NCBI RefSeq assembly: GCF_000526935.1
Contig: NZ_JAHA01000010.1
Location: 62,001-126,000 of the forward strand
Origin: Butyrivibrio sp. FCS014
Lineage (GTDB): Bacteria; Bacillota; Clostridia; Lachnospirales; Lachnospiraceae
Length of the DNA stretch: 64,000 nt
Reading direction: 5' to 3'
Positions 1 through 64,000 of the stretch are shown here, in pieces. Under the pieces are notes generated by a model. It saw nothing but the letters and a program-made list of their open reading frames with translations, did no database searches and was not told the origin of the DNA. Numbering within the stretch: position 1 is the stretch's first letter; every line of letters starts with the position of its first letter. Made by a program: the position numbers and the translations under genes.

Positions 1-3000
1 TAATCCGCAATCTGTGTAAGAATTGGCTTCTCAGCATCCTGTGTCTCAACAGATGTATACCATCCCGTAAAGTCAAAGCCATCCGCAGTCGCTTTAGGAT
101 TAACTTTTACTACTGCTCCATATTCATACTGCATTCTGGTCAATTCGCTCTGCGCAGGATTAGGAACCGCTCTTTCCGGTACACTTGTGTATGAATATGT
201 TACATAGTACTTATTTCTTGTGTAGTAATAATCTACTACTGTTGTACCATCTGCTGCTATTGTTACCTCTTTGGCTGCAGGTGATGTAAATCCAGTAATC
301 GTAAGAACTGCAGGGGTTACCTTTGCATCGGATGTTCCTGTAAGGCTATCTGTCTGATAGTTTTCATAGTTAGTATCATTTTCCGGTGTAGCAGATTTAT
401 TAAGCTTCTGTGTCCAGTGCCTTACAACATATGCTGTGTCTGTCCTTGCTGTCCATGTTGCATAAAGAGTGAGATCAGCTGCATTTCCATACTCTGCATT
501 CACTCCATAGGAAGCTCCGGTTCCATCCTTCTTTGTGTTCCAGCCTGCAAAGTCATATCCCTTCTTGGTAAATCCGTTATTTCTGATGTTTACCTTGCCA
601 GGGTATGTGAATTCCTGGCTGGATGTTGATCCGCCTGTGTGTCCATTTCCCTCATACGTTACTGTATAGCTGATTCCCTTGTAGTAATAATCTACTACTG
701 TTGTGCCATCTGCTGCTATTGTTACCTCTTTGGCTGCAGGTGATGTAAATCCAGTAATCGTAAGAACTGCAGGGGTTACCTTTGTATCGGATGTTCCTTT
801 AAGGCTATCTGTCTTATAGATTCCATAGTTGGTATCGTTCTCTGGAGTTGATGGCCTTCCTGCCTTCTGTGTCCAGTGCCTTACAACATATGCTGTGTCT
901 GTCCTTGCTGTCCATGTTGCATAAAGAGTGAGATTAGCTGCATTTCCATACTCTGCATTCACTCCATAGGAAGCTCCGGTTCCATCCTTCTTTGTGTTCC
1001 AGCCTGCAAAGTCATATCCCTTCTTGGTAAATCCGTTATTTCTGATGTTTACCTTGCCAGGGTATGTGAATTCCTGGCTGGATGTTGATCCGCCTGTGTG
1101 TCCATTTCCCTCATACGTTACTGTATAGCTGATTCCCTTGTAGTAATAATCTACTACTGTTGTGCCATCTGCTGCTATTGTTACCTCTTTGGCTGCAGGT
1201 GATGTAAATCCAGTAATCGTAAGAACTGCAGGGGTTACCTTTGTATCGGATGTTCCTTTAAGGCTATCTGTTTTATAGATTCCATAGTTGGTATCGTTCT
1301 CTGGAGTTGATGGCCTTCCTGCCTTCTGTGTCCAGTGCCTTACAACATATGCTGTGTCTGTCCTTGCTGTCCATGTTGCATAAAGAGTGAGATTAGCTGC
1401 ATTTCCATACTCTGCATTCACTCCATAGGAAGTTCCGGTTCCATCCTTCTTTGTGTTCCAGCCTGCAAAGTCATATCCCTTCTTGGTAAATCCGTTATTT
1501 CTGATGTTTACCTTGCCAGGGTATGTGAATTCCTGGCTGGATGTTGATCCGCCTGTGTGTCCATTTCCCTCATACGTTACTGTATAGCTGATTCCCTTGT
1601 AGTAATAATCTACTACTGTTGTGCCATCTGCTGCTATTGTTACCTCTTTGGCTGCAGGTGATGTAAATCCAGTAATCGTAAGAACTGCAGGGGTTACCTT
1701 TGTATCGGATGTTCCTGTAAGTCTATCTGTCTGATAGATTCCATAGTTGGTATCGTTCTCTGGAGTTGATGGCATTTCTGCCTTCTGTGTCCAGTGCCTT
1801 ACAACATATGCTGTGTCTGTCCTTGCTGTCCATGTTGCATAAAGAGTGAGATTAGCTGCATTTCCATACTCTGCATTCACTCCATAGGAAGTTCCGGTTC
1901 CATCCTTCTTTGTGTTCCAGCCTGCAAAGTCATATCCCTTCTTGGTAAATCCGTTATTTCTGATGTTTACCTTGCCAGGGTATGTGAATTCCTGGCTGGA
2001 TGTTGATCCGCCTGTGTGTCCATTTCCCTCATACGTTACTGTATAGCTGATTCCCTTGTAGTAATAATCTACTACTGTTGTGCCATCTGCTGCTATTGTT
2101 ACCTCTTTGGCTGCAGGTGATGTAAATCCAGTAATCGTAAGAACTGCAGGGGTTACCTTTGTATCGGATGTTCCTGTAAGTCTATCTGTCTGATAGATTC
2201 CATAGTTGGTATCGTTCTCTGGAGTTGATGGCATTTCTGCCTTCTGTGTCCAGTGCCTTACAACATATGCTGTGTCTGTCCTTGCTGTCCATGTTGCATA
2301 AAGAGTGAGATTAGCTGCATTTCCATACTCTGCATTCACTCCATAGGAAGCTCCGGTTCCATCCTTCTTTGTGTTCCAGCCTGCAAAGTCATATCCCTTC
2401 TTGGTAAATCCGTTATTTCTGATGTTTACCTTGCCAGGGTATGTGAATTCCTGGCTGGATGTTGATCCGCCTGTGTGTCCATTTCCCTCATACGTTACTG
2501 TATAGCTGATTCCCTTGTAGTAATAATCTACTACTGTTGTGCCATCTGCTGCTATTGTTACCTCTTTGGCTGCAGGTGATGTAAATCCAGTAATCGTAAG
2601 AACTGCAGGGGTTACCTTTGTATCGGATGTTCCTTTAAGGCTATCTGTCTTATAGATTCCATAGTTGGTATCGTTCTCTGGAGTTGATGGCCTTCCTGCC
2701 TTCTGTGTCCAGTGCCTTACAACATATGCTGTGTCTGTCCTTGCTGTCCATGTTGCATAAAGAGTGAGATTAGCTGCATTTCCATACTCTGCATTCACTC
2801 CATAGGAAGCTCCGGTTCCATCCTTCTTTGTGTTCCAGCCTGCAAAGTCATATCCCTTCTTGGTAAATCCGTTATTTCTGATGTTTACCTTGCCAGGGTA
2901 TGTGAATTCCTGGCTGGATGTTGATCCGCCTGTGTGTCCATTTCCCTCATACGTTACTGTATAGCTGATTCCCTTGTAGTAATAATCTACTACTGTTGTG

Positions 3001-6000
3001 CCATCTGCTGCTATTGTTACCTCTTTGGCTGCAGGTGATGTAAATCCAGTAATCGTAAGAACTGCAGGGGTTACCTTTGTATCGGATGTTCCTTTAAGGC
3101 TATCTGTCTTATAGATTCCATAGTTGGTATCGTTCTCTGGAGTTGATGGCATTTCTGCCTTCTGTGTCCAGTGCCTTACAACATATGCTGTGTCTGTCCT
3201 TGCTGTCCATGTTGCATAAAGAGTGAGATTAGCTGCATTTCCATACTCTGCATTCACTCCATAGGAAGCTCCGGTTCCATCCTTCTTTGTGTTCCAGCCT
3301 GCAAAGTCATATCCCTTCTTGGTAAATCCGTTATTTCTGATGTTTACCTTGCCAGGGTATGTGAATTCCTGGCTGGATGTTGATCCGCCTGTGTGTCCAT
3401 TTCCCTCATACGTTACTGTATAGCTGATTCCCTTGTAGTAATAATCTACTACTGTTGTGCCATCTGCTGCTATTGTTACCTCTTTGGCTGCAGGTGATGT
3501 AAATCCAGTAATCGTAAGAACTGCAGGGGTTACCTTTGTATCGGATGTTCCTTTAAGGCTATCTGTCTTATAGATTCCATAGTTGGTATCGTTCTCTGGA
3601 GTTGATGGCCTTCCTGCCTTCTGTGTCCAGTGCCTTACAACATATGCTGTGTCTGTCCTTGCTGTCCATGTTGCATAAAGAGTGAGATTAGCTGCATTTC
3701 CATACTCTGCATTCACTCCATAGGAAGTTCCGGTTCCATCCTTCTTTGTGTTCCAGCCTGCAAAGTCATATCCCTTCTTGGTAAATCCGTTATTTCTGAT
3801 GTTTACCTTGCCAGGGTATGTGAATTCCTGGCTGGATGTTGATCCGCCTGTGTGTCCATTTCCCTCATACGTTACTGTATAGCTGATTCCCTTGTAGTAA
3901 TAATCTACTACTGTTGTGCCATCTGCTGCTATTGTTACCTCTTTGGCTGCAGGTGATGTAAATCCAGTAATCGTAAGAACTGCAGGGGTTACCTTTGTAT
4001 CGGATGTTCCTTTAAGTCTATCTGTCTTATAGATTCCATAGTTGGTATCGTTCTCTGGAGTTGATGGCCTTCCTGCCTTCTGTGTCCAGTGCCTTACAAC
4101 ATATGCTGTGTCTGTCCTTGCTGTCCATGTTGCATAAAGAGTGAGATCAGCTGCATTTCCATACTCTGCATTCACTCCATAGGAAGTTCCGGTTCCATCC
4201 TTCTTTGTGTTCCAGCCTGCAAAGTCATATCCGTTCTTGGTAAATCCGTTATTTTTGATGTTTACCTTGCCAGGGTATGTGAATGTCTGGCTGGATGTTG
4301 ATCCGCCTGTGTGTCCATTTCCCTCATACGTTACTGTATATTGTTTGCTTGACCAAACGGCATACATAACAACAGGCTCACCGGTGAGAACAGTAATCTT
4401 GTTATTAGTAAAGGTCTCAGCCTGGCCTCTATCAGCACTTGCCTTATCCCTGTTCCAGCCTATGAGAGTATAGCCTTCCCTCGTGAATTTAACGTTATTA
4501 TTAGTCTTGTAGTCAAGAACCGTGAAATCACGAGATGTTTCCTGCTGAGTACTTGATCCCGATGAAGAATTAGGATCCTGATAAATTTTTCCATTTCCAC
4601 CATTAGGATCATATCTTACATCAAATGAGTATTTAAATTCATCGTATTTGGCATAAAAATCGAATCCTGTTTTCCCGCCGCAATCTTTAGCAGCCTTAAC
4701 AAAGTCTTCATACTCATAAAACTTTGTTCTCTTCCACTCAGCGGATGTCTCACCAGTACGGAATTCAAACTGTACCGTATCCTTGGTTGATACATTGATA
4801 TCCAGCAGTGTAAACTCGTAGCAGTTGTCCTCCATGCCATCACGCTGAATCATTGGATACGGAGTACCATTAATATATACATACATCTTGCCTTCAAGTT
4901 TTCTGAATTCCTCTTCGTCCGGAATACGCATATCAACATGTGTTTTCCTTATTACCGGCTTTGTCGGATCAGTAGTTATATTGTTATTGGTATAGAAGAA
5001 GAATATTTGTGAATCTTCAGGAATAGTTCCTAAAGCTCTATTTCCGTCGTACAACTTTACTTTTTTAGTAGTAGTAGTCCAAAGCCAAAATCCAGATGTT
5101 TCTTCGGTGTATTCAACATGCGTAATCCTTGTTACTGTGTTCTGAGAATTCACAACTCCCGCATGATTATATGTATATCCGTTAATCTTAGGAGCGATTG
5201 TATTAATTGCAGTCTTGACCTGCTTAGCTGAAATCTGTAGCTCGTTACCTGTTGCTCCGGTATCGATTTCTCGTACATATGCTGAATCTTCAGGATCATA
5301 CTCATATGTAACGGCATATATAGAAGCATAAGTGGAATTTGATCCACTTTTATATACTGCAACTGTATATGTTGAGAAATGCTTAGCATCAATAACGATG
5401 GCATTAGTTGTATTATTCTCTAATACCTTTTCCTGATTAACGCCCGACATATCATCTTCTACGTGATAAACCGCAAGGCTTGTATCAGAACTTGTTACAT
5501 CACTCTCAGCTTTGCTGATATCATCAAAAGTAACCCTGACGGTTCCATCCTGTGGCTGAACCTTACCTTCAGGATTCTCATCTGTGATCATGCTCTTAGC
5601 AAAGAAGTTGATGTCAAATGAAATAGTCTTCTGTACTTCGATTTCAGCTTCAGTATCTGCATTCAGATCCTCTTCGATCATGTCAGCAATCTGAGCTTCT
5701 TCTTTTGAGCTTAAAGTATCAACTGTGAAATATACATCGTCAGGAAGAACATCTTTAGCTGCAAAGAAAGAAATCTGGATACCATCAACAGTTGTGCTGT
5801 CCTTGAAGATCATATTGTATGTAGGACCTTCTGCATCCTCCTCTTCTTTCTCTTCCTTATTCTCAGCAAATACAGCTGTGTATGTATAGGTCAGCTTTGC
5901 GCCTTCTGCTTCAAGTGCCTCTTTTTCGGGAACAGCAGGAACAAAGGTGGGTTCATCGGTAATGAACTCGCCGTCCTCATCTTCCCATCGGATGAATTTA

Positions 6001-6554
6001 TATCCTTCTTCTGCCTCGGCAGTTGAACCCTTAAGTTCAAATTTCTCCGCATCAAGAGCAATCTTTTCACTCTTTGGAGATACCGAGCCGCCCCCGTTAG
6101 TAGAATACTTAACTACAAGGTAACCCTCTTCAGGGGTAGCATCCTCATCAGTTGCCTCATCAGTTGCATCATCGGCAACTTCCTCGGTCTCCTCATCGGA
6201 TGCCTCTTCATCGTCTCCATCCTCGGCCTGCTCTTCTTCAGTCTTGTTGACCTGCTGTTCAGGATCCTGTACTTCTTCGGTAGATCCCTCTACAGACTGA
6301 GCGGCGCCTGAGGCCTGAGCTTCATTCCCGGAAAAGGTCTGCTCTGCAGGCGGTGCTGTCTCCTTCCCATTAGTTTCCTCGACAATCTCTGACCAGGTGT
6401 TGCCTTCGGCATCATTGGTCTCGTCTGTCTGTGCTTCGATTTCTGCGGCATCCATAGCATATGCTCTTGTGCTTGCAAAGTCGCTGCCAAAGGTGGTTAC
6501 GACCAGAACAAATGCCAGTACGAACGCCAAAAATCTGTTCCACTTTTTCAACAT
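1..6554 (-). CDS. Giant secreted adhesin with InlB-type and MucBP-like tandem repeats (3' end outside window)
   Basis: The frame opens with ATG at 6554 behind a GGGAG ribosome site and runs off the left edge, so about 2,180 codons are visible and the C-terminus is missing. I checked the frame at the signal peptide, in the repeats and at the edge, and saw no stop. Residues 1-33 are a signal peptide (MLKKWNRFLAFVLAFVLVV start). Residues about 45-140 are very acidic. An InlB/Listeria-Bacteroides-type unit (Pfam Flg_new) follows, then a unique region to about residue 735. After that come about nine 153-residue units. Each pairs an InlB-type repeat (YTVTYEGNGHTGG, GYDFAGWNTKKDGTG, LYATWTA) with a MucBP-like segment (YVVRHWTQKAG, AADGTTVVDYYY). 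Such proteins are usually wall-linked adhesins. The anchor should lie beyond the window, and the class B sortase fusion at 17-22 kb is a possible partner. Function as an adhesin is inferred. Confidence 0.9.
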   Translation of the reverse strand, partial: MLKKWNRFLAFVLAFVLVVTTFGSDFASTRAYAMDAAEIEAQTDETNDAEGNTWSEIVEETNGKETAPPAEQTFSGNEAQASGAAQSVEGSTEEVQDPEQQVNKTEEEQAEDGDDEEASDEETEEVADDATDEATDEDATPEEGYLVVKYSTNGGGSVSPKSEKIALDAEKFELKGSTAEAEEGYKFIRWEDEDGEFITDEPTFVPAVPEKEALEAEGAKLTYTYTAVFAENKEEKEEEDAEGPTYNMIFKDSTTVDGIQISFFAAKDVLPDDVYFTVDTLSSKEEAQIADMIEEDLNADTEAEIEVQKTISFDINFFAKSMITDENPEGKVQPQDGTVRVTFDDISKAESDVTSSDTSLAVYHVEDDMSGVNQEKVLENNTTNAIVIDAKHFSTYTVAVYKSGSNSTYASIYAVTYEYDPEDSAYVREIDTGATGNELQISAKQVKTAINTIAPKINGYTYNHAGVVNSQNTVTRITHVEYTEETSGFWLWTTTTKKVKLYDGNRALGTIPEDSQIFFFYTNNNITTDPTKPVIRKTHVDMRIPDEEEFRKLEGKMYVYINGTPYPMIQRDGMEDNCYEFTLLDINVSTKDTVQFEFRTGETSAEWKRTKFYEYEDFVKAAKDCGGKTGFDFYAKYDEFKYSFDVRYDPNGGNGKIYQDPNSSSGSSTQQETSRDFTVLDYKTNNNVKFTREGYTLIGWNRDKASADRGQAETFTNNKITVLTGEPVVMYAVWSSKQYTVTYEGNGHTGGSTSSQTFTYPGKVNIKNNGFTKNGYDFAGWNTKKDGTGTSYGVNAEYGNAADLTLYATWTARTDTAYVVRHWTQKAGRPSTPENDTNYGIYKTDRLKGTSDTKVTPAVLTITGFTSPAAKEVTIAADGTTVVDYYYKGISYTVTYEGNGHTGGSTSSQEFTYPGKVNIRNNGFTKKGYDFAGWNTKKDGTGTSYGVNAEYGNAANLTLYATWTARTDTAYVVRHWTQKAGRPSTPENDTNYGIYKTDSLKGTSDTKVTPAVLTITGFTSPAAKEVTIAADGTTVVDYYYKGISYTVTYEGNGHTGGSTSSQEFTYPGKVNIRNNGFTKKGYDFAGWNTKKDGTGASYGVNAEYGNAANLTLYATWTARTDTAYVVRHWTQKAEMPSTPENDTNYGIYKTDSLKGTSDTKVTPAVLTITGFTSPAAKEVTIAADGTTVVDYYYKGISYTVTYEGNGHTGGSTSSQEFTYPGKVNIRNNGFTKKGYDFAGWNTKKDGTGASYGVNAEYGNAANLTLYATWTARTDTAYVVRHWTQKAGRPSTPENDTNYGIYKTDSLKGTSDTKVTPAVLTITGFTSPAAKEVTIAADGTTVVDYYYKGISYTVTYEGNGHTGGSTSSQEFTYPGKVNIRNNGFTKKGYDFAGWNTKKDGTGASYGVNAEYGNAANLTLYATWTARTDTAYVVRHWTQKAEMPSTPENDTNYGIYQTDRLTGTSDTKVTPAVLTITGFTSPAAKEVTIAADGTTVVDYYYKGISYTVTYEGNGHTGGSTSSQEFTYPGKVNIRNNGFTKKGYDFAGWNTKKDGTGTSYGVNAEYGNAANLTLYATWTARTDTAYVVRHWTQKAEMPSTPENDTNYGIYQTDRLTGTSDTKVTPAVLTITGFTSPAAKEVTIAADGTTVVDYYYKGISYTVTYEGNGHTGGSTSSQEFTYPGKVNIRNNGFTKKGYDFAGWNTKKDGTGTSYGVNAEYGNAANLTLYATWTARTDTAYVVRHWTQKAGRPSTPENDTNYGIYKTDSLKGTSDTKVTPAVLTITGFTSPAAKEVTIAADGTTVVDYYYKGISYTVTYEGNGHTGGSTSSQEFTYPGKVNIRNNGFTKKGYDFAGWNTKKDGTGASYGVNAEYGNAANLTLYATWTARTDTAYVVRHWTQKAGRPSTPENDTNYGIYKTDSLKGTSDTKVTPAVLTITGFTSPAAKEVTIAADGTTVVDYYYKGISYTVTYEGNGHTGGSTSSQEFTYPGKVNIRNNGFTKKGYDFAGWNTKKDGTGASYGVNAEYGNAADLTLYATWTARTDTAYVVRHWTQKLNKSATPENDTNYENYQTDSLTGTSDAKVTPAVLTITGFTSPAAKEVTIAADGTTVVDYYYTRNKYYVTYSYTSVPERAVPNPAQSELTRMQYEYGAVVKVNPKATADGFDFTGWYTSVETQDAEKPILTQIAD
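222..4340 (-). repeat. Tandem array, about nine units of 459 bp, inside the adhesin gene
   Basis: The period is exactly 459 bp (153 codons), so copy-number change keeps the frame. Units differ at only a few sites: gagatcagctg versus gagattagctg, ggaagctccgg versus ggaagttccgg, ggccttcctgcc versus ggcatttctgcc, and cctttaaggctatctgtctta versus cctgtaagtctatctgtctga. These variants recur in mosaic combinations among units, as expected from unequal crossing-over or gene conversion. The units at both ends are the most diverged. The unit encodes one InlB-type and one MucBP-like domain. Confidence 0.97.
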
Positions 6555-6618
6555 GTCTCTTTCTCCCTTTTATAATAATAGTTGCTTGTGAATAATAACC
6601 TTGTTTAGTGCGGAGGGG

Positions 6619-6840
6619 TTATGCTTCCCTCTCGTATGAAATCTCCCGGCCCTGGGCCAGTGCCTCATCCATGAGCTTCACCAGTTCAAGCATACTCCTG
6701 AACCGCTCGCTCCTGTTCTCATCTGCCCAGGTAACTTCCCCCTGCCAGGTTCCGTTGCTGCAGTAATCCACTTTGACGATAAAAGTGCCCTTCTGCCTCC
6801 CGGGGCCATGAGTAGTGCTGTTTAATTTTGAGTTGTCCAT
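6619..6840 (-). CDS. Small conserved hypothetical protein, 73 aa
   Basis: This short charged protein has no signal peptide or membrane segment. It starts MDNSKLNSTTHGPGRQKGTF, then FIVKVDYCSNGTWQGEVTWA, and ends in a helical acidic stretch (RFRSMLELVKLMDEALAQ). The start has an AAAGGA ribosome site. I recognise the type as a small protein seen in Lachnospiraceae genomes, without a known function. It lies 64 bp upstream of the adhesin, on the same strand and with no visible terminator between, so the two may be co-transcribed. The TWQGEV(T)W motif and the C-terminal helix suggest a compact beta-sheet plus helix fold; that is inference only. Confidence 0.75.
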   Translation of the reverse strand: MDNSKLNSTTHGPGRQKGTFIVKVDYCSNGTWQGEVTWADENRSERFRSMLELVKLMDEALAQGREISYEREA

Positions 6841-6881
6841 AGTTGTATCCTTTCCATCTTTTCCATTTTAGGAAAAGAGGT

Positions 6882-6890
6882 ATCATATCA
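6882..6890 (-). promoter_or_regulatory. Extended -10 promoter before the 73-aa gene and adhesin
   Basis: The minus strand reads TG-A-TATGAT, an extended -10 element about 40 bp before the ATG at 6840. No clear -35 box is seen. A 7-bp hairpin (CTTTTCC/GGAAAAG, plus positions about 6858-6877) lies between it and the ribosome site. Confidence 0.45.
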
Positions 6891-6989
6891 CCCATCATAA
6901 TTTAGAAATTTTTTGTTATATTTCTAAAAAAATCGTGAACTTTTGAATAATTATACTATGTTTTCGCCATATTAAAAGACTGAATTTCA

Positions 6990-7032
6990 TAAAGAAAGCC
7001 TTCGAAAACCCGTGTTTATGGGCTCGAAGGCA
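6990..7032 (-). terminator. Rho-independent terminator after the TPP-enzyme gene
   Basis: On the minus strand GCCTTCGAG-CCCA is followed, after a short loop, by GGGT(T)TTCGAAGGC and then TTTCTTTA. It lies 54 bp after the stop codon of the upstream gene. The T-tract is imperfect. Confidence 0.7.
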
Positions 7033-7085
7033 GTATCAATCTAATTGCTCGCAATTTATAAAATTTTTATAAATTTTTTTGATTT

Positions 7086-8963
7086 TCAGATGTACATGTT
7101 TCGCTGCAATTCCTCTCTTGATAAAAATGGAGCCATATCTTCCAAAGGCGGGCTTATGATTGAGCCGTCCGCCTCACATTTTGCGGTGTTTTTGGGCTCC
7201 CAGACCTGTTTCGTGTCGGTGAAGACTTCACAGATAAGAGGTCCCTGGCTTTCCAGTGCGTTTCGGATTCCTGCCGACAGCTCTTTTCCCGAGGTGATGG
7301 ATAGGTAGCGGTAGCCGAAAGCCTCCGCGATCTTCCTGTATGAGGGAAAAGAGATATCACCGCTGTCGGGGCCTATGCCAACCTTGGGGGCATCGCCGAA
7401 GAAGTTGTTCTGGGTGATGCGGATGGACTGATAGCCTTCGTTATTAATCAGGAATATCTTCACCGGAAGATTACCTGTGATGATGGTCTGCAGCTCCTGA
7501 AGGTTCATCATGATACTGCCGTCACCTTCAAGGCAGACGGTGTCTCTTTTGCCCGAAGCGATGCAAAGACCGATAGCGGCAGGAAGGCCGTAGCCCATGC
7601 TGGCTACCGCGTTGTTTACGATAAACCTTGTGCCGGGTTTTATGACGTAGGCCTGGTGGCCGGCGACGCAGCAGGCGCCGTTGCTGACTGCGGTAAGGCT
7701 CCCCTGAGGAAGCGCCTCGGAAAGCGCGCGGATGAAGCCGTAGACGTTGACTTTGTCATCCCCGGTGTTTATCTGGTCCTCTCGGACAACGGGATAGGTC
7801 TTTTTCCAGGAAAGGCATTGACGGCGCCAGTCCTCGGCGGGCGACAAGTACCCGTCACGGGGAAAAGAGCCATCGAAGGAATCAAGTTCCCTAAGGGCCG
7901 CCTCCATGAAGGCTTTGGCGTCGCAGCGGATTTTGAGATCCACGTGGATAGTGTGTTTGTTGAGCTCGGCTTCGTCTATATCCACCATTATTACTTTGGC
8001 GGCGCGGGCCCAGGTGTGGTAGTTGTAGCCCACCTGGCGGATGGAGAGGCGGGAGCCGATGACCAGAAGAAGGTCAGAGTTCTGGACGGCAAAATTGCCG
8101 GCACGGCCCCCCATGTTGCCGGCGCGGCCGCAGTATAGAGGGTGTTCGTCCTCTATAAGGTCAATGGAATTCCAGTAGGTGCAGACGGGAATGCCCAGCT
8201 TGTCCACAAGTTTGCGGAAAGCATCAAAGCCGCCGGATATTCGGACTCCGCCGCCTGCGTAGAGAACGGGACGCTTTGCGGCGCGGATCATGGCAAGGAT
8301 GTCGCTGATAATGGAGGGAGCCGGTTCCGAATAGTTGTCATCCGGGGGCTCGTAGCCGCGAAGAGTATCAGGATCGATATCCATGGACTGGAAATTCACG
8401 GGAATGTCGATCCAGACGGGGCCGGGGCGGCCTGTTTTCATAAGGTGCCAGGCTTTTTCCAGGTGGTATCTTATTCCCTCGGGGCTTTCGATCATGGCGG
8501 CATACTTGCAGAATCTTTCTGCCACATGGGTGATGTCGTATTCCTGGTCTCCGATGGACCTGGGGAGGCCGGACTTTCTTGTTCCGTAATGCGTATCCGT
8601 TGGCTGGATCGACTCGGAGTCGCCGGAGAGGCCGGCTTCGTACCTGACCGTGGTGTCGTAGCGGGTCTGGCCGGAGATTATGAACATGGGGATGGAGTCG
8701 AGGTAGCCGCCGAGAACGCCGGTGATGGTGTTGGTGCCGCCGGGGCCGGAAGTCACGCAGAGCGCCGCCACCTTATTGCCGTAGCGGGCGTAGCTCTCCG
8801 CGGCCATGGCTGCCCCCTGCTCGTGGTGGAAGTGGGTGCAGGTCATGCCCTTGGCGTTGGCGAAGCTGGCATTTAGGAACATGGCGCCGCCGCCCACTAC
8901 CGTGAAGCAGTCGGTGACGCCTTCTTTATGTAAGAATTCTACTACGTAATCGGAAAGTCGCAT
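7086..8963 (-). CDS. Thiamine-diphosphate-dependent enzyme, acetolactate-synthase-like
   Basis: This 625-aa protein has the three-domain layout of the ThDP family: an N-terminal pyrimidine-binding domain with the catalytic-type Glu in HEQGAA (about residue 48), a central Rossmann-like domain (RPVLYAGGGVRISGG), and a C-terminal pyrophosphate-binding domain with GDGSIMMNLQELQT...NN. It is longer than typical biosynthetic acetolactate synthase, and no regulatory subunit is adjacent. Homologues in polysaccharide loci include enzymes that attach two-carbon branches to nucleotide-deoxysugars (YerE type) and others of unknown substrate. The gene is noticeably GC-rich compared with the rest of the window. 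The ribosome site is weak (GGCGAGA). Substrate not assignable from sequence; a glycan-precursor role is inferred from context. Confidence 0.85.
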   Translation of the reverse strand: MRLSDYVVEFLHKEGVTDCFTVVGGGAMFLNASFANAKGMTCTHFHHEQGAAMAAESYARYGNKVAALCVTSGPGGTNTITGVLGGYLDSIPMFIISGQTRYDTTVRYEAGLSGDSESIQPTDTHYGTRKSGLPRSIGDQEYDITHVAERFCKYAAMIESPEGIRYHLEKAWHLMKTGRPGPVWIDIPVNFQSMDIDPDTLRGYEPPDDNYSEPAPSIISDILAMIRAAKRPVLYAGGGVRISGGFDAFRKLVDKLGIPVCTYWNSIDLIEDEHPLYCGRAGNMGGRAGNFAVQNSDLLLVIGSRLSIRQVGYNYHTWARAAKVIMVDIDEAELNKHTIHVDLKIRCDAKAFMEAALRELDSFDGSFPRDGYLSPAEDWRRQCLSWKKTYPVVREDQINTGDDKVNVYGFIRALSEALPQGSLTAVSNGACCVAGHQAYVIKPGTRFIVNNAVASMGYGLPAAIGLCIASGKRDTVCLEGDGSIMMNLQELQTIITGNLPVKIFLINNEGYQSIRITQNNFFGDAPKVGIGPDSGDISFPSYRKIAEAFGYRYLSITSGKELSAGIRNALESQGPLICEVFTDTKQVWEPKNTAKCEADGSIISPPLEDMAPFLSREELQRNMYI

Positions 8964-9072
8964 GGTTGTAATCTCGCCGTGGAATTATGAGTGTAGTTGG
9001 TGCGTTATGCACGCCGTGTGGCCGGGCCACAGGGTTTAGGACCTATGGCGCTTTGGCCGGGGCCACCGGCCT

Positions 9073-9921
9073 TTACAGCAGGTAGCGCTCGGGCTCGTTG
9101 AGGAAGACGTCGGTGACGCCGGCCTTTTCGAGGGGCGCAAAGTCCATGATATTGCCTGTTGGCTGCTCAGGGAAAAGATGGCCGCCAAACCATCCGCGAA
9201 CTGTGCGGCCTTTGAAACGCTCGGGAGCGATGTCCGTGGCATAGCCGTAGGGGTGCAGGGCAAAGGTGAAGGGAGCTGCATTGGCTCCGTCGGCTGTTGC
9301 ATTGGCTGCATTTCCGGCTGCGGCGGGGTCTGCTTCCAGACGGAAGGTCTCTTCCAGGCCCAGGGCCTTGTAGAGGCAGTCTGATACCTTGGTATCAAGG
9401 ACGCCAAGCTCTGCCTTGGGGTCAAGTTTGTGAACCTTATACAGCGAATTTGCGTAGAAGGTGGAATATACGATAGCATCCTGAACGCCGTATTCGTGGA
9501 CCATTTCCACGATCTTCTCTTCAAGCTGCGGGTAGTCGTAGATGCTGTTTTTCAGCTCGATGTTAAGACGAAGGCCTTTTGAGGCGGTGGCGGGCTGTGA
9601 TGGCTCTTTTGACCAGGCCTTAAGTCCCGGCCGGAGAAGATCCAGAACTTCTCTCATGGTTGGGATCTGCTCGATCTTGTCGGTGCCGGTGTATATGTGA
9701 AATTTCTTGAGTTCGCTGAGGGAATAGTCGCGGACAAAGCCGTAGCCGTCAGTGGTGCGGTCGACGCGCTCGTCGTGGATCACCACCAGCTCGCCATCCC
9801 GGGTGATCTGAACGTCCAGTTCGATGCCGGCGATTCCGGGGATGTTCATGGCTTTTTCAAATGCTGTGAGTGTGTTTTCGGGATACATCTGGCTGCATCC
9901 TCTGTGTGCCCAAATATTCAT
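9073..9921 (-). CDS. Glycerophosphodiester phosphodiesterase family protein
   Basis: This enzyme family hydrolyses glycerophosphodiesters to glycerol-3-phosphate and an alcohol. I chose the ATG at 9921 (282 aa) because AAGGAGG sits 6 nt before it and the protein then begins directly with the domain (MNIWAHRG); the longer reading frame upstream to 10050 adds a non-conserved tail. Diagnostic motifs are HRG at residues 4-6, PENT, GIELDVQITRDGELVVIHDE with the metal-binding ELD, and a TIM-barrel-like continuation. There is no signal peptide, so it is cytosolic. A low-complexity Ala/Asn stretch (DPAAAGNAANATADGANAAP) sits in the middle. It may release glycerol phosphate from teichoic-type polymers or lipids, which would suit a locus rich in CDP-polyol transferases; that link is inference. 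Confidence 0.88.
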   Translation of the reverse strand: MNIWAHRGCSQMYPENTLTAFEKAMNIPGIAGIELDVQITRDGELVVIHDERVDRTTDGYGFVRDYSLSELKKFHIYTGTDKIEQIPTMREVLDLLRPGLKAWSKEPSQPATASKGLRLNIELKNSIYDYPQLEEKIVEMVHEYGVQDAIVYSTFYANSLYKVHKLDPKAELGVLDTKVSDCLYKALGLEETFRLEADPAAAGNAANATADGANAAPFTFALHPYGYATDIAPERFKGRTVRGWFGGHLFPEQPTGNIMDFAPLEKAGVTDVFLNEPERYLL

Positions 9922-9979
9922 AGGTTGTCCTCCTTGAATGAGTGGATGTGGTGGCTGTAGGATTTGCGCAGCCAACTTT

Positions 9980-9988
9980 ATTGTATCA
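9980..9988 (-). promoter_or_regulatory. Extended -10 promoter for the phosphodiesterase gene
   Basis: The minus strand reads TTTG-TG-A-TACAAT. Predicted start near 9973 would leave a leader of about 50 nt to the ATG at 9921. Confidence 0.5.
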
Positions 9989-10024
9989 CAAAGGAGGGAC
10001 TTTGGCGGGCGATGGAGGGCATAG

Positions 10025-10070
10025 AAAAACCCACAGCCGAAACTGAACATGATCAGTCCCGGCTGCGGGT
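10025..10070 (-). terminator. Strong rho-independent terminator after the flagellin-like gene
   Basis: The minus strand has an 18-bp near-perfect stem (ACCCGCAGCCGGGACTGA paired with TCAGTTTCGGCTGTGGGT) with a short loop, followed by TTTTTC. It ends the 10127-10894 transcript. Confidence 0.9.
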
Positions 10071-10126
10071 CTATAAGGGTATATGTTGCTGGCGCGCCTT
10101 GCGCTTGTGGTCTTGGTTATGGCCGA

Positions 10127-10894
10127 TTATGCGAAGAACATCTGTGTCTTCTGGGCTTCGTCTTCCTGCTGCTTCTTCTGGAGCATTACCTGGTACTGGT
10201 CGGTGGCCTGCTTGGCCTTCAGCTCCTGGAGAGCGCTAACTGCGCGGTCTTCCTCTTTGTCCATGCCGTAGCCGTTGAGTTCCAGCGATGCTCTGCTGTT
10301 GTAGGCGCTGGCGTAATCAACGCGGTTGGTCTCGGCTCCGGTGTTGGCCCTTGCGCTGTCTACTTTCTTGATGGCCTCGTCGATAGCGCTCATGTCAAAG
10401 TCGGGGCTGGTGACATCGAGGCCCTCGAGCCCGAGGCTCTTAACGCTCATGTCATAGGTGGAAACATCTGCTTTGCTGCCGTTTCCATCTGTTGCTACCG
10501 AGAGCTTGCCCTCGCCGTCAAGAAGGGGCTTCTCGTTGTACAGGGCGTTCTTGGCTGTCTCTTCGACGCCCTTTAAGTACTCTTTGATCTGGCTCTGTAT
10601 GCTCTGCTTGTCGTCATCGCTCAGTGTCCCGTTCTGGGATTTTACCGCCAGCTCTTTTATCGAATTGAGGTAATCCGCGATTCCTTCCATGGCGCCGTCG
10701 GCCACGTTCTGGGCAGATTTCGCATCTCTTAAGTTCTCTGTTCCTTTATCAAGTGCTCCGGTCTGAGCCTTTGTCTTTTCCTCAATGGCGAGTCCGGCCG
10801 CATCCTGAGCTGCGCTCTGAAGGGCTCCGCCCGCTGCGATGGTTGAATAGGGCGAATACGACGATGAATAGCCTCCAACTGCTCCAATGCTCAT
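10127..10894 (-). CDS. Divergent flagellin-like protein, 255 aa
   Basis: The segment from about residue 28 to 130 resembles the conserved flagellin D1 helix region: QDAAGLAIEEKTKAQTGALD, then a coiled coil and KNALYNEKPLLDG, matching the FNN/GxxLLNG-type turn of true flagellins. The usual N-terminal start (M-x-V-x-x-N-x-x-A) is replaced by a Gly/Ser/Tyr-rich stretch (MSIGAVGGYSSSYSPYST). The usual C-terminal D0 helix ending in QANQ...L.LL is replaced by a Gln/Lys-rich helix ending KTQMFFA. It has an excellent ribosome site (AAGGAGG) and its own terminator. It may be a minor filament, cap or chaperone-like relative rather than a polymerising flagellin; the role is unknown. Confidence 0.75.
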   Translation of the reverse strand: MSIGAVGGYSSSYSPYSTIAAGGALQSAAQDAAGLAIEEKTKAQTGALDKGTENLRDAKSAQNVADGAMEGIADYLNSIKELAVKSQNGTLSDDDKQSIQSQIKEYLKGVEETAKNALYNEKPLLDGEGKLSVATDGNGSKADVSTYDMSVKSLGLEGLDVTSPDFDMSAIDEAIKKVDSARANTGAETNRVDYASAYNSRASLELNGYGMDKEEDRAVSALQELKAKQATDQYQVMLQKKQQEDEAQKTQMFFA

Positions 10895-10999
10895 AGTGTG
10901 ACCTCCTTATCTATAAAACACGGACCACGAATTCCTTTTCTGGCTTAAGCGTAACACGTGTTCTTAAAAAACATAACCCCTAAAATGCAGAAAATATGG

Positions 11000-11037
11000 G
11001 CAAAAAGAAACCTTATTACGGGTGAGTAATAAGGTTT
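11000..11037 (-). terminator. Rho-independent terminator after the ATPase gene
   Basis: The minus strand has AAACCTTATTA, a short loop, TAATAAGGTTT, then CTTTTTG, 14 nt after the stop codon at 11051. Confidence 0.85.
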
Positions 11038-11050
11038 CGGGAATTATGTT

Positions 11051-12853
11051 TCAGATGTTATACAGTCCCTTAAGATATTCTTCAACATTAAGATACTGCA
11101 CCTCGCCGTCATTGCCTCCCCGGTCGCCTTCTCCCGAGTAAATGACATATCTGCCGGCGATGTCGCCGTACTGCATGCTCACGTATTCCAGTTTCTGAGT
11201 GTCTGTAAGGTGCCTGACCTGCTTGGGGTCCCTTAGACTGCTGTGCTTAATCTCATATAGGCGGCAGGTAATACTCTTTGGATCAAACAAGACCATGTCA
11301 AATTCACCGACAGGGAACTGTAGCACGAAAACTTTTTGGTCCGGCAATGCCTTTTTTGTCTCAAGAAGAATTATGTCTTCCATCATTCTTCCGCGGATTT
11401 CGTCCAGTATCCTGTCTGTAATGCGCATTCTTTCCCTGATGTGGATATCCCTGAACACGCTATCCTGCATCAGAGATACTATAAGCGCTTCTGCCTGGGA
11501 AAATCGCAATCCGGCCTGGGTAAATGCAATCCGCTCATTGGCGGTATCGGCATCTGAAGAAGACACCACTTCGATGTTCTCTATAAGTTCCAGCAAAGTA
11601 AAGTATTCTTTGATCTCTTTTAAATGGACCTCATTGAACTCTTTCTCATTGTATACAGCATTCCTTATCTCCAGTAGATCCATCAGCCTTGAAGTCACGG
11701 TCTGCGTATCAACATCGTCTAAAATATCGGTCGGGGCTGATTTATCGCTTCGCAGATTGTTTCTGGATATTCCAAGATCATGGGATACAAATGCATTTCT
11801 GATAACCTCGAGAACAAATCTGTGATTCATGTCCTCAACGATCCTGTTGATCACGTTTGTCAGTTCACCCTTCTCATAAAGGGTCTGAAGATTCCTAAAA
11901 TGCCCGGAATACTGATAGTTCTTGAGCGAATGCTGAATATTATTGGCAATGGCAGAGTCTATATACTCATTCGTGGACTTGACCGTTTCAAACGGATTTA
12001 TAGCCTGATTGTAGTCATTCCCGCCAAGGCACATGGTCCCGCCATATCTTATGTACTCGTCGATCCCCTTCTCACCCAAAACGCCTTCGAATTCCCTGTA
12101 TGGGATAAATGTCGTATGGATCATAATCGCTCTGTCGTAGAGCTGATCATCCTGAGAAAAGACAAATCCAAGGGAATCAGTTCCACTGAGAACAATTTTC
12201 ATACCGCTGGCCGCAAAAATATCTGAAAGAAGCGCCGCATTTTCAATGAAATCCTCAAGAAGCGTTACTTCATCTATAAAGACATATTTGATATGCTTTT
12301 TCTCCAGAGCGCGAAGGTCTTTATTAATATCCTTGATGCCATCCCCTGCCTTCACCTGTATAAATGCAGTCCGGAAAAGAGCTGTCTCATCCATTCTGCA
12401 TATAGCCTGCCGGATCATAGTAGTCTTGCCTGTACGCCTAAGTCCGTATAAGATCAGAACTTTGTCTATCACGGGGCCATACAGATATTTCTCCAGGATA
12501 TCAAAGCACCCTCGCATTTTGAAGGATCTTACCGGCTCTGAAAAAGCCCGAAGTTCCTCACCGATGCGGACAAAACTTGAGTACTCCTCAGATTGAGCAG
12601 GGGTAATCACTGCCGGAATCTGATGATCCACTCGGCCATCTGTCTTCAAAAGCTGCTCCAGCCTTTTCCGCTCTGCAATTCCCTGCTGCAAAAATTCCAG
12701 TTCAGTGCCTTTGACGCGCTTTGTTATCTGCTTCCCATCCTCGCGGTACTGCCAGTATTCATACTCCCTGCCATTAATACGCTTGGTGGTAATGGTTCCC
12801 TTGGGAAGGCTTTCTATCTTACGGGTTATGGTGGATAACTCTTTTTTGTTCAT
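11051..12853 (-). CDS. AAA-family ATPase with DUF4143-type C-terminus
   Basis: This 600-aa protein begins with a short region ending in WQYREDGKQITKRVKGTE, of the kind found in small DNA-associated proteins. It then has an AAA_14-type ATPase: Walker A GLRRTGKTT, Walker B-like YVFIDEVTLL, and sensor segment KIVLSGTDSL. The C-terminal half matches the DUF4143 region of this family, with a nuclease-like patch (FPVGEFDMVL then YEIKHS, resembling the D-x-n-E-x-K core of PD-(D/E)XK folds). Family members are widespread in anaerobes and the cellular role is unsettled; defence or DNA transactions are proposed. The gene stands alone with its own promoter and terminator. ATG at 12853 has AGAGGG in front. 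Confidence 0.85.
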   Translation of the reverse strand: MNKKELSTITRKIESLPKGTITTKRINGREYEYWQYREDGKQITKRVKGTELEFLQQGIAERKRLEQLLKTDGRVDHQIPAVITPAQSEEYSSFVRIGEELRAFSEPVRSFKMRGCFDILEKYLYGPVIDKVLILYGLRRTGKTTMIRQAICRMDETALFRTAFIQVKAGDGIKDINKDLRALEKKHIKYVFIDEVTLLEDFIENAALLSDIFAASGMKIVLSGTDSLGFVFSQDDQLYDRAIMIHTTFIPYREFEGVLGEKGIDEYIRYGGTMCLGGNDYNQAINPFETVKSTNEYIDSAIANNIQHSLKNYQYSGHFRNLQTLYEKGELTNVINRIVEDMNHRFVLEVIRNAFVSHDLGISRNNLRSDKSAPTDILDDVDTQTVTSRLMDLLEIRNAVYNEKEFNEVHLKEIKEYFTLLELIENIEVVSSSDADTANERIAFTQAGLRFSQAEALIVSLMQDSVFRDIHIRERMRITDRILDEIRGRMMEDIILLETKKALPDQKVFVLQFPVGEFDMVLFDPKSITCRLYEIKHSSLRDPKQVRHLTDTQKLEYVSMQYGDIAGRYVIYSGEGDRGGNDGEVQYLNVEEYLKGLYNI

Positions 12854-12865
12854 AATATTACCCTC

Positions 12866-12914
12866 TTAACCCCATTTTAACTTTTTTAACCTTGTTGTCA
12901 ATGGGTGGGGTTAA
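12866..12914 (-). promoter_or_regulatory. Sigma-A promoter flanked by a 9-bp inverted repeat
   Basis: The minus strand reads TTGACA (12896-12901), a 16-bp spacer and TAAAAT (12874-12879). TTAACCCCA and its complement TGGGGTTAA flank the promoter at 12866-12874 and 12906-12914. This is the arrangement expected for a dimeric regulator that covers the promoter. It drives the ATPase gene. Confidence 0.7.
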
Positions 12915-12962
12915 AAGGGCACGCTTTAGAATTTGAAATCCAATTGTTGATTTTGACAGTAT

Positions 12963-14123
12963 TTACATCTCAACCATTACTTTTACATACTCCTCGGATT
13001 TGGTGCGCATGATCTCGAGGCCTTTTTTCATATCGGCAAGGCTGAATCGGTGGGTGATGAGACCACCGGGAAGAAAACCGCCGGTACTGCAAGATTCTCC
13101 ATCGCAGGGCTCTTTCTCGTCTGCCGCACTGTGTCGGCTCCAGTCCACAAGCCGCCCAAGCGCATACCTCCAATCGTCGTCAGCTCCGTCAATCCCATAA
13201 AACGCCGAATTCCAGGTGCCGCGAAGCGTCAGCTGATGCCTTAGGATCTTCCAATAAACTTCCCGTGGCAGGCTCATGTCTGATGCCGGATTTCCCACCA
13301 GCATGATCCGCCCCAGCGGAGCCGTCAGATTTACCGCCTGCTCATAGTTTACCGAGCGGCCTATGCACTCAAAGTAAACCTCCACGCCGCGGCCACCGGT
13401 CTTTTCCATGATGGCAGCGACAGGATCGGATACACGTATATCAATGAAATGCGAGGGTTCGTAGCCCATAGCCAGCAGCTTGTCCCGCTGTACATCCTTA
13501 TTTCCCAGGCAAAAGACATTGCGATATCCCGCATCTCTAAGAAACAAAGCCACCAGAAGTCCGATGGTGCCAAGGCCGCAAACGGCGATGGAAGGTGCGG
13601 GTGCGTCTGCGCCGGCAGAATAGCGTGCTTCGTAATCCGCAGCATCATCTGCGCCGGCAAGCCCTATCATTCTTATGGCATGTACAGCAACGCACATCGG
13701 CTCAAGCATTGCCGCGTCATCATCCGCAACTTCATCGGGTATAGGCAAAAGATTCCACAGCGGAACCTTCACATACTCTGCAAAACCACCATCACTGCGA
13801 GACCCAAGGTAATCGTAGTGTTCGCACATTTCATAGTGCCGCGCCTTGCATTGCGAGCATTTCTTGCAGGGAATCAGCGGGAAGATGCCGGCTCTTTTGC
13901 CCAAAAGATCGGGACGCGCCGGGCATTCCACAATCGTTCCGGACATCTCGTGACCGGGGATCAGCGGCATGTTGTGGGCTCCTGTCGTGTAGATCCGCGG
14001 AACATCCGAGCCGCAGATGCCGCAGCGGTTGACTTTAATAAGGGCCTCGTCCTCACCCGGGACAGGCCCTGCAATATCAGTGTATTTAATGTCGTTAATT
14101 CCGTATAGAATCTGGGCTTTCAT
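12963..14123 (-). CDS. Zinc-type alcohol dehydrogenase, probable ribulose-5-phosphate reductase
   Basis: This 386-aa medium-chain dehydrogenase has the catalytic zinc site (CGICGSDVPR and GHEMSG), a structural zinc cluster (CKKCSQCKARHYEMC), and a Rossmann fold (AVCGLGTIGLLVALFL). An inserted low-complexity stretch near residue 165 and another near residue 340 are unusual. It overlaps the upstream cytidylyltransferase by 4 nt (ATGA), so the two are translationally coupled. In Gram-positive teichoic-acid loci such a pair is TarJ/TarI: NADPH-dependent reduction of ribulose 5-phosphate to ribitol 5-phosphate, then CDP-ribitol formation. Galactitol-phosphate dehydrogenases are close relatives, so the substrate rests on the neighbour. 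No symbol is assigned. Confidence 0.75.
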   Translation of the reverse strand: MKAQILYGINDIKYTDIAGPVPGEDEALIKVNRCGICGSDVPRIYTTGAHNMPLIPGHEMSGTIVECPARPDLLGKRAGIFPLIPCKKCSQCKARHYEMCEHYDYLGSRSDGGFAEYVKVPLWNLLPIPDEVADDDAAMLEPMCVAVHAIRMIGLAGADDAADYEARYSAGADAPAPSIAVCGLGTIGLLVALFLRDAGYRNVFCLGNKDVQRDKLLAMGYEPSHFIDIRVSDPVAAIMEKTGGRGVEVYFECIGRSVNYEQAVNLTAPLGRIMLVGNPASDMSLPREVYWKILRHQLTLRGTWNSAFYGIDGADDDWRYALGRLVDWSRHSAADEKEPCDGESCSTGGFLPGGLITHRFSLADMKKGLEIMRTKSEEYVKVMVEM

Positions 14124-14863
14124 AGAATCATCCCCTCGGCTCTCTCCAGGTCTTCATCAGTGGTGATCTTAAAGTTTCGCTGGTCACCGGGAATCATGGC
14201 CACATCCAGTCCGGCCATTATCGCAGGTTCCGTGGAGCCGCGGATCATCAATATCTGATCGGGCAAAAGAGCCTTCGTGGCCGCCAGATACTTCTCAAAC
14301 CGGAAGGCCTCCGGGGCCTGGCCAGCGTAAATGCAGCTGCGGTTTAAAAGTTCGTCCACCCGCTTGCCGGTACGGCTGAAATAGACGGTGTCGCTCATGG
14401 GCAGCACAGGCATGGCTCCATCATGGGTCTCAAGCGCCTTCAGGCAATCCTCTATGCATTCGACCGTAACAAAAGGGCGCGCCGCATCGTGAATGATGAC
14501 ATTGCTGATCGCACCCTTGCCGCTATGGACACTGTCTGCCCCATCGTTTTTGGAGTTTTCATGTAATTTCTGTAAATCCACCATCGCATTATAGATGGAC
14601 ATCTGCCTGTTCTCACCGGGATCGGAAAAGCCCAGAAATTTCTGCGCTACCGGTGACTGCGGTTCCTCAAAAATGGCATCCTCAATGTTGCTGCGCCATT
14701 CTTCAGCCGCAACAATCTGTATGTTATCCACCATGCTGCTCTCCCCAAAGGGGGCCATGGCGTGCATTATCATCATCTGCCCGGACAGCTCAACGAACTG
14801 TTTGGGAATGCTTGTGCTCATGCGGCTTCCGATGCCGCCTGCAAGAATTATTGCTATGGTCAT
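14120..14863 (-). CDS. IspD/TarI-family cytidylyltransferase, probable CDP-ribitol synthesis
   Basis: This 247-aa nucleotidyltransferase has the family signature AIILAGGIGSRMSTSIPKQF with the G-x-G-x-R-M and PKQF elements. It also has IHDAARPFVT with the conserved Asp-Ala-Ala-Arg-Pro, and ends KITTDEDLERAE. These features are shared by IspD (MEP pathway) and TarI (CTP:ribitol-5-phosphate). The 4-nt overlap with a zinc dehydrogenase points to TarI; IspD genes normally do not have that partner. The product CDP-ribitol would feed LicD or CDP-polyol transferases encoded downstream of 40 kb. Ribosome site AAGGAG. Confidence 0.8.
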   Translation of the reverse strand: MTIAIILAGGIGSRMSTSIPKQFVELSGQMMIMHAMAPFGESSMVDNIQIVAAEEWRSNIEDAIFEEPQSPVAQKFLGFSDPGENRQMSIYNAMVDLQKLHENSKNDGADSVHSGKGAISNVIIHDAARPFVTVECIEDCLKALETHDGAMPVLPMSDTVYFSRTGKRVDELLNRSCIYAGQAPEAFRFEKYLAATKALLPDQILMIRGSTEPAIMAGLDVAMIPGDQRNFKITTDEDLERAEGMIL

Positions 14864-14880
14864 TCAGGATTCTCCTTATG

Positions 14881-14907
14881 CACCACCGGGGACGGTTCTC
14901 AGTGGCT
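14881..14907. repeat. Palindromic dispersed repeat, GGGGACGGTTCTC family (copy a)
   Basis: CCACCGGGGACGGTTCTCAGTGG has inverted ends (CCAC.../...GTGG) and lies in the 52-bp gap between the secreted acidic protein and the cytidylyltransferase. It belongs to the same family as copies near 16.96, 22.03, 22.74-22.83, 26.39 and 38.17 kb. Confidence 0.85.
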
Positions 14908-14915
14908 ACACGTTC

Positions 14916-16844
14916 TTAATCCCCTGTGGATTCTATTATCACGAGGTCTTCATTTTCGGGTTCTGCTGCAGTTTCCTGAATAACAGTCTCTTCCTGTGAC
15001 TGCTCCTCATTATCCGGATTGCCGTCACCCGGCTCCGGTGAAGGCTCACTTTCAATTATCTCTATAGGGGATTCGATTCCAAGCTCTTCACTAATCTTAG
15101 CATATCTCTCGATAGCAAGTCTGTTGACTTCATCTTCTATCATGGTTTCAAGAGCAAGTTCTTTTAACTCCTCAAGATTCTGCTGAATGAGCTCAAGGAG
15201 TCTCTCCTCCACAAGCTCTGCGGTCTTGACCATAAGGAATGCTTCATACTCTTCCTTGTTGGAAAGAAGCTCTGCTCTTCTGGCTTCAGGATCTGAATTT
15301 ATCGCATCCCAATCTGTAAGAACCGGCTCAACAACCCAGCTGACATTGACAACAGGCCTTGATACAACGCTGCTCCAGTCGGCCTCAGTATTGCAGTCTG
15401 CTACAACGCCAAAGGAGTATGAGTCGAACCTTGGATCCTCTTTTTCTTCAGGGATCTCAATCGTCTCATCAGAATTTATGTCTTCCGGAAACTCTGCGTC
15501 GATGATTTCTTCCGCTTCTTCCGGCGCGTCACTCAAAACATAGTTATACTTTCCTGTTTCTTCATCCCACGTAAAGCTGTAGGAGCCCTCGGGAACCGGC
15601 TTAAGAACAGTCTCTATAACTGCTTCTTCCTCATTGGTAATAACAGAAGCAATGCCGGCATCATCGGTTAAAGCCATGAACAGACTGGGGGTTTCACCTT
15701 GCAATTCCGATGCACCGGAAACAAAAGGAACCGAATCAGGATTCCCGATGCTTGCCGTAATGATCAGCTTAACGGGAACATTACTCTTGTTTACAACCTT
15801 GAGCATGTCGCTCTTATGGGAAAAATCATATTCTCCGGCGGTATTCCTGAAAAGAACGCCGGCATTTTCCTCAACTTTTTTTCCGCCTTCAAATGAAGCG
15901 CTGGCCTGATATATGAAGTGCATAGGGTCGACAACAAAATCAAAGGGGCTGTGCTCACCAATGATGGGAAGCTGCATGTTGATAACATCCATGGGATGCT
16001 CATCTACAGGTTCCATCGGAAGCCTCACCTTGAAGTTTTTCACTTCACGGCCATCTTCAAGGATACGGGTTTCTTCGCTGATTATCTGTGCCAATGAGTT
16101 GTCGAATACAACCACTTCTTCACTATCGGAGTCAAAGATAACTTCGGAATCAGAATCCAAAGTAACTTCCGGCTCGGTCTCTGTCTCAGTTTGTGCATCA
16201 GCCTCTGTATTGCTCTGTGTCCCAGCCTCTGCTGCCTGCTCCTTTGAAGCCACTATCTCTCGCCGTGTCTCAGTCTCTGCAGCCGCTGTCTCGCTCTGCG
16301 TCTCAGCTGCTGTATCGCCAAGTGCTGTCTCGACATTTCCTGACTCAACTCCATCTATAACGATGGCATTACCATCTTCATCGATCAAGAAGCTCTCGCC
16401 TGCAATCTTTCTCTCTACAAATTCATCTTCCAGCTCTTGTACTGACCACTGTGCAATAAGCTCTGCCCCGTCTATCTCAGCGCGAAGCTCGTCCCTGTCA
16501 ATACTGTCAAGAAGTGCAACCTCATCAATGCTCTCTTTAAGGCTTTCCACGTCAACAAGAGACCTCAGCTCATCCTTATCTATCTGAGCCCAGATCTCTT
16601 CATTATCCAATATTGCAGCTGCTTTTCCCTGTACGTATCCGCCAAGATCGGCATTCGCGCTGCTCTCGTTATTTTCGCCGATAACAATCTCTTCTCCATC
16701 AGAAGAAAAGATCACGATTTCCTCATCAGAAGAAGGCTCTTGGGCCAATGCCAGAACCGGATCCACAACCATGATCAAAGCCATGATCAGCGCAGCTATG
16801 CCCATTCCCTGGGGTTTTGACAGAACATTTCTCTTGCGAAACAT
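14916..16844 (-). CDS. Acidic secreted protein of unknown function, 642 aa
   Basis: I chose ATG at 16844 (AAAGG 7 nt before it) over the TTG at 16868. A signal peptide ends near ALAQE. The mature protein is strongly acidic. Residues about 70-150 are repeated short helices (KDELRSLVDVESLKESIDEV type). Residues about 175-235 are Thr/Glu/Ala-rich linker. Residues about 245-510 form a beta-rich domain (KVRLPMEPVDEHPMDVINM; VNKSNVPVKLIITASIG; PVVNVSWVVEPV) that recalls WxL-like or Ig-like surface domains. The C-terminus is helical, then Pro/Glu-rich. There is no sorting signal or terminal membrane helix, so retention would need another protein. The short motif [S/D]-S-D-E-x-[I/V]-V-[I/F] occurs near both ends and also in the sortase fusion just upstream. 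Function unknown; a surface partner of that protein is a guess. Confidence 0.8.
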   Translation of the reverse strand: MFRKRNVLSKPQGMGIAALIMALIMVVDPVLALAQEPSSDEEIVIFSSDGEEIVIGENNESSANADLGGYVQGKAAAILDNEEIWAQIDKDELRSLVDVESLKESIDEVALLDSIDRDELRAEIDGAELIAQWSVQELEDEFVERKIAGESFLIDEDGNAIVIDGVESGNVETALGDTAAETQSETAAAETETRREIVASKEQAAEAGTQSNTEADAQTETETEPEVTLDSDSEVIFDSDSEEVVVFDNSLAQIISEETRILEDGREVKNFKVRLPMEPVDEHPMDVINMQLPIIGEHSPFDFVVDPMHFIYQASASFEGGKKVEENAGVLFRNTAGEYDFSHKSDMLKVVNKSNVPVKLIITASIGNPDSVPFVSGASELQGETPSLFMALTDDAGIASVITNEEEAVIETVLKPVPEGSYSFTWDEETGKYNYVLSDAPEEAEEIIDAEFPEDINSDETIEIPEEKEDPRFDSYSFGVVADCNTEADWSSVVSRPVVNVSWVVEPVLTDWDAINSDPEARRAELLSNKEEYEAFLMVKTAELVEERLLELIQQNLEELKELALETMIEDEVNRLAIERYAKISEELGIESPIEIIESEPSPEPGDGNPDNEEQSQEETVIQETAAEPENEDLVIIESTGD

Positions 16845-16940
16845 CCCCGCGCCTTTCTTGCGCCACAAAAAAACATACTACTGGTACATATAGTATATCG
16901 ACAAACAGAGGAAAAATGATTAGTTTTTATAAAAGTTTAA

Positions 16941-16979
16941 GAAAAACGCACCATCGGGAACCGTCCCCGGTGGTGCGCA
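16941..16979 (-). terminator. Terminator built from a copy of the palindromic repeat (copy b)
   Basis: The minus strand reads GCGCACCACCGGGGACGG, TTCCCGATGGTGCG, then TTTTTCTT. It starts 5 nt after the stop codon of the sortase fusion. CGCACCA/TGGTGCG form the stem, and the loop is the GGGGACGGTTCCC repeat core. So a dispersed repeat copy appears to serve as the terminator. Confidence 0.75.
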
Positions 16980-16983
16980 AAAA

Positions 16984-19900
16984 TCACTGTTGGTATTGAT
17001 ATGAATCTGTCCTTACCGCGCAAACGATGAATCTTTCCTCATCATTGTTTGTACAGGTGGCAAGGGTGATCACGTGGTCTGATTCGTTGGCCTCAATTCC
17101 TGTGTTTATGAAGGAATTCTGTTCGACTTTCTTGAGCATCCGGTAGTAATCCACCGGCTCTTTTCCATAAACCCAGAAAACGTCGTGGTTATCAGGAACT
17201 ACCTCGCAGGCAAAGATCCTGTATCTGTAAACGGAATCCTTGGTAAATACCTGGAAGTACTGATGGTCCTCATAGTAACCGGGCTCGTTCCTGTAGTAGC
17301 GGAGCTTTCCGAACATGGACAGGTCACGCATGTTGTGGCCGTAAACCAGGCTGTGGGGATCGGAAAAATCAGGTGTTGACTCGCCATCAATGAATATTGC
17401 CCCGGCCTTGGCTTTCTCGCCGGTGTAGGCTGTGCTCAAGTACTTGGCATTGTCCCCTGAATACATGATCGGATAGCTGATATCCTCGTTTTCAAAGTAC
17501 AGCCAGCCTACCACATCGGGGTATTCCTCGGAGAGTTTTCCCACGTTTACATCAACGCAGTCCCACCAGTCGTGACCGTCAACCACGGTCTCTTCCTGAT
17601 TCCGCTCCACCGGAACCGGTTGTTCTTCCTGCGACTCCTCGACATATATCTCTTCCGCGCCGACATACAGGTCTTCTGCCGTCTTATACTGGAGCACTGT
17701 TGTAGCAAGAATTACAGCTGAGATAACCACAACAGCTCCGCTGGCGGTCAAAAGAGCCTTCGTTTTATTTTCCTTTATCTTGCGAACCACAAACTTTGCA
17801 GTTGCGCTGATAAGAATACCAAGCAGCAAGATGGCTTTCTTAAGGCCCGAAATCGGTTTTCTTTCCCCTTCAGGCTTATTGGCATTTACCAGTTCCCTTA
17901 AGGTCAGGGCAAAGGTAACTGTTCCCGTTGCCAGAACGATAACCCAGAGCCATACTATCGGAAGGTTATCTCCCATCTTGGGTGCCCTTGAGCCATTCTC
18001 ATCATCATCGCCTGTGTTGGATTTTTTATTCTCTTCATCCTTAACTGAGGACCAGCCGGCAACAAGGGTAATGTCTTTGGTGATCGCATTGTCAAAATTG
18101 TATAACGACGCCGTGGTGGACGTTACGCTTGTGGTAGTGCTTCCCAGGGTTCCTCTTAAGTACCATCCCTTAAATACATAGCCCTCTTTCGTAGGATCCG
18201 AAGGTTTGGAAACCTTTTCTCCGGCTTTGACCTTAACCGCATTCTTATTGGTTCCGTCATCAAAGGTTACGGTGTAATAAACATCCTGACGATAAGCCAC
18301 CGCATATTGAGAGAACTTATAGGAATAGACGTAGATCTTTCCGGCATTTCTATCGAGAGTATAGGTGCCGTCCGCACCATTGTTATTCTCGGTAAGCTCC
18401 TCAACATAGCCGTTATGCTCTCTTAAGATCTTGATCTGATCCTTATTGGTGAAATCATAAGTAAGCTCCATCTTAAGGGGCATTGCTGCGCTGCCGGAGT
18501 CCTTGCTGTTCCTTCGTACTTCTTTTACCGAAACGTTATTGTATGAAGCATTATCGGAAGTCTGGTAAATGGATATATCCAGATAATCAGCCTTATAACT
18601 CTGGGCAGAGGATGTTGAGCCGGAGGTGTAGTTCTTTATCTTTGTTGAAAGCAAAGAGCTGACTGACGAGGGACTCCTGAATCTCATTGTCTCCAGAACG
18701 GAGTCGGTCGGTCCGGCAACTGTTATGGCATATTGTTTGAGTTCATTTCCAATGAGTCTTCCGCCTTTAATATTTGTTGCGCTTGCAGTGTACTCCGACT
18801 TGGCATCTTTTACATTCTTAAAGGATGTGGCAGTCGCCAGCGATCCAATCTCAAACTTGAACTCTACAACGCTGTCAGGTTCCGCATCGAGCCAGGATAC
18901 AGCTTCAGCTGAGCGCTTTTTCTCGCTGAGTATTTTTACGTTGGAGTATTCCTGACTGTCGACTTTGACTGTTGTTGATCCGGCCGCAAATTTATAAGGC
19001 TGCGGCTCACCATTACTATTAATCCATACACGCAGGCCATGGGTTGTGATAGGCACCAGTGAAACGGCAGGATAGTTAACTCCCTGGTCATTATTCATGG
19101 CAGTCTGCGCTTCGTCTCTGCTTCCGATGCCGATGAATGATACTTTGGTAATATTCTTATTGGAGTTAAGACTGCCGATCAGCGTTCCAAGAATCGGCAC
19201 ATTATCCCTTATCTCTCCGTTTCCTACGGTACAATGTGCTCCGACAGCAAGAGCTCTGGCTGAAGAGCTAAGATCCGCCTCCACATACAGCTCCTGAGGA
19301 GCATCATCGGAGAAGTAGAAAAACAGCTCGTCAAGATCTGTCGTTCCGGTTATAAAATCACCTGATGTAGGCGCTGCATTTGAATCCGTGATGATCGACC
19401 AGCCTCTTCCGTTCAAACTGGTCCTAAGCATATATGCTCTGCCGTCCTTGGAAAACTGTCCCACGACATCGACGACTGTTTTCCCGGAAGCGATGTCAAC
19501 TGTGTAAGCAACCGTGCCGTTACTTACATAGCATCTGTCATTGTCATCATTGTATGCGCCGGTCCAGATCCTGCCTGTATCCGCATTGGCTGTAATGATC
19601 TGAACTTCCCTGCTGGGCTCTCCGTTCAAAAGACATCTGAACCAGTCCCCGGCTGCATACGGGGCTCCTGCAAAAACACCTCCAAACATGCTGGTATGAG
19701 CAAGGTCAATATTTACCCAGTCTCCACCGTTACTCTTTTTGTACTGCCACTGGTAAAGAACTCCCTCGTCTGTCAGATTGGCAGACACAGTATCAACTAC
19801 AAGAGCAAAATCAGGAACAGACGTGCCAACCATAGTTGCAGGGTCAATACCGTAAGGATACTCATGAAGGAATGCTGCATCTACAGTTCCGTTCTGTGTG

Positions 19901-21900
19901 ATATTTATCGTGATGGTGCCTACTGTTCCATCCCTGTCACAGGTTACCTGCAACGACTTGGTCTGGCCCCTAAAGGGCTTTCTGAAGATAATGTACCAAG
20001 CGGCATTGGTCGCGCCGGCATCACTGATCTCCACATAGGATCCATTCGAGGTGACCGGATCATGGACTGTATTATTATCAGCGTCTGTGGAAACGGAGCT
20101 TTCAAGGCGTTTTAGGTAAAAGAACTTTGAATCTTCCGGATCGTTATAGACGATATCACTGTCAGGATCTGCTATTACAAGGCTGCCTACCAGGCGCTGA
20201 TTCTGTGCCAGCGCATCATCCAGGCACACATAGGATTTGTCATTATCCCAGTTAATGTCAAATTCAGTGCAGGAGAAGGTCAGCGTATATATCGAGAATC
20301 CATCCGTCAAAGCCTCAACTGCCTTGCCCTCTTCACCGTCAACTACCGCTGTCTGGAGCTTCTCAACTACCCATTCATCGCTGCCTTCCGCTTCAGCAGC
20401 CGGATCTTTTTCCTCTTCCTGTTCACTGTCCTTGATGTGATAAACTTCGGCTTTAAGCTCTTCGTCTTCGGCTTCCTCGGTTTCAAAAGACACAATGACG
20501 CGGCCCTTCTCAATGTCGGGCTCGATCTCTTCGCCGTCGCTGTTAAGGATCTGAATATCAAAGGAATAGGACTTAACTACAAAGCCCTGGTCCTCAGACT
20601 GCTGCGAAACGGCTTCCTCAACCTTCTGCTCTTCCTCTTCTTCAAGTTTTTCAGCCTGAATTCTTGCGCCTTCGGGGAATACTCCCTTATCCGCTCTGAC
20701 TCTGATCTTTACGCCGTCAACCTCTACGGTCTCGTCGAAGGCAAACTTCTCCTCCAGAATCTTTACCGTGATAGTGGGAAGATCCGCTTCAACATAATAG
20801 AAATCGGGCAGAATAAGGATCGGAGTGAACACGTACTCCTTGCCGATCAGTTCGGGGTCGTAGGTGTCGGTTCCGCTCAGGTTATAGTCAACGATCCATC
20901 TGACATCAGAAACCATCTCATGGCTTACGCCGTCTTCGTCCTGGAAATCATTTTTATCAATTACAGTTTCGTCAGATGATGACTCTTTTCCCGCAGAATC
21001 TTCTGTGGGCTTTGAATCGTCTGCTGCCTCTGTATCCTCTGCAGCATAAACAGTCAGTTTGCCAAAAACTGACTTGATCATGCCTATGAGGTCCCCTGCT
21101 GGTGCAGCGTCATCCGTGGCTGCCGGCGTCTCAACGGGATCTGAAGCTTCTTCTGTGGCTTCGCCGCTACCTGTATCGGCCGCATCTTCCTGCTCGGGTT
21201 CGGGCTCGGGTTCAGGCTCGTCAATGATCAAAACCTCGTCGGAGCTTCCGCCTGATGTTTCGTCAATCTGAGTGCCGGGTTCTTCCTGAGGATTTGGCTG
21301 CTCAGGCTCCTCTTCCCGGTAATCCGGCTCCTGAGTATCGTCTTTTTTATCGATGACGCCTACAGAGGACTCGCCTGTTTCGGAGTCAAAAAAGATCACT
21401 TCTTCGCCGTCAGCATCCAATGCGCTTTCACCGGCCTCATCTTCTTCGTCCTCAAGGTCCTCCTCATCAGAAGAAAGCAACGATGAAGCATCGTCCTCCT
21501 CTTCTTCGGTCTGCTTCTTCCTTGCTTTTCTCTCTTCGCCCAGCTGCCTGATGAGCCTCTCTTCTCTGTCAGGATCCGGAACCACATCTATTCGCAATGT
21601 ATCTGGAAATTCAATATCTTCAATAGCGGTGCCTGCCTTAACCTCCTGATAGACCACATCTTCAGGCAGCTCACCAAAGCCCACGATTTTCACATCCGCA
21701 GGCTCTTCAACAGAGTAGGTTTCCTCCGAATCATATTCGAAATCTTCCTCATCGACCGCATCCTCGTCCTTCTCACCCTTATCGGACTCATCCCCGATAG
21801 GCTCCAGCGCAAAGGCCGTAGTGCTGTCGAAAGACGCAAATCCTATGTTTGATAAAAAAAGAATGCTCGCGATAAATAAAGAAACTATCCTCTTTTTCAT
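16984..21900 (-). CDS. Surface protein fused to a class B sortase, 1638 aa
   Basis: ATG at 21900 has GGAG 6 nt upstream; the frame could extend to a TTG at 21912. Order of parts: a signal peptide (MKKRIVSLFIASILFLSNI); a very acidic, Pro/Glu/Ser-rich region to about residue 300; beta-rich extracellular domains; an InlB-type unit near 1205-1275 (YTVTFDDGT, GYVFKGWYLRG); a sorting-signal-like segment APKMGDNLPIVWLWVIVL near 1305; two more hydrophobic segments near 1350 and 1385; then a class B sortase domain from about 1425 to the end. Catalytic residues are visible: His in VYGHNM (about 1522), Cys in LATCTNND (about 1616) and Arg in EERFIV (about 1623). Class B sortases normally have a single N-terminal anchor and about 250 residues, so this length and the upstream surface region are exceptional. 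The target protein is unknown. Confidence 0.88.
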   Translation of the reverse strand: MKKRIVSLFIASILFLSNIGFASFDSTTAFALEPIGDESDKGEKDEDAVDEEDFEYDSEETYSVEEPADVKIVGFGELPEDVVYQEVKAGTAIEDIEFPDTLRIDVVPDPDREERLIRQLGEERKARKKQTEEEEDDASSLLSSDEEDLEDEEDEAGESALDADGEEVIFFDSETGESSVGVIDKKDDTQEPDYREEEPEQPNPQEEPGTQIDETSGGSSDEVLIIDEPEPEPEPEQEDAADTGSGEATEEASDPVETPAATDDAAPAGDLIGMIKSVFGKLTVYAAEDTEAADDSKPTEDSAGKESSSDETVIDKNDFQDEDGVSHEMVSDVRWIVDYNLSGTDTYDPELIGKEYVFTPILILPDFYYVEADLPTITVKILEEKFAFDETVEVDGVKIRVRADKGVFPEGARIQAEKLEEEEEQKVEEAVSQQSEDQGFVVKSYSFDIQILNSDGEEIEPDIEKGRVIVSFETEEAEDEELKAEVYHIKDSEQEEEKDPAAEAEGSDEWVVEKLQTAVVDGEEGKAVEALTDGFSIYTLTFSCTEFDINWDNDKSYVCLDDALAQNQRLVGSLVIADPDSDIVYNDPEDSKFFYLKRLESSVSTDADNNTVHDPVTSNGSYVEISDAGATNAAWYIIFRKPFRGQTKSLQVTCDRDGTVGTITINITQNGTVDAAFLHEYPYGIDPATMVGTSVPDFALVVDTVSANLTDEGVLYQWQYKKSNGGDWVNIDLAHTSMFGGVFAGAPYAAGDWFRCLLNGEPSREVQIITANADTGRIWTGAYNDDNDRCYVSNGTVAYTVDIASGKTVVDVVGQFSKDGRAYMLRTSLNGRGWSIITDSNAAPTSGDFITGTTDLDELFFYFSDDAPQELYVEADLSSSARALAVGAHCTVGNGEIRDNVPILGTLIGSLNSNKNITKVSFIGIGSRDEAQTAMNNDQGVNYPAVSLVPITTHGLRVWINSNGEPQPYKFAAGSTTVKVDSQEYSNVKILSEKKRSAEAVSWLDAEPDSVVEFKFEIGSLATATSFKNVKDAKSEYTASATNIKGGRLIGNELKQYAITVAGPTDSVLETMRFRSPSSVSSLLSTKIKNYTSGSTSSAQSYKADYLDISIYQTSDNASYNNVSVKEVRRNSKDSGSAAMPLKMELTYDFTNKDQIKILREHNGYVEELTENNNGADGTYTLDRNAGKIYVYSYKFSQYAVAYRQDVYYTVTFDDGTNKNAVKVKAGEKVSKPSDPTKEGYVFKGWYLRGTLGSTTTSVTSTTASLYNFDNAITKDITLVAGWSSVKDEENKKSNTGDDDENGSRAPKMGDNLPIVWLWVIVLATGTVTFALTLRELVNANKPEGERKPISGLKKAILLLGILISATAKFVVRKIKENKTKALLTASGAVVVISAVILATTVLQYKTAEDLYVGAEEIYVEESQEEQPVPVERNQEETVVDGHDWWDCVDVNVGKLSEEYPDVVGWLYFENEDISYPIMYSGDNAKYLSTAYTGEKAKAGAIFIDGESTPDFSDPHSLVYGHNMRDLSMFGKLRYYRNEPGYYEDHQYFQVFTKDSVYRYRIFACEVVPDNHDVFWVYGKEPVDYYRMLKKVEQNSFINTGIEANESDHVITLATCTNNDEERFIVCAVRTDSYQYQQ

Positions 21901-21948
21901 AACCTTCTCCAATAGAAATATAAAAATTAATATACTCCCGCTTATATT

Positions 21949-21976
21949 TTATCGGAATTTTGTTGCAAAAAATTTA
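21949..21976 (-). promoter_or_regulatory. Possible flagellar (sigma-28/sigma-D) promoter before the sortase fusion
   Basis: The minus strand reads TAAA (21973-21976), 16 nt, then TCCGATAA (21949-21956). The consensus is TAAA-N15-GCCGATAA/T, so the spacer is one base long and the first -10 base differs. It lies about 50 bp before the start codon. Confidence 0.4.
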
Positions 21977-22020
21977 TGGTTTCTGAAAATTTATTTTTAT
22001 TTAAGAAATTGCGTGCCAAC

Positions 22021-22051
22021 GGTGCCAACGGGGACGGCTCGCCGTGGTTCA
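22021..22051. repeat. Palindromic dispersed repeat (copy c), overlaps a stop codon
   Basis: The sequence around GGGGACGGCTCGCCGTGGTTCA is a diverged copy. Its terminal TTCA is, on the minus strand, the TGA stop codon of the glycosyltransferase that ends at 22049. A duplicate of the flank (GTGCCAACG) precedes it. Confidence 0.75.
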
Positions 22052-25000
22052 ATTCAAGAAGCACTTGTCCGCGTAAATAACCTTGTATTCATCCGCCTTC
22101 ATTCGGAAGAAGTAGGTTATAAGCCTTTCCGCGAGGAATCCCGGATAGCGGTTCTGATAGGAATCCTCCAGTGTTCCGCATTTCTCAAGAACAGCAAAAA
22201 GCACCGGGAACAGCCACTCGCACAGCTCGTCGTATACTTCCTTTCTGGAGATCAGCATGTTGCACGGGCTGTAGCAGGACGTGGTCTCAAAAAAGTGCAT
22301 GGCGTCCTCCGCGCATTCGGGGTGAATATCCGATAGCGCCTGTTCCATAGCTTCCCAGGTTTCAACAGTGTGCCTCTGACAGTAATTGTCCTTTAGCGTC
22401 GGATGCACATACAGCGGCACCGGCAGAATTACATCCGCCTCCCCGGACTCAAACGCACCAATCCAGCCATCGGGCAGCATGAATCTTCTTCTGTAGTGCT
22501 CTGCTCCTACAATCTCTCCGGTGTAGTTCTTCCAGATCCAGTACATGGCAGTAAGCTCGCACATCTGCCTATTGCGCTCCGAGATACCCTCTCCCTTATC
22601 ATCAAAATAATCGCAGTTATCAATCCGGCTTTCTGTCAGTGCGCTTCCCGCCTGAATATAACACTCATAGTCGCGAAGGGGCACGTCTTCAGAGAGCGGC
22701 TTATCAACAGCAGATTTGATCACAAAAACACGGTCCACCGGGGACGGTTCTCGGTGGTTCATTTCGGGGTCCACTAGGGACGGTTCTGCGTGGTTCATTT
22801 CGTGCCAATAAGAACCGTCCCCACTGGAGCCACTGGCGTCGCAAACGCGCCTGAACTCCCATCCATGACTCCTGAAATACTCCGGCACAAATCTGTTCCT
22901 GAGTTCTATGTCCAGTGACGCATCAACAGGAATAATATCTTTAAATCCAAGCCCAAGAAGCCTTTCCTTTATCGCATCATAATATACGCCCCTGGTGGCC
23001 ACATATACGCTGGCACCGGTATCAAGCCCGTCAGCCATGACAGCATTCCCGGCAGCGCCGAAACCATCCGCCGGCCCTGTAGCTCCGTCAAGCCTATCCG
23101 CGCCTCCGTCAAGCCTTATAACCGGCTCGCCGTCAACCTCACCCGGATTCTCTTCATCGTTATCGTACAAATATCCCAGGAACCTCCGCTCCGGGAAAAG
23201 CCCCTTCATATAAGCCCTCATGGTCTGCCCACGGGAGTGGGCACCAAAAACGTAGTAATCCCTATTCCAGTCAACCACGCCGATTCCCATCCACTTATCA
23301 GGATACTTTGAAAAAAACTTGTGGCCACAATCCTCTGTCCCGGCAAGCACCTCATTCCAAGCTCTCACCGTTCCGCCATTCTCTCCATCGTACTCATGGG
23401 CATAGACATCGTGGAACGCAGTGATCACCCGGGCATTGCGCCCCACATTGTTATAATCCGCCATCACCCCATCATAGGAGTGATCCGCGTCAATAAATAC
23501 AAAGTCATAACTCTCGCCCTTATAGTCCGCAGAACTGGACGGAATGCACTTCTCAAGCTGCGCCTTTGCTACATAGTCAAAGTAGTTCTCAACCCTCTCA
23601 TCTCCTAGCGCCGCCTGATTTATATCGATCACTTTGGGTAAAAGAGCCACATCCATCTCACCAATTTCTTGGCACGCCCTTTCAATCTCAGGATTCTCAT
23701 TGGTAACAATGATACGGTCAAACTCAAACTCGCCAAGCCTCTGTCTGCCTATCACAGGAATCCGGTCAAAAGAACCTTCACTTCCCGCTTCATCAACGAA
23801 TGCCACTATATTGTAATTGGCTTTTAGCCAGCCATAGTACATGGCAGTGCGAGTGCCCGTGCCCCAGATAATAACATTCTTAACAGGCTCAGACTTTAGC
23901 ATTTCCGGGTCAAAACAGATAATCCGCTCCTTGGCAACTCCCCGAGAAGTCAGGTACGCAGTTATACTTCTTACTGCACGCGCATCAAAAACCGCAACAA
24001 TAATCGGGCAGTCCTCCGGGATATCAGTCTCATCCGGAAGCGCAACGTCATACCCCAATGCCCTAAGATACTCTGCATCCCTGTCAATCCAGGCTTCCAC
24101 ATTGGCTCTTAAAGAGGCGTAGCTGTAAACAGCTTTCCCCAGCTCTCCGGCGCCATATATCACAAGCTTTTGCGGCATGGTTTCAGTAAAACCGGCAAGC
24201 CCGGTCGTCTTAAGATCGCGATTTGTCTTTTCATAACATCTTGTCATCAGCTGGTTCACCAGGAATCTGTGCAGCCCATCTTTTGCTTTGTCAGACCGGT
24301 TCATTTCATTACTGAGGCCGGCCAGATACCTGTATATCCTGCAGGCATTTACGTATTCCTTATTCTCTCCGGCCGCTCCCCGCATCATTGACGACTGCCT
24401 TTGACAATAATGATAGCCTGCGTACTCGCTCACCAGAATCCGATTTGCCGCCATGATTGCAGGGAATCCTATCGCAACGTCCTCCCCCACAGTAAACCTG
24501 TCATCTGCGCGAAGGACATATTCTTTTATCAGTTCTGTTTTCCACAGTTTATTCCACAAAAAAGGAAGCAGCGCCATAGTGCAGAAATCCTCAGCGCAAA
24601 AGAGCTTTGCCGCCAGCTCTTTTCCCTGGTCATCTGCATAAAGCTTTGCTTCCACATAATTCTTAGCTACTTTCCTGTTAGCCGGGCTGCCATCCGCCTC
24701 AAATATGGCTCCGCAGGCCACAACATCAGCCTGATTGTCCGCGGCCAGCGCAGCCATTTTCTCTACCGCATCAGGCTCAAGATAATCATCACTGTCCACA
24801 AAAAGCACATACTCACCCAGAGCCTTGCTTATCCCAACTTTCCTTGAATAAACAAGCCCATGATTTTCCTGCTCAATCAGTCTGATCCGCCGGTCCTTTT
24901 GAGCCAAAGCCCTGACCTTTTCTGCGCTTCCATCCGTCGAACCATCGTCGATCACAATGATTTCCAGGTCCGTATAGCTCTGGGCTGTCACACTGCTAAG

Positions 25001-25054
25001 GCATCTCTCTATGTAGTTTTCAGTGTTGTACATAGGAATAATGACTGTAATCAT
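22049..25054 (-). CDS. Mosaic glycosyltransferase: GT2 domain plus Rossmann modules plus DUF4422, 1001 aa
   Basis: Residues 1 to about 250 are a GT-A family 2 domain (VIIPMYNTENYIERCL; IDDGSTDGS; FVDSDDYLEP as the DxD region). Two short Gly-rich Rossmann-like modules follow (KLVIYGAGELGKAVYSYA and NVIIWGTGTRTAMYYGW). Next comes a piece of methyltransferase_24-type fold (FVFIDADHSYDGVMADY) that lacks an evident SAM-binding glycine loop, then another small Rossmann-like segment. From about 775 to the end is a DUF4422 domain (VFVIKSAVDKPL; YWIWKNYTG; EHYRRRFMLPDGW), a family linked to glycosyl transfer in capsule loci. Residues about 740-773 are encoded by three copies of the palindromic repeat, forming an in-frame linker. 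The ribosome site AGGAG comes from the terminator hairpin upstream. Sugar specificity cannot be read. Confidence 0.85.
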   Translation of the reverse strand: MITVIIPMYNTENYIERCLSSVTAQSYTDLEIIVIDDGSTDGSAEKVRALAQKDRRIRLIEQENHGLVYSRKVGISKALGEYVLFVDSDDYLEPDAVEKMAALAADNQADVVACGAIFEADGSPANRKVAKNYVEAKLYADDQGKELAAKLFCAEDFCTMALLPFLWNKLWKTELIKEYVLRADDRFTVGEDVAIGFPAIMAANRILVSEYAGYHYCQRQSSMMRGAAGENKEYVNACRIYRYLAGLSNEMNRSDKAKDGLHRFLVNQLMTRCYEKTNRDLKTTGLAGFTETMPQKLVIYGAGELGKAVYSYASLRANVEAWIDRDAEYLRALGYDVALPDETDIPEDCPIIVAVFDARAVRSITAYLTSRGVAKERIICFDPEMLKSEPVKNVIIWGTGTRTAMYYGWLKANYNIVAFVDEAGSEGSFDRIPVIGRQRLGEFEFDRIIVTNENPEIERACQEIGEMDVALLPKVIDINQAALGDERVENYFDYVAKAQLEKCIPSSSADYKGESYDFVFIDADHSYDGVMADYNNVGRNARVITAFHDVYAHEYDGENGGTVRAWNEVLAGTEDCGHKFFSKYPDKWMGIGVVDWNRDYYVFGAHSRGQTMRAYMKGLFPERRFLGYLYDNDEENPGEVDGEPVIRLDGGADRLDGATGPADGFGAAGNAVMADGLDTGASVYVATRGVYYDAIKERLLGLGFKDIIPVDASLDIELRNRFVPEYFRSHGWEFRRVCDASGSSGDGSYWHEMNHAEPSLVDPEMNHREPSPVDRVFVIKSAVDKPLSEDVPLRDYECYIQAGSALTESRIDNCDYFDDKGEGISERNRQMCELTAMYWIWKNYTGEIVGAEHYRRRFMLPDGWIGAFESGEADVILPVPLYVHPTLKDNYCQRHTVETWEAMEQALSDIHPECAEDAMHFFETTSCYSPCNMLISRKEVYDELCEWLFPVLFAVLEKCGTLEDSYQNRYPGFLAERLITYFFRMKADEYKVIYADKCFLN
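22735..22836. repeat. Three palindromic repeat copies inside a coding sequence (copies d1-d3)
   Basis: Copy d1 (22735-22766) and copy d2 (22770-22802) are in the same orientation and share GGGACGGTTCT and GTGGTTCATTTCG. Copy d3 (22803-22836) is inverted (AAGAACCGTCCCCACTGG). Together they keep the reading frame of the minus-strand gene and encode residues such as EMNHREPSPVDR. Confidence 0.9.
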
Positions 25055-25097
25055 AAAAAACTCCTGATGTAAATATCATCATACATTACATCAGGAG
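25055..25097 (-). terminator. Terminator of the Rpn gene, overlapping the next gene's ribosome site
   Basis: The minus strand has the perfect 12-bp stem CTCCTGATGTAA/TTACATCAGGAG followed by TTTTTT and immediately ATG (25054). The 3' stem arm contains AGGAG, 6 nt before that ATG, so the same bases are terminator and Shine-Dalgarno site. Confidence 0.8.
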
Positions 25098-25128
25098 CCA
25101 TATTACTGAAGGTATACTCTTATCGTAC

Positions 25129-26196
25129 TTATACAGGCATTGATTTCCGCTTTTTCTGAAGCTCATCAAACACTTTGTCGACATCACAATCCATTTCCGA
25201 GCGACAAGCTATTTTGCAGATTTCTTGAATATAATCTAATGATTCTTCTGTTTCGATTGCAATTGCATCAGGAGTAAGGCCTCGTTTAAGTTTCTTACAA
25301 ACCTGATTTACCAAATACTTCTGCTCTGCTTTTCTCCACTCTTCCTGAACATCAAAGCCAACGTAATTGTCAAAAAGTGCCATACCCTTTCTCTCCTTTA
25401 ACTGGTCAACCAGATCGTTAATAGCATCTTCAGGTATATTCTGCTTTCGAAGAACCACAGCGATTACTCTCGCGATTACACTTAGCACATCCTTTGGCGA
25501 CTCGGTTATCAACCTATCTATATAATCCTTCGGAAGATTTAAAGCCCTGAACTCCTCAGCATTTCTTATCCTGTTAAGGAGCATTACCAAAGATAGACTA
25601 TCATTTCTACCGATAAGCTCTTCCTTACCAAAATTGTTGATACTGATAAGATGATACTTAAAATCGGGAATGTACTCGGAAAACACCCTTTCCAAGGCAA
25701 TCCTTGGATGCAACGTCTCAGACGCATTCCACTCAGATCTGTCCTCATAATATACGATTGGGAGAATTGGTGGATACTTAAATCCCTTTGTATGAGAGAT
25801 TCCAGGATGTAATGTCTCCATCTGCTTCTCATAATCCTCCCAAATGTACACCATATAGCGAAGGATCTGCATAACTACATTATATTCCACGCCCGACTTA
25901 TGTTCAATCAGAGCGATAAAAACATCATCGTCATCTTCATCACCTACGCCGGTAAGATGTACCTTCTTAACAACATCCGCTTCTCTTTCATCCGTAAACA
26001 TTGGGATAAATCTCTCGGTCACATCTTCGATATCTTCCGGTTTGACATCCTTTAGAATCTCAATTCCCGAATATTCACGCAGCAGCTGTGAACACAGTGT
26101 CGGATTCTCAAATATCAGCTTCCCACCACTATCCGCCACATTATGGTTACTGATTTGCCTTCTTTCTTTAATTTGCTCTGTTGTTTCTTCTTGCAT
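25129..26196 (-). CDS. Rpn-family recombination-promoting nuclease (PD-(D/E)XK transposase-like)
   Basis: The protein is 355 aa from ATG 26196 (AGGAG 9 nt upstream; ATG 26202 is an alternative). The N-terminal part has the nuclease core of the Rpn/YhgA-like family: a D-E-R-E-A-D motif (FTDEREADVVKKVHL), then VFIALIEHKSGVEYNV with the E-x-K catalytic pair, and LRYMVYIWEDYEKQ. The C-terminus repeats helical motifs (KKLKRGLTPDAIAIETEESL), typical of this family. Such proteins act on DNA and are associated with recA-independent recombination. The gene interrupts a run of glycosyltransferase genes, and its flanks recur at a second, decayed copy 2 kb away, so it behaves like a small mobile unit. 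Confidence 0.85.
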   Translation of the reverse strand: MQEETTEQIKERRQISNHNVADSGGKLIFENPTLCSQLLREYSGIEILKDVKPEDIEDVTERFIPMFTDEREADVVKKVHLTGVGDEDDDDVFIALIEHKSGVEYNVVMQILRYMVYIWEDYEKQMETLHPGISHTKGFKYPPILPIVYYEDRSEWNASETLHPRIALERVFSEYIPDFKYHLISINNFGKEELIGRNDSLSLVMLLNRIRNAEEFRALNLPKDYIDRLITESPKDVLSVIARVIAVVLRKQNIPEDAINDLVDQLKERKGMALFDNYVGFDVQEEWRKAEQKYLVNQVCKKLKRGLTPDAIAIETEESLDYIQEICKIACRSEMDCDVDKVFDELQKKRKSMPV

Positions 26197-26384
26197 ACAC
26201 ATATGCTCCTTTCGTAATACTTCAAAACTCAAAATCATTGAAAAACAGCATATGCAGAATGCATAGCTTTTCCCGATTGGAATTGAAACTGTAGCAGATT
26301 TGCGACAGCCACTTAAAAATATCACAACCGGAAAAGCTTTTCAAGAAAAAGCTGATGTAAAGTATGAAGTTGTCAAGGAACTAT

Positions 26385-26447
26385 TCCACTGGGGACGGTT
26401 CTCGGTGGTTCATTTCGTACCAGCAAGAAACACCCCCTAGTGGTTCA
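26385..26447. repeat. Palindromic dispersed repeat (copy e), overlaps a stop codon
   Basis: CCACTGGGGACGGTTCTCGG and GTGGTTCATTTCGTACCAGC continue into a degenerate inverted copy (CACCCCCTAGTGGTTCAC). The last TTCA provides the TGA stop of the glycosyltransferase gene ending at 26445, as also happens at 22049. It starts immediately beside the right end of the Rpn element. Confidence 0.8.
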
Positions 26448-27554
26448 CTTAAAATACTTCCTGATCAAGGGTTCTCGCGCCTCCATTGACGCATTAATGT
26501 TCTTCCTATCCCTTTCGTCAAGCCAACCGCCATTGTGCCAGTGTATGCCCAGCCTGGCATTATTAACGGCAGCTTCCACGGAATAAGTCGTAATGTAATC
26601 ATTTGAAAGAACCAAAATATCCCCAACTACCAGAGAATCGTGATTTCTGGTAATTCCATTCCTTTGAATAATCGGATTCATCAGCTCCGGCTGAGCCGTC
26701 TTATCAACACTTCCATCAGGTAAAATGTAATGCCTGTCTTTGTAACTCTCCAGCATTTCTCTAATGAGTTTGTTGCCCTTCTGCGCTCCAAATCCGGACC
26801 CCAGATCCAGCATTCCATCATCCTGCCTGCAGAAAAAAGCATCCGCGCGAAGGTACGGACTTAAGCCCGCGACCAGTTCCACGTCCATATCCAGGTACAC
26901 TCCGCCATATGTATGAATCACATCCAAACGCGCAAAATCGGACACGAAGGCCCACTTCCTCTTCTCAAAAGCCTCCGCCATATACGTATTCTTGGAAACA
27001 TCATAGTTTTGGGTATTCCATTCGATTATCTCGAACTCAGGACAATACTTATACCAGCTTTCAATGCATCTTTTATACAGATCCGGTTTCTCCTCACCGC
27101 TGAACCAGAAGCTGTGGATCTTCGCCGGAATAACTTTATCTTTCCTATCAGCAAAGTACTTATCCACTGCGCTGTTATCAACAGTCCCGGTGCTATATGC
27201 CATCAGATACAGCGAATAACACTCAACGTCATCGCCCAGATTCATAGAAAGGAGCTGTTCACATATAGCCTCATGATGCGCAAGTATAGCGGTTATAAGA
27301 ATCACATAATCGCTCTGCTCCGGCAGAACATCAGGACTTTTAACCTCTATTTCTCTATCCAGCACTTTAAAGGACTGCCCCTGCTTCTGTGCCGAATTAT
27401 CCACTATAGCAGAAGTCCTATCAACAATATCATTTTGAATATTAGGGAAAAGATCCAGAAAATACTGCCACGCAGATGAAGCACCGAACTGAATGACTTT
27501 TTTCTGAACAATTGATTCTATGAATGTTTCATAAGAGCAATTTACAAATTTCAC
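26445..27554 (-). CDS. GT32-type glycosyltransferase (DxD sugar-binding family), 369 aa
   Basis: A GTG start at 27554 has GGAGG 7-8 nt before it. The N-terminal 130 residues form a Rossmann-like module (KKVIQFGASSAWQYFL; SDYVILITAILAHHE). From about residue 137 the OCH1/capsular glycosyltransferase family 32 domain starts (KVIPAKIHSFWFSGEEKPDL). It has the donor-binding DxD in GGVYLDMDVELV, preceded by SDFARLDVIHTYGG, and GIHWHNGGWL near the C-terminus. It probably transfers a hexose during surface or flagellar glycan assembly; sugar and acceptor unknown. The final TGA lies in a palindromic repeat, so the original C-terminus may have been altered. Confidence 0.85.
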   Translation of the reverse strand: MKFVNCSYETFIESIVQKKVIQFGASSAWQYFLDLFPNIQNDIVDRTSAIVDNSAQKQGQSFKVLDREIEVKSPDVLPEQSDYVILITAILAHHEAICEQLLSMNLGDDVECYSLYLMAYSTGTVDNSAVDKYFADRKDKVIPAKIHSFWFSGEEKPDLYKRCIESWYKYCPEFEIIEWNTQNYDVSKNTYMAEAFEKRKWAFVSDFARLDVIHTYGGVYLDMDVELVAGLSPYLRADAFFCRQDDGMLDLGSGFGAQKGNKLIREMLESYKDRHYILPDGSVDKTAQPELMNPIIQRNGITRNHDSLVVGDILVLSNDYITTYSVEAAVNNARLGIHWHNGGWLDERDRKNINASMEAREPLIRKYFK

Positions 27555-27570
27555 AAGTCATCCTCCGATT

Positions 27571-27613
27571 AAAAAACTCCTGATGCAAATATCTTCATAC
27601 ATTACATCAGGAG
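27571..27613 (-). terminator. Terminator of the decayed Rpn copy
   Basis: The stem CTCCTGATG(C/T)AA/TTACATCAGGAG is followed by TTTTTT on the minus strand, a near-duplicate of 25055-25097 with one stem mismatch. Here the next gene has its own GGAGG 12 nt further on. Confidence 0.75.
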
Positions 27614-27644
27614 TCATATTACAGTAGTTATACTCTTATCTTAC

Positions 27645-28100
27645 TTATACAGGCATTGATTTCTTCCAAATTTCTAATACCTTTTGCGCGTCGAAATCCT
27701 CATCTCCAATGGATCTGATTGCTTCAATCACCTCATTGACAGATTCAACAGATTCTTCTACTTCATCTGCTATAATTTCAGGCGACTTTCCACGTTTAAG
27801 CTTTTTAGCAATCTGTGTTATTAAGAGGATATCTCGTCCTTCTTCTCGTCCTTCAGATCTACTATCTTTTCTTACCTTTTGGATGTCATAGCCTTCAAAG
27901 TGTTCAAACAATCTGTTCATGTCACCCTCCCTGATCCTGTCAGTAAGATCATATATCTTCTTCCTCATAGTAGACTATCAGAAGTATTGGTGGAGCATCT
28001 GCATACTTACATTATAGTCTACATGCCAACAACAAAAAGAATTCATGGAAAAAATTTGGGCATAGCCCCTGATGTAGAGTATGAAGTTGTCAAGGAACTA
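27645..28100 (-). pseudogene. Decayed second copy of the Rpn-family gene
   Basis: An open frame (27645-27968, 107 aa) matches only the C-terminal third of the Rpn protein at 25129: the KKLKRGKSPEIIADEVEES motif and the shared end KKSMPV. Upstream, short patches still resemble the N-terminal half at DNA level, such as CTGCATACTTACATTATAGT against CTGCATAACTACATTATATT in the intact copy, but large internal pieces are missing. It is bracketed by the same end blocks as the intact copy. A short functional product from the 107-codon frame cannot be excluded. Confidence 0.75.
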
Positions 28101-28111
28101 CTTCTCAACAA

Positions 28112-29260
28112 TCACACAATCAATGGCTTACACCATTTGATCACATCCTCTTTTATCCCCAGTCTCATTAGGTTATTTCGAATCTCAGCGGCAATATTCT
28201 CCCGCAAATTAGCTATAAGAATATAGTCAAATTCATTTGACAAGATCTCACTAATATCAATAACCGGGACACCATTAAATTCCAATCCAGCCAGAGATTT
28301 ATCCGCTATCGCCACGATATTGGCATATTTTGTCAAAAAGAGATATCTGCAAAAAGACTTACCGACCACCCCAAGTCCGTATATTACCAGTCTGCTCCCC
28401 TGAGGAATCTTGCCAAACGGGAAAACATAATTCACATCCGTTAGTCCAAATGCATTTTTCTCAGCAACTTCCAACAATTCTTTCAGATTCCGTTCAAACG
28501 AATCCCTGACAGAATCATAAACACCATGACTGATATAAAAGTCTCTCATGTACTTCCACATCAGTTCTATCTGCTCAAATCCGGCTTTTGAAACATCATG
28601 ACATAAAGAGTCATCATGAATCCTATAATGGTAATATGCACTATGCGTGACGATGAAGCGCTTGGCAGATAAAAGAGCTGTATAGATAATTGCCCTGTCA
28701 TCGCCCAGAGATATTCTTTTATCAACTGAAAGAAAAGCCTCCAGTATATACTCTTTTCGAAAAACCTTGTTCCATAAAGGCGGAGTAATCCCGCACTTTC
28801 CACTATTAAAATCCCACAAAGCCTCTTTTACATATTTTCTATCTTTGCTTTGGAAATACATTCCTTCAGCCAAACCATCAACGACTACGTCCTGAGTACG
28901 ACTCTCAAATATCATTCCGGAAGTAATAAAGTCTGCACCAGTGTCTCCCAGTTTATGCATCAGGTCAGAGTACATATTCTCGTCTATCCAGTCATCAGCA
29001 TCGACAAAAGAAATATACTCACCCTCCGCATGTTCGATGCCAAAAAGTCTTGAACAGATTGCTCCCTGGTTTGTTGTATGAAAAACCCTGACTCTGTCAT
29101 CAGTCAAAGCAAGTCTGTCGCATATTTCACCTGATGAATCCGTCGATCCATCATCCACAAGGATCAGCTGTATATCCTTGTATACTTGACTAAGAATACT
29201 CTCTATGCACTTCTCTACATATTCCTCCGCGTTATATACCGGAACAATTATACTAAGCAT
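28112..29260 (-). CDS. Family 2 glycosyltransferase with C-terminal Rossmann module
   Basis: I chose ATG 29260 (GAGGA 8-9 nt upstream) giving 382 aa beginning MLSIIVPVYNAEEYVEKC; the frame extends to 29299. GT2 signatures are VDDGSTDSSGEICDR, EGEYISFVDADDWIDENMY and LWNKVFRKEYI. The last 95 residues form a Gly-rich nucleotide-binding-like module (RLVIYGLGVVGKSFCRYLF ... FDYILIANLRENIAAEI). It is cytosolic with no membrane segment. It lies in an AT-rich run of glycan genes. It follows the decayed Rpn copy and is preceded 57 bp upstream by another GT2 gene, likely one operon. Sugar unknown. Confidence 0.85.
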   Translation of the reverse strand: MLSIIVPVYNAEEYVEKCIESILSQVYKDIQLILVDDGSTDSSGEICDRLALTDDRVRVFHTTNQGAICSRLFGIEHAEGEYISFVDADDWIDENMYSDLMHKLGDTGADFITSGMIFESRTQDVVVDGLAEGMYFQSKDRKYVKEALWDFNSGKCGITPPLWNKVFRKEYILEAFLSVDKRISLGDDRAIIYTALLSAKRFIVTHSAYYHYRIHDDSLCHDVSKAGFEQIELMWKYMRDFYISHGVYDSVRDSFERNLKELLEVAEKNAFGLTDVNYVFPFGKIPQGSRLVIYGLGVVGKSFCRYLFLTKYANIVAIADKSLAGLEFNGVPVIDISEILSNEFDYILIANLRENIAAEIRNNLMRLGIKEDVIKWCKPLIV

Positions 29261-29317
29261 AGGTCTATTCCTCATCATTCCTTCATAGCGTTTCATCATT
29301 TGGCATACCTATTACCT

Positions 29318-30517
29318 CTACGAAATGGAATAACTATCGATATATCCATTTATATTTCTCCATGTAATCTGTGGATTGCTCCAAATAATCTTATCTTTGC
29401 TAATTTCAAATTGCTCGATTAAAGAACTTCTTATTGACTCGTATATCTTTTTATCCAAAATAGCAACCATTATCACGTCATAATCCATAGTGGTAAGTGC
29501 ATCTATACTATTAACCTCATGAAATCCATAGCTATATTTTTGAAAATTTCTATCAATCCACATGCATATATTTATATCCTCACACGCGGCAAGTTGCTTG
29601 AATAGATCTTTCCCAACTTTACCCGCGCCATAAATCACTACTTTCTTTCCCCTCATCATTTTTATATTATTCGTATAAAATGTCTGGATAAATGAATCTC
29701 CACCGATAATATTTTTACTAATTTCTGACATCGTTTCGGCTATTATCCAGTTATCCAATACATCTTTAGGTACATCGAACCCTTTTTCTATCTCTTGTGC
29801 CAGAAAGCCAATCATTAGCTCCCTTGATGCCATGCTCTTCGTACCATCTGAAGATTGTGACACAGACCCCAGTCTACTAACATAATGATACAGCTTAATA
29901 TCTAATACACAGACTTTCACCCCATGACTTATTAGATAAAAAAAAGCAATAACATCCTCGCCATTACTTAAGTAATTGGGGACTGACTCATACACACTTC
30001 TAAACAAATCCGTTTTGTATAGTTTATTCCAAACAACCTCTATACAGTTCAATTCACCATTAAGCCAATCTATAGCAATTTTATTTTTCTTCGTTTCAGT
30101 GATAGTGAAATTTGAGGAAGGCCAAGTATATTCTTCTCGCTCATCCCCCTCTCTCCAAAAACCACATACTGCGATATCAGAGTCATCTTTATGGATATTC
30201 TGAACAAGCAGTTCAATCATGTTTTCTTCTATCCAATCATCACCATCAATATTCAGGAAATACTGGCCTGTCGCCTCTTTTATTCCAGCTTTTCGTGCCG
30301 ATACTACTCCGCCATTCTCCTTATGGATGACTTTAATCCTGGCATCCTCTGTAGCTAATTCCTCGCATCGTTTGGCAGATCCATCTGTCGATCCATCATC
30401 GACTAGTATGATCTCAAGTTTCTTATAAGTCTGCTTGCTGACACTTGCTACACACTTTTCCAAATAGTCTATAATGTTATATATCGTTATTACTACTGAA
30501 ACCAATTCATCAACCAT
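29318..30517 (-). CDS. Family 2 glycosyltransferase with C-terminal Rossmann module
   Basis: This 399-aa protein has VSVVITIYNIIDYLEKCV, VDDGSTDGSAKRCEEL and YFLNIDGDDWIEENMI (the DxD-like site) of GT-A family 2. The C-terminal module is KKVVIYGAGKVGKDLFKQL followed by YDVIMVAILDKKIYESI, like its neighbour at 28112. The paralogues share layout but are clearly diverged. The ribosome site is GGGGGCGCA directly before ATG. It is predicted to add one sugar in the surface glycan; donor and acceptor are not predictable. Confidence 0.85.
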   Translation of the reverse strand: MVDELVSVVITIYNIIDYLEKCVASVSKQTYKKLEIILVDDGSTDGSAKRCEELATEDARIKVIHKENGGVVSARKAGIKEATGQYFLNIDGDDWIEENMIELLVQNIHKDDSDIAVCGFWREGDEREEYTWPSSNFTITETKKNKIAIDWLNGELNCIEVVWNKLYKTDLFRSVYESVPNYLSNGEDVIAFFYLISHGVKVCVLDIKLYHYVSRLGSVSQSSDGTKSMASRELMIGFLAQEIEKGFDVPKDVLDNWIIAETMSEISKNIIGGDSFIQTFYTNNIKMMRGKKVVIYGAGKVGKDLFKQLAACEDINICMWIDRNFQKYSYGFHEVNSIDALTTMDYDVIMVAILDKKIYESIRSSLIEQFEISKDKIIWSNPQITWRNINGYIDSYSIS

Positions 30518-30666
30518 TGCGCCCCCTAAAAATGATCATATTAACTCCATAAGCCAAAATCTCGGCAACAAATTCTTATATCTGCTATAGATATAGCCGC
30601 AACCCAAAATTCCGATTTTAAGCACTATTCTCCTAAGCGGTAGAATCATAGTCCTAGCTTATTGGC

Positions 30667-31131
30667 TCATACTCCATAGATAAGAGCATCTATCGTTAAA
30701 ACATCCTTTTTGTTTATTCCTTTATTGACAAGCGAATTATAGATTTCTTCAGCAAATGAAAGATTACATATTACTATTTTTTCAATTTCAGAATTCAAAT
30801 AATCATTTACAGCCTGATCAGCGGAGAGTACTTTTTTTCCAAGATAGAGACCTTGGAATTTCTCATTGTGTAAATCATATATTCGAACAGTTGCAAGGCT
30901 TGTTATGCTCGAATCTCTCAAAGCATAGTCCATAAATTCATTAACCGCATAAAAACCAACACGGGTCACACCCATGCTCATAAAAACATCCGCAACATAT
31001 TTATTAAGTTGAGCATTTTCCAGGCATTTTTTTAAAATTGGATAGTAAAACACGTTCCTATTAATCTGTTGCTTTATATCAGATATATCAGTGCATACTT
31101 CTGGAAACATTCTTTCTCCAAAAACAGTCAT
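30667..31131 (-). CDS. Small stand-alone Rossmann-like protein, 154 aa
   Basis: No catalytic motif is recognised. The pattern VTRVGFYAVNEFMDYAL, ATVRIYDLHNEKF, then IEKIVICNLSFAEEIYNSLV resembles the alternating strand/helix module attached to several glycosyltransferases in this window, here without a partner domain and lacking a clear G-x-G loop. A second possible start (ATG 31110) has a better ribosome site (GGAG 5 nt before) than ATG 31131. It sits 6 bp after the pyruvyl transferase gene, in the same operon. It could be a detached accessory module or a remnant. Confidence 0.6.
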   Translation of the reverse strand: MTVFGERMFPEVCTDISDIKQQINRNVFYYPILKKCLENAQLNKYVADVFMSMGVTRVGFYAVNEFMDYALRDSSITSLATVRIYDLHNEKFQGLYLGKKVLSADQAVNDYLNSEIEKIVICNLSFAEEIYNSLVNKGINKKDVLTIDALIYGV

Positions 31132-31137
31132 GACTAC

Positions 31138-32211
31138 TTATCGCCTTTCCAATGCTTTTTCCAGGAAAAAACAACTCTTTGCTCTCCATTCCTGCAAATT
31201 TCCTGTGCCCCTATTATATGAACCCAAATCCCAGTCCTCAGTCAGCCAATTATTCGTTTCAACCACTCCACCTAAATCAATTATATCCTTTAGCTGTTCA
31301 AATCTGTCCCATCCGTAATCACTATGAATAACATACGTGGGTCGTTCCAAGATCCACCCTAATATAGCTCCATGGTATGATGATGTAACAACAACTTTCG
31401 CATGCTTAATATACCAAAGGAACTCTCCTATTCCTTCATACATCATGCTCCCTGTGTCAGAAAAAAGCATCCCTTTGGGTGCGTTCACTATGGTATGAAC
31501 AATCTGAAGTCCATTTTCCCTAGCGACCAAATTTACAAATGGGACCCATTTTCTTATTTCATCACCAATTTTATATGAAAAGAAAAGCAGATAATCTTGA
31601 GGCTTATCAACCGGCTCTTCTATTAAGGGTTCGTAGTCATCCGCATCAATAAGGAGTGTTGGATCAATGACCGTTATCACATTTTTGATGCCGATGTCTT
31701 TCAGTTCCTGCTCACTTGCTTTTTCTCGAACCGAGATTGCATCAAAATTATTCAGGCATTTCTGAAACAGCGTCACATCGCTCCTTTGAATTGGCCCTCC
31801 AACACTTGCAGCATAAGATATTCGCCTAGCTTCTCTGTCCAGATTAGGAAGCAAGTATTCATTACTTACATTTTCTCTAAATCCCAGGTTCCATACCTGA
31901 TCTGAGCCCACAATGTAATAATCAAATTCATTACCAATCACTGCATTCTGAATCGGGCTTGTAACTAGTTTTTCCCTCACAAGGAAATCTTCGTACTTTG
32001 TCCTTTTTTTTTGCATCATAGCAATTCCATGAGGTGTCTTTTCATATGGATATATCTGATAATTATCAGGAACATAATTGATTATTTCAGCACAAACACC
32101 AGGCATAGAATTCAAATATTTCTTCAACGCCCATGACTGTAAAACTGCCCCGTAATTGTCAACGTAATGAAATGTAAGAATACCAACTTTCTTTTTATTA
32201 AATTCGCTCAC
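31138..32211 (-). CDS. Polysaccharide pyruvyl transferase family protein
   Basis: This 357-aa protein is of the PS_pyruv_trans family (CsaB-like), which transfers pyruvyl ketals from PEP to sugars, although many members have other or unknown roles. Visible features are the N-terminal KKVGILTFHYVDNYGAVLQS, IVGSDQVWNLGF, ISYAASVGG, SVREKASEQEL and the late VVTSSYHGAILGWILERP, all typical. The start is GTG 32211, 2 nt after the upstream stop codon, with GGAAAGG about 10 nt before. Together with the next gene and the F420-hydrogenase-like gene it forms a trio often found in exopolysaccharide loci. Confidence 0.85.
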   Translation of the reverse strand: MSEFNKKKVGILTFHYVDNYGAVLQSWALKKYLNSMPGVCAEIINYVPDNYQIYPYEKTPHGIAMMQKKRTKYEDFLVREKLVTSPIQNAVIGNEFDYYIVGSDQVWNLGFRENVSNEYLLPNLDREARRISYAASVGGPIQRSDVTLFQKCLNNFDAISVREKASEQELKDIGIKNVITVIDPTLLIDADDYEPLIEEPVDKPQDYLLFFSYKIGDEIRKWVPFVNLVARENGLQIVHTIVNAPKGMLFSDTGSMMYEGIGEFLWYIKHAKVVVTSSYHGAILGWILERPTYVIHSDYGWDRFEQLKDIIDLGGVVETNNWLTEDWDLGSYNRGTGNLQEWRAKSCFFLEKALERR

Positions 32212-32213
32212 TC

Positions 32214-33311
32214 CTATAATACCTTTCCGAAATCAAGTGCCTTTTCTTTGTATGACGGCATAAAATTAACCAAATGTCTCTGAATCTGATCATGTTTTTC
32301 CAAAACATAAATAAACTTTTCTAGGAGATCTTTTTTGTTACGCAGTTCTCTTACCTGACAAACATAGTTCTCATTCTCGCCAAAAATATCTAGAGCTATA
32401 CCAGACGATTTAACAGAATATCCGACTACTAATGTAGGAACATTAGTCGAATATCCTGCTATAGAAGCATGCGTTCTTGCTGTGACAAGCATATACAATT
32501 TTGAGATTATGTATTTTATCTGGGATGATGACAATAATTCTGATTGAAGGATAGAAACTCTTTTTTCCGTGACATAGTTTTGATAGATAAGTTTAGCTGC
32601 ATCCAAGTCAAAACCATTGTTTAAGATATGCTGTATTATCATGACATTATAATGCGTATTCTTAAGTATATAGTCTATTACTTCCATGTAATTATCTAAC
32701 ACTATTTCCGAAGGCGCACCAACTCTTTTTCCCATGATAAGATTGCTAATATTGATTCCTATTGTATTTCCTTCAGAAAAGCCAAAGGGCAAGTTGCACT
32801 TTTCCATTGGAAGAATAAATGCAGGATCAGGAAAGTATAAAACCTTATCATTTGCAAACCAACCTTTTAGCATCTTTTCCGTAATAGATTCTCTTACAGT
32901 AAGAAGAGAAAACCTGCTTATATCTTCATATATATCTTCGTTCATGTTGTTCTTATTTAAGGAAAGATCATATAAAATAGTTTTAGCATTAGCTTTTTCA
33001 AAGATAATGTCGTTAACCGAACTCATATGTTGATTAGTTCCACCGTAATCATAATTATCAGCGCCGGTAACAAGTATCACATCTGCATCTTTGATCTCGT
33101 CAACCAAAAATGAAAGTCCTCCAGTTGCGTCGAACTTTGGAACCACTTTATTCGCATCCGTAACATCCTTTAATATTTCACCATATTCCCCAGTCACAAC
33201 TACAATCTGAGCCTCTGGATGCCAAAATCTGCATATTTTTGTGATACTCTTAATAACAGCCTCCGATCCTCTGTTATACATTATCGAATTGTTTGTTATA
33301 ACAATTTTCAT
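32214..33311 (-). CDS. Second polysaccharide pyruvyl transferase family protein
   Basis: The protein is 365 aa from ATG 33311; an alternative ATG at 33335 would overlap the upstream gene. It is the same family as the downstream gene but a different branch: MKIVITNNSIMYNRGSEAVI, DVILVTGADNYDYGG, LLTVRESITEKMLKG, GINISNLIMGKR, and MLVTARTHASIAGYSTNVP. The last motif (R-x-H-x-x-I-x-G) is the usual family signature. Substrate unknown. Two different members in tandem suggest two pyruvylated positions, or one pyruvyl transferase and one derived enzyme. Confidence 0.82.
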   Translation of the reverse strand: MKIVITNNSIMYNRGSEAVIKSITKICRFWHPEAQIVVVTGEYGEILKDVTDANKVVPKFDATGGLSFLVDEIKDADVILVTGADNYDYGGTNQHMSSVNDIIFEKANAKTILYDLSLNKNNMNEDIYEDISRFSLLTVRESITEKMLKGWFANDKVLYFPDPAFILPMEKCNLPFGFSEGNTIGINISNLIMGKRVGAPSEIVLDNYMEVIDYILKNTHYNVMIIQHILNNGFDLDAAKLIYQNYVTEKRVSILQSELLSSSQIKYIISKLYMLVTARTHASIAGYSTNVPTLVVGYSVKSSGIALDIFGENENYVCQVRELRNKKDLLEKFIYVLEKHDQIQRHLVNFMPSYKEKALDFGKVL

Positions 33312-33327
33312 TCCTGCACCACCATTT

Positions 33328-34608
33328 CTATACATAATTAGTAAGCCAGTTTTTTACCTGGTCAAAATTATTAACATTTAAATCGAGTAATCCTTGAATA
33401 ACCTGGCATACGGTAGAAGCATTCTCTATCATTATGATAACAAAAACATTATTCAATTTTGAAATACATTCAGGAGAATCACAAGGGATACCAATTTCTG
33501 TCAGACGGCCCCATTTCTCAGGGTTACTGTCTACCACAAGCTTAACACTTGTATTCTCTATTACAATTGGTGCCAGTTCATGAAAACACTTACCCGTCCC
33601 CCACAGTATGGTATTCATATCAGAATTCCATTTTGACCTTTCAGACACACTACTGGATAATCGCTTTCTCACAGCATTATGCAAACCGATTGAATTTATA
33701 TCATTATCCAACGATATCCAATCATTATTCGAAGGATGGCAATCAAAATACCTTGGGCTATTTCTAAGTGCAAATTCTGCATCTGTTTCCATAAGCGTAA
33801 ATGTTTCCGAATTGATTTTGTCCAGCATTTTCAGCCCTTTTTCAGTCTGTACATATATGATTGAAACGCCATTAGGGTTATACTCGTTCATTCTTCCATC
33901 ACATCCCCAATAGTCTCCGATCGTTATGTCCGCATATCTGTTTTTCTTTTTGAATCTGCACTCGTAGCATGTTCTTTTTTTATAATTCAAAAAAGCATAA
34001 CCATAAGCAGTATCATAGAATGGGACAATATGCTCTTCACCATTTTCAAATGAAGCCCAAATATATAATGGGACCCATCCATCTCTCTTGTTCCGAACCG
34101 AAAAAGATACAATTTTTGAATTATGTACTGCTTCGATATGTTTTATATAATTCTCGTGTACTCGTTCACCTGTCACACCATCGCACAGCAGTTCAACTGT
34201 AAATAGCTCTTTTGTGTCTACCTTTCTTACTTCTAGCCACTTTTTAACAGCAGCCACGTCACAGCTCAAGCCAATAAACAATACTTTTCTTCCAGTATCA
34301 ACGTCTTTTTGTACTGCCTCATAAATTGGAACGATTTCATCACCATAGGCAACTTTTTTTTCTACAAAAACATATTTACTGCCCTTTAATCTATCCAATT
34401 CTGTTTTTTTACTCACCCGAAGATAATGGGCCGAATAAAAATCATCCGAATATGTTGCTCCGTATACTACTCCACCAGTCTCGATAACCATAGATGATAA
34501 TTCGGTAGCCACTCCACCGGATGACGATTGCAAAAGCAAATTGTCATCTTTGTAAAAGCCTGCAAATGCTGCTAAAATATTGGTTTGTTCTAAATATTGA
34601 TGATCCAT
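33328..34608 (-). CDS. Coenzyme F420 hydrogenase/dehydrogenase beta-subunit family protein
   Basis: This 426-aa protein shows the family patterns LLQSSSGGVATELSS, GGVVYGATYSDDF, KGSKYVFVEK, VLFIGLSCDVAAVKK, and the Fe-S/structural CYECRFKKKNRYADITIGDY. An N-terminal ferredoxin domain (four spaced Cys) is not present. The last 95 residues are a Rossmann-like module (NTILWGTGKCFHELA). Members beside polysaccharide pyruvyl transferases are common in Clostridia and Bacteroidetes; a redox step on the glycan or its precursor is presumed but unproven. GGAG precedes the ATG. Confidence 0.8.
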   Translation of the reverse strand: MDHQYLEQTNILAAFAGFYKDDNLLLQSSSGGVATELSSMVIETGGVVYGATYSDDFYSAHYLRVSKKTELDRLKGSKYVFVEKKVAYGDEIVPIYEAVQKDVDTGRKVLFIGLSCDVAAVKKWLEVRKVDTKELFTVELLCDGVTGERVHENYIKHIEAVHNSKIVSFSVRNKRDGWVPLYIWASFENGEEHIVPFYDTAYGYAFLNYKKRTCYECRFKKKNRYADITIGDYWGCDGRMNEYNPNGVSIIYVQTEKGLKMLDKINSETFTLMETDAEFALRNSPRYFDCHPSNNDWISLDNDINSIGLHNAVRKRLSSSVSERSKWNSDMNTILWGTGKCFHELAPIVIENTSVKLVVDSNPEKWGRLTEIGIPCDSPECISKLNNVFVIIMIENASTVCQVIQGLLDLNVNNFDQVKNWLTNYV

Positions 34609-34622
34609 TTCATCTCCGCTAA

Positions 34623-35654
34623 TTATTTATTGGATACAAAACTTAGAAAATCCGAAATTCCAAATAATTCATTCTCACAAACCACTTCACCGTCAATAAC
34701 ACTGTTTGAATCATTCTTTACTGCAAAATTCTTTATCGCTTCCTCATGTAATTCTAAAAGGTCTGTGTGCCTTAGTCCATCTTTAATCCATGTATATTCA
34801 TTATTATACCGCAAATAATGTATCTTATTATCGATAATGTTATAAAAAAAATATGCAGGCTCTCTTTCACCTTCATCTTTTGCTTTATCGCAATCAATCA
34901 CAATAGTTTCATTATCGCGATTGACATAAACTTTATTTTGTACCGCGATAATACCTCTGTTAATGCCTCCATTACTTGTATGTATTTCAACTTTACCCAT
35001 AAGAGTTTTCCCATCCCAGAGAACTACTCTTTTCTCATCTTTTCTGGGTAATAGCCAGAACTTTTTTCCATCCCATGCTATTCCCGAATATCCATCACAA
35101 TTCGCACCTACCTTTTTCCATTCATACGTTTCTCTGGTCATATCAAATGCTAAGACATAGTCTCCCCCACAATATGCTGCATAAAGCATATGATCAAAAC
35201 AAACAACATCCGCCCTAAAAAAGGTACTGTTACATATTCCTTTTGTTTTGTCTTCAATATCGATGTATTTTATTTCATATGTCAGAATATTAAGAATTAT
35301 CACTCTCCTATACTTACTAGGAAGCAGATACAATTTGCTACCTTTCCGTATAGCCCTCATAAATTTGTATTTGCAATCCTCATCATCAATTCTAATACCA
35401 TGCCAATTGCGATTATCGATGTCAAAGATCCATATTTTTTTTGCATTTAATGGTATCATTACAATTGTATTATTTATATGAAGCATCTGAGAAACTAATG
35501 ATTCTGCATTCAGTCTTTCATCAGGAATACATCCAATTATTTCACATTTATTATCTACAGTAGATCTTATAAGCATGTTAAACTCATTACTGATATAGTA
35601 ATAATCATTCCCAACATGTAGAACGTCATAAGAAGTCATCTTCTTTTTTTTCAT
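34623..35654 (-). CDS. Probable beta-propeller protein of unknown function, 343 aa
   Basis: ATG 35654 has GGAGG 6 nt upstream; the longer frame begins with TTG. About six repeats of a strand-rich pattern are seen: DYYYISNEFNMLI, KIWIFDIDNRNWHGI, KLYLLPSKYRRVIIL, YVLAFDMTRETYEWKKV, KKFWLLPRKDEKRVVLWD, KVYVNRDNETIVID. The hydrophobic-aromatic rhythm is like Kelch or WD propellers. There is no signal peptide, so it appears cytosolic. I cannot name the family. It lies 14 bp before the F420-type gene, in the glycan operon, so a scaffold or carbohydrate-recognition role is possible. Confidence 0.7.
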   Translation of the reverse strand: MKKKKMTSYDVLHVGNDYYYISNEFNMLIRSTVDNKCEIIGCIPDERLNAESLVSQMLHINNTIVMIPLNAKKIWIFDIDNRNWHGIRIDDEDCKYKFMRAIRKGSKLYLLPSKYRRVIILNILTYEIKYIDIEDKTKGICNSTFFRADVVCFDHMLYAAYCGGDYVLAFDMTRETYEWKKVGANCDGYSGIAWDGKKFWLLPRKDEKRVVLWDGKTLMGKVEIHTSNGGINRGIIAVQNKVYVNRDNETIVIDCDKAKDEGEREPAYFFYNIIDNKIHYLRYNNEYTWIKDGLRHTDLLELHEEAIKNFAVKNDSNSVIDGEVVCENELFGISDFLSFVSNK

Positions 35655-35674
35655 ATTTTCCTCCAAACGCAGAA

Positions 35675-35723
35675 CACACCTGCAAAATGAAAAGAATTAC
35701 GATTCCTCCAAATTGCAGGTGTG
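35675..35723. repeat. 11-bp inverted repeat between two genes
   Basis: CACACCTGCAA and TTGCAGGTGTG are separated by 27 bp. On the minus strand it follows the secreted-protein gene (stop 35780) and precedes the propeller gene. There is no T-tract, so it may be a processing or attenuation hairpin, or a weak terminator. Confidence 0.6.
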
Positions 35724-35779
35724 CCAAATAACTAATTCAATTTACTTTACGTCCTGTGCCCAAACAATCTAATTACATT

Positions 35780-36976
35780 TTAGTTTCCAGCAACTATAGG
35801 AATCTCAACAACAGTATCATCGCTAAATGTCAGGACAAATTTCTTATACTTTGTATTGTCTAAGAGAACTTCTTTTCCACTAACAATAGCAAAGGTATTG
35901 TTTGTATAAGTATACTGTGTAGTTACTGAGAGTGCAACCTCACTGTCATCAACCTTTATAACCTTTACGGAGGTCAACGTAGCTTCAGCATCAATTCCAC
36001 CTATAACTGCTGACTTAGCACTTGTACTCATGGATTCTGGTGTAACTGTAGGGCCTGCAGGAGTAGCCGGCTCTGTTGTAATCTGATTAAATCCACCATT
36101 CTCATAGTCTGTTTCTGTTCCGTCTGCATCGTCAACTTCATATGTAGGAGTGATCTTTATAGCAGAAAGCTTTGCCTTTGTCCAATCTGCATTTGTGTTC
36201 ATAGCTCCTACAAATGTGAATCCTACAATGCTTCCAAGAGTCTTGGGCTGAACCATATCAGCCATATCAGCTGATGTAGTGCCAAAATCAAGCACTGCGT
36301 CAGCTGTCAACTCATAAACAGCCTTGTTAAGCTTGTATGCAATAGAAGCATTACCATCATCATCGCCGGGCATAAAGGCCTGTAATCCACCTTCAGCAGC
36401 TGTCATGTCTACATCTGAAAGCAAAGCTGAAGTTACTGTACTTTTGTGCTCCGAATCCACCGTAAATGCGACCTCAGAAGCATCATCTGCTTTATATCCT
36501 TTAGTCACTGCTGCAGCTGCAGGTGCAACAGCAAGATACAGCTTGTACTCACCAAACTCTGCTCCATCGGCATTCTCAGCTGACTTCGCTGTAGCCTTCT
36601 CTTCAGAATCTACAAAAATAACATCACCGCCATTATCACCGGCGGTTCCTTCTGCCGCAAAACTAACTGTAACCTTCCTGTTCATTGTTGCCATGGAAGA
36701 TATACCATAATTCAGTGAAACTATCTGTGAATTTGATTTAACTGCATCATCTCCCGTGCCTCTTATTGTAAAATCCCAGCCCTGAGGGTTGAATGAAACT
36801 TTAACAGCTGTAGGTACAGTAAGTGTTTCAAAACTATAAGCTACGATGTTACCGGCACCTTCTGTTGTAGTTGCCGGAGTGGTGGGGGCAGGATCTTCCG
36901 CAAAAGCTGTGATGGGTGATGCTACGATCATTGTTGCGCTGCAAAGAATTGCTACTACTTTCTTAAAATTAACCAT
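35780..36976 (-). CDS. Secreted beta-rich protein, 398 aa, in a flagellar-promoter operon
   Basis: The signal peptide MVNFKKVVAILCSATMIVA ends near AFAED. The mature part starts with a Thr/Pro/Ala linker, then a domain with VKVSFNPQGWDFTIRG, SQIVSLNYGISSMATMNRKV and YKLNKAVYELTADAVLDFG, resembling WxL-like or pilin-like surface domains. The C-terminal Ig-like segment has KVIKVDDSEVALSV and KKFVLTFSDDTVVEIPI. It is composition-biased (Ala, Asp, Thr; no Cys after the signal peptide). No sorting signal is present. AAGGAGG precedes the ATG. It is 28 bp downstream of the membrane protein gene and shares its promoter, so expression is probably flagellum-linked. Function unknown. Confidence 0.8.
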   Translation of the reverse strand: MVNFKKVVAILCSATMIVASPITAFAEDPAPTTPATTTEGAGNIVAYSFETLTVPTAVKVSFNPQGWDFTIRGTGDDAVKSNSQIVSLNYGISSMATMNRKVTVSFAAEGTAGDNGGDVIFVDSEEKATAKSAENADGAEFGEYKLYLAVAPAAAAVTKGYKADDASEVAFTVDSEHKSTVTSALLSDVDMTAAEGGLQAFMPGDDDGNASIAYKLNKAVYELTADAVLDFGTTSADMADMVQPKTLGSIVGFTFVGAMNTNADWTKAKLSAIKITPTYEVDDADGTETDYENGGFNQITTEPATPAGPTVTPESMSTSAKSAVIGGIDAEATLTSVKVIKVDDSEVALSVTTQYTYTNNTFAIVSGKEVLLDNTKYKKFVLTFSDDTVVEIPIVAGN

Positions 36977-37004
36977 GATAAATTTCCTCCTTGAAATTTA
37001 AAAT

Positions 37005-37583
37005 TTAGTTTCCAACTTTGATTTTAATTACGAACCCTGCTGAACTGATTTCTTCCTGACTTTCCTCGTCCTTCAAAAGAGTGTACATGACTGTTGCTTT
37101 ATATGTACCCGGATCAAGCGATTTATCAAGTGCAATGTTCGTAATTTCTGAGTCAACAGGAAGTACCGGGGAAGAATAAACCTTCTCACCCGTATCCTTC
37201 AGAATAACGTCAAAGTATATCGGATGTGTATTATTCTTACTGTTAGCCACATACGCGTCTTTGGACGGCTGAGTAGTATCATCAAAAGACCATGTCATAG
37301 ACATGTTACATTCGAACATTCCCTCAGCAACTGCACTGCGCATATCCTCCATGACATTCGCAGCACTTTCCTGGTCTAGAATGACTCTCGACGGTTCTAC
37401 TACTTCTCTGTTGCTCGGTGTGTTGTCGGCTTCCGATGCATTATCGGAACCGCCTGTGTTTCTCCCTAACAGGAAGGCTATGACTCCAACAAGGGCTACT
37501 ATGATAACCAAAAAGACAATTATGATTATCAAACCTTTCTTTGATGATCCTGCCTGGTCATTACCGTTTCCATTGTCAGACAT
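37005..37583 (-). CDS. Single-pass membrane protein with extracellular domain, 192 aa
   Basis: A hydrophilic head (MSDNGNGNDQAGSSKK) is followed by one membrane helix (GLIIIIVFLVIIVALVGVIA) and an extracellular part. After a polar linker, the domain has MSMTWSFDDTTQPSKDAYVA, NTHPIYFDVILKDTGEKVYS and DPGTYKATVMYTLL, a beta-sandwich-like pattern. It resembles the small membrane proteins that accompany secreted WxL/Ig-like proteins in Lachnospiraceae. The ribosome site is AAGGAGG. It is the first gene of a two-gene unit with the secreted protein downstream, behind a leader of about 340 nt and a flagellar promoter. It may anchor that partner; inference. Confidence 0.8.
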   Translation of the reverse strand: MSDNGNGNDQAGSSKKGLIIIIVFLVIIVALVGVIAFLLGRNTGGSDNASEADNTPSNREVVEPSRVILDQESAANVMEDMRSAVAEGMFECNMSMTWSFDDTTQPSKDAYVANSKNNTHPIYFDVILKDTGEKVYSSPVLPVDSEITNIALDKSLDPGTYKATVMYTLLKDEESQEEISSAGFVIKIKVGN

Positions 37584-37639
37584 CTTTTTTGTTACCTCCT
37601 TATCCTATCTGGGCGAAACAGATAATATTCAGTTGTATT

Positions 37640-37900
37640 GTTTATAGTTCTGTAAATCTTACAGGGTCTTAGCAGCCTTTTTTCCGGACAACCTCATAAC
37701 TGAGGCCCAGCAATATCCGAATCCAAATGCGCGATTTCTTTTGCCCTGTATGTCCGATGTCACTTAAACAGGTGGTTCTCTAACCTCCCGGTTAAGTGGC
37801 TTATTATGATCCTCTGTTTCTAACCACATCGGCATCACCCCACTTCCGATATCCTCTTCGCACTCGCAACAAGTTTCGCCGTACTTATTTTTTGGCAAAT
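37640..37900 (-). ncRNA. Candidate structured leader RNA of unknown class
   Basis: Between the promoter at 37929-37955 and the ATG at 37583 the minus strand holds several nested helices: ACATCGG with CCGATGT (37754-37760/37826-37832), inside it CACTTAA with TTAAGTG (37761-37767/37792-37798) capped by GGAGGTT-AGAG-AACCACC with one mismatch, then TACAGGG with CCCTGTA (37744-37750/37660-37666) enclosing CCTCA-GTTA-TGAGG (37692-37705). An upstream ATCGG could compete for CCGAT, giving alternative pairing. I do not recognise a known riboswitch class. It could be a regulatory leader or an independent RNA. Confidence 0.6.
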
Positions 37901-37928
37901 TAAGTCTATCAATAGGAGCTCAAATGAT

Positions 37929-37955
37929 ATATCGGTCACTCACGGTAAAACTTTA
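37929..37955 (-). promoter_or_regulatory. Flagellar sigma-28/sigma-D promoter
   Basis: The minus strand reads TAAA (37952-37955), exactly 15 nt, then ACCGATAT (37929-37936), against the B. subtilis sigma-D consensus TAAA-N15-GCCGATAT. Only one -10 base differs. Transcription would begin near 37922 and run into the leader RNA and the two surface-protein genes. Confidence 0.8.
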
Positions 37956-38147
37956 GTCCAATTTTTTTATTTTTGGATATCTTGATTACTACCCTACCGG
38001 TGCTGCAAATGGACTCAAAATTTCACTTTTAGCGTAGAGACATTGTAGCACTATATTATAAACAAAAAATAAAATAGAGATTAAAAGATTGGGGATTATT
38101 AGATTTTGCAGGGATTAATTTCACGGAAAGATTCAAATTCTGAAATT

Positions 38148-38336
38148 TTATTTAAAAATGCGCTGCCACTTGGGACGGTTCTCAGTGGCACACTTTTCAT
38201 CCTGCTTAATCCATTTCCTGAGTGCTGCATCAGAGACATTATTAGCTCTGCAGAAATCACTCATCTTGATTGTTGGATTGCTTTTGTACTGCTTAACAAG
38301 GAACTCTTTCTCTAGTGGATTTAGATGTTTAGACAT
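38148..38336 (-). pseudogene. Fragment of a transposase-type helix-turn-helix protein
   Basis: The 62-codon frame begins MSKHLNPLEKEFLVKQYKSN and contains SDFCRANNVSDAALRKWIKQ, the N-terminal helix-turn-helix of transposase OrfA-type proteins. After KQDEK the frame runs into a palindromic repeat copy (38164-38192) and stops, so the remaining protein is missing. The ribosome site AAAGGAG is about 12 nt upstream. It is probably a truncated relic, possibly cut by the repeat insertion. Confidence 0.6.
38164..38192. repeat. Palindromic dispersed repeat (copy f)
   Basis: TGCCACTTGGGACGGTTCTC followed by AGTGGCACA has perfect 7-bp inverted ends (TGCCACT/AGTGGCA). It is inside the 3' end of the transposase fragment. 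Confidence 0.85.
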
Positions 38337-38340
38337 AATT

Positions 38341-38418
38341 AAAGTGGACTCCTTTCTGGTAGAGCATCTCCCTTATATTTTATATAGGGTAATTTTTCTA
38401 CCATTCCGTGTCCACTTT
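38341..38418. repeat. Short inverted-repeat element
   Basis: AAAGTGGAC and GTCCACTTT bound a 78-bp AT-rich stretch, with further partial pairing (TGGTAGAG/CTACCA). It lies just upstream of the transposase fragment and may be an element end or the fragment's leader. Confidence 0.5.
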
Positions 38419-38475
38419 TAGAGTAGCATCAGACTTGCAGGACTTGTAGGACTGTAGGAACTACCAATAAATTTT

Positions 38476-38507
38476 AATTCGATTAACCGAATCCGATTTA
38501 TCGAATT
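38476..38507. promoter_or_regulatory. Operator-like dyad before the XRE regulator relic
   Basis: AATTCGAT and ATCGAATT form a perfect 8-bp inverted repeat 16 bp apart, with two related half-sites between (CCGAAT, CCGATT). It is 14 bp before the relic's ATG, as expected for an autoregulated XRE repressor. Confidence 0.55.
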
Positions 38508-38521
38508 ACATTGGAGGCATT

Positions 38522-38843
38522 ATGTAGATAGGTTCTAAAGCTTTTTCAATATTGAAGGAAAGAGGGATTTCTCAGAAAGAGTTTTCCAGGATGACCGGTA
38601 TTGCGGAGAGCACCATCTGCGATTGGAAGAGGAAAGGTTTTAATCCTTCTTCCGGAAAAATCAGCCATTTGTAAAGCACTTGATATATCTCCGATTGAGC
38701 TGTTTTATGATGAGGATATTCCCAAGAAGGAATCGCCACAATTTTCATCTATAGAAACCTTAAGGGATAGATATAAGGTAAATTCTGTACGTGCATTGCC
38801 TGAGATATTAGAGCGGATAGAGCTCAATATTATTGAAGAATAA
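38522..38843 (+). pseudogene. XRE-type regulator, broken by a stop and a frameshift
   Basis: A GGAGG ribosome site precedes ATG 38522, but the second codon is TAG. In that frame the helix-turn-helix reads SILKERGISQKEFSRMTGIA then STICDWKRKGFNPSSGKIS and stops. The continuation is in the next frame (SAICKALDISPIELFYDED to the stop at 38843), so a one-base slip lies near 38645-38660. Joined, the product would be a Cro/C1-type protein of about 105 aa. Two independent lesions argue for a relic. A product from the second half alone is unlikely to bind DNA. Confidence 0.75.
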
Positions 38844-38851
38844 GAAAAATT

Positions 38852-38890
38852 ATGGCGCAGCCCTATGATCTGGGCTGCGTCTTTTCTTTT
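38852..38890. terminator. Bidirectional rho-independent terminator
   Basis: The stem GGCGCAGCCC/GGGCTGCGT has CTTTTCTTTT on the plus side and ATAATTTTTCTT on the minus side. It lies between the convergent XRE relic and the epimerase gene. Confidence 0.85.
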
Positions 38891-38891
38891 A

Positions 38892-39575
38892 TCATTTCTT
38901 CAAATATCCAAAATCCATCTCCCTGACGGATTTAATTATCGTTGCATAATCTGCTTTCTGTCCGAATAAAAGTGTGGTTCCTAAAACAAACCCATCAATT
39001 CCATGCGGTGCATATTTTCGTATCTTATCAGCGCCACATGCTCCATCCCATATCAGTTTGAAATCCATTTTTTCGCGAAGTGTAATAAGCTGCTCGATCT
39101 TTTCTCCAACAAAAGGCAGAAACATCTGGCTGGCATTTCCGGGGTTAACCGCCATTACCAAAACGCGATCCACAATACGAAGCATTTCTTTCACGGTTTC
39201 CACACTGGTTCCCGGATTTATGGCTATTCCGGGATGCATGCCACGATCCCTTATTTTCTTGATTGTGGCTGATGGATGATATTCCGCTTCTGTATGAATG
39301 TACAAAGTGTCGCCCTTCCTTAAGGAATCAAGAAAGAGATCAATATTATTCCTGGGATGTTCTATCATAAGATGTACATCCAGTGGAATTGTCGCGGTCT
39401 TAGCGATGTACGCCATATCATACAGCGACATGGCAAAGTTATTCACATAACGTCCATCCATTATGTCTATGTGAAAGGAGTCAATTCCTGCCGCTTCCAG
39501 GCTTTTTACCTCATCTTCAAGATGCCCGTAATCCGCACACATCATAGATGCAGTTAAAAAAAACTTATTCTCCAT
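38892..39575 (-). CDS. Ribulose-phosphate 3-epimerase family protein
   Basis: This 227-aa TIM-barrel enzyme has the family elements ASMMCADYG (S-x-x-x-x-D), DSFHIDIMDGRYVNNF with the catalytic Asp, IPLDVHLMIEHP, and a second acidic site in LIWDGACGADKI. The usual VNPGFGGQ loop is VNPGNASQMF, which differs from housekeeping Rpe and suggests a paralogue such as an allulose-phosphate-type or pathway-specific epimerase. It would interconvert ketopentose or ketohexose phosphates and could supply ribulose 5-phosphate to the TarJ-like reductase. GAGAGGA precedes the ATG. It shares a transcript with the short gene 17 bp upstream. Confidence 0.85.
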   Translation of the reverse strand: MENKFFLTASMMCADYGHLEDEVKSLEAAGIDSFHIDIMDGRYVNNFAMSLYDMAYIAKTATIPLDVHLMIEHPRNNIDLFLDSLRKGDTLYIHTEAEYHPSATIKKIRDRGMHPGIAINPGTSVETVKEMLRIVDRVLVMAVNPGNASQMFLPFVGEKIEQLITLREKMDFKLIWDGACGADKIRKYAPHGIDGFVLGTTLLFGQKADYATIIKSVREMDFGYLKK

Positions 39576-39592
39576 TGCCAGTCCTCTCGTTC

Positions 39593-39958
39593 TTATACGT
39601 CAATATTCTGTATCATTACAGGTATATCCGCATTCTGAGCGTCATATATCAGATCACATACATCTCCATAGTAGCCATCACAACCAAGAAGAATCTCTCT
39701 TGCCTCAGATAAGGATTTGCTCCTATCCAGCTCTCCCCATCCTTCCCTAAGATATTTATCGACAATTTCCTTATACTCATCTATAACGTCAGAGCTGTTA
39801 AGCTCCAGATATTTCAACATACCGGACCAGGGGTGCCATATCAGCTTTATGTTCTTCTCTGCTTTAAACACCTCAAGGTTTCGGTTTATTTTATTTATTG
39901 CATCCTTCCCTCTTGAAAGAAGCGGAAGAGCATCAGTGTAATAGAATATCTTCTTCAT
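39593..39958 (-). CDS. Short protein resembling the C-terminal domain of a CDP-polyol-transferase-like protein
   Basis: The 121 aa from ATG 39958 (a TTG start at 39970 is possible; no good ribosome site for either) align by eye with the C-terminal part of the 334-aa protein at 51628-52632: IKLIWHPWSGMLKYL versus VLIWRPYPAIKEAIK, then DEYKEIVDKYLREGWGELD, then LGCDGYYGDVCDLI. So it looks like a shortened homologue with its middle removed, either a stand-alone domain or a remnant. It has its own extended -10 promoter and is divergent from the large LicD gene. Confidence 0.55.
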   Translation of the reverse strand: MKKIFYYTDALPLLSRGKDAINKINRNLEVFKAEKNIKLIWHPWSGMLKYLELNSSDVIDEYKEIVDKYLREGWGELDRSKSLSEAREILLGCDGYYGDVCDLIYDAQNADIPVMIQNIDV

Positions 39959-39990
39959 ATCGGCCGCCAAAAGTATACGTATTTAAGAAT

Positions 39991-39999
39991 ATTTTATCA
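39991..39999 (-). promoter_or_regulatory. Extended -10 promoter (TGTG-A-TAAAAT), leftward
   Basis: The minus strand reads TTTTTTG-TG-A-TAAAAT, 33 bp before the short gene at 39958. It is paired back to back with the rightward promoter at 40021. Confidence 0.45.
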
Positions 40000-40020
40000 C
40001 AAAAAATGTACCAATTGTTG

Positions 40021-40029
40021 TGATATGAT
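40021..40029 (+). promoter_or_regulatory. Extended -10 promoter (TG-A-TATGAT), rightward
   Basis: TTGTTG-TG-A-TATGAT lies 18 bp before ATG 40048, so the leader would be very short (about 12 nt) and the ribosome site GTGAGGTG begins close to the predicted start point. Confidence 0.4.
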
Positions 40030-40047
40030 AAAAGTGAGGTGTTGTAA

Positions 40048-42336
40048 ATGGCACATAATGTGGACTTTTTTCGAGACGAGATAAGAAACGGCTTTTACAT
40101 TCCCACAGCAATCAAGCAGTCATGGGCTTCTGCTTTGGATGTACTCTCCGAGATTGACCGAATCTGCAAAAAGCACGACATTAACTACTTTGCAGATTGG
40201 GGCACTTTTCTTGGTGCTGTTCGTCATGGCGGAATAATCCCATGGGACGACGACATAGACATCGCGATGCTGCGAGATGATTACGACAAATTTAGGGCGG
40301 TAGCTGATTCAGAACTACCCGAAGGCTATGCCATTCACGACTATGAACGCCAAGAAAACTACCGGCTTTTTCTGACCCGCATAGTTGGCAGCACACACAT
40401 CTGTTTTGATCCCGATTATCTTAACAGTCACTACAATTTCCCCTGGATTGCAAGCGTAGATATCTTTGTCAAAGATTATCTCTATAAGGACTCTTCCGAG
40501 GAAAAGACACGATGCGATGAGATAATGCTTATCCTTGCTGTCGCCGATGGCATTATGGATGGCACCCTCAGGGATGATGCCATATCCGAGAAACTACAAT
40601 ACCTGGAAAAGAAATATGATATCGGGCTGCCATTAGCCTCCACCAAAAGAGAACTCTTTATCGCTCTTTACAGACTTGCAGAAAAGCAGATGGCACGCTG
40701 TCCCAAGGAAGGATCTGACCGGATAGGCCAAATATTCCCCTGGGGCCTTAAAGGTAACCCCGGAGAACCCGCTAGCAGATATGAGTCCTTTGTCCAAATC
40801 CCCTTTGAAAGCACAACTATACCTGTGCCTTCGTACTACAACGCGGCTCTTTCCGCTCGCTATAGCAACTACAATAATATCTCTAAAAACTGGGATGGCC
40901 ATGCATATCCTGCTTTTGATATGCAAAAGAAACTTTTTGAAGCAGATCACAATATTAAACTTCCCACCTTCACATTTGATTCAGCTATGACAACACGACC
41001 TGCTGCCGATAAAAGCTCATCACTAAAATCCTTGGCCCATGAATGCCTCTGCGAATTAAACACGCTCTATGAAAGCAGCGTAACAGCACTATCAGATGGA
41101 GACACCAAGGAACTCGAGCGTCTCCTTAATTCAATGCAGCAATTAGCGGCCGATCTGGGAACCATGACCGAGAATGTCAAAGGCGAAGACTCTCCACGGG
41201 CCAAGGCAATTGTTAAATGGCTCGAGGAATTATGCGAAGTAATTTTCAAGTGCTTCCAAAGCGCAGCTGAATCTGCCCAAGCAAGCAACATACTCGCCCC
41301 TATAAAGGATCATCTTTCAGCACTGCATGATGTATTAGACAACAACCTGTTCAATGTAAAAGAAATCCTGTTTCTTCCTGTAGGTCCTGTCGAATGGAGG
41401 GGCTTTGAACAGACTTACAACCAATTTATAAACGACCGGCAATATGATGTTACGGTTATACCGTTGCCTCTTTTGACCAAGAATTGCACAGGACAGATCA
41501 CGTCAACACAGGAGGAAATCGCAGCAGCAACCCGCATTTTTGAATATCCCTCTATGCTTAAGCTTACATCCTGGGCAGACTATGACTTGTCGCTCCACTG
41601 CCCGGACGCAATCTATATACAAAATACCTACGACGGAGAGAATCCCTGCATCACGATTCCTCCTTATTACTATGCGTCTAATCTTACTAATTTCACCGAT
41701 AACCTCATTTACATTCCCATAGGAAAGACCTCAGAGTTTACTGCCAAAGATATACCGGATCAGATGAGCCTTGGATTCTATATCACGAAACCCGGTGCGG
41801 TTTATGCGGATGAAATACTGGTGCAGTCAGAGAACATAAAAGCCCAATATGTGAATGCTCTGGCTCGCTGGGCAGGTAACGCGACTCTGACCTACTGGGA
41901 CCGGAAGATTCATGTAAAAGAAAACCTCTACGCTCCAGCGAATAATAGACTGACAGAAGCTCCCATACAAAAAGAATTGCTCTTCTGTGTTAGCCTGTAT
42001 GAATATACCGAACATAAGGATGACTTCAGCAATGCTCTGACATCCAGGCTTACCATTATGTCAAAAAATAAAGACACACTTCATACCTTTGTGTGTCTCT
42101 ATCCCGATTATTCAATTGATGACCCGGACATTCCCGGGGAATATCAGGAATTCCATGCCCTTACTGCGGAGCTGTCTGATAATGCAGGCATTGATGTTAT
42201 TTCTTTTCCCGAAAAGGATCTCGAAGGATTCTCAAAAAGATTCGCGGCTTATTATGGCAGTTCATCTCCTCTCGTTCCGGTCTTTTCTGCCGAAGGAAAA
42301 CCTGTGATGGTAGCTGACTATAATATCAGGCTTTAA
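40048..42336 (+). CDS. LicD-family transferase fused to a CDP-polyol-transferase-like domain, 762 aa
   Basis: Residues 1 to about 300 are LicD: an N-terminal EIRNGFYIPTAIKQSW helix, GTFLGAVRHGGIIPWDDDID with the metal-binding DDDxD at 67-71, VDIFVKDYL and a closing Tyr/His region. LicD/fukutin enzymes move a phosphorylated group (phosphocholine, ribitol phosphate) from a CDP or CMP donor to a sugar. Residues about 310-440 are helical linker. From about 445 the protein resembles the first domain of CDP-glycerol-type transferases (KEILFLPVGPVEWRGFEQTY; DVTVIPLPLL; PDAIYIQNTYDGENPCITI), as in the genes at 48704 and 51628. Its last 4 bp overlap the stop of the convergent LicD gene. Donor not determinable; CMP-phosphonate or CDP-ribitol are the local candidates. 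Confidence 0.85.
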   Translation: MAHNVDFFRDEIRNGFYIPTAIKQSWASALDVLSEIDRICKKHDINYFADWGTFLGAVRHGGIIPWDDDIDIAMLRDDYDKFRAVADSELPEGYAIHDYERQENYRLFLTRIVGSTHICFDPDYLNSHYNFPWIASVDIFVKDYLYKDSSEEKTRCDEIMLILAVADGIMDGTLRDDAISEKLQYLEKKYDIGLPLASTKRELFIALYRLAEKQMARCPKEGSDRIGQIFPWGLKGNPGEPASRYESFVQIPFESTTIPVPSYYNAALSARYSNYNNISKNWDGHAYPAFDMQKKLFEADHNIKLPTFTFDSAMTTRPAADKSSSLKSLAHECLCELNTLYESSVTALSDGDTKELERLLNSMQQLAADLGTMTENVKGEDSPRAKAIVKWLEELCEVIFKCFQSAAESAQASNILAPIKDHLSALHDVLDNNLFNVKEILFLPVGPVEWRGFEQTYNQFINDRQYDVTVIPLPLLTKNCTGQITSTQEEIAAATRIFEYPSMLKLTSWADYDLSLHCPDAIYIQNTYDGENPCITIPPYYYASNLTNFTDNLIYIPIGKTSEFTAKDIPDQMSLGFYITKPGAVYADEILVQSENIKAQYVNALARWAGNATLTYWDRKIHVKENLYAPANNRLTEAPIQKELLFCVSLYEYTEHKDDFSNALTSRLTIMSKNKDTLHTFVCLYPDYSIDDPDIPGEYQEFHALTAELSDNAGIDVISFPEKDLEGFSKRFAAYYGSSSPLVPVFSAEGKPVMVADYNIRL

Positions 42337-43352
42337 GCACGACAGTCAGCAGGATCTACAACCAACTTTCCGTTCTCATCGTATTCCAGGAATTCATCCG
42401 GGATTTTCCATTCTCTGGCATTATAAGCCTTGTATAACTCACTCCTCTGATATTTGTAGATAGGATACTCATGTTGTGAAGTATGCTTACGAGGAATCTT
42501 ATAATCACCAAAAATATTACTCAAAATACCATCATAATCCCGGGGAATCGGAACGTCCATCACGCCTTCAAAAGGAACAAATATCCTGTCTGTAAAGTGC
42601 TCTTCTCTAAATCCCTTCTCGCCGTAGTATATTACCTGTTCCCTGTTTTCCACATGTTTAGAGCCGCAGTCCTCACATATACCGCAAGCCAGATCAAGGA
42701 GTCTTAGTATCTGCATTGTCATAGGCTCTGCATCAGAAAAACAGTAAGCCAGTTCCCTTTCAATCGTCCTTCGGATTTCCATATACTGCTGACGCAATTC
42801 TTCAGAAATAGTGTTCTTATCCACATCCCATTGCAGCATCAGCATTCTGTCCAGAAGTCTTATGAGCCTGTCCTGATATTCACTTTCCTGAGGATCATCC
42901 GAAACCCTGTCAAACACGAAGACATCCACTCCTGTTGTATAGGGGCAGCCGTGGAACTGCTCCAGAAACTCCGGAGAAGTATCCAGCATACCTCCATTGC
43001 AGACATTGAATGACATCTCTTTCGGTGGAATTGCTCCGGGAAGAAGTGATCTCGTCTTAAAACACGGTGGCAGTTCACTTAAAACAACACCGCAAAACTT
43101 CTCATAATCCGCCCTTAGCATGCCAATATCCAGATCATCATCCCAGGGGACATAGCCCTTGTGTCGCACAGCACCTATCATTGAGCCGTAGCACATGATG
43201 TATCTGATTCCGTACTTCGTACACACCTCGTTGATCCATGCCAGAATCTCCAGCTGAGATGCCCACAAACGCTTCATCATCCCGGTGATGTGAAAGTTAC
43301 ACCGGGTCTCATTTTCGAAATATTCACTTGAAAATTGAAGCCTGGGTGCCAT
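42333..43352 (-). CDS. LicD-family transferase, last gene of the phosphonate operon
   Basis: This 339-aa protein has the conserved start EYFENETRCNFHITGMMKRL, GSMIGAVRHKGYVPWDDDLD (DDDLD at 71-75), GVDVFVFDRV and IPRDYDGILSNIFGDY. A Cys-rich patch near residue 225 (CGICEDCG) is not usual for the family. It lies 43 bp downstream of phosphonopyruvate decarboxylase on the same strand, so it is probably co-transcribed with the phosphonate genes. The simplest reading is transfer of the CMP-activated phosphonate onto a glycan; this is inference from family chemistry and operon position. Confidence 0.87.
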   Translation of the reverse strand: MAPRLQFSSEYFENETRCNFHITGMMKRLWASQLEILAWINEVCTKYGIRYIMCYGSMIGAVRHKGYVPWDDDLDIGMLRADYEKFCGVVLSELPPCFKTRSLLPGAIPPKEMSFNVCNGGMLDTSPEFLEQFHGCPYTTGVDVFVFDRVSDDPQESEYQDRLIRLLDRMLMLQWDVDKNTISEELRQQYMEIRRTIERELAYCFSDAEPMTMQILRLLDLACGICEDCGSKHVENREQVIYYGEKGFREEHFTDRIFVPFEGVMDVPIPRDYDGILSNIFGDYKIPRKHTSQHEYPIYKYQRSELYKAYNAREWKIPDEFLEYDENGKLVVDPADCRA

Positions 43353-43395
43353 ATCACATATTCCTCAAAGTTATTGATCACGTGTCTATAGTTGA

Positions 43396-44517
43396 TTAAA
43401 GAGTCTTTATATAATCCATAAATTTCTGCTTATTCTCAAGCGCTGTTGTCGTGGGTCTTCCAAGATCCTCACGGGCTCCGATGGAGCATTTAACTTCAAT
43501 AAATGACAGTTCATTCCTATCTCTTGCCTGTTCCAGCTCTCTATCCAGGCTTTCGAAATCATTGACACATACAGCATGAGGATATCCACATGCCTCTGCA
43601 ATCGCCACCAGATCTATCTTTGCTGCGACAGTCGGCATTCCGCCTACGGTCTCGTGTGCGCCGTTATTTATAACTACATGTACAAGATTAGCCGGCTTGT
43701 TTGCTCCGACTACGGCCATTGCTCCCATGTGCATCAAAACGGCACCATCACCGTCAACGCACCATATACGTTGGTTCTTTTTATTCAGCGCAATGCCTAA
43801 GGCGATAGAGCTGGAATGCCCCATGGATCCCACTGTAAGGAAGTCATATTTATGTGACTGTCCGTTTGCTGCTCTTGTCTCAAATAATTCTCTGCTGGCC
43901 TTACCCGTTGTGGAAACTATCGGATCTTCACCTGATACAGCCACTATGTGCCGTATAATTTCCTCTCTTACCATCGAATTATCGTTACAATACTTAACCT
44001 TCGGAGCATCCGTCAATGCGCCTTTTCTGATAACAAAGGCCACATCCAGCCCCTTGCTCAGCTTCTGCCTGAACTGCTCCATGACCTTTTTTGTTTCATC
44101 ATCTGTGGTATCAGGCCCGATAACGAAATAGTCTATTCCCATGTTCTCAAGCAACTTTGTAGTTACCTCGCCCTGATAAATGTGCTGAGGTTCGTCATGG
44201 ATACCGGGCTCCCCGCGCCATCCCACAATAAACACTGCAGGTATCGCATACACCCTGTCATTCAAAAGACTTGCAACAGGATTTATTATGTTACCCTCTC
44301 CCGAATTCTGCATATATACTACGGGAATCTTACCTGTAGCAAGATGATACCCTGCTGCCAACGCAGTACAGTTACCCTCATTTGCCGCAATAATATGATG
44401 ATCAGGATCAATCCCGTAAGTATCCATCAGATAATTGCAAAGGGCCTTCAGCTGTGAATCAGGCACTCCTGTATAGAAGTCCGAGCCAATAATATTCACC
44501 AAAGTTTGTACTTTCAT
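43396..44517 (-). CDS. Phosphonopyruvate decarboxylase
   Basis: This 373-aa ThDP enzyme is of the two-domain, short type typical for Ppd: an N-terminal half with FYTGVPDSQLKALCNYLM, IIAANEGNCTALAAGYHLAT (Glu of the catalytic site), VYMQNSGEGNIINPVASLL and GWRGEPG..DEPQH; and a C-terminal half with the cofactor motif GDGAVLMHMGAM...INNGAHETVGG. It decarboxylates phosphonopyruvate to phosphonoacetaldehyde, the irreversible step that pulls the PEP mutase reaction forward. Related sulfopyruvate decarboxylase has a similar pattern, but PEP mutase two genes upstream settles the assignment. GAGGAG precedes the ATG. Confidence 0.93.
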   Translation of the reverse strand: MKVQTLVNIIGSDFYTGVPDSQLKALCNYLMDTYGIDPDHHIIAANEGNCTALAAGYHLATGKIPVVYMQNSGEGNIINPVASLLNDRVYAIPAVFIVGWRGEPGIHDEPQHIYQGEVTTKLLENMGIDYFVIGPDTTDDETKKVMEQFRQKLSKGLDVAFVIRKGALTDAPKVKYCNDNSMVREEIIRHIVAVSGEDPIVSTTGKASRELFETRAANGQSHKYDFLTVGSMGHSSSIALGIALNKKNQRIWCVDGDGAVLMHMGAMAVVGANKPANLVHVVINNGAHETVGGMPTVAAKIDLVAIAEACGYPHAVCVNDFESLDRELEQARDRNELSFIEVKCSIGAREDLGRPTTTALENKQKFMDYIKTL

Positions 44518-44549
44518 TAAGAAATCTCCTCAGCCAATCAGGCTTGTCT

Positions 44550-46415
44550 TTATCCAAGAATATCGTTATACAATTCTTCCATAGTATCCCCTGTCAGTTT
44601 CACCGGATGATTCACCAGCCTGTCAGGATTGACCCCATCTAAAAGCTTGGTGATGACAGCGTGTTTATCTAATGCCGAATCTTTGCTTTCCTGATCAATC
44701 TTTTCCAATTCCAGTTTCTTTAATATGCCGTCAAACTTCTCAGCACCTTCCATGGCTGAACTGCATCCCATAAACGACGCCAATTCTTCAAGCGTAGAAA
44801 CCAGATATTCTTTTCCACGTTTATCTATACAATCATCCACATGCCTGATCATATACGGCCATAATCCGGCAACGCAAAGCGCAGCAGCATGTCCATGGGC
44901 TATTCCAAATATACCGGTCAGCATATAGCACATAGCATGGCCTGCAGTAGTCTGCGTGATATTGATCGCCTGTCCTGCCAGCATAGATGCCTTTTGCATT
45001 GCGATGTTACCACTATCTTCATTTGCAATATAGGAATCAATATTCTCAAGAATCATTCCTATTGCTTCTCTTGCATATGCTTTGCTCTTATCGGTGGAAT
45101 TTACAGACCAGTAGGACTCTATGCTATGACAGAGAGCATCCAGCATTGTTGCTTTTCTATTATAGAATGACACTGTCTTTAGAAATGACGGATCATAAAA
45201 TACAGCTTTGGGAATGCAGCTCTCATGTGTTACGGATTGCTTCTTCCCATCGTGGTAGATTACCGCATATCTTGTCACTTCACTTCCTGTTCCCGCCGTA
45301 GTTGGTATAGCCATAAAAGGAATACTGTTTTCCTCGATGCTCTGGTCCAAGTAACTTTTGCTATGGTCCATTGTGGCAAACAGTTTTATACACTTCGCCA
45401 CATCCATAGTGCTGCCTCCGCCAAGGGCAAGGATGCTGTCGCACTCCTTACTGTTAAAAAGATCTACTCCTTTACACACGGACTCATACTTTGGATTGGG
45501 AGAAAAATCCGAGAATCTGATAACTTTTATTCCAAGCTGCTTTTCCATTTCGCATATGTGCTGATACAGCAGATGATACTCAACCGCTTTGCCGCACACA
45601 AACAACAGTTTTTTTACACCATTGTCCCGCACATATTTATCAAACTCATCATACCGATCTTCTATGAAAAAAATCTCATGTGAAGTTTTTTTTTGCGTCA
45701 GATTTTCAACAAGCTTTGAAACCACTGCCAAATCTTCCGGAGTATCTACTTCTCTGCACAGCATGTCCTTCATATCCAGCGGATGAATGAGGCATCGGTC
45801 ACTTACAACATTGAAAGCATTTTCTGCATAACACTTTCGCTTTGCCGGCTCGCCGCTTTCACAGAATTCAGTTATGCTTTCAAGCCATATTTCCCAATCC
45901 TCTCTGTTGAGCTTATACAAGGGCTGAGCAGCAAGGGCCTGTTCAAAAAACTCTATTCCGACTTTTAAAATTCTGTCATTCTCAATTACCGCCTTAAAGT
46001 CCTTCTCCGGAAGCGGCACCGTAGAACTGACAGCCATGCAGCTTTGCGGGCACGAGAGTATTTTGTTCAGAGCGGCTCTCTCAAAGACAAGATCCCCATG
46101 CATCATTACGATGTCATCATGAAGTTCCTCTCTTGCACAATAAATAGAATAAATATAGTTTGTCTCTGAATAGATCTCATTACGAACAAAGCTTATGGAA
46201 ATAGGAAGGTTAAGCCCCATAACATATTTCCTGAGAATATTTTCATGAGCTCCAACAGTTATGACAGCTTCTTTTACACCTGCATCCAGAAGCTGCGCTA
46301 ATTGTCTTCCGATTATGGTTTCCTTGCCATAAACTTCAGTCATGCATTTGGGCTGATCTGATGTGAGAACCCCCATTCTGGTCCCCATTCCTGAATTCAG
46401 TAATAAAGCTTTCAT
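44550..46415 (-). CDS. Nucleotidyltransferase fused to iron-type alcohol dehydrogenase, probable phosphonoacetaldehyde reductase
   Basis: Residues 1 to about 245 are an NTP_transferase domain: LLLNSGMGTRMGVLTSDQPK with the G-x-G-x-R loop and Pro-Lys, VMMHGDLVFE as the metal-binding Asp region, and CREVDTPEDLAVV. This matches sugar- and phosphonate-nucleotidyltransferases, including PntC-type CTP:phosphonate cytidylyltransferases. Residues about 262-621 are an iron-containing alcohol dehydrogenase: LALGGGSTMDVAKCIKLF, PTTAGTGSEVTRYAV, DALCHSIESYWS, and the metal ligands in TAGHAMCYM and IAHGHAA. Between PEP mutase and phosphonopyruvate decarboxylase, the reductase should form 2-hydroxyethylphosphonate from phosphonoacetaldehyde, and the first domain would activate it as the CMP derivative. 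The exact nucleotide is inferred. Confidence 0.85.
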   Translation of the reverse strand: MKALLLNSGMGTRMGVLTSDQPKCMTEVYGKETIIGRQLAQLLDAGVKEAVITVGAHENILRKYVMGLNLPISISFVRNEIYSETNYIYSIYCAREELHDDIVMMHGDLVFERAALNKILSCPQSCMAVSSTVPLPEKDFKAVIENDRILKVGIEFFEQALAAQPLYKLNREDWEIWLESITEFCESGEPAKRKCYAENAFNVVSDRCLIHPLDMKDMLCREVDTPEDLAVVSKLVENLTQKKTSHEIFFIEDRYDEFDKYVRDNGVKKLLFVCGKAVEYHLLYQHICEMEKQLGIKVIRFSDFSPNPKYESVCKGVDLFNSKECDSILALGGGSTMDVAKCIKLFATMDHSKSYLDQSIEENSIPFMAIPTTAGTGSEVTRYAVIYHDGKKQSVTHESCIPKAVFYDPSFLKTVSFYNRKATMLDALCHSIESYWSVNSTDKSKAYAREAIGMILENIDSYIANEDSGNIAMQKASMLAGQAINITQTTAGHAMCYMLTGIFGIAHGHAAALCVAGLWPYMIRHVDDCIDKRGKEYLVSTLEELASFMGCSSAMEGAEKFDGILKKLELEKIDQESKDSALDKHAVITKLLDGVNPDRLVNHPVKLTGDTMEELYNDILG

Positions 46416-46435
46416 CTTTTATCTCTCTATCTTCA

Positions 46436-47731
46436 TCACAGTTCATCAATCAGGGTGATAATCTTTTTAATCGACAGAATCTCGCTGTCAATCTCTTTTG
46501 CTCTATGGTGTATCAGAATACTTCTTGCAGCATTTTCCATGGCCGGGAATGCTGCGCGAAGAAGCTGGTTAGCATAGATGCATATGTTAGCGCCATGCTC
46601 GGCAAGTTCGATATCGGTGATACTGTCGTAGGAACTGGGAACAACAACTATAGGTGTGTCCTTATCTTCCTTCCTGAACCTGTCACAGAATTCCAGAATC
46701 TCATCGGGCTCCTTTTTTCTGCTATGGATCATAATGCTGTCAGCACCTGCCTTCACATATGCACGAGCCCTCTCCAATGCATCCTCAATTCCCTTCTCAA
46801 GGATAAGGCTCTCGATTCTGGCAATTATCATGAAATCTTCCGACAGCTGAGCCCTTTTTCCGGCAGCTATCTTGTCACAGAAATGCTCAATTGTATCCTG
46901 CGTTTGAGCAACCTCCGTGCCAAACAGACTGTTCTTCTTAAGTCCCGCCTTGTCTTCAATGATTACTGCGCTGACGCCCATTCGCTCAAGGCTTCGTACC
47001 GTATACACAAAGTGCTCAGTCATTCCGCCGGTATCTCCGTCAAAGATAATAGGCTTTGTCGTAACTTCCATAACATCATCGATTGTCCGGAATCGTGATG
47101 TCATATCCACCAGCTCAATGTCAGGCTTTCCCTTATTGGTACTATCGCAAAGAGAACTGATCCACATTGCATCAAACTGATCAATAACGCCTTCCTCTCC
47201 AACAATGGTTTTCTCGGCTATAAGTCCGGTAAGACCGCTGTGTACTTCAATAGCCTTTACTATCGGAACCATTTTGATTGCCTTGCGGAGCCTTCCACGC
47301 CTGAATTCAGGCATAGCAAGCTTTTCCTTCATCTGCTTATCAAGCTTTGAAACCAATTCATTCCGGGTATATGGAATCTCTATCAGTTCTCCTCCATACT
47401 TCCCGGTAAGCTCCAGAATATTATTCTTGATCGCCATCATGAACGACGATGACCAGTTGTCACCATGAACAATGTAGTCAGGGTGCAATGTCTCAAAAAT
47501 TTCGTCATACATTATCTGATTCTGGACAATCACATCGGCGACTCCCGGAAGACCCTTTATCAGATTTACTCGCTCTTCCAACGTGATAGAAGGGAACCTG
47601 TTATATTTGACCATCGCACTATCTGACAGAACGCCAATGGTCACTTCGCCGTACTTATTGGCTTCTTTGATAATGTTTAAATGTCCTTCATGAATAATGT
47701 CAGTACAAAAGCATGCGTAGACTTTTTTCAT
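46436..47731 (-). CDS. Phosphoenolpyruvate mutase with N-terminal cytidylyltransferase-like domain
   Basis: I take ATG 47731 (GGAG 5 nt upstream; ATG 47734 and GTG 47749 are alternatives), giving 431 aa. Residues 1 to about 140 are a tag-type nucleotidyltransferase with the HxGH motif at 14-17 (DIIHEGHLNI) and a later TRNELVS, in the place of the family R-T-x-G-I-S/T motif. Residues about 155-431 are PEP mutase: WISSLCDSTNKGKPD, IIFDGDTGG, and the family signature EDKAGLKKNS at 259-268. PEP mutase makes the C-P bond (PEP to phosphonopyruvate). The domain order is that of Fom1 of fosfomycin biosynthesis, whose first domain makes CMP-2-hydroxyethylphosphonate. It is the first phosphonate gene after a LicD gene in the operon. 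Confidence 0.93.
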   Translation of the reverse strand: MKKVYACFCTDIIHEGHLNIIKEANKYGEVTIGVLSDSAMVKYNRFPSITLEERVNLIKGLPGVADVIVQNQIMYDEIFETLHPDYIVHGDNWSSSFMMAIKNNILELTGKYGGELIEIPYTRNELVSKLDKQMKEKLAMPEFRRGRLRKAIKMVPIVKAIEVHSGLTGLIAEKTIVGEEGVIDQFDAMWISSLCDSTNKGKPDIELVDMTSRFRTIDDVMEVTTKPIIFDGDTGGMTEHFVYTVRSLERMGVSAVIIEDKAGLKKNSLFGTEVAQTQDTIEHFCDKIAAGKRAQLSEDFMIIARIESLILEKGIEDALERARAYVKAGADSIMIHSRKKEPDEILEFCDRFRKEDKDTPIVVVPSSYDSITDIELAEHGANICIYANQLLRAAFPAMENAARSILIHHRAKEIDSEILSIKKIITLIDEL

Positions 47732-47745
47732 CATTTCTCCTTCCT

Positions 47746-48621
47746 TCACGTAAGGTATTCTGTATAAGGTCTATCCGGATCCAATATTCCTATTCTGTGA
47801 TCCGATGCGTACATTTTGCGTTCGTTATAGTCCCCGTAACGGGCAGTCAGGATTTCGTGATATCCTACCGGCGCATTAAACTCATAGCCCTCAAAGGGAA
47901 GTTTGACAACACCTCCGTACCACTCTTTTTTGCATGGAGGCGTTGTGAACATTTTGGAAAAGACATTTATCTCACCGAGACTGTCGTAGCAGGAAGCAAG
48001 GAGATTCTCAAGCAGTGTAAGTCGCTCCTCATATGGCATTCCCAAAACTTCTATCATCGAATCAAATCCAAATTTAGGCTCTTTCCCTTCAATCATTTCC
48101 ATCAATAAATCTTTGGGAGTAAAGGTTGCCGTCCACAATTCCAAAAGAGTGGATATTATCTCCGGAGCTGCTTTGCCATCAAGTACATCCGCGGCAATAT
48201 CAAGAGGGAAAATATCGATAAATATTCCCTGATGAAAGTTAGCATTCGGAATGATCGCACTTCCCATCATGGTGGTATTATCATTTCTCAATCTCGAAAA
48301 TGAAGTCATTCTGTTGTCATTGTGATCAGTATGATAATTCTGTACAAAAAAAGGAGTCTCAAACCACTTCGGAGCAATCTCCAAAAACCTTTGATAATCA
48401 GGCCTTGGCATGGTCACATCTATATCGTCGTCCCAGGGAATGAATCCCTTATGCCTCACTGCACCAAGAAGAGTCCCAAAATCAATGAAATACGTAAGTC
48501 CGTTCTCCGCGCAGAACCGGTCAAAAAGCACAAGCATATCCAACTGTACTTTCCAGACCCTTTTCATCTTTGCAGCAATTACATGCCCTTCACGTATTTC
48601 TTCTTCCAAATTAAATTCCAT
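47746..48621 (-). CDS. LicD-family transferase, first gene of the phosphonate operon
   Basis: This 291-aa single-domain LicD has EEEIREGHVIAAKMKRVW, FIDFGTLLGAVRHKGFIPWD with DDDID at 64-68, FIDIFPLDIA and PVGYHEILTARYGDY. It is shorter than its paralogues and lacks any extra domain. The ribosome site is AGGAGG and a TGTGATACAAT promoter lies about 40 bp upstream. The stop codon is 14 bp from the chosen PEP mutase start. That it heads an operon whose other genes make and activate a phosphonate is the best evidence that it transfers that phosphonate. Confidence 0.88.
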   Translation of the reverse strand: MEFNLEEEIREGHVIAAKMKRVWKVQLDMLVLFDRFCAENGLTYFIDFGTLLGAVRHKGFIPWDDDIDVTMPRPDYQRFLEIAPKWFETPFFVQNYHTDHNDNRMTSFSRLRNDNTTMMGSAIIPNANFHQGIFIDIFPLDIAADVLDGKAAPEIISTLLELWTATFTPKDLLMEMIEGKEPKFGFDSMIEVLGMPYEERLTLLENLLASCYDSLGEINVFSKMFTTPPCKKEWYGGVVKLPFEGYEFNAPVGYHEILTARYGDYNERKMYASDHRIGILDPDRPYTEYLT

Positions 48622-48660
48622 ATGGACCAGCCTCCTAAATGGTTGCCATTTCGTATATTA

Positions 48661-48669
48661 ATTGTATCA
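48661..48669 (-). promoter_or_regulatory. Extended -10 promoter of the phosphonate operon
   Basis: The minus strand reads TTTTTG-TG-A-TACAAT, 40 bp before ATG 48621. The preceding gene ends in an AAAACAC/GTGTTTT hairpin at 48691-48706, which could separate the transcripts. Confidence 0.55.
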
Positions 48670-48703
48670 CAAAAAGTGCACAGTGCTGAAAAACACCGTG
48701 TTT

Positions 48704-50560
48704 TTATCCCTTGAGCCGATCAACTATTCTATCTTCCCAGAACTGTCTCGTAGATTCATTTGTCATTTCAACCAGCCTATCGATATAGCATTTTCTGAGT
48801 TCCGGAGATTTTACAACAATCTTATCCGAATAAAAAACCGCGGGCTGTTCTATCAGCTCCAACAAGGAAGCATATACGACATCGTCCGGGGATAAAGGTG
48901 GGGCAGGGGAAGCAAAAGGTATATATACCAGTTCGTCGGTATACTTCATAAGGTTACTTGTGTAAAACAGTTCGGACACACCTAATATCCCACTGTATCC
49001 GTCAAAAGGTAATTGAATTACTATTTTTTCAGGATGTCGCTTTTCCGGATTGTATTCCTCAAAGCTTGTCAGTTTTCCCTGTAATTCCGGAATTTTCTCA
49101 AACTCAGCAATATCTGTTCGGCTGTCTCCCAGCTTCTTTTCGTGATCATGATAAAAATACGGTATCGGAATCACTTCCACATTGAAGCGATCATCTTCCG
49201 CCACTTCCAGGAAAGCATCTTTCATGGCATTCCACCAGGAAGCTTTGCATGGCAGAAACAATATATCTGCCTTGCCGGCGTCATAGAGCCTATCGATACT
49301 TTGCTCTATCTCCAGGACAACACTGTCTAATCCGGCCTTTATTGCATCATCCCAATTACCTATGGCCTCATAGATTTTCTCGCAGTATTGTTCTAACAGA
49401 TTTACGGCTTCAGTCCCTTCTCCGAACTTGTTTTCCAGCGCTGTTCCGACTGCAACCGCTGCTTTCTGGCAGCTTTGAAAAAAAGGTATCAGATTTTCAT
49501 TATTGCCTTTTCCCTGAATTGCTCCTATCTGTTCATGAATGCCAAGCATAAGCTGCAGAATATCTTTCTGTTGCTCTTTGTGAGGCGTTCTTTTCCTGGG
49601 TTGCACATAAGCCGCCTTATTAAAGCAATACCTGGTTGGATTTTTCCCAAACTTATTCCTGTATATATCCTCCAGCTCCCTGTACACAGGGTACAGATGG
49701 CCGGCGGAGCCTCTTACAACAGTCATATAATCGCCAAAAGTAGATGTCAGCACTTCGTGATAACCGACAGGCGCTCTGAGTACGGTGTTCTCAAACGGCA
49801 GTTCAACAAAGCTCTGATAACACGATCTGACAAATCTGCAATTGCCCTTCGACACCCATCTGTACATCACCGCTATATCAGTTGATTCTTCGCCATTTGC
49901 TTCTGTCGAGATCCTATCGAATAAAATCAGCAGTTTCCTGTATGTCTCTTTTCCCCTGCCAATAGATGTATGGTTCTCCTGCTCTATTCTTTGTACCCTT
50001 TCATTGATTTCGGTATCTGAATATGCCTTGTTAAGCATGCCTGTAAGCGTTTCGAATACGTACTTTCCGCGCCCGGTTCTCTCATCCTCTTTGGCCCGGT
50101 CCTGAAAAATCCTGTCCAAAGGAAAAATATCCACTCCTGCCACAAAGGGGCATCCGTAGTTTACAGATAAAAAATTTGCCCCTGCATTAATGGCATTACT
50201 GTTTGTCACTCTGCAAAAGGGAAGATCATATTCTTCACAATTGTTTGCATTAAGAATTACGTATCCGTCAGGCAACTCATCTTGGGCAACCTTAAGAAAT
50301 TCATCCAACTCATCTCTTTTCATAGCGATATCAAGGTCATCATCCCAGGGAATATATCCTTTATGACGAACGCAACCAAGCAGTGTCCCGCTATCAGTAA
50401 ACCAGTTGTATCCATACTTCTTACATATCTTATTAATTTCTGACAGCACAACCAACTGTGCCGCCCAATAATGTTTCATGGTTTCCGACACATAAAATCC
50501 TTCTCTTATCTCATCGCAAAAGAATTCTGGTTCAAAAGATAAATTGTCGAGACTACTCAT
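48704..50560 (-). CDS. LicD-family transferase fused to a CDP-polyol-transferase-like domain, 618 aa
   Basis: LicD occupies residues 1 to about 310 (EIREGFYVSETMKHYW; GTLLGCVRHKGYIPWDDDLD with DDDLD at 73-77; VAGVDIFPLDRI; VGYHEVLTSTFGDY). A helical linker of about 120 residues follows. From about residue 435 the second domain starts KADILFLPCKASWWNAMKDA, then FNVEVIPIPYFY and VIQLPFDGYSGILGVSEL, the same type as in the 762-aa protein, and it ends with VVKSPELRKCYIDRLVEMT. The C-terminal nucleotide-binding half of a full CDP-glycerol-type transferase is absent. So the second domain may be a glycan- or polymer-binding partner rather than a second active site; inference. Confidence 0.85.
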   Translation of the reverse strand: MSSLDNLSFEPEFFCDEIREGFYVSETMKHYWAAQLVVLSEINKICKKYGYNWFTDSGTLLGCVRHKGYIPWDDDLDIAMKRDELDEFLKVAQDELPDGYVILNANNCEEYDLPFCRVTNSNAINAGANFLSVNYGCPFVAGVDIFPLDRIFQDRAKEDERTGRGKYVFETLTGMLNKAYSDTEINERVQRIEQENHTSIGRGKETYRKLLILFDRISTEANGEESTDIAVMYRWVSKGNCRFVRSCYQSFVELPFENTVLRAPVGYHEVLTSTFGDYMTVVRGSAGHLYPVYRELEDIYRNKFGKNPTRYCFNKAAYVQPRKRTPHKEQQKDILQLMLGIHEQIGAIQGKGNNENLIPFFQSCQKAAVAVGTALENKFGEGTEAVNLLEQYCEKIYEAIGNWDDAIKAGLDSVVLEIEQSIDRLYDAGKADILFLPCKASWWNAMKDAFLEVAEDDRFNVEVIPIPYFYHDHEKKLGDSRTDIAEFEKIPELQGKLTSFEEYNPEKRHPEKIVIQLPFDGYSGILGVSELFYTSNLMKYTDELVYIPFASPAPPLSPDDVVYASLLELIEQPAVFYSDKIVVKSPELRKCYIDRLVEMTNESTRQFWEDRIVDRLKG

Positions 50561-50638
50561 GGCTGTTTACTCCGTAAGCTGGTATGTTTTATCTGTCATT
50601 CAGCAGTTTATTTATAATCATAATAACATAAACGTGTG

Positions 50639-50647
50639 TGCTATAAT
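50639..50647 (+). promoter_or_regulatory. Extended -10 promoter (TG-C-TATAAT)
   Basis: GTG-TG-C-TATAAT, a perfect -10 with extension, lies 33 bp before ATG 50681, in the divergent region facing the 618-aa LicD gene. Confidence 0.6.
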
Positions 50648-50680
50648 AGAATATGGGTAGACGTTGCTATAGGTGATAAT

Positions 50681-51625
50681 ATGCTGAAAATATCTGATTC
50701 TTTTTACAAAGAAGAAGTACGACTCGGATTTACAATTACAGAAACCATGAAAAGAGCATGGTCAGTTCAGCTTGAAATGCTTGATGCCATTATGAACATT
50801 GCTCAAAGGCACAACATATCTATCTGGGCAGATTATGGAACCCTTCTTGGCTCTGTCAGACACAAGGGCTTTGTCCCGTGGGATGACGATATAGACCTGT
50901 GCATGTTCAGGAAAGACTATATGGCATTCCACACCATACTCAAAGAAGAGTTGTCAATGGCTTATAAAATCTCCAGTTTTTACGCCACAGACGACTATGA
51001 TCAGCCCAATCTGCTGGTTACCAACAGGCATCATCTTGATCTTGGAAACAATCCTCACGAAAAAGCAATTACCAATATGCAGCATGGCTGTCCATATATT
51101 ACCGGGATTGATATTTTTCCATTAGATTATGTTCCGGCTGATGCTGAACAGCTAAATCTCATCAGCAATCTTTATATTTCGGCATATGATCTTGCCTTTA
51201 ACTTTGATTACTACAGATCGACCGGTGAACTTGAAAGCAATCTTTTGCAGCTGGAGAGTCTTCTAAGCACAAAGCTGGAACGCAATGATCATCTCAGATC
51301 GTCAATATGGAAGCTGGCAGATGCCATCGCAATGATGACTTATGAAAACGAAGCTGCCGATATCGCCCACTACTCCAGGTGTGCGGTTTATGGTTTTCAT
51401 AACACGTGCAAAAAAAGCAGTTATAACAAAACCGTATATCTCGATTTTGAAATGATACAAGTCCCTGCTCCCGAAGGATATGATGATGTACTTTCATCAC
51501 TTTACGGAAAAGATTATATGACTCCAGTGCCGGGCACAGCATGGCACACTTATCCCTTTTATAAAGTGCAGGATAAGCGAATACTTTTTAACAGCAAATT
51601 AGGACAGATGGGAGATATCTTCTGA
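50681..51625 (+). CDS. LicD-family transferase, 314 aa
   Basis: I chose ATG 50681 because the LicD N-terminus (MLKISDSFYKEEVRLGFTI) starts there; the frame extends upstream to a GTG at 50636, which overlaps the -10 box. Core motifs are WADYGTLLGSVRHKGFVPWD with DDDID at 68-72, GIDIFPLDYV and PEGYDDVLSSLYGKDY. The gene is followed 2 bp later by a stand-alone copy of the domain that is fused to LicD in the 762- and 618-aa proteins, so the pair equals a split version of those fusions. Confidence 0.87.
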   Translation: MLKISDSFYKEEVRLGFTITETMKRAWSVQLEMLDAIMNIAQRHNISIWADYGTLLGSVRHKGFVPWDDDIDLCMFRKDYMAFHTILKEELSMAYKISSFYATDDYDQPNLLVTNRHHLDLGNNPHEKAITNMQHGCPYITGIDIFPLDYVPADAEQLNLISNLYISAYDLAFNFDYYRSTGELESNLLQLESLLSTKLERNDHLRSSIWKLADAIAMMTYENEAADIAHYSRCAVYGFHNTCKKSSYNKTVYLDFEMIQVPAPEGYDDVLSSLYGKDYMTPVPGTAWHTYPFYKVQDKRILFNSKLGQMGDIF

Positions 51626-51627
51626 TC

Positions 51628-52632
51628 ATGAAAAAAATAGTTTTTCTGTCATTATCCCCCGAAACCTGGGACGGACTCGAAACTATATGGGATAACGCTA
51701 CAGCCGATCCCGAAAACGAAGTCACTGTTATTCCTATCCCAACTTATAAAAGGAATAGCGATGACAGCCTGTCAGATGCCCATTATACGCTTTCAGGGTA
51801 TCCGGATAATGTTCCCATTACCGATGTTAATGCATATAGTTTGAAAACAAATCATCCCGACATAATCTACACGCAAAATGTACAGGATACGAGCAATCCC
51901 GGTTTCTGTGTCCATCCTGCTTTTCACACTGATGCCTTAAAAGCCTGTACAGATCAGCTTGTGTATGTACCGTATATGTGTACGGAGGAAATATCCCTTG
52001 ATAACAAGCCCTATCTGGACAGCATAAAAATGCTGTTTATTTGCCCTGCCCTGCTAAGCAATGTTGACCGCATAATAGTTCAATCAAACAATCTGAAAGA
52101 GCTATATCTTTATTATCTTGCCGGCGGTGATCCGGAGCTCATCAAACACTGGTCCGGGAAAATAAGCTGCGACGATTATCCCAGAAATGAGATTCTGAAA
52201 AAGTATGATCGCCTGACTGTGTACCGCCCCGATGAATGGGACACTCTTTTATGCCCCGATTCTGATGACCACAGAAAGGTCGTTTTGCTATGTACATCAG
52301 TCATGGGGATTCTTACTAACGAGCACCATGTGATCAATAAACTTAGAGAACTGTTTGAAGACTTTATGAATAATACAGATGATCATGTACTAATTTGGCG
52401 TCCTTATCCGGCCATAAAGGAAGCCATTAAAGACCTTCGTCCGGGACTTGTTGACGACTATGACAACCTGATTTCTTTTTATCTTGATAATCATGTAGGA
52501 ATACTTGATAAGCTTCCATCTCCGACTTCTGCCATCATAATCAGTGACGAATATATAGGAGACGAGTGCGGCGTCATGGAATTATATAAAACCACAGGAA
52601 AACCGGCATCCAGGCTGGACTATGGAGTTTAA
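51628..52632 (+). CDS. CDP-polyol-transferase-like protein, 334 aa
   Basis: It starts MKKIVFLSLSPETWDGLETI and shares EVTVIPIPTY, HPDIIYTQNVQDTSNPGFCV, TDQLVYVPYM and VQSNNLKELYLYYLAG with the second domains of the LicD fusions. Unlike those it also has a C-terminal nucleotide-binding-like half (VVLLCTSVMGIL; HVLIWRPYPAIKEAI; IIISDEYIGDECGVMEL) in the order seen in CDP-glycerol glycerophosphotransferases, where R-P-H-P and S-D are donor-site motifs. Here the motif is RPYP rather than RPHP, so catalysis is uncertain. No membrane segment is present. It overlaps the convergent LicD relic by 4 bp (shared TTAA stops). Confidence 0.75.
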   Translation: MKKIVFLSLSPETWDGLETIWDNATADPENEVTVIPIPTYKRNSDDSLSDAHYTLSGYPDNVPITDVNAYSLKTNHPDIIYTQNVQDTSNPGFCVHPAFHTDALKACTDQLVYVPYMCTEEISLDNKPYLDSIKMLFICPALLSNVDRIIVQSNNLKELYLYYLAGGDPELIKHWSGKISCDDYPRNEILKKYDRLTVYRPDEWDTLLCPDSDDHRKVVLLCTSVMGILTNEHHVINKLRELFEDFMNNTDDHVLIWRPYPAIKEAIKDLRPGLVDDYDNLISFYLDNHVGILDKLPSPTSAIIISDEYIGDECGVMELYKTTGKPASRLDYGV

Positions 52633-53641
52633 AATTCATTCATTTTCTGCCAGTTTGCGCAGAATTCCTCTACTGTATTCTGATTGCCTGCCTCTTTCCA
52701 CATTTTTGCAAATTCCTCTTCCTGAACACAATAGAAAGGATATTCATGGCTGGCAGAAAACTGCGCGGGGGTCATATAATTCTCCCCATACAGATATGTG
52801 AGCACCGGTGCCGGTTCGCAAGGAGCTATTACCGTGAATTCTTCAAAGGGTAATTCTACGCCCTCCCCAAAACTCTCTTTTTTCATTTCAGGAAACCCTG
52901 AAAAATCATCCCTTTCTTTTGGATATGGTATATATGTAATGTTGGCAATGGCATCCGATTCACTTTCAGGAACTGAACTCGCATACCGATCACAGGCACA
53001 TAATATTTCGTGAATGGATAGGATACTATCTCATCTTCTTTGTCAAAAGAAATCCCAAGATCGCGCTCATACTGTTCCAGCCTGCTTTCCAGCATATTGT
53101 TTTCCTTTAACATGGACCACTTCTCAACAATCCACTGCAAGTCATTTATCTTTCTGACAAGTTCCAGCTGATCTTTGGGGTCCCGCGGCAGATTGTCCAG
53201 CGGAAAAATATCTATACCTATTCTTGGGTACGGATAAGCATGAAAGTAATTCATATATTTAGGCAACGAAAAATAGGTTTCATCAGCCATGACTCTGCCC
53301 TGGTATCCTTTGTTTATTGCCCATAGTCTGGAAGACTCTGCATATATTCCCGGATTCACAAAGCCTTCAGGCAGCGCCTTTGGTGCAATGCTCATGAATT
53401 TCATGTAGTCCTCGCGAAGCATGCAGATGTCTATGTCATCATCCCAGGGAATAAACCCTTTATGCCTTACTGCCCCAAGAAGTGTTCCAAAAAAAGCGTA
53501 CCACTTTATATCATGCTCAGCGCAAACTTTCCTGACAACATCAAGAACTTCCAGTTCAGCTGCCCATGCCCTTTTCATCATCGGAACGACTGTGAATCCT
53601 TCTCGTATTTCTTCTCTGAAAAATTCATTGGAAAATCTCAT
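52629..53641 (-). pseudogene. LicD-family gene broken by one frameshift
   Basis: The N-terminal part from ATG 53641 (AGAGGG before it) is a good LicD: EEIREGFTVVPMMKRAW, FFGTLLGAVRHKGFIPWDDD with D at 67-69 and 71, and GIDIFPLDNL. Near 53015-53033 the frame slips: frame one continues to a stop at 52883, while the other frame gives SIHEILCACDRYASSVPESE, then ANITYIPYPKERDDFSGF and the expected LicD C-terminus (VELPFEEFTVIAP; LTYLYGENYMTP) to 52629. Only a one-base change separates them. It is either a very recent pseudogene or a sequencing error. Confidence 0.85.
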
Positions 53642-53678
53642 GAATATCCCTCTTCCTCTATGGTATTGAACGCATAGA

Positions 53679-53687
53679 TGATACAAT
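53679..53687 (+). promoter_or_regulatory. Extended -10 promoter (TG-A-TACAAT)
   Basis: GA-TG-A-TACAAT lies about 53 bp before ATG 53740 and faces the LicD relic divergently. Confidence 0.45.
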
Positions 53688-53739
53688 ATATTTGTAATAC
53701 CAAACACAATACCGGATCATCAATCAGAAAGGATCGTAT

Positions 53740-55503
53740 ATGCCTGACAATATCAACGTATCAAATCAACTTCCTTCAGCACTGCTGGTCTTTCTGTGCT
53801 GCTCCCCAGAGGAAATCGATGATTATGTCAGCCAGGAAAGCTATGGCAACTTTCAAGTCGTAAGCATAGATTCTCCCGATGACTTTCCGGATCTTTTTTC
53901 CTTTATCCTGGACTGTGAATGTGACTATATCAGCTTTGTCGAGCCGGAGCACGTGTATGAGTCCGGGAGGCTTGCCGCTGCTATAAACGAGTTCTTATCC
54001 AATCCCGGCACTGATCTGGTCATCTCTCCAAGACAATTCTATGATGACAGCGCCAATGTTATTCTCAATGTGTATTCCCAGTATCATGACTATTTCCCGG
54101 GAAAAACCATAGGTGGACGTTCTCTTCTTCAGGACTGCGTATTAAACGATCTGTGCCTGTATGGGGATATTTCCTGCGCCATGATCCCAGCTACTTATGC
54201 CAAAAGAATTCTGCCCATTATCCCAATTGATATGGTCATGCCGGGAATACGGTCTACAGCGCTGTATCACTATTTATTGATCAACGGTAACCTGCGCTAT
54301 CTTGATACCGCATATGTTTACAAACATCTTTCTGCAAAAACAGACGCCCATGATAACGCCTCTGCCTTCTTTGAATATCTTAAGCTATTCCTTGCCCGGG
54401 AGCTCGGTATTACAAACGAGCAGATATATGAGCTTGAAAGCAGATACAAAAAATATCGGATTAGTGTTCTTAAAAAGGAGATTACATTCTTTTATCAAAA
54501 CCAAAGCGAACTGGATCTTCTCACCCCGCTTATGGAGGAAGCCTCTCGCAGAGGATATATTTGTACTTCAACCATGAACATAACGCAGCAAGTGGTTATC
54601 GGAGTATATTGCTCTCACACCAACTTCCCTGAGAACGCCAGGTTTTCAATCATTCTCCTGCATGATATGACACAAGGATGTGATGTATGGCCACTCTACT
54701 GGCAAACCGAAAGCTGGAACAAATATGACCTGGGAATACTACCGGGTGAATTCTGGGCTGATCTATGGAAACAAAATGCTGTACTCTCATGCGCACGCCC
54801 CAGGTATGGCGTATTTGCACTGGGCTTTTTGAAAAATGACAGGTACGGAGAAGGTTGCTCTACCACCGATAAACCGCAAATTGAAATGAAATACGATAAG
54901 ACCATCCTTTATGCTCCGTCATGGGAATACGATGACAAAGAGGACGATTTCATCCTTGCCCTTCAATCTTTACCTGTAAATCTCTTAATCAAACAAAACA
55001 AAAAATCCTTCAGAAGCAATGAAGCTTTTCAGTTTGTAATTGATAATATCGATAATATGAGAGCCCTGCATGAGGGCAAATATGATAATCTTTACTATCT
55101 GGATCCCGATACTGAATTCCTTCAGGCTGTCCAGTTATGCGACCTTGTCGTATCAGATGAGTCCAGCGTAATGACAGAGGCTCTTTTGTACGGAATCCCA
55201 AGTGTCGCTGTAACCGACTGGCTGATACCCGACATGGTACCTGCAAGAAAAGCCATCGTCCCTACAGATTGGGTGTACCGTATAAAAAGAGTCGAACTTC
55301 GCGAGACCATCGAGAAGTTTATAAGAGGTGAGCTCAACGAGATAGACCCCGAAGAATGGAAAAACAAAGTATTTGGAAATTCAGGACATGTCAGCGCCGG
55401 CATAATGGATGCCATCGATTACTATACCGGAAATCCTTCAAATACCGAGTTTATGCAAAACAAGATCGAGCAGAATGCGGGGATCAGCACTCTGTGGAAC
55501 TGA
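53740..55503 (+). CDS. CDP-glycerol glycerophosphotransferase-like protein with GT2-like N-terminus, 587 aa
   Basis: Residues 1 to about 215 resemble a GT-A fold (SALLVFLCCSPEEIDDYV; CDYISFVEPEHVYESGRLAA in the DxD position; ISPRQFYDD) but lack a clear DxD, so that part may be inactive. From about residue 275 the protein follows the CDP-glycerol:poly-glycerophosphate transferase pattern: IILLHDMTQGCDVWPLYW, ILYAPSWEYDDKEDDF, DLVVSDESSVMTEALLYGIP. Such enzymes add glycerol- or ribitol-phosphate units from CDP donors. AAAGGA precedes the ATG. It is convergent with the next gene, with 5 bp between the stop codons. Confidence 0.78.
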   Translation: MPDNINVSNQLPSALLVFLCCSPEEIDDYVSQESYGNFQVVSIDSPDDFPDLFSFILDCECDYISFVEPEHVYESGRLAAAINEFLSNPGTDLVISPRQFYDDSANVILNVYSQYHDYFPGKTIGGRSLLQDCVLNDLCLYGDISCAMIPATYAKRILPIIPIDMVMPGIRSTALYHYLLINGNLRYLDTAYVYKHLSAKTDAHDNASAFFEYLKLFLARELGITNEQIYELESRYKKYRISVLKKEITFFYQNQSELDLLTPLMEEASRRGYICTSTMNITQQVVIGVYCSHTNFPENARFSIILLHDMTQGCDVWPLYWQTESWNKYDLGILPGEFWADLWKQNAVLSCARPRYGVFALGFLKNDRYGEGCSTTDKPQIEMKYDKTILYAPSWEYDDKEDDFILALQSLPVNLLIKQNKKSFRSNEAFQFVIDNIDNMRALHEGKYDNLYYLDPDTEFLQAVQLCDLVVSDESSVMTEALLYGIPSVAVTDWLIPDMVPARKAIVPTDWVYRIKRVELRETIEKFIRGELNEIDPEEWKNKVFGNSGHVSAGIMDAIDYYTGNPSNTEFMQNKIEQNAGISTLWN

Positions 55504-55508
55504 GCCGC

Positions 55509-56972
55509 TCATGATTTGGCTTCCAACAGCTTCATGATATCGCCATAAACAAACTCACTTGCCTTGCATCCGTTGTAGGTTACATAATCAAGCTCTTTTG
55601 CAAAGACCGATTCTCTTTGTGCAGACATGGTATCATTGTCTTCAATAACCACGTTTTGAAGGAATTCTTCTATTTTCTCATAATCCGTACCCGGAGCTTT
55701 GTAATAGGAATCCGTTACCTTTTTGCCCAACTCCAAAAAGCCTTGTTCAGGCCTTGTAAGCAAAAGAAGCGGTTTATTGACATACAGATATTCACCAAGA
55801 AATGATACACTGTCTGTCATCATCGCGTCCGAGGTGGAGAACAGTTCCAGATAGGAAGACTCTTCTACAACTCTCGCATTAGGAAGCGAGTTCCATTCCT
55901 CCAGGTATTTGTCGTAGCTCTCATAATCTTTAAACATCTTTCCAGCAACAGCTGCATACCGAAGATTGGGATGAGGCTTTAACACAAAACTGACCTTGTC
56001 CTTATATTTTTGGGCCAGATACAGCATAAACCATGCATTTTCTCTAAAGGTAGAGAACAGAAGCCACCCCTTATGCAGCACACTGTAATGAGGGGCGATG
56101 ATAATACGCTTTATTTCATCAGGGTTCTTTCCCTCAGGAATCTTCCATAAAGATTTTATCTGCTCATCAGTAACTTTCTTTCCTTCGTAAAAGTAGTCCA
56201 TCTTGGCATATCCGGAAAAAACTGCATTTCTTCCGCCAAGAAACTGGTATTTACTATATCCGGAAAGTGTAGAACCAGAGTCGCAATAAATCCTCCACAC
56301 AAGATTGAATATTTCTTTGTTGAATACAGCCTCAGGAGCAAATGTCCCCTTATGATTCTCGGCAAATTGGATGCCATAAGGAATATAAGCCAGCAGGCAA
56401 TGAAGTGGCAAAGATGCAAACCATAAAGACTGTGGTGTACTGCTAAACCAGGACGACAATTGAAAGGCAATATCGGGATAGTTTCCAAAATATTCCCAGC
56501 TTCTGAATTCCCCGGTCTCAGGATCCATCCCTTCCAGAACCGTATGTCCACTGTTCTTAAACCATTCTAAAGTCTTGTTGTAACTGTCCCTGCAGCTGTT
56601 CTCATCTCTGTCATCCAAGGGCGTCACAAGAACTTTGACATCAAAAGAGTCGTTGGCATCAAGAAGTCTGTAAACCCCTTCTGCCGGCCACTGGGCTGCT
56701 GAATAGCTCTGAAAAATGACATTGATCTTATCCCCGCTTTTATACTTATTCTGCAATCTTCTTACTACTGCAGCGGTAACCACGTCATAAAGCTGAACGA
56801 ACAGATCACCTCCGCCTTCAAGTGATTCCCTGAGCAAAAACAGACTCATAAGATGCATCCATCTGTAGTTGTCCGGGATTTCATCTCGGCCGAAATCACC
56901 TCTGTCGATTCCATCTATAAGTTCTTCAATTCTTGCGGAATAATACGCAACAGACTCGCGGTCTAATTCCAT
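55509..56972 (-). CDS. CDP-glycerol/CDP-ribitol phosphotransferase family protein, 487 aa
   Basis: The pattern is of the TagB/TagF/TarL family, and this gene carries the fullest motif set in the window: INVIFQSYSAAQWPAEGVYR, DIAFQLSSWFSSTPQS, AYIPYGIQ, IIIAPHYSV, VSFVLKPHPNLRYAAV with the donor-site K-P-H-P, and DAMMTDSVSFLGEYLYVNKP with S/T-D-S. Predicted job: transfer of glycerol-phosphate or ribitol-phosphate from its CDP form to a glycan. A TarI/TarJ-like pair at 13-15 kb could supply CDP-ribitol. It is cytosolic or membrane-peripheral, with no hydrophobic helix. AGGAG precedes the ATG. Confidence 0.85.
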   Translation of the reverse strand: MELDRESVAYYSARIEELIDGIDRGDFGRDEIPDNYRWMHLMSLFLLRESLEGGGDLFVQLYDVVTAAVVRRLQNKYKSGDKINVIFQSYSAAQWPAEGVYRLLDANDSFDVKVLVTPLDDRDENSCRDSYNKTLEWFKNSGHTVLEGMDPETGEFRSWEYFGNYPDIAFQLSSWFSSTPQSLWFASLPLHCLLAYIPYGIQFAENHKGTFAPEAVFNKEIFNLVWRIYCDSGSTLSGYSKYQFLGGRNAVFSGYAKMDYFYEGKKVTDEQIKSLWKIPEGKNPDEIKRIIIAPHYSVLHKGWLLFSTFRENAWFMLYLAQKYKDKVSFVLKPHPNLRYAAVAGKMFKDYESYDKYLEEWNSLPNARVVEESSYLELFSTSDAMMTDSVSFLGEYLYVNKPLLLLTRPEQGFLELGKKVTDSYYKAPGTDYEKIEEFLQNVVIEDNDTMSAQRESVFAKELDYVTYNGCKASEFVYGDIMKLLEAKS

Positions 56973-56980
56973 ATGATCTC

Positions 56981-57988
56981 CTATCCAAAGCGCTTATCGC
57001 ATTCTTTCATAATCTCCAGATCCAGGTCTTTTATCTTCGCCTTCACTACCGCATTTGATTCATAGTCAGCTGTAATAATCTTATTTTTTAGCTTCGCCAG
57101 TTTCTTAAGCATTGCCCGATATTTTTGATCAGTCTCATCAAAGTATCGTCCGATCATCTCCTTTGATGCTCCGTACTTTTTTATCTGATCGTACAGACAT
57201 CTGTTGATGCCAAAGGAATATACGTTGATGATCGCATATTCTGTAGCTTCCTGTGCCCCCTTATATGTACTCATCAGATGGCAGGAATTATATATAGCTT
57301 CCATCGCTCCATAGACCGAATCGAAATATGTATCCACATCCATAGTCTTGGTGGCAGAATCACTGATATCACAATAGTTGTACAGAATTTCCTTAACGTT
57401 ACCTATGGATGAGGCCCTTAAAAACATGTATATAAGAATATCCATATCCTCCAGGCATCTCACGTTTTCCCGCATACGTATAACCGGATCCTGCCAGAGC
57501 TCTCTTTTGAAGATTTTTGTTACAAGATATCCTCCTCCGGCAATAAGTCTCGTTCTCTTTTCATCATTCAAATCTCCTGTCAGGTCATCTCCGGTATAGA
57601 GCCTGGCATTATCAGTGGCCTCCCGATAATAGCCGCTGTCAACAATGTCGTAATCACCCTCTTTTGCCTTATCATACAAAAGCTCATACATGTTAGGCGC
57701 CACATAATCATCGCTGTCCACAAGCCCGACATACTCACCGGAAGCCATATCCAATGCCTGATTTCTGGCGCCTCCGGCGCCCCGGTTTTTATCACCGTTT
57801 ATTATGATGACCTTATCCGGGAACTGCTTTTCGCATCTTGCCATGATTTCCCAGGTATCATCCTTGGAGGCATCATTTACAACTATTATCTCAATATCCC
57901 GCAAAGTCTGATTAACAAGACTTCCCAGGCATCTGGCCAATGTATCATGGGAATTATATGCAGGAACAACTACGCTTACTTTTTTCAT
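56981..57988 (-). CDS. Family 2 glycosyltransferase, 335 aa
   Basis: VSVVVPAYNSHDTLARCLGS, VNDASKDDTWEIM, GAGGARNQALDMASGEYVG and LVDSDDYVAPNMYELL mark a GT-A family 2 enzyme with an intact DSDD site. The remaining 150 residues are helical and carry the usual acceptor-binding region. No Rossmann module is attached, unlike the 28-30 kb paralogues. It lies 8 bp before the CDP-polyol transferase gene, in an operon that starts at 62.9 kb near the flagellin gene. Sugar unknown. Confidence 0.87.
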   Translation of the reverse strand: MKKVSVVVPAYNSHDTLARCLGSLVNQTLRDIEIIVVNDASKDDTWEIMARCEKQFPDKVIIINGDKNRGAGGARNQALDMASGEYVGLVDSDDYVAPNMYELLYDKAKEGDYDIVDSGYYREATDNARLYTGDDLTGDLNDEKRTRLIAGGGYLVTKIFKRELWQDPVIRMRENVRCLEDMDILIYMFLRASSIGNVKEILYNYCDISDSATKTMDVDTYFDSVYGAMEAIYNSCHLMSTYKGAQEATEYAIINVYSFGINRCLYDQIKKYGASKEMIGRYFDETDQKYRAMLKKLAKLKNKIITADYESNAVVKAKIKDLDLEIMKECDKRFG

Positions 57989-58009
57989 TTATGATCCTCA
58001 ATACAAATA

Positions 58010-61000
58010 TCAAAGATTCTCATTGATATATCTGACAATCTCGCCGGCAACCTTATAGTATACATTCCTGCTAAAGTGATTAATACTGTCTATATAGTCT
58101 TCCTGCGAATGAACAAAGTCAGTCATATTGATCACTTTCATTCTGTCATGATCTTCTGCAAACTCCTGAATTATTGGGTTAAACTCTCTGTGATACTCTG
58201 AAAGACCATTGAACTCTTCGTTATCACCCTCAAAATCCACTTCACTTCCAAGTAGCAGAATGATAATAGGTTTTCCCTTTACATGGTCGTATATATAATC
58301 CAGATTTCTGAAAATCAGTTCCAGCGGAGTAACGCCGACAAACTCCCAATCCTTGGCAAAGTCATCGATTATTTGCTCCGTAAAAGGAAATGCATGCCCG
58401 GGCTTTTCGCCGCTTATGAATCCTGCTTTGTTTTCGGGATCTGTCACCGGCGTATTCCTGCTGGAAAAAGAAATATACAGCTCTTTTCCCTTCTTCTTAT
58501 ACAGTCCGGCCTGACAATCCGGTAGAAGACTGTAGCATATTACGTTGTATTCTTTTTCAAAAAGCTTAGTTTTAAAATCTTCAGGAGTCATAAACGGAAC
58601 GTTATCTACAACTTCCCGGATTTCTGAAGGAGACAGATTAGCACTTTCCCAGATATGCATACTGTGATTTTGCCCCGCTGTTACAAAACCTTCATTGTTC
58701 ACGAAATTAAACTCCGAGGTAATAGCAGCACCTGCCAGGTAGGGCTCGATAGAATCCATATCACAAGGGCCTTTCATCAGTATCCTGACCCTGTTTCCAC
58801 TCTTATTCTCGTCTGATTGCTCAAGCTCCTTGTCTTCAGTGATCCAGTCAACGCTTACATCCTTCTTAAGCTCAACGGCCACATCGCCCTTCACCTCAAA
58901 TTCAGGGCATCCCAGTCTGTTATACACAAACTGTTCGATTCCCATCCCCAAAACTCTGCAGGAGAAAAGCATATGCTCCATAGTCCGGGTGCGCGTGTTA
59001 AAGCAATAAAAACCAATTATACCGTAGTTTCCGAAACGGTCCTTAGCTTCAATATAGGCTGAGTCATTCCAGTCATTGGTAAGAAGCTTTTCAAGTGTCT
59101 TTTTATCGTCTCTGTTCTTTGTATAGTTGAGCTGATTGCTGCGCATGATCAGCTCATGTATCCTGTCTATATGCTTAAAGCAATCTTTGTTTATTACAAC
59201 TCTTATGTCGCTGTCTTTTAAGAACTGCTCCGATGAATCACTCCGGCTTCTTGCTGCATTCTTTTTCTCAAGAAGCTTATACTGATCCAGTCTCTTGTGG
59301 TCCTTGTCACCTGCGACAGTTCTTGCGTAATAGGTAGTAAGATATGGGATGATGTCCGGTGTCGCAGTCATCAGAGACCTGGCATAAAACTTCGCTTCTT
59401 CCAGATTTCTCGGATTATCATCAATAAAAAGAACATTCTCCGGCCGCAGTCCCATAGCACTGATCTTTTCTGCTATCTGATGACCCTTATCCTGCCAGTT
59501 GATGTTATTGAACACGAAAAGATCTGCAATTCCCGCTCTTTCAAGTTCTTCTATGACAGGCTCTTCATCGTTCTTGGATGAAATGCTGTTAACTACTCCG
59601 TGATCTGTGATACTCCTGACAAGGTCTGCATTGGAAATAGGAAGTATCACTTCTCCTTCACTCAGGATGCCCTGCCAGAAGGTTTCATCCATATCCCAAA
59701 TGACCATCTTGATCTTTTCATAATCAAAAAACTCATACTCTGAGTTTTTGACTATGATTGTAGCATCAGGCATAAGCAGGCCTGACAGGATTCCCTGCTC
59801 AGATTCTTCCATCGCTCCAAGCACTTCTTTATCTATGATAAACACATTGAATAATGGTCCATCCACGAATTCAATAAGCTCATCTGTGCCGCCAAAGATA
59901 TTCTCGGTTCTTCTTGCAATCTCATAAAGTTTGTAGTTTTTCTCAATGCCATAGGTATCGGCATTATGAAAAATACTTCTTATGGCTTTAAGGTCAGATC
60001 CCAAGCCACACCCATACTCAAGCACACTGAATATTGACTCCTTGTCAAAAGGAATCTGAGATATTACTGTGCCGCTTGCATAGGCATATTCGAGAATATC
60101 GAAACCATATTTTTTGATAAACAGTTCGTGATGATCATTCAGGAGTTTTTGGTAATCAGTCTTTATGAAGCTCTGGCTTCCGGCATGGTAAACAAAGCTG
60201 TTCCTTACAACTTTCAGCCTGTAGCCTCGCTTAAGAATTTCCATAGACAGTGCATCATCTTCAAAATAACCGGGAGCAAAGTCTTCATCAAAGCCTCCGA
60301 CTTCATCCCATACATCTCTTCTGACAAGCATAGAAAAGCCCGAAAGACGCACTCTTTCCAGGGTAGCATCTTCCATAGGTACATTTACGCTTTCTCCGAA
60401 TCTGATATATTCTTCTACGGTTTCAAATTCAACATCCAACTGCTGCTTGTTGCCCGCATAGTTGGACACACTGCCAACAGCACCGATATCATCAGCAGAA
60501 TAAAGGGCCCGTTTAAGATTATAAAGAGCATCAAACACAAGACGAGTATCATTATTTAAAAGAAGCACATCGGCTTTTTCAAAGTCTGTCCCCTTGCTTG
60601 CCTTAACTCCCTGATTGCAGGCAGGTCCAAATCCCGCATTTTCAAAATTCTTAACAAAGATAATATCTTCCTGCTGCTGTAGCCATTTATCCACACCATC
60701 GGTAGAAGCATTATCAACAACAACAATCTGATAAGTGCCAGGTGTCAGTACATTCCTTATGCTCTCAATATTACTCTGCATAAGATTTATAGCGTTATAC
60801 GACACTATTACTATCAGAGTTTTATTATTGTTTACTGAGCCGCCACTAAATGCACCAACTGTATAATTCGATACCTTTGCCTGCTCAGGATCATCATCCC
60901 AGATTTCCTTGTAACCTTCCGTATACTCCATCTGAGCAAGCTGAAGCATTTTCTTTGCAGAGAGCTTCTTCTGATATTCCGGATTATCAAACAGGCCCTT

Positions 61001-61849
61001 GTGATCCTCTCTTACACTCTGCCCCTTCTCAAAGGAAATAGCATCAAAATCATGCCCCAGCCATTCAAAGTCTCGGGCACAGATAGTATTCACATCAAAG
61101 AATTCTGCTCCAAGTCTGAAAGAATGCCACTCCCTTAACCTGTATACCGCAGGGCACCTTAAGGCAACGTAAGTACCATAAGTCTCAAACTCACTAAAAG
61201 AAGAATCATATATCTTATCCGGTTCTATTGCATTGATTATCTTCTCCCAGAATCTGGTACCCGGTATAGCATCATTACTCTCGATTTCACGGATCAACGA
61301 TTTCATGATCTTTGTTTTAAAGAGCATGTGCTCTGAGATGAACGAACCCTGTATGACCTTCTTGAAGCCGGGCAGTATTTTGCCCATCGTGTCAAAATAC
61401 TCAGGATGATACTCATGCTTAAGATCAAGATAAGGCTGACTGGTTCCGGGAGAAAACATATTTATATGGCGGCAGGGGATAGTGTCCCCATCCCATACCA
61501 TGTAGTACTCATCTTCACAGGTTAAAGCATACTGCATCTTCAGAAACTGCTGATAGTACCATCCTGTAGCCCTTCTTGGAAGCTCCTGTCCGCACAGGAT
61601 ACTTTCAAGTCTTTGTTTCATGCACTGATGAACATCATCAAACAGAATGATGTCATCTTCATTTTTGCAGGAGACTTTATCTGCAATAAGATTACTCTTC
61701 GCAACTATTCCCTCGATTTCGGGTCTTCCAACAAATATCAGTTTTCCATAGTCAAAGCTTTCAAGTAATCTGGGGTAAAGATCTATCAGCCTCTCACAAT
61801 CAATCGGAGTTAATACTATAAGCAAATCAAATCTTTTATCAGTCTGCAT
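58010..61849 (-). CDS. Multidomain glycan enzyme: DUF6492-type transferase, GT2, methyltransferase-like, FkbH and SGNH-like parts, 1279 aa
   Basis: Residues 1 to about 330 look like a DUF6492-type glycosyltransferase (FDLLIVLTPIDCERLIDLYP; YYMVWDGDTIPCRHINMF with D-x-D). About 340-600 is GT2 (TLIVIVSYNAINLMQSNI; VVDNASTDG; VLLLNNDTRLVF). About 605-690 has a SAM-methyltransferase-like glycine loop (VLEYGCGLGSDLKAIRSI). About 712-1000 is an FkbH-type HAD phosphatase/acyltransferase: the HAD motif in VIWDMDETFWQGIL, LFIDDNPRNLEEAKF and a GNAT-like end (GNYGIIGFYCFN). About 1015-1279 recalls an SGNH/GDSL region (PIIILLLGSEVDF; INHFSRNVYY). FkbH proteins form glyceryl-ACP from bisphosphoglycerate, but no ACP gene is visible. 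The gene overlaps its upstream partner by 11 bp. Confidence 0.82.
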   Translation of the reverse strand: MQTDKRFDLLIVLTPIDCERLIDLYPRLLESFDYGKLIFVGRPEIEGIVAKSNLIADKVSCKNEDDIILFDDVHQCMKQRLESILCGQELPRRATGWYYQQFLKMQYALTCEDEYYMVWDGDTIPCRHINMFSPGTSQPYLDLKHEYHPEYFDTMGKILPGFKKVIQGSFISEHMLFKTKIMKSLIREIESNDAIPGTRFWEKIINAIEPDKIYDSSFSEFETYGTYVALRCPAVYRLREWHSFRLGAEFFDVNTICARDFEWLGHDFDAISFEKGQSVREDHKGLFDNPEYQKKLSAKKMLQLAQMEYTEGYKEIWDDDPEQAKVSNYTVGAFSGGSVNNNKTLIVIVSYNAINLMQSNIESIRNVLTPGTYQIVVVDNASTDGVDKWLQQQEDIIFVKNFENAGFGPACNQGVKASKGTDFEKADVLLLNNDTRLVFDALYNLKRALYSADDIGAVGSVSNYAGNKQQLDVEFETVEEYIRFGESVNVPMEDATLERVRLSGFSMLVRRDVWDEVGGFDEDFAPGYFEDDALSMEILKRGYRLKVVRNSFVYHAGSQSFIKTDYQKLLNDHHELFIKKYGFDILEYAYASGTVISQIPFDKESIFSVLEYGCGLGSDLKAIRSIFHNADTYGIEKNYKLYEIARRTENIFGGTDELIEFVDGPLFNVFIIDKEVLGAMEESEQGILSGLLMPDATIIVKNSEYEFFDYEKIKMVIWDMDETFWQGILSEGEVILPISNADLVRSITDHGVVNSISSKNDEEPVIEELERAGIADLFVFNNINWQDKGHQIAEKISAMGLRPENVLFIDDNPRNLEEAKFYARSLMTATPDIIPYLTTYYARTVAGDKDHKRLDQYKLLEKKNAARSRSDSSEQFLKDSDIRVVINKDCFKHIDRIHELIMRSNQLNYTKNRDDKKTLEKLLTNDWNDSAYIEAKDRFGNYGIIGFYCFNTRTRTMEHMLFSCRVLGMGIEQFVYNRLGCPEFEVKGDVAVELKKDVSVDWITEDKELEQSDENKSGNRVRILMKGPCDMDSIEPYLAGAAITSEFNFVNNEGFVTAGQNHSMHIWESANLSPSEIREVVDNVPFMTPEDFKTKLFEKEYNVICYSLLPDCQAGLYKKKGKELYISFSSRNTPVTDPENKAGFISGEKPGHAFPFTEQIIDDFAKDWEFVGVTPLELIFRNLDYIYDHVKGKPIIILLLGSEVDFEGDNEEFNGLSEYHREFNPIIQEFAEDHDRMKVINMTDFVHSQEDYIDSINHFSRNVYYKVAGEIVRYINENL

Positions 61850-62921
61850 TTTCGCCTCCTGTCATGATTTTCTTAAGTCGTTCCTCTGCGGGCTCATAGT
61901 CTCCACACATTCTATAAAATCTTACTGCTTCGGAATAGTTTTTAAACTGTTCATTGATCAGACCTATATAGTACAAAGGAAGATACGTGTTTGTTCCTTC
62001 CTTGGCAGGATTATCCATATTTGTTGCGGTGACAAACTCCTGCATAGCATTCATAAAATCGTAATTGAGATAATATGCCACTCCCATAAGAAAATGCAGA
62101 TCCGGAGTATACCCAAATGCTTCAACGTACTTTTTTACTTCCAATGCTTCTCTATGTTTGCCCATATGCAAAAGGCAGTCCGCATATCCCATAACAGACA
62201 ACCTGTGGAACTCTATTCCCGGGGTCAGAGTAACTGAATCCAGCACTTCCTTGAATTGTGTCACAGCCTCTTCATAATTCTCATGGTTATAAAGTTCCTG
62301 CGCCAATTGGAAATGAATATATTTATTATCAGGATTGTTCTGCAGCTCCTCTTTGAGCATTTTTATATTTCGTTTGAACTTGGTTTCACTTATTTCTCCA
62401 TCGGCTATATATCCTGTATGAATTACCTCCACCGGAGCATGATAACCGATTTTTGTTCCTTTCTCTGCGATAAGAGGTTTCAGCTGCTCGTGAATCTTCC
62501 CTTCATAGTGAAATATTCTCCTATCAAATATCCTGGCAATCCAGTCGTAGTAGGCGCCTTTTTCCGAGTCAGCCACCATATAATTAGTAAATCTGATGAG
62601 CCCCAGAGAATCAGGATTTTCTTTCATTATCCACACCAGAGCTTCAATATCCAAGCGTTTTATAAACTCATCGCAGTCAAGCGAAATTATATGGTCATTT
62701 TTAGCAAGCTTTACCGCATAGTTCCTTGCATCGGAAAAGTCATTCTTCCATTCATACCTGAATACTTTTATTCCTCGTTCCTCAGCAATTTCAATGCTCC
62801 TGTCACTTGATCCGGTATCCACGATCACAATTTCTACGTCATAGCATTGTAATGCATCCAGATATTTAGGAAGATTCTTTTCTTCATTCTTCATGATCGT
62901 GCAAACGGAAATTTGTGACAT
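61839..62921 (-). CDS. Family 2 glycosyltransferase with TPR repeats, 360 aa
   Basis: ATG 62921 (GGAGG 4 nt upstream) is preferred; ATG 62924 and a frame to 62951 are alternatives. The N-terminal GT2 domain has ISVCTIMKNEEKNLPKYLDA, VDTGSSDRSIEIAEERG, FSDARNYAVKLAKNDHII and SLDCDEFI, a layout typical of SunS-like peptide/protein glycosyltransferases. The C-terminal third is TPR-type (YIHFQLAQELYNHENYEEAV; FLMGVAYYLNYDFMNAMQEF; LYYIGLINEQFKNYSEAVRF). TPRs often bind the protein acceptor, so, next to the flagellin gene, a role in starting flagellin glycosylation is a reasonable guess. Its stop codon overlaps the next gene's start by 11 bp. Confidence 0.85.
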   Translation of the reverse strand: MSQISVCTIMKNEEKNLPKYLDALQCYDVEIVIVDTGSSDRSIEIAEERGIKVFRYEWKNDFSDARNYAVKLAKNDHIISLDCDEFIKRLDIEALVWIMKENPDSLGLIRFTNYMVADSEKGAYYDWIARIFDRRIFHYEGKIHEQLKPLIAEKGTKIGYHAPVEVIHTGYIADGEISETKFKRNIKMLKEELQNNPDNKYIHFQLAQELYNHENYEEAVTQFKEVLDSVTLTPGIEFHRLSVMGYADCLLHMGKHREALEVKKYVEAFGYTPDLHFLMGVAYYLNYDFMNAMQEFVTATNMDNPAKEGTNTYLPLYYIGLINEQFKNYSEAVRFYRMCGDYEPAEERLKKIMTGGENAD

Positions 62922-62966
62922 CATACCTCCGGAAAGAAACAGTTCACGCATTATATATACAATAAT

Positions 62967-62975
62967 ATTTTATCA
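62967..62975 (-). promoter_or_regulatory. Extended -10 promoter (TG-A-TAAAAT)
   Basis: The minus strand reads TTA-TG-A-TAAAAT about 46 bp before ATG 62921, just after the flagellin terminator, so the glycosyltransferase operon can be transcribed apart from flagellin. Confidence 0.5.
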
Positions 62976-62993
62976 TAATATCGTTATTTCATA

Positions 62994-63024
62994 CAGAAAA
63001 AGAGCCCCGGAAACCCGGGGCCCT
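62994..63024 (-). terminator. Rho-independent terminator of flagellin
   Basis: The minus strand reads GGGCCCCGGG-TTT-CCGGGGCTC followed by TTTTTC, about 50 nt after the flagellin stop codon. Confidence 0.92.
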
Positions 63025-63073
63025 TTTGGTAGTCGCAATGACTTCGCAAGACATTGTATCACTGGAAAACCTA

Positions 63074-63895
63074 TTAGCCGAGAAGAGACAGAACACCCTG
63101 ATTTGTCTGGTTTGCCTGTGCCAGCATAGACTGACCAGCCTGAGCAAGGATGTTGTTGTTTGAATACTTAACCATCTCTTTGGCCATATCTGTATCACGA
63201 ACTGCAGACTCAGCAGCCTGTGTGTTCTCAGCAACGTTATCAAGATTCTTGATAGTGTGCTCAAGTCTGTTCTGGATAGCACCGAGATCAGATCTCTGTG
63301 TTGATACAGAAATAATAGCAGCTTTAACCTTTGTGATTGTTTCCTGAGCCTTAGAGTTTGTTGATACATCAGGTGTAGCAGCAAGACCAATCTTTGTAGC
63401 AGTCATCTGCTTGATTGAAATTGCGATGGTATCATCATCTGATGTCTCTGTACCAACCTGAAGCTTCTTGGATGTGAAACTACCATTCAGAAGTTTCTGG
63501 TTGTTGAACTCTGTAGCATTAGCTGTACGATCGATCTCAGAAGTAAGGGCCTGAAGCTCTGACTTGATGTAGTTACGATCGTCAGTTGTAAGAGTATCGT
63601 TTGCAGCCTTTGTTGCCAGCTCGTTCATTCTCTGAAGCATATCATGAACTTCGTTCAGAGCGCCCTCAGCTGTCTGTACTGCAGAAATACCATCCTGAGC
63701 GTTAGCAGAAGCCTGTGTAAGACCTCTTACCTGACGTCTCATCTTTTCGGAAATTGCAAGACCTGCTGCATCATCTGCTGCTCTGTTGATCTTGTAACCG
63801 GATGATAACTTCTCACTTGACTTAGCCTGAATACCGGTTGTGATACCAAGCTGTCTGTTTGCGTTCATTGCTGTGACGTTGTGTTGTACTACCAT
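63074..63895 (-). CDS. Flagellin
   Basis: The protein is 273 aa from ATG 63895 (AAGGAGG 9 nt upstream; the reading frame extends further only by chance). The N-terminal D0/D1 is classic: MVVQHNVTAMNANRQLGITT, EKLSSGYKINRAADDAAGLA, then MRRQVRGLTQASANAQDGIS. The C-terminal D1/D0 is AIQNRLEHTIKNLDNVAENT, ESAVRDTDMAKEM and ILAQAGQSMLAQANQTNQGV. The middle (about residues 140-190) is short, so it has essentially no D2/D3 domain, typical of small clostridial flagellins. Ser/Thr-rich stretches (TATKIGLAATPDVSTNSK) in the exposed middle are possible glycan sites. No flagellar promoter is visible in the 105 bp before the gene; it may lie past the window edge. Confidence 0.96.
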   Translation of the reverse strand: MVVQHNVTAMNANRQLGITTGIQAKSSEKLSSGYKINRAADDAAGLAISEKMRRQVRGLTQASANAQDGISAVQTAEGALNEVHDMLQRMNELATKAANDTLTTDDRNYIKSELQALTSEIDRTANATEFNNQKLLNGSFTSKKLQVGTETSDDDTIAISIKQMTATKIGLAATPDVSTNSKAQETITKVKAAIISVSTQRSDLGAIQNRLEHTIKNLDNVAENTQAAESAVRDTDMAKEMVKYSNNNILAQAGQSMLAQANQTNQGVLSLLG

Positions 63896-64000
63896 AATTT
63901 TATTCCTCCTTGAATGTGTACGGTGGCATCCTTGCCACTCGTTTGCTCGTTTTGAAATGGTCCTATGTGCTGGCCATATTACCATTCCTGTTTGTTTTAC

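Follow-up and report, generated by a model that had tools for sequence, protein, structure and literature searches.

A phosphonate cassette, predicted to supply CMP-2-hydroxyethylphosphonate, in a LicD-rich flagellin island of Butyrivibrio sp. FCS014

Introduction

CMP-activated phosphonate tailoring has been described for the Pnt (phosphonyl tailoring) pathway, studied on the Treponema denticola and Atopobium rimae PntC proteins, and clusters with a fused plus a separate nucleotidyltransferase are reported in the same paper (Rice et al. 2019, PMC6697681). A PEP mutase with an N-terminal cytidylyltransferase domain is also found in Fom1, whose 2-hydroxyethylphosphonate (HEP) activity is cited there, and the Lic pathway (LicC/LicD, phosphocholine) proceeds by CTP activation and subsequent LicD-family transfer, with the same protein families (PMC6697681 and established knowledge). 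On the acceptor side, Hensbergen et al. (2022, PMC8861647) used mass spectrometry to show that the type A flagellin glycan of C. difficile carries 2-AEP; according to the same paper, this organism is pepM-negative, and where its AEP comes from is open. Among the papers listed by literature searches, none was seen to link PEP mutase genes to flagellar loci, and the terms 'alcohol dehydrogenase' and 'flagell' are absent from the main text of PMC6697681.

The stretch of DNA analysed here, referred to as the window, comprises 64,000 nucleotides of Butyrivibrio sp. FCS014. An earlier note on it had proposed an undescribed decoration system, a wording that needs qualifying given the tailoring described in 2019 (PMC6697681) and the AEP-bearing flagellin glycan of 2022 (PMC8861647). 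Like the Pnt clusters, the window combines a PEP mutase carrying a fused PF01467 domain with a PF12804 nucleotidyltransferase, a decarboxylase and nearby LicD-like genes (PMC6697681). Both nucleotidyltransferase types and the EDKXXXXXNS motif are present in the window, whereas the AEP transaminase of Pnt is replaced by an Fe-alcohol dehydrogenase (Fe-ADH) fused to the nucleotidyltransferase. Unlike Fom1, the cytidylyltransferase-fold (CyTF) domain of the window has no G-[IV]-S-S signature, with HxGH kept, and a separate nucleotidyltransferase accompanies it. The donor would differ from that of the Lic pathway in being a phosphonate derived from PEP. The likeness to C. difficile lies in a phosphonate on a flagellin glycan, seen there and predicted here from genes, but the window island holds synthesis genes, and its predicted phosphonate is HEP, not AEP. 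The window cluster thus reads as a putative HEP-type variant of phosphonyl tailoring, distinct from PntC/AEP.

A five-gene operon predicted to make an activated phosphonate

The order given in the earlier note, five minus-strand genes reading LicD, PEP mutase, nucleotidyltransferase/Fe-ADH, phosphonopyruvate decarboxylase and LicD, was recovered at the same coordinates:

47746..48621, minus strand: LicD5, LicD-family transferase, gene 1 of the operon (PF04991 135.7 bits; WDDDID at residue 63; 98.6% identical copy in the cassette-free genome G051)
46436..47749, minus strand: PEP mutase with N-terminal Fom1-like cytidylyltransferase-fold domain (TIGR02320 398.8 bits; PF01467 46.1 bits; EDKAGLKKNS; Fom1 domain 5x3d, E 4.6e-32; HxGH kept, G-[IV]-S-S absent)
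44550..46415, minus strand: fusion of a MobA/LicC-like nucleotidyltransferase (about residues 1-235) and Fe-ADH (about 247-618), predicted phosphonoacetaldehyde reductase and HEP cytidylyltransferase (PF12804 38.6 bits; PF00465 140 bits; co-occurrence of both domain types in 138 loci)
43396..44517, minus strand: phosphonopyruvate decarboxylase (TIGR03297 462.5 bits; GDG...N motif, which we take to be the TPP motif)
42333..43352, minus strand: LicD6, LicD-family transferase encoded by the final gene of the operon (PF04991 96.4 bits; 66.9% identical relative in G004, where PEP mutase gave no match)

All five proteins scored above the curated cut-offs in profile searches (TIGR02320 319.6, TIGR03297 312.5, PF04991 22.6, PF00465 31.3 and PF12804 27 bits). 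The PEP mutase motif, previously given as EDKAG..NS, was confirmed, and the N-terminal CTP_transf_like domain (PF01467) had been overlooked. Of the intergenic gaps, put earlier at 14-43 bp, three measure 20, 32 and 43 bp, whereas the LicD5 and PEP mutase genes overlap by 4 bp (GTG start). A consensus scan gave no promoter-like site at 48661, where a single promoter had been placed. A terminator-like hairpin at 48700-48679 separates the operon from the upstream LicD gene, in a region where such hairpins are not commoner than in shuffles (5 against a mean of 5.5).

With PEP mutase and decarboxylase above equivalog-level cut-offs, the commitment of PEP to a phosphonate is supported, and the operon very probably makes one. 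The end of the pathway is changed, being placed one step beyond phosphonoacetaldehyde, at HEP. Nucleotidyl activation, likewise proposed earlier, is supported too.

On the reading that we prefer, and that we would as readily see fail as hold, the three-gene cassette makes CMP-HEP for use by LicD-family transferases encoded in an island for flagellin glycosylation. PEP would be converted to phosphonopyruvate by PEP mutase and then to phosphonoacetaldehyde by the decarboxylase, both steps being assigned from equivalog-level family matches. The Fe-ADH half would reduce the aldehyde to HEP, and the MobA/LicC-like half of the same protein would activate HEP with CTP, as suggested by fusion and co-occurrence. 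Judging from operon position and LicD chemistry, one or both flanking LicDs would then transfer the phosphonate onto a sugar, and the genomic neighbourhood makes flagellin the most likely bearer of that sugar.

The island with and without the cassette

The operon lies 17 kb from flagellin within a LicD-rich glycan island, a distance that is no operon link. The other genes of the island are:

40048..42336, plus strand: LicD1, LicD with a C-terminal part, convergent with LicD6 (PF04991 94.3 bits)
48704..50560, minus strand: LicD4, LicD with a C-terminal domain of unknown function (PF04991 103.4 bits; AlphaFold model)
50636..51625, plus strand: LicD3 (PF04991 117.5 bits)
51628..52632, plus strand: protein with no Pfam/NCBIfam match, resembling the C-terminal region of certain LicD fusions (L033, L055)
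52629..53707, minus strand: LicD2, which a 5-bp repeat splits in comparison with the intact 357-aa copy of G051
53740..55503, plus strand: island protein with no Pfam match, whose L129 relative matches CDP-glycerol glycerophosphotransferase (PF04464 29.9 bits in that relative)
55509..56972, minus strand: CDP-glycerol glycerophosphotransferase-like protein (PF04464 30.3 bits, cut-off 22.1)
56981..57988, minus strand: family 2 glycosyltransferase-like protein (NCBIfam matches below cut-off)
58010..61849, minus strand: large glycosyltransferase with FkbH domain (TIGR01686 148.7 bits; PF00535 49.6 bits; homologues in L121, L122, L123, L124, L126, L138, L139, L140)
61839..62951, minus strand: family 2 glycosyltransferase with TPR-like part, adjoining flagellin (PF00535 72.3 bits)
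63074..63985, minus strand: flagellin (PF00669 143.4 bits; PF00700 91.9 bits)

A second flagellin follows beyond the window end, and homologues of the FkbH glycosyltransferase occur in other flagellin islands of the genus. The same island is present in G051, a related species, at 99.0% identity over 16,273 bp (blastn), and the phosphonate core, three genes at window positions 43396-47749, is absent there. The missing stretch is:

43357..47730, no strand assigned: phosphonate cassette, 4,374 bp, ends accurate to about 20 bp (blastn of L121, from G051, against the window)

Neither a remnant nor a target-site duplication was seen at the junctions when the window was compared with G051. The high-identity tract shared by G051 and the window's genome (G000) starts in the flagellar genes and takes in flagellin; farther out on the flagellar side, 7 of 10 1-kb blocks reach only 86-90% identity to G051. 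From this pattern we infer recombination. Because the G051 island has the same LicDs without the three genes, the phosphonate part looks like a swappable plug-in donor cassette. Its gain in the window lineage is favoured over a loss in G051, because a LicD6 relative in G004 adjoins a LicD4-like gene with PEP mutase absent. The two genomes thereby offer a natural with/without comparison of one island.

PEP mutase near flagellin in other genomes

The flagellin-glycan setting proposed in the earlier note is supported both by a co-localisation count and by gene orders elsewhere. Among 25 PEP mutase loci, 5 lie within 20 kb of flagellin (expected 0.97, P 0.002), 7 within 35 kb (expected 1.55, P 5e-4; a distance picked after looking, 10, 20, 35 and 50 kb having been tried) and 9 within 50 kb (expected 2.09, P 9e-5), with none closer than 10 kb; this count relies on rounded genome sizes and includes related genomes, and a locus on a short contig cannot reveal its neighbours. 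A second sample gave 6/31 loci within 20 kb (expected 1.05, P 5e-4), a figure biased upward because all five loci already known to hold flagellin were included. It was drawn from 44 of 80 named loci, with 24 of 25 flagellated genomes counted and distances of 5, 10, 20 and 50 kb tried; G524 was left out, its coordinates being equal to those of G194, already in the 25-locus count. The flagellin neighbour of one locus (L083) is a short flagellin-like protein. HEP-type nucleotidyltransferase loci near flagellin stand 15-38 kb from it, and none of the 30 Fe-ADH-type loci has flagellin inside the fetched stretch. In a family sample of 42 fetched stretches, flagellin was present in one and a Maf-like gene in another.

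Three loci place the synthesis genes at or near flagellin, as in the window. In L059, from a Lachnospiraceae MAG, Ppd, nucleotidyltransferase, AEP transaminase (426.5 bits, cut-off 360.8), a methyltransferase-like gene and PEP mutase lie between a csrA-like gene and fliD-fliS-flagellin, and a LicD gene sits between two flagellins. In L064, LicD, PEP mutase and Ppd share the locus with FliD, flagellin, MptE-like/Maf, PseB, PseF and PseI; the third is L103, from Kineothrix sp. MSJ-39. The window PEP mutase falls in a 14-row clade with L059 and L064 (support 100/99). Flagellin as a label is at most weakly clustered on this tree (11 changes against a shuffled mean of 12.5, 43/500 as low, L041 and L055 still being unlabelled).

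The same CMP-phosphonate cassette could instead serve a wall or capsular polysaccharide, giving a phosphonoglycan, with the flagellin gene a mere neighbour. CDP-glycerol glycerophosphotransferase-like and IspD-type genes, known from wall polymers, are present in the window, and 25 of the 36 PEP-mutase genomes of the class searched have no flagellin. Moreover, the bacterial phosphonoglycan named in the introduction of PMC6697681 is the capsular polysaccharide of Bacteroides fragilis. Against this, PEP mutase is enriched near flagellin in both counts, the second from a biased sample; the gene orders of L059, L064 and L103 point the same way, as does the G000/G051 tract that begins in flagellar genes and contains flagellin. 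A wall or capsule acceptor appears possible though somewhat unlikely, and flagellin the likeliest target, a call that we make with barely more conviction than doubt.

LicD genes and their donors

Six of the seven PF04991 matches in the genome lie inside the window, and all six window LicD genes combine a score above the cut-off with an acidic WDDDxD, presumably the LicD family motif; the split LicD2 has a partial profile match. The four further LicD genes noted earlier as lying next door all exist, one of them (52629-53707) in split form. The AlphaFold model of LicD4 (pLDDT 78.6) has FKRP, a CDP-ribitol enzyme, as its best match (E 5.9e-5, TM about 0.2-0.3 across the whole chain), and the structure search gave no clear fold match for its C-terminal domain.

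That LicDs transfer the CMP-phosphonate, as had been proposed, is plausible, and is weakened by G051, which keeps LicD5 and LicD6 (98.6% and 97.3% identity, compared over at most the first 300 residues). Because both occur there without the cassette, the flanking LicDs are not dedicated to phosphonate. Relatives of the two are also found in genomes where PEP mutase gave no match. For LicD5, the best relatives next to that of G051 are in G019 (no match), in G054 (PEP mutase present), and in G015 and G025, both without a match, the G015 genome being 81% complete. A PEP-mutase-linked clade containing LicD5, hinted at by blastp, was dropped after the genus-wide search. At least 21 of 79 genus genomes, a lower bound picked by eye, have a LicD gene no more than 20 kb from flagellin, and PEP mutase exceeded the cut-off in none of the 11 of these that were tested, so that LicDs in this setting would have other donors. 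Conversely, only 39 of 138 PEP-mutase loci have a LicD gene, and LicD and Fe-ADH are unlinked among them (both 11, LicD alone 28, Fe-ADH alone 19, neither 80; P 0.26).

The retention of LicD5 and LicD6 in G051, and the LicD genes near flagellin where PEP mutase was not found, lend some weight to a second alternative, in which the LicDs use only CDP-polyol or other donors and the phosphonate is attached by another enzyme or stays a small molecule. CDP-polyols are suggested by an IspD-like gene with a dehydrogenase at 12963-14863, by genes of the same two kinds next to LicD in L157, by the pairing of TagD-like and CDP-glycerol transferase-like genes in L155, and by the FKRP match of LicD4. On the other hand, the LicD5 gene shares 4 bp with that for PEP mutase, LicD6 is the closing gene of the operon, and in L041, which has the most similar PEP mutase found, LicD genes likewise flank PEP mutase and an NTP-CyTF-FeADH gene. 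Other donors alone seem rather unlikely, and LicD-mediated transfer of the phosphonate is, on operon position and LicD chemistry, a reasonably likely outcome.

HEP rather than AEP as predicted product

The product is probably HEP, activated as CMP-HEP, rather than AEP. This is suggested by the fusion of Fe-ADH and nucleotidyltransferase in one protein and by the co-occurrence of Fe-ADH with that nucleotidyltransferase type. Across 138 PEP-mutase loci, the window-type nucleotidyltransferase and Fe-ADH occur together in 29, the nucleotidyltransferase without Fe-ADH in 3, Fe-ADH alone in 1 and neither in 105; the L059-type nucleotidyltransferase pairs instead with AEP transaminase (both 67, without transaminase 7, transaminase alone 12, neither 52). 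The sample excludes the window, includes near-copies and stretches of unequal length and uses author-set score thresholds, and the Fisher P values ignore relatedness. NTP-FeADH fusions are found in the window, L037, L038 and L202, and with a CyTF domain in between in L041, L072, L075 and L089; this tally covered 128 of the 138 loci (left out: L071, L088, L092, L098, L105, L110, L119, L172, L174, L177). At 141.8 bits, the Fe-ADH half stays under the 423.7-bit cut-off of TIGR03405, a curated model for phosphonate-linked Fe-ADHs, and we infer its phosphonoacetaldehyde reductase role purely from fusion and co-occurrence. The predicted structure of the fusion is poor (mean pLDDT 67.7) and was left out of the argument. 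No relatives of the protein were found in a viral-contig search, and a choline kinase/LicC-like fusion from L103 matched only this protein in the window, weakly.

As to which domain activates HEP, the CyTF domain retains the HxGH motif (HEGH), but G-[IV]-S-S, near the domain end in Fom1 (5x3d), is absent from it and from all 125 PEP-mutase-fused CyTF domains, whereas Fom1 and 9 of 11 CyTF domains fused to neither PEP mutase nor Fe-ADH keep it. Because of this loss, cytidylyl activation is probably performed by the MobA/LicC-like half, and the window CyTF domain, with HxGH and without the signature, is not classed as an active Fom1-type HEP cytidylyltransferase.

Were the end product AEP, as for the Pnt enzymes, the Fe-ADH would act in another reaction and a transaminase would be encoded elsewhere in the genome. 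The phosphonate on C. difficile flagellin is AEP (PMC8861647), and the transaminase gene is part of the L059 cluster. Yet phmmer with the L059 transaminase gave no match in the window reading frames at E 1e-3, the window-type nucleotidyltransferase pairs with Fe-ADH, and the transaminase is present in only 5/30 Fe-ADH loci compared to 74/108 without Fe-ADH; AEP is improbable here. A secreted, antibiotic-like phosphonate is still more improbable: fosfomycin biosynthesis does use HEP as a substrate (for Fom1, as cited in PMC6697681), but the operon has no further tailoring gene, is flanked by LicDs and has glycan genes all round.

Implications

The motif loss in PEP-mutase-fused CyTF domains provides a testable answer to why such clusters carry two nucleotidyltransferases. 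In the window, L059, L064 and L103, synthesis genes are found at or near flagellin, and the phosphonate source in C. difficile is stated to be open (PMC8861647). Tentatively, and with more reservation than for flagellin as the target, we suggest that motile Lachnospiraceae may decorate flagellin with self-made phosphonates via exchangeable cassettes, HEP in the window and AEP in L059, which would plug into LicD islands and spread between species by recombination; bacteria of this kind might then provide, within the gut, the AEP carried by C. difficile flagellin.

The phosphonate operon and its predicted product

The operon (window 42333-48621) is real. Gene calls and family matches bear out the five-gene row claimed for the minus strand, in the order LicD5, PEP mutase, nucleotidyltransferase/Fe-dependent alcohol dehydrogenase (FeADH), phosphonopyruvate decarboxylase (Ppd) and LicD6. 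The genes of the earlier list stand; what it overlooked is an N-terminal cytidylyltransferase-like (CyTF) domain on the PEP mutase, for which the closest solved structure is the Fom1 domain 5x3d (E 4.6e-32). According to a domain search, the third gene joins a MobA/LicC-like nucleotidyltransferase to the FeADH in one protein. The FeADH half keeps DALCH and additional histidines, which we take to be metal ligands, and scores below the cut-off of the curated phosphonate Fe-ADH model; it is a predicted phosphonoacetaldehyde reductase. The predicted product of the operon is most likely CMP-bound 2-hydroxyethylphosphonate (CMP-HEP), destined for a surface glycan.

This assignment was set in context by annotating 138 PEP-mutase loci, using as queries the proteins of the window, of L059 (a Lachnospiraceae MAG locus), of the locus L064 and of L103 (Kineothrix sp. 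MSJ-39). The window-type nucleotidyltransferase occurred together with FeADH in 29 loci and without it in 3, with FeADH alone in 1 and neither in 105. The L059-type nucleotidyltransferase accompanied an aminoethylphosphonate (AEP) transaminase in 67 loci and lacked it in 7, with the transaminase alone in 12 and neither in 52; the transaminase was also present in 5 of the 30 FeADH loci. Two types of cluster thus emerge from these pairings, AEP and HEP; the window belongs to the latter. Nucleotidyltransferase-FeADH fusions are found also in L037, L038 and L202, while in L041 (the locus with the most similar PEP mutase found), L072, L075 and L089 the fusion (about 757-770 aa) carries a CyTF domain in its middle, additional to that on the PEP mutase.

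The G-[IV]-S-S signature is absent from all 125 PEP-mutase-fused CyTF domains compared and from that of the window, with HxGH kept in 124 of the 125 and in the window; both motifs are present in Fom1 and in 9 of 11 domains fused to neither PEP mutase nor FeADH. The signature is likewise missing from the FeADH-fused CyTF domains (4/4). Judging from this motif loss, we infer that the PEP-mutase-fused domain is probably no longer the main activating enzyme. Separately, a gene adjoining PEP mutase in L064 (11312-12877) and L056 (11306-12856) encodes a Fom1-like CyTF domain with G-[IV]-S-S kept, fused in L064 to a radical-SAM domain. Fom3 acts on CMP-bound HEP, and by analogy these neighbouring genes may act on a CMP-phosphonate.

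The cassette within its LicD island

The window, which spans 62001-126000 of contig C10 in the source genome G000, ends in a flagellin gene, with a second flagellin and a FlgL-like gene beyond. The interval from the operon to flagellin holds LicD genes, a CDP-glycerol glycerophosphotransferase-like gene, glycosyltransferases and an FkbH protein; the window holds 6 of the 7 LicD matches of the whole genome. The island recurs in G051, a related species of the same genus (95% complete), with 99.0% identity over 16,273 bp and 97.2% over 1,558 bp. No PEP mutase match was obtained in G051, and the segment missing from its island (window 43357-47730) comprises hardly more than the three phosphonate genes, with LicD5 and LicD6 intact. 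The phosphonate genes thus look like a module that a working LicD island has either gained or lost. Identity between the two genomes, taken in 1-kb blocks on the flagellar side, is 86-90% in 7 of 10 outer blocks (92, 96 and 97% in the others) and 98-99.6% in the four blocks closer to flagellin. Because identity is high in the island against lower values in the outer blocks, a recent transfer of the island from one species to the other is probable. The high-identity tract (about 96-99%) extends from window position about 38700 to 64000 and over L040 from 1 to about 6000. In LicD2 (52629-53707) a 5-bp tandem repeat splits the gene relative to the intact G051 copy, which may reflect drift, phase change or assembly error.

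PEP mutase scored above the cut-off in 14 of 99 relatives, in 39 of 393 genomes at class level and in 45 of 397 at family level; the named loci come from a scan of the best 80 of 581 relatives. The genome of L077 (G527, a single 5.6-Mb assembly) has seven such matches. Loci on contigs labelled Methanobrevibacter (L044, L049, L051, L054) carry PEP mutase and LicD, resemble Lachnospiraceae loci and yielded no flagellin when searched; they are possibly mis-binned, as possibly is L045, labelled Muribaculum, which has flagellins and a PEP mutase locus grouping with Clostridia.

Flagellin as the candidate acceptor

Among 25 PEP-mutase loci of 24 flagellated genomes, none lay within 10 kb of a flagellin (0.54 expected), 5 within 20 kb (0.97 expected), 7 within 35 kb (1.55 expected) and 9 within 50 kb (2.09 expected). 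In the named loci, a biased sample, the distances were 2.5 kb (L103), 4.7 kb (L059), 6 kb (L083 and L064), 7.6 kb (L045), 16 kb (L055) and 38 kb (L041). L059 reads, on one strand from flgK to the last flagellin, flgK, flgL, fliW, csrA, Ppd, nucleotidyltransferase, AEP transaminase, methyltransferase-like gene, PEP mutase, short gene, fliD, fliS, another gene, flagellin, LicD, flagellin; FlgK, FlgL and FliS exceed curated cut-offs, FliW and FliD fall below theirs, and csrA was assigned by eye from sequence. In L064, LicD, PEP mutase, the radical-SAM/CyTF fusion and Ppd share the locus with FliD (match below cut-off), flagellin, MptE-like (Maf), PseB, PseF and PseI. The PEP mutases of the window, L059 and L064 fall in one 14-row clade (100/99). 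On the PEP mutase tree the flagellin label is at most weakly clustered (11 changes vs 12.5 in shuffles, 43 of 500 shuffles being as low).

LicD and flagellin lie within 20 kb of each other in at least 21 of 79 genomes of the genus, and 11 tested genomes among these lack a PEP mutase above cut-off. A flagellin search across 36 PEP-mutase genomes from the class was negative in 25, and the fetched stretches of FeADH-type loci contained no flagellin (0/30). Across 42 fetched stretches of the family sample, one had a flagellin and another a Maf-like gene; this count left out six matches, including the source genome G000, G473 (16 kb), G269 (34 kb) and also G715, which has the coordinates of L103's genome. 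G715 and G514 agree in PEP mutase coordinates and score, and on this basis Kineothrix sp. MSJ-39 appears to belong to the family sample of the window, pointing to Lachnospiraceae. LicD occurs in 39 of the 138 PEP-mutase loci, with no link to FeADH. Flagellin is the best-supported candidate acceptor, and in the window a likely one; we rate it no higher because of the LicD-flagellin pairs without PEP mutase, the flagellin-free genomes and the FeADH loci without flagellin. In L103 (5.7-19.4 kb) the PEP mutase is accompanied by a choline kinase/nucleotidyltransferase fusion and three LicD genes; no decarboxylase was found in the fetched stretch, and the locus possibly makes a different phosphonate beside phosphocholine.

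Proposed exchangeable donors for LicD

Nucleotidyl activation in phosphonate tailoring is already described in PMC6697681. PMC8861647 describes AEP on C. difficile flagellin, gives the species as negative for pepM and leaves the AEP source open. Among the open-licence papers listed by the searches, none was seen to place PEP mutase in flagellar loci. We class the operon as a new form of phosphonyl tailoring.

Genes for other possible donors occur as well. The window contains an IspD-like gene (PF01128 118.2 bits; NCBIfam scores under the cut-offs) and, adjoining it, a dehydrogenase (12963-14863 for the pair), and in L157 genes of both kinds lie next to LicD; in L155 a TagD-like gene adjoins a gene related to the CDP-glycerol transferase-like one (matches in both loci below NCBIfam cut-offs). 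A ribulose-phosphate epimerase-like gene lies at window 38892-39575, and related genes turn up close to LicD and flagellin in L123, L135, L136, L140 and L157. The IspD-like, dehydrogenase and epimerase-like genes suggest CDP-pentitol donors. In our reading the islands are groups of LicD genes supplied by exchangeable CDP/CMP donors, the phosphonate cassette being one of them.
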